A DNA stretch of 38,320 nucleotides from Lachnospiraceae bacterium (GTDB lineage: Bacteria > Bacillota > Clostridia > Lachnospirales > Lachnospiraceae), in contig JALFHZ010000057.1 in assembly GCA_022776445.1 (NCBI GenBank), forward strand, positions 1 through 38,320. The letters are read 5' to 3'. The position numbers and the translations under genes are program-made. Shown here piece by piece: positions 1 through 38,320 of the stretch (its first letter is position 1; each line of letters starts with the position of its first letter). The notes under the pieces are model-generated. The model was not told the origin of the DNA. It worked only from the letters and a program-made list of their open reading frames with translations, and made no database searches.

Positions 1-71
1 CCCACGCTTTTGGCTTTTCCATCTTCACCAGTCTCAATAAAAACCCATAAATCCTTGCTTAAAGCCTCCAT
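1..71 (-). CDS. etfA: Electron transfer flavoprotein alpha subunit, N-terminus only (partial)
   Basis: Only the first 23 or so codons are inside the window; the gene runs off the left edge. The visible residues begin MEALSKDLWVFIETGEDGKA, which is the typical start of clostridial EtfA (KDLWVFIET). A GAGGAGG ribosome binding site sits just upstream of the ATG at 71. It follows etfB by 13 bp, the usual etfB-etfA order, and would form the FAD-containing heterodimer that takes electrons from the acyl-CoA dehydrogenase encoded upstream. Whether it is of the electron-bifurcating type cannot be judged from this fragment. Confidence 0.85.
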   Translation of the reverse strand, partial: MEALSKDLWVFIETGEDGKAKSV

Positions 72-84
72 GTCTTCCTCCTCG

Positions 85-885
85 CTAAATAACATTGGCA
101 GAGTTTAACAACTCAAATAATTTCTTTGCCGATTCTTCACCGGTTGCCTCTGCAATCGTAACTCCTCCCTGCTTCTGCGGCGGGGTAAAACTCTTCTTCA
201 CCTTTGTGGGAGAACCCTTCAAACCGATTCTTGCAGCATCTACCGGAATATCATTAACAGTCAGTGTTGTGATCACTGCCCGGTTTGCAGCCATTTTCGA
301 TTTAATAGAAGGATAACGTGGATTAAAGCTCGGCTTCGTAACCGTAATCACACATGGCATTTTTGCCGCCAGGATTTCATACCCCTCTCCGGTTTCTCTT
401 TTAACCAGGACCTCATCACCTTCCACTTTTGCTTCAACTGCATAGGTAATCTGTGGACAATCCATATGCTCTGCAATCTCCGGTCCTACCTGCGCGGTAT
501 CTCCATCGATTGCCTGTTTGCCACAGAAAATCATATCAAATTTGCCTTCAAGCGTCTCGATTTTGTCAATGGCCGTCTTTAAGGTATAACTGGTAGCCAG
601 CGTATCTGCTCCGCCAAATGCACGGTCACTTACCAGATAAGCCTTATCACCACCTACAGCCAGACACTCTTTCAGTGCTGCTGTCGCCTGCTGCGGTCCC
701 ATGCTGAGAAGAATGATTTTCGTTCCCGGAACTACATCCTTAATGCGGGCAGCAATCTCCAGTGCATAAGCATCAAACGGGTTCACAATACTCGGAACAC
801 CTGCTCGAATCAATGTATTAGTAACCGGATCGATTTTAATCTCTGTTGTATCCGGAACCTGTTTCACACAAACCAAAATATTCAT
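85..885 (-). CDS. etfB: Electron transfer flavoprotein beta subunit
   Basis: 266 residues beginning MNILVCVKQVPDTTEIKID, the family signature at the N-terminus, with the full alpha/beta ETF fold region following (GPQQATAALKECLAVGGDKA, then CGKQAIDGDTAQVGPEIAEH). The length matches EtfB. The open frame extends further upstream, but the ATG at 885 starts exactly at the conserved N-terminus and has a modest GAGGG upstream. It lies 22 bp after the MaoC-type gene and 13 bp before etfA. With EtfA it should accept electrons from the acyl-CoA dehydrogenase at 1393-2544 in the cytoplasm. Confidence 0.95.
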   Translation of the reverse strand: MNILVCVKQVPDTTEIKIDPVTNTLIRAGVPSIVNPFDAYALEIAARIKDVVPGTKIILLSMGPQQATAALKECLAVGGDKAYLVSDRAFGGADTLATSYTLKTAIDKIETLEGKFDMIFCGKQAIDGDTAQVGPEIAEHMDCPQITYAVEAKVEGDEVLVKRETGEGYEILAAKMPCVITVTKPSFNPRYPSIKSKMAANRAVITTLTVNDIPVDAARIGLKGSPTKVKKSFTPPQKQGGVTIAEATGEESAKKLFELLNSANVI

Positions 886-907
886 AAAGGAATCCCTCAT
901 TTCCAAA

Positions 908-1375
908 TTATTCTTCTCCAGCAGGCGGAGCCCAGTACAACATAGTAGCCATACTTCCGATCTGGCACACTGTGCCATCCTGATTTACAATGGTATACTG
1001 GATGTTCAAAATTCCTCTGTCCGGCTTGGATTTTGACTGCTTCGCTTCCAATACTTCGATTTCACAGTGAATCGTATCACCAATCTTAATCGCACCTACA
1101 AATTTCCATTCTGTACTCAGCGCAGCAATCGCAGATCCATCTACCAGGCCCATGCGTCCCCACAGTCCGGTAGCAATACCCGCTCCCAGCAAACCATGCG
1201 CAATTCTGCTCTTAAACGGAAGGCTTTCCGCATAAGTTTTATCCGTATGGATCGGATTGTTGTCACCGGTAATACCTGCAAACAGAACCACATCCGTTTC
1301 TGTCACTGTGCGGGACAGCGTGGTAAACTTATCGCCTACATGAAACTCACTCAGATATAAATAAGAACGCTTCAT
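908..1375 (-). CDS. MaoC-like (R)-specific enoyl-CoA hydratase
   Basis: 155 residues with a hot-dog fold MaoC dehydratase domain. The catalytic Asp/His pair is seen in the segment FAGITGDNNPIH (D38 and H43). The family hydrates trans-2-enoyl-CoA to (R)-3-hydroxyacyl-CoA. The start at 1375 (MKRSYLYLSEF) is chosen because GGAGGAG stands 8 bases upstream; a longer frame to 1396 overlaps the preceding stop. It is placed directly after the acyl-CoA dehydrogenase, so it probably hydrates that enzyme's enoyl-CoA product. The chain length of the substrate is not readable from sequence. Confidence 0.88.
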   Translation of the reverse strand: MKRSYLYLSEFHVGDKFTTLSRTVTETDVVLFAGITGDNNPIHTDKTYAESLPFKSRIAHGLLGAGIATGLWGRMGLVDGSAIAALSTEWKFVGAIKIGDTIHCEIEVLEAKQSKSKPDRGILNIQYTIVNQDGTVCQIGSMATMLYWAPPAGEE

Positions 1376-1392
1376 ATCAAAATTCTCCTCCA

Positions 1393-2544
1393 TCAATATT
1401 CTTTCAGAACATGTCTGCCTACAACCATACGGCAGATCTCGGAAGTACCTTCACCAATCGTCAGCAGCTTCGCATCACGGTACATACGCTCAACCTGATA
1501 CTCATCGCACAGACCGTAACCACCCATAATCTGCAGACCCATATCACAGACACGTACACACATCTCAGAGCAGAACATTTTTGTCATGGTCGCTTCCTTA
1601 CTGAACGGCAAACCATTGTCGCTCATACGTGCCGTATTGTAAAGCATAGCACGGGCCACATCAATTTCTGTCGCCATCTCTGCCAGTTTAAATGCAATCG
1701 CCTGATTCTCGCAGATTGGCTTACCGAAAGTAACACGCTCTTTGGAATATTTGGCAGCACGCTCCAATACTCCCTGCGCCATGCCGACTGCAACCGCGGA
1801 AATCGCAACACGTCCGTCATCCACACATTTCATGAACAGCGGGAAGCCTCGATTCAGTTCACCCAGCAGGTTTTCTTTCGGAATGCGTACATCCGTAAAG
1901 GTCAGCGGGCAGGAATAGGAACTGCGGTTACTCATCTTTTCTTCCGGTTTCCCCACTTCAAAGCCAGGAAGTCCTGCCGGCACGATAAAAATGGAAATGC
2001 CTCTGCTGCCCTTTGCTTCCATATCGGTCTTTGCTGCTACAAGGAAGGTAGAAGCATAAGTGCTGTTGGTAATAAATGCCTTGGTGCCATTGATTACCCA
2101 CTCATCACCGTCCAGAACTGCCTTGGTGCGAATCTGACCGGCATCCGAACCCGACTGCGGCTCCGTCAATGCAAAAGCACATAAAGTTTCTCCCATTGCC
2201 GCCGGAACCAGATATTTCTGCTTTTGTTCTTCCGTTCCTGCCAGTAAAAGAGGAGTACTGCCCAAAGAAGCATGTGCATCAATAATAGAAGCCAGAGAAG
2301 AAGAATGACGTGCAATCTGTTCCATCACCAGAACATCACTCAGATGATCCATTCCGGCACCGCCATACTCCTCCGGCACGCAAACACCCAGAAATCCCAT
2401 TTCCGCACACTGTTTCACTTCCTCCAGCGGGAATTCATGTCTGCGATCCAGATCCGTAACCGTTGCTGCTACTACTTCATCGGCAAATTTTTTTGCCATT
2501 TCCTGTATACTCAGCTGATCTTCCGTTAAAAAATATTTGTTCAT
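1393..2544 (-). CDS. Acyl-CoA dehydrogenase (short-chain type)
   Basis: 383 residues, the standard length. The order is: N-terminal helical domain, beta domain with ALTEPQSGSDAGQIRT (FAD/substrate signature), and C-terminal helical domain with the second signature QIMGGYGLCDEYQVERMYRD. The catalytic base is Glu365 in IGEGTSEI, the position used by short-chain and butyryl-CoA dehydrogenases. It desaturates an acyl-CoA to the trans-2-enoyl-CoA and passes electrons to EtfAB, whose genes are in the same operon. AAGGAGGT precedes the ATG at 2544. The actual substrate may be a substituted or short-chain acyl-CoA. Confidence 0.95.
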   Translation of the reverse strand: MNKYFLTEDQLSIQEMAKKFADEVVAATVTDLDRRHEFPLEEVKQCAEMGFLGVCVPEEYGGAGMDHLSDVLVMEQIARHSSSLASIIDAHASLGSTPLLLAGTEEQKQKYLVPAAMGETLCAFALTEPQSGSDAGQIRTKAVLDGDEWVINGTKAFITNSTYASTFLVAAKTDMEAKGSRGISIFIVPAGLPGFEVGKPEEKMSNRSSYSCPLTFTDVRIPKENLLGELNRGFPLFMKCVDDGRVAISAVAVGMAQGVLERAAKYSKERVTFGKPICENQAIAFKLAEMATEIDVARAMLYNTARMSDNGLPFSKEATMTKMFCSEMCVRVCDMGLQIMGGYGLCDEYQVERMYRDAKLLTIGEGTSEICRMVVGRHVLKEY

Positions 2545-2577
2545 TATGCAATACCTCCTTGCCTTTCTTTAAAACAT

Positions 2578-3351
2578 CTATTGTTTTCCATCATCAACAA
2601 TCTGCGGCTTCATATTCAGTCCTTTAAATACGGTATAGCCGTCATCTGCCATAACCGTGGTACCGTTAATTGCACTGGCTTCATCCAGAGACAGCAGATA
2701 GATCACATTCGCAATCTCATCCGGTTCGACAACTCTGCCTTTCATATGGAGCTTTCCTCCATACTCAATTGCTTTCTGATCCATAAGTCCGGTATTGACC
2801 CAACCGGGTGCGACAGAAACCACACGCAATCCCTGAGGCGTAAGCTCTCTGGCCAGTGCCTGAGTCAACATCTTCACTCCGCCCTTTGACACATGGTAAC
2901 CAATCGCCTCTGAATTTGCCAGATAACCGCAGATGGAGCCTACATTAATAATCACACCCCGATGTCTTTTCACCATTTCTCTGGCTGCAAACAGCGACAT
3001 ATAAATCGTTCCCATCAGGTTAATATCGATCACCTTGATGGTATCATCCAGATCTCCATCCAGAAACGGCTGCCGCTTTCCGGTCACCCCGGCTACATTC
3101 GCCAGAATATCCACTCTTCCGTATTTTTCTGCTGCAAACTGAACGGTTTTCTCGCATTCTTCCCGGGATGTAATATTACAGAAATGGTAACTGACCTCAC
3201 CATACTGTTTTAACTGCTCTATTGCCGCATCTGCTTTTTCTTTGGGATCATTGCTTACCACAACTACGCGATCCCCGTTCTTCAGAAATTTTCGGGCGGT
3301 AGCCTGACCAATCCCGCTGGTCCCTCCAGTGACAATCACAACCCTGTCCAT
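2578..3351 (-). CDS. Short-chain dehydrogenase/reductase (SDR)
   Basis: 257 residues, classical SDR. The cofactor motif TGGTSGIG is at residues 8-15, NVAG is near residue 89, and the catalytic YHVSK motif is preceded by the serine in VGSICGY. The start at 3351 (MDRVVIVTGG) has GGAGG about 10 bases upstream; the longer frame to 3378 would place the binding site inside the gene. In this operon it most likely oxidises a hydroxyacyl-CoA or hydroxy acid with NAD(P). It is only moderately similar to the second SDR at 9550-10308, so the two are probably not interchangeable. Confidence 0.88.
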   Translation of the reverse strand: MDRVVIVTGGTSGIGQATARKFLKNGDRVVVVSNDPKEKADAAIEQLKQYGEVSYHFCNITSREECEKTVQFAAEKYGRVDILANVAGVTGKRQPFLDGDLDDTIKVIDINLMGTIYMSLFAAREMVKRHRGVIINVGSICGYLANSEAIGYHVSKGGVKMLTQALARELTPQGLRVVSVAPGWVNTGLMDQKAIEYGGKLHMKGRVVEPDEIANVIYLLSLDEASAINGTTVMADDGYTVFKGLNMKPQIVDDGKQ

Positions 3352-3393
3352 AACTGTAACCTCCTTATCTGTGTACATCAGCCATCACTGTTT

Positions 3394-3957
3394 TCACAGA
3401 TGTCTGCCAAATTCATAAGCCTGTTCCAGATAACCGGTCTCTCCGATACATCTGTCTGACTTGGTTCCTCCGCAGTTCCCGGCCATGAGCACTCCCAGAT
3501 CGATCCAGCGCAGATAACGAACCAGCCTTCGATAATACTGCTCCACACTTTCAAATACCCAGAAATGCTTTTCCGTATCTGCTGCTGTGACTAACAGTAC
3601 ACTCTTTTTCACTGGATATCGATAATACCCTTTCGGATCTGCCCGTCCCAGTGAATACAAACGGTCAATCACAGCCTTCAGCTGTGCACTCATACCCCAA
3701 AAGTACAGAGGTGTTGCAAGCACAACCACATCACTGGTCAAAAATGCCGATGCAAATTCCTGAAATCCGTCCTTCTGCACACAACCAGATTCTTTCCGGC
3801 AGACATTGCAACCCAGACACGGATTGATTCTGGTTTTTCCAAGGTGAATTCGTGTAACCTGATGCCCGTTTTCCATGGCACCTTTTCCAAATGCCTCCGC
3901 CAGCTTATCAGTATTCCCCTGCATTCTGGCAGAACCGACAACTATGAGTATATTCAT
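3394..3957 (-). CDS. Iron-sulfur flavoprotein / NADPH-dependent FMN reductase family protein
   Basis: 187 residues with a flavodoxin-like fold: N-terminal ILIVVGSARMQGNTDKLA (FMN phosphate loop) and TPLYFWGMSAQLKAVIDR. A compact cysteine cluster C47-x2-C50-x2-C53-x5-C59 matches the CX2CX2CX4-7C pattern of archaeal and clostridial iron-sulfur flavoproteins, suggesting a 4Fe-4S cluster plus FMN. Its operon position beside an acyl-CoA dehydrogenase suggests an electron-transfer role or detoxification of oxidants during acid breakdown. GGAGGT lies 13 bases before the ATG, and the gene starts 4 bp after the ligase stop codon. Confidence 0.82.
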   Translation of the reverse strand: MNILIVVGSARMQGNTDKLAEAFGKGAMENGHQVTRIHLGKTRINPCLGCNVCRKESGCVQKDGFQEFASAFLTSDVVVLATPLYFWGMSAQLKAVIDRLYSLGRADPKGYYRYPVKKSVLLVTAADTEKHFWVFESVEQYYRRLVRYLRWIDLGVLMAGNCGGTKSDRCIGETGYLEQAYEFGRHL

Positions 3958-3961
3958 AAAG

Positions 3962-5626
3962 CTATCTGTCCACCTCCGCCTTATAAGAGGCTGCCATCTC
4001 CTTTAGACGAAACTTCTGCACTTTTCCCGTTGAGGTACGAGGCCAATCTGCTTCCTTCATATAAATAAAATATTTAGGTACCTGAAATTTCGCCAAGTGT
4101 TCCCGGCTGTAGTTCTCTGCGCGTTCTCTGTTTTCCGGGATATCCTCATGAAGCTGAATGAAAGCTGCACCTACATAGCCACGTTTCTCATCCGGAACCC
4201 CCACGATTTCCACGTTGTTGATCTCCGGACAATTCCCTAAAACATCTTCCAGAAACTTTGGTGAAACATTTTCACCGTTGATCTTATACATATCATCTAC
4301 GCGCCCGGCTAAAATCAGATATCCAGCCTCATCAAAACATCCGCAGTCCCCGGTTCTAAACCAACCGTCCTGTGTAAATACACGTGCATTTGCCTCCACC
4401 CGATTAAAATATCCACGGGTCACAACGGCTCCGCGACACCATAACTCACCAATCTCACCCGGTGCACAGTCCACACCGGTTTTCTGATCGACTACCCGAT
4501 ACGCAATCTGGTGTCCTCCCAGCTCCGGATATCCGCTGCTGCCGCTAGGCAGCAGCTTTCCTACTCGTGTCCCAAGTACCGTATCTGTATCTTCCGGTGC
4601 CGTCTGCATGGACGCACCGCTGACCTCCGTCATTCCGTAACCAGTGATAACATCCTGCACTTCAAGAGCATCACGGATCCCCGGCCAAACCCACGAAGGA
4701 CAGATTGCCGCAGAACAATATACTGCATGAAGCTCCGGTAGCTTTCTTGGCTTTTCTTTCAAATAATGGATCAGCGTCATCATCTGAGAAGGAACACTTA
4801 AAATATCGTTTGCACGGCTCTCCTGCATAAAATCCAGCACCGGTTCCGCTGTAAATTTACCACGTCGAAGCAGAACTGCACCGCCCACCAATATGGCAGC
4901 CAACATTCCTTCCACATAACCATAAACATGAAACATTGGCAGCGGAACGAATATCCGTCTCCCCAGCTCAAACCCCCGATTCAGACAGTTTGCAAACGCA
5001 CTGCGCATCAGCATATCGTGAGTAAGCATAACACCTTTGGGAGCTTTCGTACTGCCGGAGGTATAAATGATATCGGATACCTCATCCGCATACTGCTGTC
5101 CTTCGCTGTCCGGAAGAATCTGTCCCTCTTCAGCAGCAAGAAACTCATTCCAGAAAAGGACAGGAATATCCACTTCGCATCTGGCTTCAGGAAGGGCAAT
5201 GATTTGCTTTAAACAGTTTTCTTTATCTTCCAGTCTGATCTGACAACCTGTAACCAGATACTGTGATTCGGACTGTCTAAGTATAAAACTCAGTTCTTTA
5301 GCACCCAGAGATGTATTGACAGGAACCTTAACCGCCCGAACTGCCGTTATGGCCAATGCAACAAAGGCCTGTTCCGGGCAATTTTCAATCTGCATAGCCA
5401 CATGATCCCCTGGACGGACACCTGCTGCCACAAGTCCGCGGGCAATGCGGAGCACTTCTTCTTTTGTCTGTCGATATGTATAGCTTCCATGCCCCGCAGC
5501 CACTACAAATTCCTTATCCGGGAATCGCTCTGTCGTTGCCTCAAAAAACTTCCAGATTGTTTTTTTCTCCCATACGGGGTAGAGCCTGTCAAGCTCCGCC
5601 TGCCGCTCATTTATGAACCCCTTCAT
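3962..5626 (-). CDS. AMP-dependent acyl-CoA synthetase/ligase
   Basis: 554 residues of the ANL adenylating superfamily. The P-loop motif YTSGSTKAPKG is near residue 195; TGYGMTEVSG, GWFRTGDCG (ATP ribose Asp) and YKINGENVSP (hinge) follow, and RTSTGKVQKF holds the C-terminal catalytic Lys. The family activates a carboxylic acid to acyl-AMP and then acyl-CoA. The general look is of the crotonobetaine/medium-chain ligase branch. AGGAG is 6 bases before the ATG at 5626, so that start is preferred to an in-frame TTG at 5632. With the CoA-transferase at 8204-9514, the operon has two ways to load CoA onto its substrate. Confidence 0.9.
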   Translation of the reverse strand: MKGFINERQAELDRLYPVWEKKTIWKFFEATTERFPDKEFVVAAGHGSYTYRQTKEEVLRIARGLVAAGVRPGDHVAMQIENCPEQAFVALAITAVRAVKVPVNTSLGAKELSFILRQSESQYLVTGCQIRLEDKENCLKQIIALPEARCEVDIPVLFWNEFLAAEEGQILPDSEGQQYADEVSDIIYTSGSTKAPKGVMLTHDMLMRSAFANCLNRGFELGRRIFVPLPMFHVYGYVEGMLAAILVGGAVLLRRGKFTAEPVLDFMQESRANDILSVPSQMMTLIHYLKEKPRKLPELHAVYCSAAICPSWVWPGIRDALEVQDVITGYGMTEVSGASMQTAPEDTDTVLGTRVGKLLPSGSSGYPELGGHQIAYRVVDQKTGVDCAPGEIGELWCRGAVVTRGYFNRVEANARVFTQDGWFRTGDCGCFDEAGYLILAGRVDDMYKINGENVSPKFLEDVLGNCPEINNVEIVGVPDEKRGYVGAAFIQLHEDIPENRERAENYSREHLAKFQVPKYFIYMKEADWPRTSTGKVQKFRLKEMAASYKAEVDR

Positions 5627-5668
5627 ACGCAACTCCTATCATCCTGATCTTTGCCTAGGAACAAGATA

Positions 5669-6958
5669 TTAACCTATGGGATACATAATCCCTGCCAGTA
5701 TAATCGCCTCTATCAGAATGATAATGGAACCGACTACCGTAATTGCAAACAAATGCTTATAACCTTCCTTATGCGTCAATCCGCAGCATGCTAATACAGT
5801 AACCATAACACCGTTATGTGGCAGAGAATCCAGTGTAATACATGCACAGGAAGCAATCTTATGCAACACACCTGCATTGACGCCCATTTCCAGATATTTC
5901 GGTGCCAGAGTCTCCAGTGCCAGAGTTAAACCGCCAGAACCGGAACCACATGCAGCAGAGAGCAGCGAAGTTCCGATCGAGAAGGAAATCAGCGGAGAAC
6001 CGCCCATACTGGTAGCAACATCCACCAGAGTTGTATAACCTGCAGTCAGCTTTGCAACACCGCCAAAACCAACAACTGCTGAAGTAGCCAGAATAGCTCC
6101 CATTGCATCACTTACACCACAGTTGAGAATTTCAATCTTATTATCAATTCTCTTCCAGTACAGAACAGCGATAGCAATCCAGCCTAACAGCAGGGAATAA
6201 AGAACATCCACACCAAAGAATAACGGAACAACAACCAGTGCCAGCGGAATAAATGCAATAACTCCATTGCCATGTTCCTTCTTTTCATATTCTTCCATCA
6301 TTTTAGCAGTAGCTGCATCTACACTGAAATGTTCACCATTTTTGCGTGCAACCTTCTCCTGCCAAATACAGTAGAGTGTAGCCAAAATAAAGAAGGAAGC
6401 AGCAATAATTGCTGAATAAACCGGTAAAATAGTTGGTGAGGTACCAAGATACTTCACCGGAATATTGTTAACAACAGAAGGAGAACCCGGTCCTATATTA
6501 ACAGCGGTAAAACATCCAGCCGCTACAACTGCAGGAATCAAATGCCGCGGTAAATCAGCCTTTTTAAACATATTCAAAGCAATCGGATACATAACAAATA
6601 CGATAACATAACAGGATACACCTCCGTACCCAAGAACCAATGTCGTCAGGCAGAGAACAGCGATTGTAAATTTTGTCCCAAGCTTTTCAGTCAGCAGGTT
6701 TGCCAAATCCTCTGCACCGCCTCCCAACTGCATAGCTTTACCAAAACTGGCGCCCAGGAAAATCAGCGGCCAGTAGCTCTTGATATAGCCGACAAACGCT
6801 CCCATATAATCGCTGGTCAGACAGTCATACACATTCAGTCCTGACATAAGAGCCATTAATCCTGTACAAATCAGTGCGGAAACAGCAATATTAACTCGCT
6901 TCCAGATAAGAAATACCAAAAACAACAGAGGGATCACAATTGCTAAAACACTTAACAT
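5669..6958 (-). CDS. GntP-family carboxylate permease
   Basis: 429 residues, almost entirely hydrophobic, with about 12 predicted membrane spans. Family-like features are the loop around GGAEDLANLL, NIGPGSPSVVNNIP, and the C-terminal SAACGSGSGG and TLDSLPHNG segments of GntP/CitMHS-type carriers. Members move gluconate, hydroxybutyrate and other small organic acids by proton symport. GGAGGT precedes the ATG at 6958. The location in a CoA-activation/beta-oxidation operon suggests import of a short hydroxy- or keto-acid such as 3-hydroxybutyrate, which is an inference from context. Confidence 0.85.
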   Translation of the reverse strand: MLSVLAIVIPLLFLVFLIWKRVNIAVSALICTGLMALMSGLNVYDCLTSDYMGAFVGYIKSYWPLIFLGASFGKAMQLGGGAEDLANLLTEKLGTKFTIAVLCLTTLVLGYGGVSCYVIVFVMYPIALNMFKKADLPRHLIPAVVAAGCFTAVNIGPGSPSVVNNIPVKYLGTSPTILPVYSAIIAASFFILATLYCIWQEKVARKNGEHFSVDAATAKMMEEYEKKEHGNGVIAFIPLALVVVPLFFGVDVLYSLLLGWIAIAVLYWKRIDNKIEILNCGVSDAMGAILATSAVVGFGGVAKLTAGYTTLVDVATSMGGSPLISFSIGTSLLSAACGSGSGGLTLALETLAPKYLEMGVNAGVLHKIASCACITLDSLPHNGVMVTVLACCGLTHKEGYKHLFAITVVGSIIILIEAIILAGIMYPIG

Positions 6959-6987
6959 ACTCTTACCTCCTCAAAATTTTACTTTTA

Positions 6988-8196
6988 TTATTTAAATTTC
7001 TTGTTCATTTTTAATGCTGCAAAGCATAAAATCGCTGCAAGAATACTGCACACAGCTGCAAAAAGAAATGCACCTGAATAACTGTCCGTAGAGTTTTTGA
7101 TCGAAGTCGCCATATTGGGACCTACAATCGAAGCAATACCATAACCAGTAAAAATAATACTGTAATTGATTCCGTTATACTTCGGACCAAAGGTATCAGA
7201 ACATAAAGCAGAAAAGGTAGCAAGCGTTCCACCAAAACAAACTCCTGTAAGCACAATTGCTGCCACAAATCCCATGAAAGTGGATGTCCGTGACAAGAAA
7301 ATCATATCCACCGCACACAGCAGCATCACACCAATCACAACCTGATGACGCCCAAGTACATCCGATAAAGACCCGAGTGCCAGTCTTCCGCCAAAATTGG
7401 CCACAGCCATAATCCCTACCAACAGCGCAGCCTCGGCGGCTGTAATTCCGGCTACCTCCTGACCAATCCTGGATGCATGTCCGATAAGCATTAATCCGGC
7501 AACAGAAGCGCACAGCAGTGTTGCCCAAAGCAGATAGCAACGAGGATCCTGAAGCATTTCTCTCCATGTTTTACCGCCGCTTACTGCAGTCGTTTGCGGC
7601 GGCACATATCCCTCCGGTTTCCATCCTGGTTCTGGCCCGTCGATATACCAGGAAGTTGCCAGAGAGATGATGAGAAAAAGCCCTCCCACCATGCGAAATG
7701 CTGTCATGACATTAAATCTTGTCAAAAGGAAATTTGCTAACGGTGCCACAATCAGGGATGCCATCCCGCATACACCTACAGCCATTCCGGATGCAAATCC
7801 CTTCTTATCCGGAAACCAGCTGACGGCTGTCACAACTCCAGGATTATAACCAAAACCGGAGGCACAGCCTGCCAGTATGCCAAAGCTTATGTAAAGCATC
7901 AGAATACTTCCGGCAAATCCCGTTGCCAGCCAGCCAAGTCCCCACATAATACCGGCTGCAATCATCAGTCTGCGGGCTCCAAAGCGCTGAAGCAACGCTC
8001 CTCCCACAAGTCCCATTGCCGCAACCACCATTAACATAATGGAATAGGCAATCGTAACCTTGCTGTAATCCCATCCCATATAATTTGCAAGATCACCGGA
8101 AAATGCACTCCAGGCATATACGCCACCGAAGCAGAAAGTATTACAGCAGATGCAAAAAAGCACAAGCCAACGATTTTTCTGTTTCTTTTTTTCCAT
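6988..8196 (-). CDS. Major facilitator superfamily transporter, oxalate/formate antiporter (OFA) type
   Basis: 402 residues with 12 membrane spans. The N-terminal NRWLVLFCICCNTFCFGGVYAW and GCASGFGYNPGVVTAVSWFP are characteristic of the OFA subfamily, which exchanges or imports small carboxylates. AAAGGA precedes the ATG at 8196, and only 7 bp separate it from the CoA-transferase gene. Having two unrelated carriers in one operon suggests either separate uptake and product export or two substrates. Confidence 0.88.
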   Translation of the reverse strand: MEKKKQKNRWLVLFCICCNTFCFGGVYAWSAFSGDLANYMGWDYSKVTIAYSIMLMVVAAMGLVGGALLQRFGARRLMIAAGIMWGLGWLATGFAGSILMLYISFGILAGCASGFGYNPGVVTAVSWFPDKKGFASGMAVGVCGMASLIVAPLANFLLTRFNVMTAFRMVGGLFLIISLATSWYIDGPEPGWKPEGYVPPQTTAVSGGKTWREMLQDPRCYLLWATLLCASVAGLMLIGHASRIGQEVAGITAAEAALLVGIMAVANFGGRLALGSLSDVLGRHQVVIGVMLLCAVDMIFLSRTSTFMGFVAAIVLTGVCFGGTLATFSALCSDTFGPKYNGINYSIIFTGYGIASIVGPNMATSIKNSTDSYSGAFLFAAVCSILAAILCFAALKMNKKFK

Positions 8197-8203
8197 AGTA
8201 TCT

Positions 8204-9514
8204 TTATCCTTTCAGAGGAATCAACCCCATCTCTTTTGCCTTATCCGTCAGCTCCTCTCTGAACTTCGGATGAGCAATAGCAATCAAAGCCTCTGCACGC
8301 TGACGAACTGTCTTATATCTCAAAGCTGCAATACCATATTCTGTAACAATATAATCTACGTCATAGCGGGAAACCGTCGTAATATTACCCGGCTGAAAAT
8401 ACGGTACAATCTTGGAAATCGTATCGTTTTTTGCCGTAGAATTTAATGCAATGATGGATTTTCCTCCTTCACTAATCTGCGCGCCACGAACATGATCTAA
8501 CTGACCGCCAATACCGCTATACTGTCGTCCATTAACAGTCTCCGAATTGACCTGTCCCTGAAGATCCACCTCCAGACAACCATTGATAGAAGTCTGCTTA
8601 TAATTCTGACCAATAATATAAGGATCATTCACATAATCCACCGGCTGCATCTGGAACATCGGATTATGGTCAATAAACTTATAGAAATCCAGGCTGCCTG
8701 CCGCTTGCGCTCCAATACAAACTCCCGGGTTCAAAGTCTTTCTCTTATTGGTGATAACGCCTGCCTGAACCAATTCCATCATAGCTTCTGTCAACGTCTC
8801 CGAATGAACCCCCAGATCTTTCTTTCCCATCAGATTGCGGGCAATTGCATCCGGTAACGCACCGATTCCTAACTGAATCGTTGCTCCGTCTTCAACGAGA
8901 CTTGCACAGTAATCAGCAATCTTCTGAATCTTCTCACTTGGCTCAGCACGACCAATGGTATACAGCGGAGAAGTTGCCTCCACAATGTAGTCAGCCTTAG
9001 CCAGTTCAAACAGCTTACCTCCTGTAAAAGGCATATCCGGATTTACCTGAGCAATGATACGATCTGCTGTTCTGGCCGCCGGCTCTGTGAAACAACAGGT
9101 ATTGCCAAAACTGCACATACCATCCTCATTGGGAGGTGTAACCTGAATTAATGCCCAATGCGGATTCAGATCCGGATTTTTTGCAAACATATCTGGCCAG
9201 TTGTGGAAATTCGTTCCTCCAAGATAATCTACCCGACCTTCATGATAAGCTGCCCGTGACTTCGGTCCAATAAATAAAGAGATGTGATGAAAATGTCCGA
9301 CATACTTCTCCTCTACATACTTATTCGGTCCCGGGCTCATGCCATGAACGATCGTCACATTTTCCAATTCTTCATAACGATCAACCAACGCCTCTACCAA
9401 CGCCGGCGGTTCACCGATCCAGTCTGCAAAAATGATTTTTTCTCCGGATTTAATATGGCTGACCGCCTCAGCCGCAGTCGTCATTTTATCTCTATATTTT
9501 TCACGCCAATCCAT
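8204..9514 (-). CDS. Acetyl-CoA hydrolase/transferase family CoA-transferase (4-hydroxybutyrate/butyrate type)
   Basis: 436 residues, the length of the 4-hydroxybutyrate and butyryl-CoA:acetate CoA-transferases. The expected catalytic glutamate is E239 in GVHSET. Also present are IQLGIGALPDAIARNL and the C-terminal GIGGQLDHVRGAQ that binds CoA in this family. The enzyme transfers CoA from acetyl-CoA (or another acyl-CoA) to a carboxylate in the cytoplasm. AAGGAG precedes the ATG. It is probably the energy-saving activation step for the imported acid. Confidence 0.92.
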   Translation of the reverse strand: MDWREKYRDKMTTAAEAVSHIKSGEKIIFADWIGEPPALVEALVDRYEELENVTIVHGMSPGPNKYVEEKYVGHFHHISLFIGPKSRAAYHEGRVDYLGGTNFHNWPDMFAKNPDLNPHWALIQVTPPNEDGMCSFGNTCCFTEPAARTADRIIAQVNPDMPFTGGKLFELAKADYIVEATSPLYTIGRAEPSEKIQKIADYCASLVEDGATIQLGIGALPDAIARNLMGKKDLGVHSETLTEAMMELVQAGVITNKRKTLNPGVCIGAQAAGSLDFYKFIDHNPMFQMQPVDYVNDPYIIGQNYKQTSINGCLEVDLQGQVNSETVNGRQYSGIGGQLDHVRGAQISEGGKSIIALNSTAKNDTISKIVPYFQPGNITTVSRYDVDYIVTEYGIAALRYKTVRQRAEALIAIAHPKFREELTDKAKEMGLIPLKG

Positions 9515-9549
9515 ATATTCATCTCCTTATTCTTTGATGTAAATATAAT

Positions 9550-10308
9550 TTAGAACAAGCAATTTCCACCATCTTCGATCCAGGTCTGTCCCGTGCAATA
9601 AGAAGCTTCATCAGAGCCCAGGAACAATGCAACCGAAGTGGCCTCATCCGGTTCTCCAAAACGTCCGAGCGGAATATTCCGAAGAAACATTTCACAACGT
9701 TCCGGATTATGTCTGGTTCCTTCCGTAAGTCTGGTAGCATGTGTTCCAGGACCAAATGCACATACGCGGATTCCGTATTTTGCCATTTCCAGCGCTGCAA
9801 ACTTCGTTAACATTGTCACACCGCCTTTGCTTGCAGCATACGCACCGGTATTCGGAGAAACAATCTGTGATGCGACAGAACTTGTATTAACTACCACACC
9901 CTTAATCCCCTTATCTACCATGTGTCGTAAAACTGCCTGTGAAACAAAGAATGTACCATTCAGATTGATGTCGATCACTCGACGCCACTGCTCCTCTGTA
10001 CTGTCAAGGAACGACTGACGTCCAATAACTCCCGCAATATTAAAGAGAGCGTCAATATGCTCATAATGCTCAATCACAGCTGCAATTGCCGCATCTACAC
10101 TGGCTTTAGAAGAAACATCGCAGGAAACACAAAAAACTTTTTCCTCCTGTCCGGAAAATTCTTTTTCCATCGTTTCTTTTTCAAGATCCAGAGCTGCCAC
10201 GAAAGCTCCCTCTTCCACCAGCCGGTTCGCCAGGTTCAACCCCAGCCCATTTGCCGCACCGGTAACAACACAAACCTTTCCAATGTAACGATGATGCTCG
10301 TAATGCAT
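9550..10308 (-). CDS. Short-chain dehydrogenase/reductase (SDR), first gene of the operon
   Basis: 252 residues, classical SDR with TGAANGLG (NAD(P) binding), NIAG, catalytic Ser in NTSSVASQ and YAASK, ending in the usual IEDGG segment. The start at 10308 has AGGGGGA 8 bases upstream. It is the first gene after the sigma-54 promoter. Its shape is like 3-hydroxybutyrate or 3-hydroxyacyl-CoA dehydrogenases, so it may act on the imported hydroxy acid or the product of the MaoC-type enzyme; the substrate is inferred from context only. Confidence 0.88.
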   Translation of the reverse strand: MHYEHHRYIGKVCVVTGAANGLGLNLANRLVEEGAFVAALDLEKETMEKEFSGQEEKVFCVSCDVSSKASVDAAIAAVIEHYEHIDALFNIAGVIGRQSFLDSTEEQWRRVIDINLNGTFFVSQAVLRHMVDKGIKGVVVNTSSVASQIVSPNTGAYAASKGGVTMLTKFAALEMAKYGIRVCAFGPGTHATRLTEGTRHNPERCEMFLRNIPLGRFGEPDEATSVALFLGSDEASYCTGQTWIEDGGNCLF

Positions 10309-10366
10309 AAAATAATCCCCCTTCCTTTTTCAATCGTTCTGTTTTCTTTATGCTGTATATAATATA

Positions 10367-10383
10367 AGCAATACGCATGCCAA
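10367..10383 (-). promoter_or_regulatory. Sigma-54 (-24/-12) promoter of the acid-utilisation operon
   Basis: Read on the minus strand the site is TTGGCATGCGTATTGCT. It matches the consensus TGGCACG-N4-TTGC at every position except one (T for C), with GG and GC exactly 12 bases apart. It lies 59 bp upstream of the first SDR start, predicting transcription from about 10356. Two sigma-54-dependent activators are encoded immediately on the other side of the intergenic region, which supports the call. Confidence 0.9.
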
Positions 10384-10536
10384 GTTTTCATTTATAGCAT
10401 TAATTTTGACACTGTAAACTGCTAAAATCAATAATTTTGGGCTTAAAATCATACAACTCCTAATCAAAAACATAAAAATTTTCTAAATTTTTCCATTTGC
10501 AATGATTAACAATTAACAAACAATATTTTAATATTC

Positions 10537-10592
10537 TTGACTTTTTTCAACAACTGTACTAAATTTAGGATAGTAATTGACTTTTTTCAACA
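10537..10592. repeat. Pair of identical 16-bp repeats, candidate activator binding sites
   Basis: The 16-bp sequence TTGACTTTTTTCAACA occurs at 10537-10552 and again at 10577-10592, 40 bp apart (about four helical turns). Each copy contains the dyad TTGA-N6-TCAA. They lie about 155-225 bp upstream of the sigma-54 promoter, a normal distance for enhancer sites of a sigma-54 activator, and also inside the promoter region of the activator genes. TTGACT could instead serve as a -35 box (TTGACT-N17-TAAATT at the first copy). The enhancer role is inferred. The rest of 10384-10536 is AT-rich with no gene. Confidence 0.6.
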
Positions 10593-10618
10593 TTATTTTA
10601 CTTAAGGGGGAGAACCAT

Positions 10619-12022
10619 ATGCATCCGAAATCTCCGCACATCCGTATGCGAGATCTGGCACGAGTTTACGATTCGCTTGAATTCGGACTAATTATTACTA
10701 CCGGCAACGGAACTATTATCTGGGGAAATCGTTACTACAGCAAACTTGCCCAATTCGATATCCGCGATTACTTTGGCCGCAATGTTCGAGAAATATCACA
10801 GCACGAAGATGTCTCGCTTGCAACAGAAACCCTGATTATTGACACCGTCCTGAAAACAAAGCAGCAGCAAACCGAAATTGTTCGCTACCGAACAAAAGAC
10901 TATACTCTGACGACAGCGACTCCTATTCTGAATGAACAAAATGAAATTGATTTCATTATCTATTCCATTACCAACTACAACGAACTAATGCGCCTTCAGG
11001 AAAAAGTATCCCAGTCCACAATGCGGGTATTAGCTCTGAAGACACATCTGAAAAATATTCAAATTGATCAACATATTGGCAATGATATTATTATTGCAGA
11101 TACTAAAATGTACAACATTTATGGAAAGGCGCTGCGTCTTGCCACCACATCGGTATCTGTCATGCTGACAGGAGAATCCGGAACCGGTAAAGATGTTCTG
11201 GCAAAATTTATTCATCAAAGCAGTCTGCGCAAAGATGAAAACTTTATTCATGTCAATATGGCTACAATACCGAAAGCATTATTTGAGTCAGAACTATTCG
11301 GATATGAACCCGGTGCTTTTACCGGAGCTGCCAGACATGGCAAGATCGGTCTGATCCAGTTAGCTGATAAGGGAACACTTTTTTTGGATGAAATTGGTGA
11401 ACTTCCGCTGGATATTCAGGCGAAGCTCTTACAGGTCATTCAGAATAAAGAAGTTCGTTCTATTGGTGCACTGGAAACCACACCTGTGGATTTCCGCATT
11501 ATCTGCGCCACAAACCGTGACTTACAGCAAATGGTTAAAAACCATGAATTCCGACTTGACCTCTACTACCGACTGAACACAGTAGAACTGATGATTCCTC
11601 CCCTGCGCGAACGACATGATGATATTCCTTTGCTCGCCACTCATTTTCTGAATCACTATAATAAAGTAAACAATACAAAAAAATTTTTCTCAAGTGACGT
11701 GCTTCGCCTGTTTTATAAATACCCATGGCCCGGAAATGTACGTGAACTGCAGCATGTTATTGAAAGTCTTGTAGTACTTTGCCCCACGCAGACAATTACA
11801 GCCGATCAGCTGCCAGATGAATTTCAGATCTTAGAATTTGCAGACCCCATCTCTTCGCCTGCCCGATTTGATGAGCTGACATTAAAACAATCCCTGGAAC
11901 TGCTGGAATCTCATTTGATTAAAAAGGCACTCGAAAGCACTGCTTCTGCCGCTCAGGCAGCAAAAGAACTTGGAATCGATGCATCAACCTTGTCGAAAAA
12001 GAGGAAACACTATGGATTATAA
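10619..12022 (+). CDS. Sigma-54-dependent transcriptional activator with PAS-like sensor domain
   Basis: 467 residues. Residues about 12-120 look like a PAS domain (EFGLIITTGNGTIIWGN), followed by a short coiled linker. The AAA+ domain has Walker A GESGTGKD (185-192), an intact GAFTGA sigma-54 contact loop (232-237), Walker B LFLDEIGEL and the arginine region FRLDLYYRLN. The C-terminal Fis-type helix-turn-helix is AAQAAKELGIDASTLSKKRK. AGGGGGAG precedes the ATG at 10619; the open frame to 10577 runs into the upstream repeat and is not used. It is divergent from the operon it most likely activates, with the PAS domain presumably sensing the imported acid or its CoA ester. Confidence 0.93.
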   Translation: MHPKSPHIRMRDLARVYDSLEFGLIITTGNGTIIWGNRYYSKLAQFDIRDYFGRNVREISQHEDVSLATETLIIDTVLKTKQQQTEIVRYRTKDYTLTTATPILNEQNEIDFIIYSITNYNELMRLQEKVSQSTMRVLALKTHLKNIQIDQHIGNDIIIADTKMYNIYGKALRLATTSVSVMLTGESGTGKDVLAKFIHQSSLRKDENFIHVNMATIPKALFESELFGYEPGAFTGAARHGKIGLIQLADKGTLFLDEIGELPLDIQAKLLQVIQNKEVRSIGALETTPVDFRIICATNRDLQQMVKNHEFRLDLYYRLNTVELMIPPLRERHDDIPLLATHFLNHYNKVNNTKKFFSSDVLRLFYKYPWPGNVRELQHVIESLVVLCPTQTITADQLPDEFQILEFADPISSPARFDELTLKQSLELLESHLIKKALESTASAAQAAKELGIDASTLSKKRKHYGL

Positions 12023-13016
12023 ACAGGAATTCCAGCAAGAGGATCTCGTTCTGCACGCTCCCTCTATGATTCAGATCTATCAAAAAGCAAAGATGCTCGC
12101 TAATAAACATGCTTCTGTTCTCATATACGGAGAAACCGGTGTAGGAAAAAACCATCTGGCAAAATACATTCAACAAAGCGGTACCCTAGCTCAGGCTCCC
12201 TTTGTCCCGATTCACTGTAATGCTATTCCTTCCGAATTGTTTGCTTCAGAGCTATTTGGATACTCTCCCAACGCATTTACGGGAGCTGCTGCCAAAGGTA
12301 AGACCGGTCTGTTGGAAGCTGCCAATCATGGTACAGTTTTATTTGATGAAATCGATGAGCTATCATCAGAAAATCAGACATTACTGCTTCACTTTTTACA
12401 GAATAAAACCATCACTCCTCTCGGCTCTCTGAAAAGTCGAACAATCAATGCGCGAGTTATCTGCATTTCTGGTCGAGATCTGCGTAAAATGGTCAATGAA
12501 GGTAGCTTCCGCCTTGATTTATATTATCGCATCTGCGTTGCAAACATCTGTATTCCTCCGCTGCGTGAACGTCGGGAAGAAATTCCTGATTTTATCAACT
12601 ATTACATTCGAAAATATGCAGCTGAATATAACTGTAATCATGAAAATCTCATCATTCCGACCGATAAAATGGAAGCGTTATCTCAATTGGATTGGCTTGG
12701 AAACATTCGCGAGATCATAAATTTTGCACAGCAGATCTGCCTTACAGAAGATATTGCCCAAACTATTGATACTTACACCCAGCGGCAAAACTCGCTTTCA
12801 CAAAAAAATATGGGACTAATTAATGAGAGCAGTTACCCACCTTTGACAATAAAAACACTGAAAGACGCGGTACAAGATTTTGAACGCGGCTATATAACCG
12901 CTATCATTTCAGAATCAGAAAATCTTCACATCGCTGCTAAACGACTGGGAATCAGTTTCAGTACACTTTGCAGAAAAAAATCAGAACTGGGAATCAAACA
13001 AAAATGTCAGCATTAA
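12012..13016 (+). CDS. Sensorless sigma-54 activator-like AAA+ protein, second of a tandem pair
   Basis: 334 residues: almost no N-terminal domain, then AAA+ with Walker A GETGVGKN (40-47), Walker B TVLFDEIDEL, the arginine region FRLDLYYRIC and a Fis-type helix-turn-helix near the end (AAKRLGISFSTLCRKK). The sigma-54 contact loop reads NAFTGA (87-92) rather than GAFTGA. The start at 12012 has GAGGAAACACT upstream and overlaps the end of the first activator by 11 bp in another frame, implying coupled translation. It looks like a diverged paralogue of its neighbour and could form mixed hexamers, as HrpR/HrpS do; that is inference. Confidence 0.88.
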   Translation: MDYKQEFQQEDLVLHAPSMIQIYQKAKMLANKHASVLIYGETGVGKNHLAKYIQQSGTLAQAPFVPIHCNAIPSELFASELFGYSPNAFTGAAAKGKTGLLEAANHGTVLFDEIDELSSENQTLLLHFLQNKTITPLGSLKSRTINARVICISGRDLRKMVNEGSFRLDLYYRICVANICIPPLRERREEIPDFINYYIRKYAAEYNCNHENLIIPTDKMEALSQLDWLGNIREIINFAQQICLTEDIAQTIDTYTQRQNSLSQKNMGLINESSYPPLTIKTLKDAVQDFERGYITAIISESENLHIAAKRLGISFSTLCRKKSELGIKQKCQH

Positions 13017-13042
13017 AATCAGATGATGAAAGTAGAGTAAGT

Positions 13043-13056
13043 TGTTAATATTAACA
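13043..13056. repeat. Perfect 14-bp palindrome between activator pair and cstA promoter
   Basis: TGTTAATATTAACA is a perfect palindrome lying 27 bp after the second activator and about 44 bp before the cstA -35 box. It could be an operator for cstA or part of a weak hairpin terminator, since it is followed by an AT-rich stretch. It resembles a Rex site but the half-sites are 2 bp too close. Confidence 0.35.
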
Positions 13057-13099
13057 GATTTTTAAAAAAAATGCGCAAAAATTCCAACAACTTTTTCGA

Positions 13100-13127
13100 T
13101 TGACATTTTTAATAAAAAGACTATAAT
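13100..13127 (+). promoter_or_regulatory. Sigma-70 type promoter of the cstA T-box leader
   Basis: TTGACA at 13100-13105 and TATAAT at 13122-13127, both perfect consensus, with a 16-bp spacer. Transcription should begin near 13134, a few bases before the T-box stem I at 13149. Confidence 0.85.
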
Positions 13128-13148
13128 TCGTTTTATAAAAAGCGTTGA

Positions 13149-13434
13149 ACAGGACACGATTTCTTTTCCACTGCGTTTTCAGAGAGCTGCCGTATGGTGT
13201 GAGGCCGCATCGCAAAAAGGAAATTATCCCCTGTGAGCTGATCGAGCGAACCACGTTCCGTTGTTCCAGTAACCCGATCCGGATTCCTACCGTTACAGAG
13301 GAGCATATTTACCGGTTTTCTCTTTCAGCAGACCGGAGATATGACCAAGTGACCGAATATTGTATTCGGTAATAAGAAGTGGTACCGCGGGAGCTTATGC
13401 CCTCGTCTTCTTTTCAGGAAGACGGGGGCTTTTT
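13149..13434 (+). ncRNA. T-box riboswitch leader (specifier probably ATC, isoleucine)
   Basis: Stem I base ACAGG (13149-13153) pairs with CCTGT (13230-13234). Above it TTTCC pairs with GGAAA (13219-13223), and TGCG (13172-13175) with CGCA (13211-13214). The AGAGAG and GGTGTGAGG segments typical of the distal stem are present. The specifier loop on the 3' side is TTATCC, and by analogy with glyQS the codon one base before the basal helix is ATC (13226-13228). Stem III is CCGAATA/TATTCGG (13353-13369). The T-box GTGGTACCGCG is at 13379-13389, and the terminator follows at 13399-13434. Uncharged tRNA would pair with TGGT and let transcription continue into cstA. Confidence 0.9.
13399..13434 (+). 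terminator. Rho-independent terminator of the T-box leader
   Basis: Twelve base pairs (GCCCTCGTCTTC with GAAGACGGGGGC, one G-T wobble), loop TTTTCAG, then TTTTT. It is mutually exclusive with the antiterminator that uses the T-box sequence just upstream. Confidence 0.92.
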
Positions 13435-13547
13435 GTTTTGCAACGCAGCGCATATTGCGGATCATTTCTGAAACACAGCTCAGATATCCCCCACAAAATC
13501 CCTGTTATCTTATCTGAGCTGAAACATAAGAATGGAGGTATCGATCT

Positions 13548-15275
13548 ATGAACACTCTTGTTATTGTAGTAATCGCAGCATGCTGTTTAGTTGCAGGCTA
13601 CATGCTCTACGGCCGCTGGCTGGCCCGCAAATGGGGCATCAATCCCCTTGCCAAAACACCTGCTGTCACCAAAAATGATGGTGAAGACTATGTACCTACA
13701 GACGGATGGGTCGTATTTGCCCATCAATTCTCATCCATCGCAGGTGCAGGTCCCGTAACCGGCGCCATCCAGGCAGCCGTATTCGGATGGGTTCCCGTTT
13801 TCCTCTGGATTATCCTGGGCGGCATTTTCTTTGGTGCCGTAACGGATTTCGGCGCCCTGTACGCCAGTGTAAAAAATGAAGGCAAATCCATGGGGCTTCT
13901 GATTGAGCAGTATATCGGCAAAACCGGCAAAAAGCTGTTCCTTCTGTTCTGCTGGCTGTTTACGCTGATTGTCATCGCAGCCTTTGCGGACATGGTTGCC
14001 GGTACATTCAATGCCTATGCCGTCAAAGACGGAGCGGTCGTATTATCGGATGCAGCCGTTGTCAATGGCGCCGCCGGAAGCATTTCCCTTCTGTTTATTG
14101 CTTTCGCTGTCGTATTTGGGCTGATCCAGAAAAAAGCGCAGTTCACCGGATGGAAGGAAGTCGCTCTGGGACTTGCCTGCACAATTGCCGCTTTTGTAAT
14201 CGGCATGAACTGCCCGCTCGTTACCACCAAGGCCAACTGGTCTCTCATGGTATTTGCCTATATTTTCCTGGCTGCCGTGCTGCCTATGTGGCTTCTGATG
14301 CAGCCGAGAGACTTCATGACCACCTTTATGTTTGCAGGAATGATTATCGGCGCGGTTGTCGGACTGGTTGTCGCACATCCAAACATGAACCTTCCGGCTT
14401 ATACCGGTTTCCACAATGAGAAATCCGGAGACCTGTTCCCAATCCTGTTTGTTACCGTAGCCTGCGGTGCTGTATCCGGTTTCCATAGTCTGGTTTCCTC
14501 CGGCACCTCATCCAAAACCATTTCCAACGAAAAGGATATGACGAAGGTTGGTTTCGGTGCCATGCTTCTGGAAAGCCTTCTGGCAGTTCTGGCTCTGTGC
14601 GTAGCAGGTGCTGCCGCTTCCGCAGACGGAACCGCTGCAGCCGGCACCCCATTCAGTATTTTCTCCTCCGGTGTTGCAGGATTCCTTGAGATGTTCGGCA
14701 TCCCGGTATATGCTGCACAGTGCTTCATGACCATGTGCGTATCCGCTCTGGCTTTGACCAGCCTGGACTCCGTGGCACGTATCGGCCGCATGTCCTTCCA
14801 GGAACTGTTCAGCACCGACGATATGACACATGCGGAGACATGGAGAAAAGTACTCTGCAACAAATATTTCGCAACTGTTATTACCCTGGCCTGCGGCTAC
14901 GTTCTGACCCAGATCGGCTACTCCAACATCTGGCCGCTGTTCGGCAGTGCCAACCAGCTGTTAAGCGCTCTGGTTCTGATCACACTCTGCGTATTCCTGA
15001 GAGTAACCGGTCGTGAAAACCGCACCCTTCTGGTTCCGCTGGCAATTATGCTGTGCGTAACCTTCACGGCTCTGATCGAACGTTCCATCGCTCTAGTAAA
15101 AGCCTGCCATGCCGGAACTGCCGTATTTATGGTAGAAGGACTGCAGTTAATCATCGCTGCTCTGCTGATGATACTGGGACTTATTATTGTCGTACACTCC
15201 GGACAGATTCTCTTCTCCAGAAATGCGGAGAACGGAAAAGCAGCAGACAATCATATAAAGACATCACATTGCTGA
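13548..15275 (+). CDS. cstA: Carbon starvation protein CstA family transporter
   Basis: 575 residues, polytopic membrane protein with many predicted spans. The N-terminus has the CstA signature VFAHQFSSIAGAGPVTG, followed by PRDFMTTFMF and the SGFHSLVSSGTSSKTI segment, all in the family order. CstA proteins import peptides or pyruvate in other bacteria. GGAGGT precedes the ATG at 13548. Expression is controlled by the T-box leader upstream, so uptake should rise when a particular tRNA (probably isoleucine) is uncharged, which favours a peptide or amino-acid role here. A terminator follows at 15303. Confidence 0.93.
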   Translation: MNTLVIVVIAACCLVAGYMLYGRWLARKWGINPLAKTPAVTKNDGEDYVPTDGWVVFAHQFSSIAGAGPVTGAIQAAVFGWVPVFLWIILGGIFFGAVTDFGALYASVKNEGKSMGLLIEQYIGKTGKKLFLLFCWLFTLIVIAAFADMVAGTFNAYAVKDGAVVLSDAAVVNGAAGSISLLFIAFAVVFGLIQKKAQFTGWKEVALGLACTIAAFVIGMNCPLVTTKANWSLMVFAYIFLAAVLPMWLLMQPRDFMTTFMFAGMIIGAVVGLVVAHPNMNLPAYTGFHNEKSGDLFPILFVTVACGAVSGFHSLVSSGTSSKTISNEKDMTKVGFGAMLLESLLAVLALCVAGAAASADGTAAAGTPFSIFSSGVAGFLEMFGIPVYAAQCFMTMCVSALALTSLDSVARIGRMSFQELFSTDDMTHAETWRKVLCNKYFATVITLACGYVLTQIGYSNIWPLFGSANQLLSALVLITLCVFLRVTGRENRTLLVPLAIMLCVTFTALIERSIALVKACHAGTAVFMVEGLQLIIAALLMILGLIIVVHSGQILFSRNAENGKAADNHIKTSHC

Positions 15276-15302
15276 TTGATCCGGCATGGATGTGTCCTGG
15301 CG

Positions 15303-15337
15303 GGAGAACTCAAACATTGCTTGAGTTCTCCTATTTT
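15303..15337 (+). terminator. Terminator after cstA
   Basis: Perfect 11-bp stem GGAGAACTCAA/TTGAGTTCTCC with loop ACATTGC, followed by TATTTTCATT. It lies 27 bp after the cstA stop codon. The remaining 15338-15545 holds no recognised gene. Confidence 0.85.
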
Positions 15338-15545
15338 CATTGGATTTGTAAGAACGTTTGATTCCGATGGCGGAAGATGTCGCAGAACTTTGCCGTGGAT
15401 CTCTCTCCCCGTTTTTCCAAACATTATTCTGCCCTTTTGAAAGGATTTTTATTGTCTGAATCCGGCTTTATGAAGCTGCCGTACAGTAGATCAACTGGAT
15501 GCTGTTGCCGCGGTTGAACCCGTGTATCCCCCGGAAGCCTGAACA

Positions 15546-16748
15546 TTACATCATAAGCACCTTCACGGCATCCCCCGGCTTGAGAGGCCCATTTCCAGCC
15601 GGAATATCAATCAGACAGTTACTGTGACACACCGTACTGAGTGTGCCATTTTTACTCAAACCATCGGTTACCGCTGCTTTCCCATTGTCATACCTGGCAC
15701 GAACAAATCGCCTTGCCTTTGTAATCTTGTTAAATTCATTCTCCATAATGGCGTCACACCACGTAAGTTCCATTCTCTTATCGCCCGCCAGCCTGCTGAT
15801 GGCAGGCTTTACAAACAGCTCCGCAGTGACCACGACACCAAATGGATTTCCTGACAATGACACAACAGGCGTATCTTCATAAATGCCCGCGAGCGTCGGC
15901 ATGCCCGGCTTAATGCTTACCCGCCAAAATATTCTCTCGGCACCGAGAATCTCATAGACGTCATGCATGATATCCTTCTTGCCCACAGATACTCCGCCGG
16001 TTGTCACAATAAGATCCGACTTTTTTGCATATTCACGAATCAATGCCGCCGCATTTTCCGGATCATCGCCACTGTTTCCTGCATACATGATCTCTGCTCC
16101 CCATTTCAAAAGATTCATCTGCATAAGGGGCAGATTGGAATCATAAATGGCACCCGGTCTTAAGGCTTCTCCGGGCTTTAACAGTTCATCCCCCGTTGAC
16201 AGGATAACTACACGTGGTCTTCTCAAAACCTTCACAAAAGACTGCCCGATACTGGCAATGACACCAATACAGGCAGGAGTCAGAATATCTCCCGTTCTCA
16301 AAAGTACGGTATCTTTCTTAAAATCCTCACCCTGTTCGCAAATATTTTGACCTGCTGAAAGAGCCTTGTAGATTTCTACCTCTTCTTCCCCATAATCAGT
16401 ATCTTCCTGCAAAACCACACAATCCGCTCCCGGCGGAATGGGTGCTCCGGTCATGATCCTGATGGCTGTTCCGGGTTCCACCCGAGCATCCACCTGATAG
16501 CCCGCCATCTCCTCTGCAATCACCTTGAGCCTGACAGGATGCTCCTTGTCCGCTTCTTTTATATCTGCGCTTCTCAAAGCATATCCATCAAGAGGTGACC
16601 GTGGAAATGGCGGCTGATCAAAGGGTGCTGTCACATCCTGTGCAAGCACTTTCCCTCCTGCTTCGAGAATGGATACCGTCTCCGTATCCTCAATTTTTTT
16701 AATTTTGTTAAGTAAAAGCTCCAGTGCTTCTTCATATGCCAACTTCAT
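15546..16748 (-). CDS. moeA: Molybdopterin molybdenumtransferase
   Basis: 400 residues with the MoeA domain order: N-terminal PFDQPPFPRSPLDGYALRS, RIMTGAPIPPGADCVV, the central MoaB/Mog-like domain with STGDELL and VTTGGVSVGKKD, SLSGNPFG, and the C-terminal domain. It inserts molybdate (or tungstate) into adenylated molybdopterin. The start at 16748 has GGAG 8 bases upstream; the longer frame to 16811 is not preferred. A structured leader at about 16872-16950 suggests cofactor feedback control. No molybdoenzyme gene is visible in the window. Confidence 0.95.
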   Translation of the reverse strand: MKLAYEEALELLLNKIKKIEDTETVSILEAGGKVLAQDVTAPFDQPPFPRSPLDGYALRSADIKEADKEHPVRLKVIAEEMAGYQVDARVEPGTAIRIMTGAPIPPGADCVVLQEDTDYGEEEVEIYKALSAGQNICEQGEDFKKDTVLLRTGDILTPACIGVIASIGQSFVKVLRRPRVVILSTGDELLKPGEALRPGAIYDSNLPLMQMNLLKWGAEIMYAGNSGDDPENAAALIREYAKKSDLIVTTGGVSVGKKDIMHDVYEILGAERIFWRVSIKPGMPTLAGIYEDTPVVSLSGNPFGVVVTAELFVKPAISRLAGDKRMELTWCDAIMENEFNKITKARRFVRARYDNGKAAVTDGLSKNGTLSTVCHSNCLIDIPAGNGPLKPGDAVKVLMM

Positions 16749-16871
16749 TTTTCTGTCTCCAAACAACAAAAATAGCATCCTTTTGTCATAAAAATAGAAT
16801 TTTCCTATCACAAAAAGACGCCAATGCGAATTACATTAACTGTAAAATTATCAGATGCTTCTTTTCAATAA

Positions 16872-16950
16872 GGAAGGCTGTGCCGTTTCCAACACCACCC
16901 CGGCCAGAGTCCCATAGCATATGCCTTAGGCACCCAGGCTCGAAGTTCTA
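16872..16950 (-). ncRNA. Structured moeA leader, candidate molybdenum-cofactor riboswitch
   Basis: On the minus strand, a six-pair hairpin GTGTTG-GAAA-CGGCAC (16896-16881) carries a GAAA tetraloop. About 17 nt upstream the exact 11-nt tetraloop-receptor sequences CCTAAG (16931-16926) and TATGG (16917-16913) flank GCATATGC. GGCC-rich helices surround both. A tetraloop docking into its receptor implies a compact folded RNA. Its position upstream of moeA makes the Moco (or tungsten cofactor) RNA class the first candidate; I could not align it to the class from memory, so the class is inferred. No clear terminator was found between it and moeA. Confidence 0.6.
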
Positions 16951-16972
16951 ATTCAGTATTCATTTTTTTATA

Positions 16973-17003
16973 TTATATACGAAATATACTCATTTTGTAT
17001 ATG
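16973..17003 (-). promoter_or_regulatory. moeA promoter with overlapping ATATAC/GTATAT dyad
   Basis: On the minus strand TATAAT (16978-16973) follows TATACA (17002-16997) with an 18-bp spacer. The dyad ATATAC-N7-GTATAT (16985-17003) covers the -35 box and could be an operator. An additional 8-bp hairpin, GCACATTT/AAATGTGC (17004-17024), lies just upstream. The stretch 17025-17163 contains no gene that I can support. Confidence 0.5.
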
Positions 17004-17163
17004 CACATTTAAAAAAAATGTGCCATCATCCATTACGTACACAGTCACACCAAAAGCACGTTTCACAAAATACCGGATTCATGGGCAAAGAAATGGGCAG
17101 TTCCTTTAGAAAATTCAGCCATATTATGTAAATCCCTGCTGCTTCGTAAATTCACATAATTTC

Positions 17164-17732
17164 TTACTTAACTTTCTTACCGGATGCAGCTTCAAAATGA
17201 TATTTCACAATGCCAAGGTCTGTTTTGGAATAAAGTCCAAAGCCTGCCACCTTAATCACAGCTTTCTGACCCTGCAGCTCAATCTTAAACTTCTGCTGAT
17301 TCATCGCCGTCGGTGCCAGGAGCGCAGCCTCTGCGCCGGCACGGAACCAGTCTGGTTCAGAACCATCAGAGATTATCACAGCCTTATAGTTTTTTCCTTT
17401 ATGCAAAACCCCTGCAGTTGCACCGTATCCAAGAGCAATTACCATAGAGAAGCGCTCTCCGTCAGGAATCAGCTTCTTTACCATCTTTTTATTGAAGGTC
17501 AATGCCACCCAGCATGTATTCAGTCCCAGCATCTGCGCCTTCAGGACAATCTTTTCACCAAAATATCCACATTTCTCTTCAAAATCCGGACAGTTATCCC
17601 CTTTGAGAATGATGTAGTTATTGACATTCCGGAAGCTGCCGTAATGGGCCATCTTGGAATCAAATGCTGCAGCATCATCGTATCGCACGGTGATATTTTC
17701 AATTTGTTGTATTCCTCAATCATCAAGTTCCT
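17164..17732 (-). pseudogene. Nitroreductase family protein, 5'-truncated and frameshifted
   Basis: The frame from 17688 encodes 174 residues of a nitroreductase-like FMN protein (MAHYGSFRNVNNYI, then GEKIVLKAQMLGLNTCWVAL). About 50 N-terminal residues expected of the family are missing from this frame. Upstream, codons around 17723 read IEEYNK in one frame, and the other frame continues ENITVRYDDAAAFDSKMAHY, so a single-base shift near 17701 would join them. The FMN-binding arginine/serine start of the family (RHSVRxY type) cannot be found further upstream. It is therefore probably an inactive remnant, unless the shift is a sequencing error. Confidence 0.75.
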
Positions 17733-17882
17733 GCTATTCCACCGACTTTCAATCTCAATATAGAGTATGCCACTTTTTACGCAAAAATCCAATCCCCTTT
17801 AAGCCAATGCATCATTTTAGGTGTCAATAGCTTATCAGGAATTCTATGTTTTAGCAACGGTCACATAATTTTCACAATTTTA

Positions 17883-17909
17883 TTAGCACTCCCTATTGAC
17901 GAGTGCTAA
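17883..17909 (+). promoter_or_regulatory. CIRCE element (HrcA operator)
   Basis: TTAGCACTC-N9-GAGTGCTAA is a perfect match to the CIRCE inverted repeat bound by the heat-shock repressor HrcA. It overlaps the -35 region of the small heat-shock gene promoter. Confidence 0.97.
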
Positions 17910-17924
17910 TTTTTGTGTTATAGT
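17896..17924 (+). promoter_or_regulatory. Promoter of the small heat-shock protein gene
   Basis: TTGACG (17896-17901), 17-bp spacer, TATAGT (17919-17924). The -35 box is inside the CIRCE element. Predicted transcription start is near 17931, leaving a leader of about 110 nt before the ATG. Confidence 0.85.
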
Positions 17925-18040
17925 ATGCATAGAACAAGGGAGGAGGAATAAGATTTCCCCTCCTGATATTCATAAATCAACACTTCGGATTTCTCCGATA
18001 GTGCAAACTTTAGTTTATGTCATGGAAGGAGATATGACCT

Positions 18041-18481
18041 ATGTTAATGCCTAGTATTTTTGGAGAAAGTTTATTTGATGATTTTATGGATGATTTTGCT
18101 TTTCCGGACATCGATAAAAAGTTGTATGGAAAACATGCCGCCCATATCATGAAGACCGATGTGAAGGAAAAAGATAACGCCTATGAAGTAGACATTGATC
18201 TTCCGGGATTTAAGAAAGATGAGATTCAAATCCAACTTGAAAACGGTTATGTTACCGTGAGTGCAGCAAAAGGTCTGGATAAAGATGAAAAAGATACGGA
18301 AGAAAAATATATCCGCCGTGAACGTTATGCCGGAAATGTAAGCAGAAGCTTTTATGTAGGTGATAAAGTTCAAAAAGAAGACATTCATCCGAAATTTGAA
18401 AATGGTATTCTTTCCTTTACCATCCCAAAAGAACAGAAAGCAGCGAAAAACGTCTCACATTATATTGCTATTGAAGGTTAA
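18041..18481 (+). CDS. Small heat-shock protein (Hsp20/alpha-crystallin)
   Basis: 146 residues. The N-terminal arm is SIFGESLFDDFMDDF. The alpha-crystallin domain (about 40-140) has YEVDIDLPGFKKDEIQIQLENG, the GLDKDEK loop, and FENGILSFTIPK near the C-terminus. These are ATP-independent holdases that bind unfolding proteins in the cytoplasm. AAGGAG lies 9 bases before the ATG at 18041. Control by HrcA is indicated by the CIRCE element. Confidence 0.95.
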   Translation: MLMPSIFGESLFDDFMDDFAFPDIDKKLYGKHAAHIMKTDVKEKDNAYEVDIDLPGFKKDEIQIQLENGYVTVSAAKGLDKDEKDTEEKYIRRERYAGNVSRSFYVGDKVQKEDIHPKFENGILSFTIPKEQKAAKNVSHYIAIEG

Positions 18482-18485
18482 TCTC

Positions 18486-18517
18486 AGACAGGCAGGACAT
18501 GCAAATCCTGCCTGTCT
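18486..18517 (+). terminator. Hairpin after the Hsp20 gene
   Basis: Perfect 12-bp stem AGACAGGCAGGA/TCCTGCCTGTCT with an 8-base loop, 5 bp after the stop codon. There is no long T run, so it may act as an mRNA 3' stabiliser or weak terminator. Confidence 0.65.
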
Positions 18518-18521
18518 CTAA

Positions 18522-18851
18522 AGAACTGGTATATTTCCCATTATTTTCGGGGTTGCTATGATGTTTTCCGGTATTGTAGATATTGTGATCTTTGCAATGG
18601 GACATGATTATATGGCCGGCTCCGGCTGGTTTCTGGCTAACGGCATTCTGACCGTATTGATGTCTTTATTCATACTGGAAAATAGATGGTTTACCGCACT
18701 TGGAATAATACTTGCTGTTGTCGGTTTTCTTTCTTTCACACCTCCTTTTGCAAGTATTGCAGCTATGGCCTTGGGCATCGGATTTTTCCTGATTCTTCAG
18801 GGTATCGTTTCTATTTTACGCGGATGCTTTTCCAGCCGTATCTGGTTGTAA
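18522..18851 (+). pseudogene. HdeD-like (DUF308) membrane protein fragment
   Basis: The frame from ATG 18558 gives 97 hydrophobic residues (about three spans) of the HdeD/DUF308 kind: FLANGILTVLMSLFILENRW and LGIILAVVGFLSF. The same frame reads on upstream as IFPIIFGVAMMFSGI back to a stop at 18519, so family-like sequence continues past the ATG, but there is no ribosome binding site and roughly the first half of a normal HdeD is missing. It directly abuts the Hsp20 hairpin. A truncated remnant is the simplest reading; a short functional protein is possible. Confidence 0.6.
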
Positions 18852-18910
18852 AAAATAATAAAAAGCAGCAATGCCAACGAGGAAAAAGGGCACCTCTTCA
18901 TATAGATCGA

Positions 18911-18945
18911 GGCTGCATACAAAATTGTATGCAGCCTATTATTTT
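18911..18945 (+). terminator. Rho-independent terminator
   Basis: GGCTGCATACAA pairs with TTGTATGCAGCC around a short AA centre, followed by TATTATTTTT on the plus strand. It ends the Hsp20/HdeD unit. Confidence 0.85.
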
Positions 18946-19040
18946 TCTTAATCCGATACATCCGGCCGTTTTTTCATCGCAATAAACCAAATACAGTTTT
19001 CCGCATGATTTTCCATACTTTTTCAGATATCGTTGATTTC

Positions 19041-19910
19041 CTACAACAATTTTTTCTTTTTAAAATAAATAATTTCAAGAATAATCGTTATAACAGCAAT
19101 TGCAATCACTGCAACATATCCGTATTTCCACCGCAGTTCCGGCATATAGGCAAAATTCATACCATACCATCCAGTCAGAAGTGTCAGCGGAAGGAATAAC
19201 GTCGTCACAACTGTTAAAATACACATGATCTTGTTCTGCTGTGCATCCTGCTGCGACTGATACAGTTCGCGCAGCTGCAGTATATTTTCCCGAAGCAGAT
19301 GTACATGGTTCTGCAGTCGTTCTGCCCGGAGTGCGTAACGATTCCACTGTTCTGTATTTTGGATTATGGAAAGTCCATCTTTAGACTGGAACAAATCGCC
19401 GATCACTGTCAACTGTTCATAATATGCATCCAACTCAGAAAGCTTCTGACGATGTCTTGTAAGAACCGTAAAGAAATCATCCGAAACACCTTTTATGAGC
19501 TGATCTTCCATTTTTTCAATTTCTTTTTCCAGATGTAACAAATACAGAATATCATTTTCAATCATCAACTCCATCATCTGAAGAAGGAACTGATCCGGCG
19601 CTTTCAGATCCTGAAACTGATCTTTCTTTTTCTCTAGCCAGTGCTTCAGGTCTCCACTGCACTCAATCAAAAAAAGCTCTTTATCTGTCAGGTAAAATCC
19701 GCAGGTAATCTGTGGTGTACGTTTTTCATTTTTTTCCGGGATTCGCAAAGTTCCCAGAATACAATCCCGAAACACTTCTGCCTTACAGTACCGGATAGAT
19801 CCGATACTGTGTAAAAAATCTTTATTATGTGGAAAATCCTTCTTCAACTCACGAAATTCATCTTCCTGCATGATTGTAAGGACATGTAACTTCACCATAG
19901 AATTTCTCAT
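19041..19910 (-). CDS. corA: CorA-type magnesium/divalent cation transporter
   Basis: 289 residues. The large N-terminal cytoplasmic domain has a long helical stretch, and two C-terminal spans carry the hallmark loop GWYGMNFAYMPEL (GMN filter), ending in a lysine-rich tail. CorA proteins are pentameric Mg2+/Co2+ channels. The start is uncertain: ATG at 19910 has AAGGGG close upstream, ATG at 19898 (MVKLHVLT) is also plausible, and the frame opens to 19928. A good promoter lies upstream at 19945-19973. Confidence 0.88.
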   Translation of the reverse strand: MRNSMVKLHVLTIMQEDEFRELKKDFPHNKDFLHSIGSIRYCKAEVFRDCILGTLRIPEKNEKRTPQITCGFYLTDKELFLIECSGDLKHWLEKKKDQFQDLKAPDQFLLQMMELMIENDILYLLHLEKEIEKMEDQLIKGVSDDFFTVLTRHRQKLSELDAYYEQLTVIGDLFQSKDGLSIIQNTEQWNRYALRAERLQNHVHLLRENILQLRELYQSQQDAQQNKIMCILTVVTTLFLPLTLLTGWYGMNFAYMPELRWKYGYVAVIAIAVITIILEIIYFKKKKLL

Positions 19911-19944
19911 ACCCCTTCCTTCCATCACTCTTCTTTAGTAAATT

Positions 19945-19973
19945 AGAATACTCTATATTTTTATAAAATGCAA
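19945..19973 (-). promoter_or_regulatory. Promoter of the corA-type gene
   Basis: On the minus strand TTGCAT (19973-19968), 17-bp spacer, TATTCT (19950-19945). Nothing else was recognised between 19974 and the kdpE terminator at 20138 apart from an unrecognised coding-like stretch noted as rejected. Confidence 0.6.
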
Positions 19974-20137
19974 ATATAAAATGGGCTTCGCACCTTGCCG
20001 TATTTAGTATTCTTTGCTCAGTAGAAAGTCAGATGCTCCTCGAAGGCCAGCGTAAAGATCCGAAACGATACATAACGTCCGGTCAGGTAAGTTGCAATCT
20101 CCGAAGACATCATGCATGAATTGGAGTCTAATAAATA

Positions 20138-20166
20138 GAGGCTTACCCCACTTTGTGGTAAGCCTC
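20138..20166 (-). terminator. Hairpin terminator after kdpE
   Basis: Perfect 10-bp stem GAGGCTTACC/GGTAAGCCTC with a 9-base loop, 71 bp past the kdpE stop. On the minus strand it is followed by TATTTATTAG. Confidence 0.65.
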
Positions 20167-20237
20167 CGATTTTGAATTGTATCAATTTGTTTATACCTCT
20201 GGCTCTTGGACGAATAACCAACTGCCTGCGTCCTGAT

Positions 20238-20939
20238 TTAGTCAACTCGGACCATGCGATATCCGACTCCGATATGCGTTTGGATATACTCAGGCGAATC
20301 CTCATCTGGCTCCAGTTTTTTTCGCAGCGTTGCCATGAACACTCGCAGGGAGGCCTGATGGTTTTCCAAACTCCGGCCCCAGACGTTCTGCGTAATGTAC
20401 TGATGGGTCAGTACCTTGCCCACATTTTTGCTCAGCAGACACAGCAGCTTAAACTCAATGGGGGTCAGGTGAAGTTCCTGACCATCCAGCGTTGCACATC
20501 CACCCGCATAGTCAACCCGCAGCTTCCCGTTCTCAAATACGGATTTGGACGACAGCATTTCTGTACTCATAAAGAACAGGCGGCGCTGGGTTGCGCGGAG
20601 TCTTGCAAGCAATTCCTCCACAGAAAACGGTTTTGTCAGGTAATCGTCGGCACCCGCATCCAGTGCTTCGATCTTATCACAATCTTCACTTCTGGCGCTG
20701 ATGACAATGATCGGAAGATTAGACCAAGAGCGGATGTCCCGGATCACTTCCACACCATCCATATCTGGAAGACCGAGATCCAAAAGTACAATATCCGGAT
20801 TGTACGTCGAGACTTCCATGATGGCTTCCTTGCCGTTCATGGCAGACTTATAGCGGTAGTCATTGGTTTTTAATGTAGTTGTGATTAAATTCCGAATGGA
20901 TGTATCGTCTTCAACAGTAAGAACAAAAGGTTTATTCAT
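20238..20939 (-). CDS. kdpE: KdpE-type response regulator (OmpR family)
   Basis: 233 residues. Receiver domain has acidic pair D11/D12, phospho-acceptor D54 in LLDLGLP and Lys in LTKPFS. The C-terminal winged helix has LTPIEFKLLCLLSKN and GVGYRM. It is the last gene of the kdp operon and overlaps the end of the broken kdpD by 8 bp. KdpE activates kdpFABC after phosphorylation by KdpD. Since the adjacent kdpD is destroyed, this regulator has no obvious local kinase and may rely on another one, for example that at 31813-33348. Confidence 0.93.
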   Translation of the reverse strand: MNKPFVLTVEDDTSIRNLITTTLKTNDYRYKSAMNGKEAIMEVSTYNPDIVLLDLGLPDMDGVEVIRDIRSWSNLPIIVISARSEDCDKIEALDAGADDYLTKPFSVEELLARLRATQRRLFFMSTEMLSSKSVFENGKLRVDYAGGCATLDGQELHLTPIEFKLLCLLSKNVGKVLTHQYITQNVWGRSLENHQASLRVFMATLRKKLEPDEDSPEYIQTHIGVGYRMVRVD

Positions 20940-22375
20940 TTATTTCGACCTCCCCTGCAGGTAATGTAAAGGTAAATACCGTACCCTGCGGCTCATTATC
21001 CGTTACGGATATTTTTCCTCCATGGGCATTGACAATGGATTTACAAAGCGGCAGCCCCAGTCCGAGACTCCTTCGGCTATCGGCTACTTTATTTACTCCG
21101 CAGTAGAACATATCAAAAACGTGCGGCTTCTGGTCGTCCGGAATGCCTGGACCGTTGTCGGATACGGAAACATATACCCACTTATTCCGAAGCTCGGTAT
21201 GGATTTCAATCAGGGATTATGGTGCTGCTGTCTGCGATTAACATGGCGCAATGCTTCCGCAATGACTTCATCCATCAGTTCCACCGATTGATTCAGGTTG
21301 ACGCATTCACCGAGGATCGACAACAGGACGCTGTTTTCAAACGCGTCCAGCGGCTGTCCGTTACCCATATATATTCCGACCACACCGTATACCCGGTCAT
21401 TTACACGGATCGCCAGGTACAGGCATTTTGCGCTGCTGAGGGTCTCCGTAGTCGCACCGGCGTGTTTGTTGTTCCGCAAGGCCCAAATGGCAACAGTCTT
21501 TTCGTTCTCGGATGTCAAATTGCACTTGCTGCTCCCCTGCGCGCGGTAGATCGTGGGAGCAAACAAATCATTTCCCTTGGCGGAATAAACCAGATTGCTT
21601 TACATTATCCTTCAGACGAACAGCCAAAGAGCCGCTCAAAAATGCCACCATGAACATAATGGCAAAGGTCACGATGTAACCGTGATCGAAGAACTGAAAG
21701 GTCAGACGCGGTTGTTAGTGGTGGTCGAAATCAGCAGGACGCCAAAGATATAGACAGCTATCACATTTGACTCCGCAAAACCAAGGGTGTCAAACATTGC
21801 GGACAGCAGTGTCGCGACAATCAGCACAAGCAGGCTTTTCACAATATCCTGCATGGATACAGAGACCGTCACCTTACGTTTGCTGGACCTGCTGCTCTTG
21901 ATAAACGTTGCCGGCTGCCATCCGATCCAGCAGATCTTTCGGCTCGATATCCACCAATTCCACCTGATCCGCCTGATCAAATACATTGTCCGGAATGCGC
22001 TCCCGGACAAACACGCCGGTGATGGAAGCGACAGTATCGTTCAGGCTTTCCAGGTGCTGTACGTTGACGGTGGTATAGACATTGATGCCGTCTTTGAGCA
22101 GCTCCTGCACATCCTGATACCGCTTGATATGACGGCTGCCCTCGGCATTAGTATGGGCCAGCTCATCCACCAGAATCAACTGAGGCCTGCGCTCTAATGC
22201 CCCGCTCTTTTGCCTGATGTGCAGCTTGCAACATGGCATAGGTCTTCCCAACGCCAGCGGCATAGCCAAAAAATATTTTCAATTTTCCATATCCTTCATC
22301 GGACTCTTCCTTGCGGATTGCCCTCAAAAGCTGATCCGGATCTTGTCTTGGTATTTCCACGTTGGTCTCCTCCAT
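20932..22375 (-). pseudogene. kdpD: Decayed KdpD potassium sensor kinase
   Basis: Pieces of KdpD occur in correct order but different frames, with internal losses. About 22375-22206: N-terminal domain with Walker A GYAAGVGKTYAML. About 22205-21895: LILVDELAHTNAEGSRHIKR to AAGNVYQ. About 21880-21712: first membrane spans. About 21710-21585: a further span (FFDHGYIVTFAIMF). About 21530-21250: GAF-like domain (LYLAIRVNDRVYGVVGIYMG). About 21215-20932: the C-terminal part of the ATPase domain (VSDNGPGIPDD, LGLGLPLCKSIV). The stretch after AKERG, the whole USP-like domain, the phospho-histidine domain and the N box are absent. It cannot make a kinase. It ends inside the kdpE start, as an intact kdpD would. 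Confidence 0.9.
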
Positions 22376-22423
22376 ATTTCTTATTCATCAGGATTGGTGA
22401 ACGGGCTGGCTGGTTTATGTCCT

Positions 22424-22846
22424 TCAGGGCGACGCAAGCACAGTCTGATTTGTGACCTCATCTAAATATTGAATGGCAACCCGTCGGGTTAATATCCCGC
22501 AGAGCGCACCGCGACCATCCACGATAGGGACGAAGTTCTGATTCAATACCGATGAAACCATTTCGGAATATCCGGCATCTATGGACAGTGCTGGGCAGAA
22601 ATCCTTTCGAATGATCTCGCCGATGTGGTAACGCTCCTGTATCTTCATGTCTGTAGTACCGACAGAAAGCAGGTGACGAAGAAAATCTCCTTCTGTGACA
22701 TTGCCGATATACTGTTCATTCTCATTCAGAACGGGTATGGCCGTATAGCCGTGTCTGGCAAACCGCTCCAACCCCTGCCGAACGGTGTCGGCCTCGTGGA
22801 GAAACACAGTAGATACTTTTGGGATCATGATTTTTGCTATGTTCAT
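22424..22846 (-). CDS. Tandem CBS-domain protein
   Basis: 140 residues made of two CBS motifs (about 8-60 and 75-132) with AIPVLNENEQYIGNVTEGDF and VPIVDGRGALCGILTRR. CBS pairs bind adenosine nucleotides or related ligands and act as regulatory modules. GGAGAAATGAA precedes the ATG. It sits between kdpC and the broken kdpD, an accessory position that suggests ligand-dependent control of potassium transport or of its genes; that role is inferred. Confidence 0.88.
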   Translation of the reverse strand: MNIAKIMIPKVSTVFLHEADTVRQGLERFARHGYTAIPVLNENEQYIGNVTEGDFLRHLLSVGTTDMKIQERYHIGEIIRKDFCPALSIDAGYSEMVSSVLNQNFVPIVDGRGALCGILTRRVAIQYLDEVTNQTVLASP

Positions 22847-22879
22847 TTCATTTCTCCATCATGTTTTATAAGCGAAGGA

Positions 22880-22960
22880 ACTCCCACACCGCTTTTAAGC
22901 GGTGCAGGAGGCCTGTATATCAACGGGAATCCCCTGTCTTCAAACGCTGTCTGGCGTTCC
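22880..22960 (+). mobile_element. Remnant of an IS200/IS605-type right end (omega-RNA-like)
   Basis: The stem CTCC-CA-CACCGCTT / AAGCGGTG-CA-GGAG (22881-22910) is followed by CTGTATATCAACGGGAATCCCC. This layout (CTCCCACACC hairpin, then CTGTAT..AACGGGAATCCC) recurs in the 3' ends of IS200/IS605 tnpB elements, where it forms the scaffold of the guide RNA. No tnpB gene is left on either side; the piece sits between kdpC and the CBS gene. The match is from memory and partial. Confidence 0.5.
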
Positions 22961-22967
22961 GTTCGAA

Positions 22968-23573
22968 TCAATCATTCTCTGACAGGATACCATCCAGTGC
23001 CAGATTCACTTTCAGCACATTGACCCGAGACTCACCGAAGATGCCCAGGAACCGACCAGTTGTGTATTTGTCGATGACACTCTGAACTTCTTCTTCTGAA
23101 ATGCCCCGAGCTTCTGCGATACGGTGAACCTGATAGGCCGCAGCCTCCGGACTGATTTCCGGATCAAGGCCAGAGCCGGACACAGTCACAAGATCCACCG
23201 GGATCGAGGTGCCTGCCATGGAGGGGTCGGCTTTCAGAAGGGCGTCAATGCGCCTCTGGATCATCGCATCCTCGTCCTCGCCGGCAGGGGATTTGTTGGT
23301 TGCCCAAGCATACATAACGGGTTTGCCTTCTTCGTCGGTAAAGGATGTCAGATCCAGACTCATGAGCCGGCCCCACAAGTGCTCCGGCTGGGTGAATTGC
23401 TGCGCCAGCAGTTCGGATCCATAGGTCCTGCCATCAATCTCAATTACACTGCCGTTAGCCTGATGGGGAAACAACAGCTGGTTTACACCGGTGCAAACCA
23501 ATGTATAGAGAAAACCGCACAGGATGGTCATTAGCACCACTAAGCCCAGTGCGCGTATAACTGTTTGTTTCAT
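22968..23573 (-). CDS. kdpC: Potassium-transporting ATPase subunit C
   Basis: 201 residues, the usual KdpC size. One N-terminal membrane span (ALGLVVLMTILCGFLYTLVC), then an extracytoplasmic domain with LLAQQFTQPEHLWGR, SGSGLDPEISPEAAAYQVHR and NVLKVNLALD, all typical. It helps assemble KdpA with KdpB. The start at 23573 is chosen for GGAGGA upstream; the open frame to 23651 overlaps the small gene before it. Confidence 0.95.
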   Translation of the reverse strand: MKQTVIRALGLVVLMTILCGFLYTLVCTGVNQLLFPHQANGSVIEIDGRTYGSELLAQQFTQPEHLWGRLMSLDLTSFTDEEGKPVMYAWATNKSPAGEDEDAMIQRRIDALLKADPSMAGTSIPVDLVTVSGSGLDPEISPEAAAYQVHRIAEARGISEEEVQSVIDKYTTGRFLGIFGESRVNVLKVNLALDGILSEND

Positions 23574-23599
23574 GATGAAATGTCCTCCTCTTATTTTGA

Positions 23600-23770
23600 T
23601 TATTGGGGAAGGTAGATCGCATAACGGATGAGCTGCGCAGTCAGGACACACGCAATGCCAAACAGTATGGATTTCATATCTTCCTTTGTGATGGGAAAAT
23701 GCGAATCCCGTGCGGTTGCGCAGTTCTTTTCAGTCATCGCATATTCCACTTCTTTGTTCATCTTTTCCAT
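23600..23770 (-). CDS. Small 56-residue membrane protein in the kdp operon
   Basis: 56 codons starting at ATG 23770 with GAGGT upstream and ending 27 bp before kdpC. The N-terminal half is charged (MEKMNKEVEYAMTEKN), the C-terminal half is one predicted membrane helix (SILFGIACVLTAQLIRYAIY). I do not recognise a family. Its placement between kdpB and kdpC, proper spacing and ribosome site argue that it is a real gene, possibly an extra small subunit of the Kdp complex. Confidence 0.72.
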   Translation of the reverse strand: MEKMNKEVEYAMTEKNCATARDSHFPITKEDMKSILFGIACVLTAQLIRYAIYLPQ

Positions 23771-23788
23771 ATTCAGTACCTCGTTTAC

Positions 23789-25864
23789 TTACAGCACACC
23801 AAGCAGGGGAGCAACGATCATATCAATGATCTTAATGGCAATGAACGGAATGGCAATACCGCCCAGACCATAGACCAGCAGATTGTGACTCAGCAGCTTG
23901 CTTGCCGGAACTTCCCGGTATTTGACGCCCTTGAGTGCCAGCGGGATCAGCGCCACAATGATCAGCGCATTGTAGATCAAAGCGGATAGGATGGCACTGG
24001 TGGGGCTTGCCAGACCCATGATGTTCAGCTTTGCCAACCCCGGATACAGTGCCATGAAGATGGCCGGGATGATAGCGAAGTATTTGGCGATGTCATTTGC
24101 AATAGAGAAGGTGGTCAGACTACCTCTGGTCATCAGCAGCTGCTTACCGATGCGTACCACGTCAATGAGCTTCGTGGGGCTGGAATCCAGGTCCACCATG
24201 TTGCCGGCCTCCTTGGCGGCCTGAGTACCAGAGTTCATGGCCACAGCCACATCGGCCTGAGCCAGCGCCGGGGCGTCGTTGGTGCCGTCGCCGGTCATGG
24301 CCACCAGATGGCCTTCATTCTGGTACTTGCGGATCGTAGTCAGCTTGGTCTCGGGCGTAGCTTCCGCCAGGAAGTCATCCACACCGGCTTCCGCCGCGAT
24401 GGCTGCTGCGGTCACTGGGTTGTCGCCTGTGATCATGATGGTCTTGATGCCCATCTTCCGCAGGTCAGCGAACTTTTCTTTGACACCATCCTTGATGATA
24501 TCCTTCAGGTAGATCACGCCGAGAATCTTGTGGTTCTTGGCGACCACCAGCGGCGTGCCGCCCTTGGTGGCGATGGCCTGTACCACATTGGCACATTCTT
24601 CAGAATAGGTTCCGCCAGCCTCTGCCACATACTTCTGCATGGCGTCCGCGGCACCCTTGCGGATCTCGTTGCCGTCATAGTCCACACCGCTCATACGAGT
24701 CACAGCAGTGAAGGGGATAAATTTCATGCCCTTGTCCTGCAGACTCCGGCCGCGGATGCCAAACTGCTCCTTGGCCAGAACCACGACACTCCTGCCCTCC
24801 GGCGTCTCATCAGCCAGAGAGGCCAGCTGCGCGGCGTCCGCCAGCTCCTGAACATCCACACCATCCACCGGAATGAATTTGGCCGCTTGCCGATTGCCCA
24901 AGGTAATGGTGCCGGTTTTGTCCAGAAGCAACACATCCACATCACCGGCAGCTTCAATGGCACGACCACTCATAGCCAGTACATTGGCCTGGTTCAGACG
25001 ACTCATACCGGCAATGCCGATGGCGGACAGCAGCGCGCCAATGGTAGTAGGCGCGAGACAAATCAGCAGGGCTACCAGCGAGGTAACGGAGGTGGGATTC
25101 GTCACACCCTGCTGATCCGCAGAGAACACAGAATAGGAATACAGGGATGCGGTGACCAGCACGAAGATGATGGACAGGGCCACCAGCAGTATCTCCAATG
25201 CAATTTCGTTTGGGGTCTTTTTCCGGTTGGCACCCTCGACCATGGCGATCATCTTGTCCAGGAAGGAGCCGCCTGGCTCCTGGGTCACCTTGACCACCAG
25301 CCAGTCGGACAGCACCGCGGTGCCCCCGGTGACGGCGCTGCGGTCGCCGCCGGCCTCCCGGATGACGGGAGCGGATTCACCGGTGATGGCGGATTCGTCC
25401 ACGGAGGCAGCGCCCTCGATGACCTCTCCATCAGCCGGAATCTGCTCTCCCGCTTCCACGATGTAGAACTCTCCCTTTTGCAGAGAAGCGCCGGGGACTT
25501 CCTCGAAATCATCGCGGTTGCTGGGATTTTCCAGCTTGTGTGCCATCACATCCCGGCGGTTGGCGCGCAGGGTATCCGCCTGCGCTTTGCCGCGGCCTTC
25601 GGCGATTGCCTCTGCGAAGTTGGAGAACAGGTCAGTCAGCCACAGGATGATGGCAATGGACAGGATGAATCCGCTGGATACGATGCCATCAGAGACCCCG
25701 AACAGGGAAAATGCAAACAGCACCGTCGTCAGGATTGCGGATATATAGACCAAAAACATGACAGGGTTTTTGATCTGATCTTTGGGAGCCAGCTTCCGGA
25801 AGGCGTCCTTGACAGCCCGGCTCACGATTGCCTTATCAGCAAAAGCAGATTTCTTTTTTGCCAT
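23789..25864 (-). CDS. kdpB: Potassium-transporting P-type ATPase subunit B
   Basis: 691 residues. P-type ATPase features in order: ITGESAPVI (actuator), [14 protein letters not shown] with the phosphorylated Asp near residue 310, the nucleotide-binding domain, and [21 protein letters not shown] (hinge). The C-terminal spans follow. It powers KdpA by ATP hydrolysis. ATG at 25864 is preferred over an upstream GTG at 25873 because AAAGGTAG lies at the right distance only for the ATG. It follows kdpA by 19 bp. Confidence 0.97.
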
Positions 25865-25883
25865 GTGAAACACCTACCTTTCT

Positions 25884-27707
25884 TTAACCTAATCCAAGCA
25901 TTTCTGTAAACTCTGCAATGGGGCCAAGAGACAATGCAGGGAAGAAACTCAGAGCGCCGATGATCAGCACAATGAGAATCAGCAGGAACACAAACATTGC
26001 ATTGCTTGTGGAGAGCGTACCGGCGCTCTCAGCCACTCGTTTCTTTGCTGCCATACTGCCCGCGATCGCAATGGTCGCAGTCATGGGAATAAACCGCACG
26101 AAGAGCATCACAAGACCAAGGCTAACATTCAAAAATGGCGTGTTGGCATTGAAGCCAGCGAAGGCTGAACCGTTATTGCCGCCCGCAGAAGAATACGCAT
26201 AAAGCACCTCGCTCAGTCCGTGGGCGCCTGAATTATTCAGGCTTCCTGCCGTACCGGGCAGCAGCGCGGCAATGCCGGAACCCAGAAGGATCGCGATGGG
26301 CGTTGCCAGACAGATGAGTACCGCCATTCGCATTTCATGCGGTTCAATCTTCTTACCCAGATATTCCGGGGTATGACCGACCATCAGTCCGGCGATAAAC
26401 ACCGTCAGGATGACGAAGCCAATCATGCCATACAAGCCGCAGCCAACGCCGCCGAAAACGACCTCACCCAGCATCATGAGAAGCATCGGGATCAATCCGC
26501 CCAAAGGCGTGTAGGAATCATGCATGGAGTTGACAGAGCCGTTGGAAGCACAGGTAGTCCAGACAGCCCAAGTGTTGGAGGTTGTGACACCAAAGCGCGT
26601 TTCCTTTCCCTCCATATTGCCCAAGGCCGTATCCACCAGACCGTTTTGTGCCAGAACCGGGGTGGCGTTCTGTTCCTGCGCAGCACCGATCCAAAGGGCG
26701 GCAACCATCAGAACGAACATGGCCAGGAAGATGGCGATGCCCTGCTTCATACCCCTGGAGATGCCCCGCTTTGCAATGCTGCGGCCGAAGGAGAAGCACA
26801 GGCCAACTGCAATGACCAGCAGGAACACCATCTCAATCATGTTGGTCAGAATCGTCGGGTTCTCAAAGGGGTGCGCGGAGTTCAGGCCCAGAACACCGCC
26901 GCCATTGGTGCCCAGCTGCTTCATGGAAACCTGACTGGCCTGAGGATACAGCGGCAGCACCTGCTGGGTTATGATCTGCGCGTTTTCCACCACATCTCCG
27001 TCTACCGTGACGGTACCCGCCTCCAGATCGATCTTTGCGTCAGCAAGATAATTGCCCTCGGCATCCGCCGCAATGGGCTCCACCAGGTCCACATACCGGT
27101 TGCCGCTAAGGCTCTGAGGCACGCCCTGCTGGGTCAGAACAATCGTGGTTACCAGGCAGATCGGGAGCAGGATATACATAGTGCAGCGAACCAGATCCTG
27201 CCAGAAGTTACCGACTCCGTGTTTCTTGATTCGAGTCAGACCGCGAATCAGACACCACAGAACGGCAATGCCGCTGGCAGCAGAAACAAAGTTCTGTACG
27301 GTCAGGCCGATGGCCTGAGAGAAGTTACTCAATGCAACTTCACCGGAATACGCCTGCCAGTTTGTGTTGGTGACAAAGCTGACAGCGGTATTGAATGCCA
27401 GATGCCAGCTCAATCCTTCCGCTCCCTGCGGATTCCAGGGCAGCCACCCCTGGCACAGAAGGATCAAAAGCAGTAAAATAAAACCGAAGAGGTTGAACAG
27501 AAGGGCTGCCGCCAGATATTTCTTCCAGCCCATATCCTCATTCGGATCAATGTGCAGGATTTTATAAATCCCGCGCTCAGCAGGACCCAAGACACGGCTG
27601 ACAATGTTATTTTCGCCGTCCATGACCTTGCTCATGTAGAACCCCAGCGGAATGGCGAATGCCACCAAGATGCCTACATACAGCACATATTGCATTACCG
27701 AATTCAT
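25884..27707 (-). CDS. kdpA: Potassium-transporting ATPase subunit A (ion channel subunit)
   Basis: 607 residues, somewhat longer than the E. coli protein. Polytopic, with pore-loop segments of the KdpA selectivity filter, for example VSFVTNTNWQAYSGE, GTNGGGVLGLNSAHPFENP and YAYSSAGGNNGSAFAGF. It starts at 27707, with the ribosome site AAGGAGG inside the last codons of kdpF. It binds and conducts K+ in the KdpFABC complex of the inner membrane. Confidence 0.97.
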   Translation of the reverse strand: MNSVMQYVLYVGILVAFAIPLGFYMSKVMDGENNIVSRVLGPAERGIYKILHIDPNEDMGWKKYLAAALLFNLFGFILLLLILLCQGWLPWNPQGAEGLSWHLAFNTAVSFVTNTNWQAYSGEVALSNFSQAIGLTVQNFVSAASGIAVLWCLIRGLTRIKKHGVGNFWQDLVRCTMYILLPICLVTTIVLTQQGVPQSLSGNRYVDLVEPIAADAEGNYLADAKIDLEAGTVTVDGDVVENAQIITQQVLPLYPQASQVSMKQLGTNGGGVLGLNSAHPFENPTILTNMIEMVFLLVIAVGLCFSFGRSIAKRGISRGMKQGIAIFLAMFVLMVAALWIGAAQEQNATPVLAQNGLVDTALGNMEGKETRFGVTTSNTWAVWTTCASNGSVNSMHDSYTPLGGLIPMLLMMLGEVVFGGVGCGLYGMIGFVILTVFIAGLMVGHTPEYLGKKIEPHEMRMAVLICLATPIAILLGSGIAALLPGTAGSLNNSGAHGLSEVLYAYSSAGGNNGSAFAGFNANTPFLNVSLGLVMLFVRFIPMTATIAIAGSMAAKKRVAESAGTLSTSNAMFVFLLILIVLIIGALSFFPALSLGPIAEFTEMLGLG

Positions 27708-27714
27708 AGTTTTC

Positions 27715-27798
27715 TCATTCCTCCTTCATAAGAACCCAAGTCAGGTAACTCAGGATTGCGATCGTTAAAGCACCGATCGCACCAATGATTATTTGCAT
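27715..27798 (-). CDS. kdpF: Potassium-transporting ATPase subunit F
   Basis: 27 residues forming one hydrophobic helix (IIIGAIGALTIAILSYLTWV), directly before kdpA, with a perfect AAAGGAGGT binding site. This matches KdpF, the small stabilising subunit of the complex, in size, position and composition. Confidence 0.88.
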   Translation of the reverse strand: MQIIIGAIGALTIAILSYLTWVLMKEE

Positions 27799-27834
27799 AG
27801 TAAAACCTCCTTTGCGCTTTGCTTTGCGTAGCTA

Positions 27835-27854
27835 ACTATACTACAGAGACTGTA
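27835..27854 (-). promoter_or_regulatory. kdp promoter -10 with adjacent TACAG-AGA-CTGTA dyad
   Basis: On the minus strand TATAGT (27840-27835) lies 36 bp before kdpF. Immediately upstream is the perfect dyad TACAG-N3-CTGTA (27842-27854), placed in the spacer between -35 and -10. No good -35 box is visible, as expected for an activated or repressed promoter. The binding protein is unknown. Between trkH and kdpF there are only 66 bp. Confidence 0.5.
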
Positions 27855-27864
27855 ATGGTGCCGT

Positions 27865-29406
27865 TTAATTTAAATGCAGGAAGTAAATGTTCTGTAAAGA
27901 TTTAAAATTGAAAAGATGCCTTTGTTCCCTTGATTTTTTGTTTTTCCTCCAGATGAATTTGATCCTGTGCAGACCGAAGTAAATGCCCGTCAAGACAATG
28001 AAGATCTCCAGACGGCCCAAAACCATTCCGATCATTTCAACAATCAGGGTCGCACTGTTGGTCGTGGTTCCGGTCAAGCCGATGGAGAGTCCCACCGTAC
28101 CCAGCGCGGAAGCAAACTCAAACATAGCTTCTGTCAAACCACATCCAGCGGTCAACATCAGAGACAGCGCGCCTGCAATGAACAGCAACAGATAGCAGCC
28201 GACAAAGCCCAGCGTATCTGAACACAGCGCTTCGTCAATCTTAGCTTTGCCCTGTGCTTTTGTATAAGTAGGGGTATCTACAAATCGTCCCGATACCAGC
28301 TTCCTTTTGATGTTCTGCCCAATCATACGAAGGAGCAGATAAACGCGGGTCAGCTTTAAACCGCCTGCCGTGGAGCCCATACCGCCGCCGATAAGCATCA
28401 GCAGGATGAGGATCCCAACGGAGAAAGCCGGCCAGGTGTCATACCCCATGGTTGCATAACCGGTGGTGGACAACGCCGAGGAAGCATTGAACAGTGCCTG
28501 GCGGAGGGCTTCTGCAAAGCCCAGTCCAAGTTCATGGGATAACGACAATGCCATCAACGGAACAAAGATCAGCAGCAGCAGGAACAAAAAGCGAACCTCG
28601 CTGACCTGCACCGCCTGTCGCCACTTCCGCCGAACCAGAAGAAGCAGCACGGCAAAGTTGGTCGTGCCGATGAGCATCAGGACGATCGTCACGATCTCAA
28701 TGGCCAGGCTGTGGTATTCTCCGATGCTGTTCAGCTTCGTGGAAAAGCCGCCCGTGGAAAGGCTGCACATGGCATGGCACACGCTGTCAAACAGTGGCAT
28801 ACCGGCAATCGCATAGGCCACGGTACCCAGCAAAAGGAAGATAAGATACATGGCAAAGATCGTCTGCGCCGTTTTCCGGAGATTTGGCATCAGCTTATCC
28901 GGGTGGCCCTCCGCGTTAAACAGATCCATGGAACGCTTGTCGGAAATCAGCATGACAATCATCATGATGAAGCCAAGGCCGCCGCAGTATTGCATGAAGC
29001 TCCTGTAAAACAGAAAAATGTGGGAAGTCTGCGGGACATCCATGACGGAAAGTCCTGTGGTGGTCCATCCGCTGGCAGATTCAAACAGCGCCTGGACCGG
29101 ATTCAAATGTCCTGAAAAGAAGAAGGGCATCGCACCGATCAAGATCCCCCAAAACCAGGTGAACAGAACCGTGTGGCTGCTTTGCCACTGGGACACCGAC
29201 CAGGACGTGCTGCATCCGGTGTCCCGCCTCCCAAATATGCACACAAAAACACCGGCTGCCAGGGAGAACAAAGAAGGACCGGCAAACGCCCAGACAAATC
29301 CGCTGTCTTCCGGATAAAACAGGAGAAGTACCAGCGGCGCTGCCACCAGCAGACCAATCAGCATCATCAGCTTGCCGCGATTGGATCCTTCCTTTATCCT
29401 CGCCAT
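27865..29406 (-). CDS. trkH: TrkH/KtrB-type potassium uptake channel subunit
   Basis: 513 residues with four pore-loop repeats, each carrying the glycine filter: SASGWTTTGLSV, CSLSTGGFST, SALSTTGYATMGY and SALGTVGLSIG. A polytopic membrane K+ channel, gated by TrkA-type subunits encoded immediately upstream. It overlaps the preceding trkA-type gene by 13 bp. AAGGTGG precedes the ATG at 29406. Confidence 0.95.
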   Translation of the reverse strand: MARIKEGSNRGKLMMLIGLLVAAPLVLLLFYPEDSGFVWAFAGPSLFSLAAGVFVCIFGRRDTGCSTSWSVSQWQSSHTVLFTWFWGILIGAMPFFFSGHLNPVQALFESASGWTTTGLSVMDVPQTSHIFLFYRSFMQYCGGLGFIMMIVMLISDKRSMDLFNAEGHPDKLMPNLRKTAQTIFAMYLIFLLLGTVAYAIAGMPLFDSVCHAMCSLSTGGFSTKLNSIGEYHSLAIEIVTIVLMLIGTTNFAVLLLLVRRKWRQAVQVSEVRFLFLLLLIFVPLMALSLSHELGLGFAEALRQALFNASSALSTTGYATMGYDTWPAFSVGILILLMLIGGGMGSTAGGLKLTRVYLLLRMIGQNIKRKLVSGRFVDTPTYTKAQGKAKIDEALCSDTLGFVGCYLLLFIAGALSLMLTAGCGLTEAMFEFASALGTVGLSIGLTGTTTNSATLIVEMIGMVLGRLEIFIVLTGIYFGLHRIKFIWRKNKKSREQRHLFNFKSLQNIYFLHLN

Positions 29407-30077
29407 TTCGATTCACCACCTTTTAACTCCAGAAGCGCAATCTCTTCCTGGTCATTTCCGGAAATCAGAACGAGTACATCCCCGGCGAGTATCCTGGTAT
29501 CGCCTCTTGGGATCAACGTCTGGTTCTGGCGCAGGATACATCCGATGATGACCTCCTTCGGCAGATCGATCTCCCAGATCTGTTTCTGCGCAGCAGGATC
29601 CTTTTCTGTGATCGGAATCTCAATAATGCGTACCCGTCCCTCCCCGAGCGGGATCACCTTCGCCATTTCTTCCATAAAGGCCTGCTGTTCAATGATGCTG
29701 GTCACGGCGGAGATTGCGCAGATCACGCGGTCCACACCCATTTTATAGAAGAAATCGGTTTTCTGCGGATCGGAAAGCAGAGACAGCGTTTTAGGGATCA
29801 GGAACTTCTTCTTGCACAGTTCACAGATGACCAGATTGTCCTCATCCTTGGAGGTCAGGGCAATTGCGATGTCCATATGGTTTGCGCCTGCATCCTCCAG
29901 CACATAAGGCTTGGTGCCGTCTCCGTGGATGACCGTAAACTTATCATTTTCTGCCAGTTTCTCACAGTCCACATAGGAACTGTTAACGATTGTGACCTGA
30001 TATCCCTTTTGAATTAACGACTGAGCAAGCGATTTCGCCTTACTCCTGCCGCCGACTAACAATACATTTCGTTTCAT
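29394..30077 (-). CDS. trkA: TrkA-type regulator with RCK_N (degenerate) and RCK_C domains
   Basis: 227 residues. The N-terminal Rossmann domain begins NVLLVGGRSKAKSLAQSL, which lacks the GxGxxG nucleotide loop. A C-terminal RCK_C domain follows (about 145-220) with EIDLPKEVIIGCILRQNQTL and DVLVLISGND. TrkA-type rings gate TrkH; RCK_C domains of relatives bind c-di-AMP. It overlaps the partner TrkA gene by 4 bp (ATGA) and trkH by 13 bp, so all are translated together. Confidence 0.9.
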   Translation of the reverse strand: MKRNVLLVGGRSKAKSLAQSLIQKGYQVTIVNSSYVDCEKLAENDKFTVIHGDGTKPYVLEDAGANHMDIAIALTSKDEDNLVICELCKKKFLIPKTLSLLSDPQKTDFFYKMGVDRVICAISAVTSIIEQQAFMEEMAKVIPLGEGRVRIIEIPITEKDPAAQKQIWEIDLPKEVIIGCILRQNQTLIPRGDTRILAGDVLVLISGNDQEEIALLELKGGESKWRG

Positions 30078-30532
30078 GCCTTCACCACCTCCTGTGTACC
30101 GGCGTTCCTGTTCAGAATCTTGTCGATCTCATTCGCGGACAGAACCGCCGGACAAATCGTATCAATGCCAAGCTCCTGATATACACACTCCCGTTCCGGG
30201 TCGAACAGTCGGGAGATGACACGCTTTACCGAAAAACATTCCTTTGCGATCTGCGCGATCATGATATTGACATTGTCGTTGTTGGTAACAGCAACGACCG
30301 TATCAGCGCGCTGAACATCCGCTGCTTTCAAAGTATCCAGTTCCGTACCGTCTCCTTCCACAGCAAGTCCGCCGAAGGAGGAGGACAGCTTTCGGAACGA
30401 GTCCTTGTCCTCATCGAGGATTAGGACATTCTCACCTTCCTCGGACAAAGTGTTTGCCAGATTGGCCCCCAAACGACCGCAGCCTATAATAACCGTATAA
30501 GACGATTGCTTTTTGTTCTTGAATAAAGTCAT
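30074..30532 (-). CDS. trkA: TrkA-type regulator, RCK_N domain only
   Basis: 152 residues: a Rossmann RCK_N domain with intact nucleotide loop IIGCGRLGANLA and the acidic residue ending the second strand (LILDEDKDSF). There is no RCK_C domain. It complements its neighbour, which has RCK_C but a degenerate nucleotide loop. Start and stop overlap both neighbours by 4 bp. Confidence 0.9.
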   Translation of the reverse strand: MTLFKNKKQSSYTVIIGCGRLGANLANTLSEEGENVLILDEDKDSFRKLSSSFGGLAVEGDGTELDTLKAADVQRADTVVAVTNNDNVNIMIAQIAKECFSVKRVISRLFDPERECVYQELGIDTICPAVLSANEIDKILNRNAGTQEVVKA

Positions 30533-30927
30533 TTCTTTTCCCTCCTGACTGCGTGACCGATTCCCTTTTCGTCATACTCAATGTCGTAAGGTGACGGGGA
30601 TTCCTCGGGGCAATCGCTCTCATCAAAAGCGCACTTGCCGCAAGAATAAAATGTACCGTAAAGCTCCAGATTCTGCCGGGCCGGTATGTAGGTTGGATCC
30701 AGCGCATAAGCCGCGCGAAAGTGCTTCATGGCGCCGGCATGGTCACCCTCTTTTTCCATAACGATTCCAAGCAAATTGTGAGGCTCGGGCGCGTTGGGGA
30801 ATTTTCCCATGGCCTCACTAATCATTGTCACGCACTTTTCATAGTTCCGAGTACCAACGTATTTCCTCACCCCATCGCAAAGCGCCTGCAGCTGCATTCC
30901 GCGGCTGGTCACTTCCTGCGTCATCAT
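30529..30927 (-). CDS. Small TPR protein heading the trk operon
   Basis: 132 residues. Residues about 20-95 form two or three tetratricopeptide units (NYEKCVTMISEAMGKFPNAP, AMKHFRAAYALDPTYIPARQ). The C-terminal tail holds CGKCAFDESDC, a small cysteine cluster of unknown use. AAGGAGG lies 9 bases before the first of two ATGs. It overlaps the first trkA-type gene by 4 bp, so it probably helps regulate or assemble the Trk system. Confidence 0.82.
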   Translation of the reverse strand: MMTQEVTSRGMQLQALCDGVRKYVGTRNYEKCVTMISEAMGKFPNAPEPHNLLGIVMEKEGDHAGAMKHFRAAYALDPTYIPARQNLELYGTFYSCGKCAFDESDCPEESPSPYDIEYDEKGIGHAVRREKK

Positions 30928-30965
30928 CCTAAAATCCTCCTTGTTCCTTTGGATTTATCTTACGG

Positions 30966-31034
30966 TGTGATTTTATCGCGGTAGCCGTGAGTGCGGTGTG
31001 AGAGATTTACTTTTCCTGTGAGAATGCTGTGAGA
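30966..31034. promoter_or_regulatory. Phased TGTGAGA direct repeats upstream of the trk operon
   Basis: Related heptamers start at 30966 (TGTGATT), 30986 (CGTGAGT), 30997 (TGTGAGA), 31017 (TGTGAGA) and 31028 (TGTGAGA), with steps of 20, 11, 20 and 11 bp. Direct half-sites 11 bp apart are typical of OmpR-family regulators. They stand just upstream of a weak promoter-like region (minus-strand TAAGAT near 30957-30962) for the TPR-trk operon. The regulator at 31131-31829 is the first candidate to bind. Confidence 0.65.
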
Positions 31035-31078
31035 AATTGAGCGTCTGGGAATAACTTCCGAGCCGAACCCCGATACAG

Positions 31079-31113
31079 AAACACCCTGAAAGTTCATTCC
31101 TTCCAGGGTGTTT
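31079..31113 (-). terminator. Hairpin after the KdpE-like regulator gene
   Basis: AAACACCCTG pairs with CAGGGTGTTT across a 15-base loop, 18 bp past the stop codon at 31131. No strong T run follows, so it may be a weak terminator or a stabilising structure. Confidence 0.55.
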
Positions 31114-31130
31114 CAATGTCTCATATTTGG

Positions 31131-31829
31131 TTATTCATCTACCAACCGGTAGCCAACGCCGATCTCCGTTAAGATATAGCGTGGTTTTGCCGGTGACTTC
31201 TCAATTTTTCGCCTGAGCGCTGCCATCAAGGCCCGAAGTGCTTGCGTGTCGTTGCCATATCCGGGGCCGTAAATCTCATTAATGATATACTGGGTAGTCA
31301 GGACTTTCCCGATGTTTTTGAAGAACAGCGCCAGCAGATTGTACTCCATTGGGGTGACATGAAGTTTTTCTCCGTCCAGACTCACCTGGTGCCGCTCCAG
31401 ATCAATGGACAAGCCTCCGACTGTAAACACGGTCTGCGCTTTATTGCCCACAGCCTTATAGGAGTGGCGAAGCGCCACACGAATCCGGGCCATGAGTTCG
31501 GTGGCAGAGAACGGCTTTGTCAGATAGTCGTCCGCCCCACTGTCCAGTGCTGCCGCCTTCTCATTGTCCTGATCTCGGGCGGAGACTACGATGATTGGTA
31601 CCTCGGACCATTCCCGAACCTTTCGTATGACCTCCATCCCGTCAAAATCCGGAAGCCCCAGATCCAGAAGCACCAGATCGATTTGCCCGGATACTAATTG
31701 AGTCAGGGCGCCTTGGGCTGTTCCGGCCGTGAGGCAGGGAAACCCCTCCTGCTTCAGGGTATAGGTAATAAAGTTGCGGATCTGTGCATCATCCTCCACA
31801 ACCAAAATATTTTCACTGTGCCTTATCAT
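31131..31829 (-). CDS. KdpE-like response regulator (OmpR family)
   Basis: 232 residues. Receiver domain with acidic E12/D13/D14, phospho-acceptor D56 (LLDLGLPDFDG), and LTKPFS. Winged helix with LTTQYIINEIYG and IGVGYRLVDE. It overlaps the kinase stop by 17 bp (start 31829) and has GGAGG upstream. It is closely related to kdpE at 20238 but not identical. Its location next to trk genes suggests K+ or osmotic control of trk and perhaps kdp. Confidence 0.92.
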   Translation of the reverse strand: MIRHSENILVVEDDAQIRNFITYTLKQEGFPCLTAGTAQGALTQLVSGQIDLVLLDLGLPDFDGMEVIRKVREWSEVPIIVVSARDQDNEKAAALDSGADDYLTKPFSATELMARIRVALRHSYKAVGNKAQTVFTVGGLSIDLERHQVSLDGEKLHVTPMEYNLLALFFKNIGKVLTTQYIINEIYGPGYGNDTQALRALMAALRRKIEKSPAKPRYILTEIGVGYRLVDE

Positions 31830-33348
31830 CTGTGTTTTCCTCCAAAGGTAAGGTAAAGGTAAAGACTGCTCCCTTTCCCTTTTCTTGATTATGCGCGCTG
31901 ATCGTTCCGCCGTGAGCCGTCACGATGGAATCGCAAATTGCAAGGCCCAGGCCAATTCCACGTTTAGCATCCGGTCCTTTCCCTTTTGTCGTGTAAAACA
32001 TCTGAAAGATGTTGGGCTGATCCTGGGCTGAGATACCGGTCCCCCGATCAGCAACCGTAAATACAGCCATCTGCTGCGCAGAATCTTTGGATACGGTAAC
32101 GGAGATCTCTTCTTCCGGCAGGGTGTGTTTGACCGCATTGTCCAGCAGATTTGTCAGCACCTGGCCGATCAGCCTGGCATCCATGGGAACCATCAAGACC
32201 TCATCGGGAATATGGACGGCGATTTCCCGTTCCGGCGCTCTTTTTCCAATGGCAAGAACCGCTGCACCGATCACTTCCTCCACCGGTTCCTGCTCTTTAT
32301 GAAGCATGAGCCGTCCATCCTGTAGCCGTGTCAGACTGAGAATATTCTCCACAAGCGCGTGCAGCCAATCCGCATCTTTGTATATCCCGTCCGCAAGGGC
32401 GTACCGGGCGTCGGACTTCTCCGTCATATCCATGATCATTTCGCTGGTACCCATGATCCCGGCCAAAGGCGTCCGAAGGTCATGTGAAACCGCCCGCAGG
32501 AGATTGCCCCGGTAGCGTTCCTGAGCAGCTTCCTCCCGGGAACGGATCCGCTCTTTTATGACGCGCAGCCGGTCCATGGCAATGGCGGTACTTTCGATCA
32601 TGGAATGGAGCAGCTTCTTCTGCTGATCCGCCAGCCCCTCTGCCCGGGTTTTGGGGATTCGTAAAATGCCAAGGACAGATTCGCTTCCGTAAATCGGCCA
32701 GTCATAAAATTCCTCTTCGGCATCAAAATCTGTTCGCAGATTCTCAATCCGGCGCTGTATCTGATCCGGATTTGGAACGCTTCTTCGGATCTGGTCTGAC
32801 TCACCTTTCTGCTGGATGAACGTGCGCTCCGGTTTTCCCTCTTCATTAAAGCAAAGGCAGGCAGCTCTGCAGTCCATGATACGGCTGACCGTTTCAACCG
32901 TGATCCTCGCAATTTCATCCGCGCTTTCTGCTTCGGCCAGATGACTTGTCAGGTAATACAGCGCACTGGATTCCTGCCCATTGCGTATGGCTTCTGCTGT
33001 CATCTCCTTCGCCTTGGAAGTCAGGGCGCTTGTGATGATGGAAGTGATTGCCATGATTGCAAAGGTAATAAAATAGGTAGGATCATCTACAGACAGCGTG
33101 TAATATGGGTGTGTGAAAAAGATATTGAATGCACAAGTAGACAGCAGTGTAGCCAGAATGCCCCAGATATATCCATTCGTAAATCTGGCTGTCAGAATAA
33201 CTGAGAGAATATAGACAACCACAATGTTTGTCTCAGGAAACTGGAGCAACCGAAACAACCATCCGACACCGGTTGCTGCGCACACAAATATAGCAGCGCA
33301 AAGAAAGTCCTGGAAAATGGCTCCTTTGCGAAGAATCATCCTATTCAA
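31813..33348 (-). CDS. KdpD-like sensor histidine kinase lacking the KdpD N-terminal domains
   Basis: 511 residues. Four spans of the DUF4118 kind (about 15-110), a GAF-like region (about 130-265), the H box AVSHDLRTPLAGI with the phospho-histidine, N box NLLDNAVKH, and GIGLGLAICDSI. The KdpD nucleotide-binding and USP-like domains are absent. The probable start is TTG at 33348: AAGGGGGA lies 10 bases before it, while the first ATG at 33339 is 19 bases away. It pairs with the overlapping response regulator. It could also phosphorylate the orphan KdpE. Confidence 0.92.
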   Translation of the reverse strand: MNRMILRKGAIFQDFLCAAIFVCAATGVGWLFRLLQFPETNIVVVYILSVILTARFTNGYIWGILATLLSTCAFNIFFTHPYYTLSVDDPTYFITFAIMAITSIITSALTSKAKEMTAEAIRNGQESSALYYLTSHLAEAESADEIARITVETVSRIMDCRAACLCFNEEGKPERTFIQQKGESDQIRRSVPNPDQIQRRIENLRTDFDAEEEFYDWPIYGSESVLGILRIPKTRAEGLADQQKKLLHSMIESTAIAMDRLRVIKERIRSREEAAQERYRGNLLRAVSHDLRTPLAGIMGTSEMIMDMTEKSDARYALADGIYKDADWLHALVENILSLTRLQDGRLMLHKEQEPVEEVIGAAVLAIGKRAPEREIAVHIPDEVLMVPMDARLIGQVLTNLLDNAVKHTLPEEEISVTVSKDSAQQMAVFTVADRGTGISAQDQPNIFQMFYTTKGKGPDAKRGIGLGLAICDSIVTAHGGTISAHNQEKGKGAVFTFTLPLEENTDDKAQ

Positions 33349-33375
33349 GATTCAAAGTTCCCCCTTTTAATCAGC

Positions 33376-33403
33376 ATAATATTCGAACATCATATCACAT
33401 CAA
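33376..33403 (-). promoter_or_regulatory. Promoter of the KdpD-like kinase and regulator operon
   Basis: On the minus strand TTGATG (33403-33398), 16-bp spacer, TATTAT (33381-33376), ending 27 bp before the TTG start. Confidence 0.55.
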
Positions 33404-33743
33404 AGAGAAAATCCCATTTTTATTCTACTACACAATTATGAATATGGATAGTGCCTGTCTTGCTTTTTAAAACGGATTTCCCAACTGATCTGTTCTTTTT
33501 CATTTTCTCCGATCCGGGATGTATTATGGATCCTGAATAGCAAAGATTCTGCTCCATCCGGACGAGGTCCTGGTCATGGACATCCTCCCTTCATGCATCC
33601 ATCCACATTTCTTTAGGATCAGCCTGCCCCATAAGGTGGATGGCAAAGCAGTATAGGAGGCAGAAGCGCGTCAAATTCTTTATCGACAAAGAGGATCTGG
33701 AGCGGGCATCGGCGGAATCATTTCCAGAATCTTACATTTACAG
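33404..33743. other. Gene debris without an intact gene
   Basis: No complete reading frame. Short stretches read like coding sequence on the plus strand (for example DEVLVMDILPS around 33570 and KFFIDKEDLERASAE around 33673) but are interrupted by stops and frame changes. I cannot name the family. The area adjoins the DarA-like fragment. Confidence 0.4.
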
Positions 33744-33986
33744 ATGTTCAAAAAGAAAAGCGTACCCCTTATGATCGGCGTAAAACATGATCACCTGAAT
33801 GAAGCATTGGAGATACTGAAAAAATATGGTGACCGAGTGGAAATGCAGTATCAGTCTGCAGCAGCGTTTGGCAACGGTGGAATGCCCAGTGCAACGCTGT
33901 GCAGCATTCCGCCGATAGAGATTCCAGTCCACTGTGGAGGAGTCGTACTGTTTGTCATTGATGTACAGCTAAATAAGCGGTACTGA
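33744..33986 (+). pseudogene. Fragment of a DarA (DUF970) cyclic-di-AMP receptor-like protein
   Basis: 80 residues; PLMIGVKHDHLNEALEILKK resembles the FMIGVEDERVDEVLEIIKK segment and PIEIPVHCGGVVLFVIDV resembles the C-terminal PVEVEVGGATVFVLPVE segment of the PII-like c-di-AMP receptor DarA. The first 30 or so residues of the family are missing, and no ribosome binding site stands before ATG 33744. The identification is from memory of the family pattern. Loss of the N-terminal strand and helix would disable ligand binding, so a remnant is likely. Confidence 0.5.
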
Positions 33987-34066
33987 CAGAAGCTATTTCC
34001 GGGAACTATTCTTTTCACTGATTTTCCCCCTGCTCGTTTGTATGTATCTCACAAATAAACAAACAG

Positions 34067-34112
34067 AGAGTCACAGTCACCATTCCACTGGGTCAATGAC
34101 TGTGACTCTTTT
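34067..34112 (+). terminator. Rho-independent terminator
   Basis: Perfect 13-bp stem AGAGTCACAGTCA/TGACTGTGACTCT with a 17-base loop, followed by TTTT. It lies about 80 bp after the DarA-like fragment. Confidence 0.8.
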
Positions 34113-34605
34113 ACTGTATCAACAAATAGTACGTTTCCCTTGTTCTTCCTGCTGGCATACATATAGGATAAAAGGTTCTGTTGGTAGACACAGATCCGCA
34201 GGCTTCTTTAACAGTCCGTCTGGAAAATCCGATTGCCCCCGGTGAGGGTATTCTTCATCACCCGGAATTTCAACAACCCTGTGCCTGAGAATATGCCCGT
34301 CCTTGAGGACTTGTATCACCGGAGCTGCACCCCAGCATAGGTGTGGATGCAGTTGTCCATAGGTCATCCGGTGGGAAGCATCGGCCTGATGATCGGAGGA
34401 AAAAACAATATCGGGGTTTTCTCCCGATACCGAATGTAAGATCGGTTATTAGATCGGCGTCCCAATTTGGGGACAGGAAAAGCTCGGATTCCACTATCAC
34501 CACACAACGGAAAATGTCCCCTGCACCATCGAAGGTCTGCTAAGAACGGAGCATATCAAAGCGTGGACAGAATCACATACATAAAAAATGCAGTTTTTTG
34601 CGCGC
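34113..34605. other. Stretch with no intact gene, coding-like remnants only
   Basis: No reading frame with a start, ribosome site and recognisable family. On the plus strand IGVPIWGQEKLGFHYHH and TENVPCTIEGLLRTEHIKAW (up to a stop near 34583) look like the end of a former gene, and GHPVGSIGLMIGGKNNIG is seen in another frame upstream. Confidence 0.35.
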
Positions 34606-34610
34606 GCCTA

Positions 34611-34660
34611 TTGACAAGTAACCGATCGGTAACTTTAATATAGTTAACGATCGGTTACTT
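34611..34660 (+). promoter_or_regulatory. tetR promoter and operator
   Basis: TTGACA (34611-34616), 17-bp spacer, TTTAAT (34634-34639). A perfect 13-bp inverted repeat AAGTAACCGATCG / CGATCGGTTACTT (34616-34628 and 34648-34660) covers the spacer and start region, each half containing CGATCG. Such a dyad over its own promoter is typical of an autorepressing TetR protein. Confidence 0.85.
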
Positions 34661-34678
34661 CTATAAAGGAGGACAATG

Positions 34679-35338
34679 ATGGCTGGAGATACCAAAGAGC
34701 GGATTATTGAAACAGCCCTGGAGCTGTTTGCGGAGAAGGGCTATCCCGGAACATCTATGAGCGATATTGCAAAGCAGCTTGGATTGACCAAGGCTGCCCT
34801 GTATAAGCACTATGCCAGTAAACAGGAGATTTTCGATGCCATCGTAGCGACCACTGCGGCGCAGTATCAGGAGTTTACTGGGAGAATCGATATTCATGTC
34901 CAGGAGGCCGGGCGGGATTTTTCGATCTTTACGAAAATATCAGAAGATACGTTGGCAGAAAAGGTGCGCCAGATTTTTTCTTATTCCCTGCATGATGAAA
35001 CTATCAGCCGGTTTCGCCGCATGATGACCATTGAGCAATTCCGCTCACCTGAATTGGCCGCACTGTATTCGGAGCGTTTTGTAGATCGGCTGCTCCAATA
35101 CCACGCTGCTATTTTCAAAGAGCTGATCCGTGCCGGGGTGATTCAAAACGAGAATCCTGACACATTGGCAATGATGTATGTTACGCCGGTCATCACCCTG
35201 CTGGGCGTATGTGACCGTCAGCCGGAAAGAGAAACGGAAAGCCTTGAAAAACTGGATCGGCACGTCCGGCTTTTCTATCGGATGTTGCATACAGAATGTT
35301 TCGCTTTTTTTATGCAGGAGAAAACGGACAGCTTTTGA
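34679..35338 (+). CDS. TetR/AcrR-family transcriptional regulator
   Basis: 219 residues. N-terminal TetR helix-turn-helix KERIIETALELFAEKGYPGT and DIAKQLGLTKAALYKHYASK (about 5-50), followed by a helical ligand-binding domain. Two ATGs are adjacent; the second (34679) has better spacing from AAGGAGG. The dyad upstream is probably its operator. The flavodoxin and lipoprotein genes downstream may be targets. Confidence 0.93.
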   Translation: MAGDTKERIIETALELFAEKGYPGTSMSDIAKQLGLTKAALYKHYASKQEIFDAIVATTAAQYQEFTGRIDIHVQEAGRDFSIFTKISEDTLAEKVRQIFSYSLHDETISRFRRMMTIEQFRSPELAALYSERFVDRLLQYHAAIFKELIRAGVIQNENPDTLAMMYVTPVITLLGVCDRQPERETESLEKLDRHVRLFYRMLHTECFAFFMQEKTDSF

Positions 35339-35736
35339 GCATTGGCTTTTCGATCACCCATTCAGACGATGCCAGTATACAAGAAACTTGCTGATCTGTT
35401 GGGGATTACTGCGGTTCAGGCAGCCAACTTTGTTTCGACCATGGTGCTGTATACACAGGGAATCGGTACATCCATCGTATTTGGAATCGTATGAGATAAA
35501 AAAGCATCTGTGACATTTTCGCAAAGGGGGACTGATCGTGGTTCGGTACTGTATCTCGCTGATTTTATTGGCATGGAAATAGGAGAAAACACGGTGATAG
35601 CAATGATGCCTTGTTTCGTACACCGATTACTTACTGAAGAGGTCTACCATGGAAGATACCGAATATTTCCGCTGAGCGACAGCGGTTACGCTTATTCTCA
35701 TTGCCGGAGTCAGAGAAAGATAGGAGTGTAAAATCA
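35339..35736 (+). other. Remnants of a decayed membrane protein between tetR and flavodoxin
   Basis: No intact gene. Successive plus-strand pieces in different frames look like membrane protein: KKLADLLGITAVQAANFVST (about 35374), AKGGLIVVRYCISLILLAW (about 35521) and ATAVTLILIAGVRER (about 35676). They suggest one transporter gene that has lost most of its length. I could not identify its family. Confidence 0.45.
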
Positions 35737-36243
35737 ATGAACGCAATTATTTATACCACCAATACTGGCAGCACGGAGCGCTATGCAAAGCTGCTGGCAC
35801 ACGAAACGGGACTTCCTGCCTACTCACTGGCGGAGGCCAAGAAAAAAGTAGTTTCCGGTGCAGAGGTCATCTATCTCGGCTGGATCATGGCAAGCGGGAT
35901 CAAGGGCTATGCCGCTGCTACCAAACGCTACAAGGTGTGCGCTGCCTGTGCCGTGGGCATGGGGCAGACCGGAACACAGACGGATGTGGTTCGAAAAAAG
36001 AACAACATTCCGGTCAGAATTCCGCTTTTCACGCTGCAAGGAAACTTCGATGTAAAGAAGCTCCACGGCGCATACCGCCTGATGATGGATATTATGGTCA
36101 AAACGGCGGGTAAAGGTCTTGCCAATAAGCAAGACCGCACACCGGAGGAGGACGATATGCTGGACATGATGTTCCATGGCGGCGAGCGGGTAAGCGTTGA
36201 CAATTTGAGTGCTGTGCTGGATTGGTACAGGATGCATCGGTAG
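35737..36243 (+). CDS. Flavodoxin-domain protein
   Basis: 168 residues. The N-terminal phosphate loop IYTTNTGSTERYAKLLA is that of flavodoxins, followed by the second strand/loop EVIYLGWIMASGIKGY. The length and C-terminal helix match flavodoxin-like proteins related to HemG-type protoporphyrinogen oxidases. AGGAGTG lies before the ATG. It likely uses FMN as an electron carrier in the cytoplasm; the TetR gene upstream is a plausible controller. Confidence 0.88.
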   Translation: MNAIIYTTNTGSTERYAKLLAHETGLPAYSLAEAKKKVVSGAEVIYLGWIMASGIKGYAAATKRYKVCAACAVGMGQTGTQTDVVRKKNNIPVRIPLFTLQGNFDVKKLHGAYRLMMDIMVKTAGKGLANKQDRTPEEDDMLDMMFHGGERVSVDNLSAVLDWYRMHR

Positions 36244-36311
36244 CATGGGGCAGAGCTTACCGTTCTGATATCGCTCTACGTCTTGCTTATGAAATCACAG
36301 GAGGACTATTT

Positions 36312-36680
36312 ATGAAACGAAAACCCTTGATTGCCGCAGCTCTTGCGCTCACATTTTTGCTTACACTGACTGCCTGCGGCAAAACACAACATACCGATCA
36401 GACCCAACAGCCGTATACCGCAACAGAGCAGACCGGCGAAACGGAATCCACAGTTCCTCCGACCGCAGAGGAAACGCCCACCGAGGAGGATGTTACCAAA
36501 AATACTGATGATGACGCGTGGAAAACCGATTTTGAACAGAGCCTTTTTGACAACTACGGTGTTACGCCGGATCACTATGAGGACTTGGGCCATGGTATCT
36601 ATCAGGTCTATGTGGAGATAAACGGCAACGTTGTTCCATTCGTCACGGTGGATTCCTCAACGGGCGATTATCATGGATAA
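36312..36680 (+). CDS. Predicted lipoprotein of unknown function
   Basis: 122 residues. Signal peptide MKRKPLIAAALALTFLLT with lipobox LTAC, a Thr/Glu/Gln-rich linker to about residue 60, then a small C-terminal domain (HYEDLGHGIYQVYVEINGNV). AGGAGG precedes the ATG at 36312. It is followed after 9 bp by another lipoprotein gene. I do not recognise the domain. Confidence 0.85.
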   Translation: MKRKPLIAAALALTFLLTLTACGKTQHTDQTQQPYTATEQTGETESTVPPTAEETPTEEDVTKNTDDDAWKTDFEQSLFDNYGVTPDHYEDLGHGIYQVYVEINGNVVPFVTVDSSTGDYHG

Positions 36681-36689
36681 AGAGTTAAC

Positions 36690-37037
36690 ATGAAAAAGAA
36701 ATTACTTACTCTGGGCGCTGCGCTCACACTCCTGCTGGCATTGACAGCTTGCAGCGGCGAAACCGTTACGCCGGAGCGCACTGTTTCCGGCACCATGCTG
36801 CCGGACGGCACAGAAACCTCGGTGTATCTGGAGGTCAGCGGTACCGGGATCAGCTTTTGGGACTGTGATTACACCGATCTGGACGAGGACGGAAACGGCG
36901 ACCTGACAGCCGCTTTCGCGTTTGCGGACGGGACTACAGCCAGCCTTGTATGGTTCTATGTCGATGGCGGCTTTGTCTATAACGAGGAATTTTCCCTTCT
37001 GCCCGGCAATGCGCCCGCTGCTGGGAATAAGGAATAA
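36690..37037 (+). CDS. Predicted lipoprotein of unknown function
   Basis: 115 residues. Signal peptide MKKKLLTLGAALTLLLAL with lipobox LTAC, then a small beta-rich domain with the Asp-rich DYTDLDEDGNGDLT, which could bind calcium. Only a weak AAAGAG site lies upstream. It is probably co-transcribed with the preceding lipoprotein. Confidence 0.85.
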   Translation: MKKKLLTLGAALTLLLALTACSGETVTPERTVSGTMLPDGTETSVYLEVSGTGISFWDCDYTDLDEDGNGDLTAAFAFADGTTASLVWFYVDGGFVYNEEFSLLPGNAPAAGNKE

Positions 37038-37220
37038 CAAAGACAGTAGAAATTCAGGTTCAAATTTGCTGGCATCCTTTGACCTCAATGTCGATAGAAT
37101 TGACTCGATAATCGGAATCCGTGCAGCTGCCTCCTGCTCACTGCATTCTTCAAGCAAGAAGCGCGGTTACCGTATTGCAGGGTTTTCACGTTGCATTTCA
37201 GGGTTAAATATTTCCCTGGC
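37038..37220. other. Short intergenic stretch without a supported gene
   Basis: Convergent region between the lipoproteins and the cyclase. A minus-strand coding-like piece (EQEAAARIPIIESILSTLRS near 37090-37150) is seen but has no clear family. A weak dyad CAGGG-N10-CCCTG occurs at 37199-37218. Confidence 0.4.
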
Positions 37221-37379
37221 TTAATATTTTAATATTCCTGCAACAGCCAAATAGTTCGGATGCTTGGTTCGGGCAATGATCATTTTCGGATCAGCCCCAC
37301 GGTTTTCCTTCTCAGGTTGAATAAAACTTTCTCCGATCAAATACAGATCATCTGCTCCGGGCTGGATACCGAATCCCTG
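37221..37379 (-). other. Possible frameshifted C-terminal extension of the adenylate cyclase
   Basis: Just beyond the cyclase stop another frame reads FGIQPGADDLYLIGESFIQP and DPKMIIARTKHPNYLAVAGI to a stop at 37221-37223. The two frames overlap at the codons for VTGI, so a one-base shift near 37370 would fuse them into an extension of about 50 residues. It could also be the remnant of a separate gene. Confidence 0.45.
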
Positions 37380-38320
37380 TTACCCGGAAGATTTCCATCG
37401 GTTCAGAAATCCCTTTTAAAGTACATGGTCCAAGACTTTCCACCTCGATTCTGTCCTTCAAACGTTCATATACTTCCGGACTGATCAGAACCTCCCCGGC
37501 TTTTGCCCGGCTCTCCAGTCGTGCGGCCGTGTTGACGGTATTCCCAATTGCTGTATATTCCATACGGCTGGAAGTGCCGATATTGCCGATGACAGCTTCT
37601 CCGCAGTTGATACCAATCCCAAAACTGACGGTTTTACCACTCAATTTTAGCAAATCTTTTTCCATAGCTTTCCCGGCTGCTGCCATGTCAAGCCCGGCTT
37701 TGACTGCCCGGAACTCATAATCATCCTGATCCAGAGGGGCATTAAACAAAGCCATGGTCGCGTCTCCGATGAATTTATCAACAGTTCCTCCATTATCAAA
37801 CACTGCTTTTGTCGTAATCTCCAGATATTGATTGAGAATGGTGACAACCTGCTCCGGATCTAATGCTTCGGAAAGAGGGGTAAATCCACGAATATCAACA
37901 AACAGTACTGCAATATCTTTCTTTTGCCCCCCTAATCGCAAGGTATCCTTGCCGCCTCTCAAAATTTCATTTACCACTGCTTTCGACACGTATCTTCCAA
38001 ATACAGATTCTACGTGTTTTTTTTCCAGTCGTTCCTGAATATATTGACAGCCTATTCTATAGATGTAGCAGATTAAGACTGCTGCAATCGGATAAAGAAG
38101 CGGCATCACAAAGCCCTGTTCGTATGCCCAGTGAGTAAAGAACCAGTATCCGAGAATCAATGTCAACGAAACACCTGAAACCATCCACATATTCCGAAAA
38201 AACCATGTCAAAAACACCGCCGCAAACAATGCGAAAGTGATTGCCAGCGTGGTCAGCTGTTTCGGCTCCGTTTTCAGGTTCTCATCCAACAGTGCCTGAA
38301 GAATATTGGCATGTACTTCT
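37348..38320 (-). CDS. CHASE2-type membrane-bound class III adenylate cyclase (5' end outside the window)
   Basis: The gene runs off the right edge. The first visible codons read EVHANILQALL, the end of an extracytoplasmic CHASE2 sensor domain. Three spans follow (about the next 75 residues), then a linker and the cyclase catalytic domain: VLFVDIRGFT (metal Asp), VDKFIGDATMALF (adenine Lys and second metal Asp), and EYTAIGNTVNTAARLE (transition-state Asn and Arg). Thr in EYTAIG at the usual Asp position points to class IIIb. The product would be cAMP. The TTG at 38289 is internal, not the start. The C-terminus may be frameshifted. Confidence 0.93.
   Translation of the reverse strand, partial: EVHANILQALLDENLKTEPKQLTTLAITFALFAAVFLTWFFRNMWMVSGVSLTLILGYWFFTHWAYEQGFVMPLLYPIAAVLICYIYRIGCQYIQERLEKKHVESVFGRYVSKAVVNEILRGGKDTLRLGGQKKDIAVLFVDIRGFTPLSEALDPEQVVTILNQYLEITTKAVFDNGGTVDKFIGDATMALFNAPLDQDDYEFRAVKAGLDMAAAGKAMEKDLLKLSGKTVSFGIGINCGEAVIGNIGTSSRMEYTAIGNTVNTAARLESRAKAGEVLISPEVYERLKDRIEVESLGPCTLKGISEPMEIFRVTGIRYPARSR

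Follow-up and report, generated by a model that had tools for sequence, protein, structure and literature searches.

Heteromeric sigma-54 activators are known but rarely reported, including HrpRS, FleQ/FleT, RedR1/R2 and VnfA (PMC9542535). In Pseudomonas syringae, the paralogous, co-dependent activators HrpR and HrpS, both sensorless and both described as carrying all characteristic motifs (PMC7057263), assemble into one mixed ring (PMC7057263, PMC4145663). FleQ and FleT of Rhodobacter sphaeroides are hetero-oligomeric activators of which one is reduced (PMC9542535, PMC7277832), FleT being devoid of a sensor and of a DNA-binding domain (PMC3162934). The Azotobacter vinelandii proteins VnfA1, VnfA2 and VnfA3 are interacting paralogous, sensor-bearing activators with GAF domains in all three; VnfA1 and VnfA3 share targets, and ATP-site loss is not mentioned in the relevant sections of PMC9542535. 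Mixed rings have furthermore been built from PspF, where rings alternating wild-type subunits with E108Q or N64S still activate, while rings of wild-type and T86A loop-mutant subunits do not (PMC4132715).

Here, we compare these systems with a pair of adjacent genes, A and B, from a gut bacterium of the Lachnospiraceae (contig JALFHZ010000057.1; the window, the whole stretch of DNA analysed, spans 38,320 nucleotides). As in HrpR/HrpS, the two genes are adjacent and paralogous, and their products may plausibly share one mixed ring. Unlike HrpR/HrpS, the proteins are not both sensorless and do not both carry all motifs, since there is a PAS domain in A and a degenerate ATP site in B. The parallel with HrpR/HrpS drawn in the original prediction, made from the sequence before this analysis, is therefore useful only as an analogy of how the pair might work. 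The pair resembles FleQ/FleT in having one reduced member, but B retains its helix-turn-helix (HTH) domain. With respect to PspF, B seems to be a natural counterpart of the glutamate-switch mutants, although those rings were made from engineered linked dimers, carried N64S rather than H, Y or F together with a sensor I loss, and, for N64S, strongly preferred pre-melted DNA (PMC4132715). As a kind, the sigma-54 activator pair is known; what seems new is a partner with a seemingly defective motor. A limited search of the open-licence literature returned no description of a natural activator partner with a degenerate ATP site.

Layout and distribution of the A-B pair

The pair occupies the following positions:

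10619..12022, forward strand: gene A, a PAS-AAA+-Fis HTH sigma-54 activator of 467 aa (ATG at 10619, stop ending at 12022)
12012..13016, forward strand: gene B, an AAA+-Fis HTH paralogue of A without a sensor, 334 aa, with a degenerate ATP site (ATG at 12012, stop ending at 13016)
12012..12022, forward strand: overlap of A and B, 11 bp, with identical bases in all five close pairs (the window, G163, G173, G174 and G799)

Protein A comprises PAS-type matches within residues 12-119, a Sigma54_activat domain (158-324), an AAA lid (330-403) and a Fis-type HTH (425-465). Its loop 1 reads GAFTGA, encoded at 11312-11329, and its named catalytic motifs are canonical. In protein B, the Sigma54_activat domain begins at residue 14 and therefore leaves no space for a sensor domain, and the HTH lies at about residues 281-328. 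Both proteins score well above the cut-off of 20.2 bits for PF00158 (Sigma54_activat), with 218.3 bits for A (E 6.6e-65) and 179.5 bits for B (E 5.6e-53). These results agree with the predicted PAS-like domain and canonical GAFTGA of A; the predicted absence of a sensor in B, with a Walker A ending in GKN (found as GETGVGKN) and an NAFTGA loop, was likewise borne out, as was the 11-bp overlap. The start of B is preceded by the ribosome-site-like AGAGGAAAC in four of the five close pairs and by AAAGGAAAC in G799.

Sigma-54 itself (PF04552) is present in all four genomes searched, namely the window's own genome (G000), G163, G173 and G174. Besides A and B, the window's genome holds three strong and six weaker PF00158 matches above the cut-off. 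The top NCBIfam match for both proteins is PrdR (NF041552); an assignment to PrdR was rejected, as the scores of 394.6 bits (A) and 254.3 bits (B) lie far under the curated cut-off of 795. No prd-type genes were found among the neighbour genes searched.

Close A-B pairs were identified in four further genomes: G163, of the same genus as the window, G173 (L011), G174 (L012) and G799. Relative to the window, the B proteins are about 53-60% identical (for G799 over residues 1-247 only) and the A proteins about 70-75% (partial in G799). The B of G799 lacks part of the linker and HTH through a deletion and lies on a contig of 4.8 kb; the G163 contig stops about 300 bases past B. The relatives of G173 also include G803, whose genome is larger and holds a more distant pair, with a 117-nt gap in place of the overlap. 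Window A and the first protein of this pair share 48.5% identity. The second protein is closer to A (42.8-44.8% identity to window A, the upper value by BLAST, and 45.3% to the A of G803) than to window B (36.8-37.7%, the upper value again by BLAST), and we regard it as the equivalent of B because of gene order, the absence of a sensor and the tree described below. This second subunit is canonical at the named ATP-site positions and carries the loop GAFTGS.

Searches with window B covered 150 genomes of the family, 24 of the genus, 395 relatives, 398 genomes of the phylum, and 61 plus 395 relatives of G173, in sets that overlap. They were complemented by one pattern scan of genome contigs with B and by a search in which the G803 protein was run against 145 relatives of its own genome. 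The E-value limits in most searches were strict (1e-58 to 1e-75). Across all genome sets searched, close pairs were found solely in G163, G173, G174 and G799, and a distant pair solely in G803. The close-pair sample thus comprises five members, mainly from fragmentary assemblies, two of which are titled MAGs.

ATP site, loop 1 and descent of protein B

The residues of B that bear on ATP turnover and sigma-54 contact are encoded as follows, with substitutions given in the order window, G163, G173, G174, G799:

12147..12152, forward strand: Walker A, K46 kept and N47 deviant (PspF E43 position; E or D in 88/96 background activators, N in 5/5 B)
12213..12215, forward strand: residue 68, with H, H, Y, F, Y in place of the switch Asn (PspF N64 position)
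12270..12287, forward strand: loop 1, NAFTGA; first position N, N, N, G, N, with F, T and the second G kept in 5/5
12381..12383, forward strand: residue 124, a conserved Lys downstream of Walker B replaced by L in 5/5 B (K in 89/96 background)
12468..12473, forward strand: sensor I, Thr-Asn replaced by Ser-Gly in 5/5 close B
12510..12530, forward strand: arginine hand (R-hand) R167-x-D169-x-x-x-R173, intact in 5/5 close B
12708..12710, forward strand: sensor II, R233, kept in the window and G163, W in G173, G174 and G799

Here, the background consists of 97 activators, later 96 (L038 and L041 dropped, L124 added), drawn from best-match loci and hence leaning canonical; seven rows at or below 90 bits were kept out and examined separately. 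The functions of the altered positions have been described for the N64-E108 switch (PMC7057263, PMC4132715), for E43 and the RxDxxxR hand (PMC3419264) and, in NtrC1 simulations, for the contacts of sensor 1 (PMC9020082). Residue 124 corresponds to NtrC1 K250 by counting from an alignment.

The switch Asn, present in 92/96 background activators and in all six A proteins, is absent from all five close B. The sensor I Asn (N in 95/96 background) is G in each of them, and the sensor II Arg, invariant in the background (96/96), is W in three of the five. In contrast, the Walker Lys and Asp, the F, T and second G of the loop, and, in the trans-acting R-hand, the equivalents of PspF R162, D164 and R168 are intact in 5/5 close B, and the Walker B Glu is kept in four, with D in G174. 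The PspF R122 position, which acts in trans and is R in 80/96 background activators, holds H in all five B and Q in all six A, so that a split between cis and trans functions is not clean; the contrast of cis loss and trans retention depends on few sites. A scan beyond the named motifs, over the 55 columns with a conservation of 90% or more in the background, found nine that differ in all five B and 14 that differ in three or more of them, compared with six altered in at least one of the six A and five altered in the G803 second subunit. The two dropped rows, L041 and L038, show 10 and 6 deviations, including loop and R-finger losses.

B thus has the marks of a sigma-54 enhancer-binding protein, with a PF00158 domain and the loop F and T intact. 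A qualifies as a catalytically complete sigma-54 activator; B does not, having neither the switch Asn nor the sensor I Asn in any of the five close rows. Judged by its sequence, B is an activator paralogue by descent and not a complete activator. Since the Walker Lys and Asp are kept throughout and the catalytic Glu in 4/5, a weak ATPase activity of B is possible. The retention of the R-hand and loop may reflect a structural role. We also considered B as a degenerate, sigma-54-independent protein similar to TyrR/DhaR-like relatives, for which loss of the GAFTGA loop is described (PMC3162934). This was rejected, as loop 1 is missing in six of the seven low-scoring relatives in our own alignment, which is rough for such rows, whereas B keeps it.

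The original prediction had treated the loop variant as the defining oddity of B; the real anomaly is the set of ATP-site losses elsewhere in the protein. Loops of the A proteins vary as well, with GAFTGA in the window and G803, HSFTGA in G163 and GSFTGA in G173, G174 and G799. Among the background activators, GAFTGA accounts for 58/97 loops, GSFTGA for 16/97 and NAFTGA for 1/97; an otherwise canonical activator in a relative has NAFTGA. Of 490 clostridial activators in PMC6615313, 355 have GAFTGA exactly, 100 have a variant of it and 11 are sensorless, and N at the first loop position is listed for published activators elsewhere. NAFTGA is an uncommon yet tolerated variant, and we rejected it as the key feature: G174 B has G at this position, as does the distant G803 protein, an A carries HSFTGA, and canonical and published activators carry the N. 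The alignment of the loop across orthologous pairs that had been proposed as a check partly refutes the loop argument, with GAFTGA restored in one of the four other close B and N kept in three. NorR G266N was also rejected as an equivalent change, as the passage describing it puts F264 and G266 in the motif, which makes G266 position 5 and not position 1.

To place the two proteins, trees were built from 36 and 108 rows. In the 36-row tree, support is 97/94 for a group of the A proteins and 96/95 for a group uniting all twelve A and B rows. The six second subunits come together at 91/86, without a star. The bootstrap had not settled (0.974), and the AU test does not reject (p 0.15) an alternative in which the G803 second subunit joins A. 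A quick 108-row tree, from which L038 and L041 had been removed, supports A at 93, B at 87 and both together at 95. A common origin of the five B and the G803 second subunit is favoured by these groupings. A long stem, of 1.15-1.55 changes per column, leads to the five B.

Estimates of dN/dS (Nei-Gojobori) among G173, G174 and G799 are 0.16, 0.14 and 0.17 for B and 0.07, 0.11 and 0.12 for A; the three comparisons are non-independent with dS already at 1.2-1.5, those with the window (three) are saturated, and dN is inflated for the A of G799, which is truncated on the 5' side and starts with a few foreign codons. Purifying selection acts on B, which is somewhat less constrained than A. The decay of B is probably secondary, because in the distant G803 pair, whose neighbour is a homologous operon, the second subunit is canonical. 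The simplest reading would be that the pair arose by tandem duplication and that B later decayed in one lineage.

The divergent operon and its candidate regulatory elements

Upstream of A, ten genes are arranged in the opposite direction:

9550..10308, reverse strand: short-chain dehydrogenase, first gene of the operon
8204..9514, reverse strand: acetyl-CoA hydrolase/CoA-transferase family protein
6988..8196, reverse strand: monocarboxylate-type MFS transporter (380.8 bits against the NCBIfam L-lactate MFS cut-off of 320)
5669..6958, reverse strand: GntP-family permease
3962..5632, reverse strand: AMP-forming acyl-CoA ligase
3394..3957, reverse strand: FMN reductase/flavodoxin-like protein
2578..3378, reverse strand: second short-chain dehydrogenase
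1393..2544, reverse strand: acyl-CoA dehydrogenase
908..1396, reverse strand: MaoC-like hydratase
85..978, reverse strand: electron transfer flavoprotein domain protein

The content of this operon suggests a beta-oxidation-like set for a carboxylic acid. Homologues of its genes lie beside A-B in G163 (8/10), in G803 (8/10, in a different order) and in G173 and G174 (7/10 each); the MFS gene was not found at the operon locus in G173 and G174. The CstA-like gene at 13548 was considered as a target of A and B and rejected, as it has its own T-box leader and is not the next gene after B in G173, G174 and G799.

The region between the operon and A contains three candidate elements:

10368..10382, reverse strand: sigma-54 -24/-12 element TGGCATGCGTATTGC, facing the divergent operon
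10537..10550, forward strand: palindrome TTGACTTTTTTCAA, first copy of a putative UAS pair
10577..10590, forward strand: palindrome, second putative UAS copy, 40 bp from the first (start to start)

A strict sigma-54 element occurs once in the window against 0.39 expected, and at least one match was found in 32 of 100 shuffles. The weight of the element therefore comes from its position and conservation: its score is the full 24 in G163 and 22 of 24 in G173 and G174. It was not found in G803, where the best score is 19 of 24.

Twin TTGA-N6-TCAA palindromes, with at most one mismatch each, are present in all five intergenic regions examined, with spacings of 40 bp in the window and G163, 38 bp in G173 and G174, and 42 bp in G803. 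Such a twin arises in 0.05-0.65% of Markov samples per region, by a criterion that was fixed after seeing the window. A single palindrome is not rare (three in the window against 1.3 expected). Genome-wide, the exact pair occurs at one place each in G000, G173 and G174, and at none in G163, G799 and G803. We infer that the twin palindromes are putative binding sites of A and/or B. The first copy coincides with a weak sigma-70-like -35 for A (9/12 matches), of a kind with six sites against 1.9 expected; a better sigma-70-like site, with 11/12 matches, lies at 10406.

Possible roles of B beside A

Taken together, these features suggest a model in which A and B would be translated together and form a sigma-54 activator pair dedicated to the divergent acyl-CoA-catabolism operon, co-translation being suggested by the overlap. 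A would sense a signal via its PAS domain and bear the functional ATP sites, while B would descend from an activator but have a decayed ATP site, hydrolysing ATP poorly or not at all. B would enter a mixed ring with A at the twin palindromes, which both proteins may bind; there, its RxDxxxR hand would reach the ATP site of an adjacent A and its F/T-bearing loop 1 would reach sigma-54, with a presumably positive net effect. As an all-B ring would presumably be without canonical ATP sites, the conserved R-hands of B appear most sensible next to A. In the terms of the PspF ring experiments, B has lost what mixed rings tolerate and kept what they require. For a mixed ring of this positive kind, with A hydrolysing ATP and B giving loop and arginine contacts, we see the chances as evenly balanced. 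The fuller form of this reading, an obligate two-protein ring in which a sensing, ATP-burning subunit is joined by a partner permanently without ATP turnover that donates arginine fingers and sigma-54 loops, is put forward tentatively, at somewhat under even chances. The original prediction that one subunit may modulate rather than drive open-complex formation fits this evidence in its outcome, but the route would be the ATP-site losses in 5/5 with RxDxxxR kept, and not the loop.

The same decay of the ATP site would also be expected if B were a dominant-negative attenuator that lowers activation, either from within A rings or by sitting on the palindromes, and so sets a threshold or provides autoregulation. 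The ATPase activity of PspF N64Q is not complemented by R-finger variants (PMC3419264), which implies that a neighbour with a defective switch may be an obstacle and not an aid, and the coincidence of the first palindrome with the weak -35 for A would suit autoregulation. However, a pure attenuator would have no need of the loop F, T and G and the R-hand that are kept in 5/5, and we consider this role unlikely, though a serious contender. B could also be an independently competent, homohexameric activator with altered ATP-site chemistry (N after the Walker Lys, an H/Y/F switch and a Ser-Gly sensor I). Its Walker K and D in 5/5 and Glu in 4/5, its low dN/dS, its intact loop and the listing of N at loop position 1 for other activators are consistent with such competence. 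Yet PspF N64Q is highly defective for ATPase (PMC3419264), and the switch position varies among orthologues, as does sensor II with its three W; this variability is expected of decay rather than of one new fixed chemistry, so that we hold a competent B to be improbable.

We find it very doubtful that B acts mainly outside the ring, binding a palindrome and helping homohexamers of A through DNA binding or recruitment. Its HTH is kept, with a second-helix region similar to that of A in the alignment, and there are two palindromes per promoter, but conservation of the R-hand and loop 1 would be left unexplained. Faster evolution, seen in the long stem of the five B, and the deletion in G799 could be read as signs of a decaying pseudogene; with an open frame in 5/5, dN/dS of 0.14-0.17 and specific sites spared, this is hardly credible.

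A mixed ring of A and B thus remains our preferred reading, and it bears on a general question. How many of the six subunits must hydrolyse ATP, and which of them may differ, has so far been studied through engineered PspF chains and through cryo-EM (PMC4132715, PMC12054792). With a natural pair of which one member has lost the switch, sensor I and sometimes sensor II residues but retains the loop and R-hand, two small proteins and a single promoter would suffice to test this, and G803 would supply a canonical second subunit for comparison.

Loop 1 in activators other than the sensorless subunit

Variants of the GAFTGA loop were found in a full-length activator and in one PAS-containing A subunit.

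1489-3003, minus strand, locus L057 of genome G173: full-length activator with an NAFTGA loop, from alignment to activators
1294-2703, minus strand, locus L046/L134 of genome G163: A gene with an HSFTGA loop

Apart from NAFTGA, the L057 activator showed no deviations at the sites checked; G173 carries it in addition to its A-B pair. The HSFTGA of the G163 subunit indicates that the first loop position is variable in A too. In a rough alignment, the low-scoring activator relatives L006 (G000:C205), L039, L040, L042, L043 and L045 show no GAFTGA loop and are missing several residues of the ATP site; these proteins are perhaps sigma-54-independent.

Pairs in G803 and G799

333-2849, minus strand, locus L133 of genome G803: tandem activator pair
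2094-3050, plus strand, locus L137 of genome G799, on a short contig: B gene

The distant G803 pair adjoins an operon homologous to that of the window; its second subunit is canonical, and a 117-nt gap separates both genes. In the G799 B protein the linker and the first part of the HTH region, both present in other B proteins, are missing, reflecting, on this short contig, either a deletion or an assembly fault.

RNA leaders downstream of the window pair

13136-13413, plus strand: T-box leader (106.4 bits; cut-off 93)
16842-16957, minus strand: molybdenum/tungsten cofactor riboswitch (66 bits; cut-off 36)

The T-box leader precedes a CstA-like transporter gene at 13548. Downstream of the riboswitch sits a candidate MoeA gene (15546-16811, minus strand).
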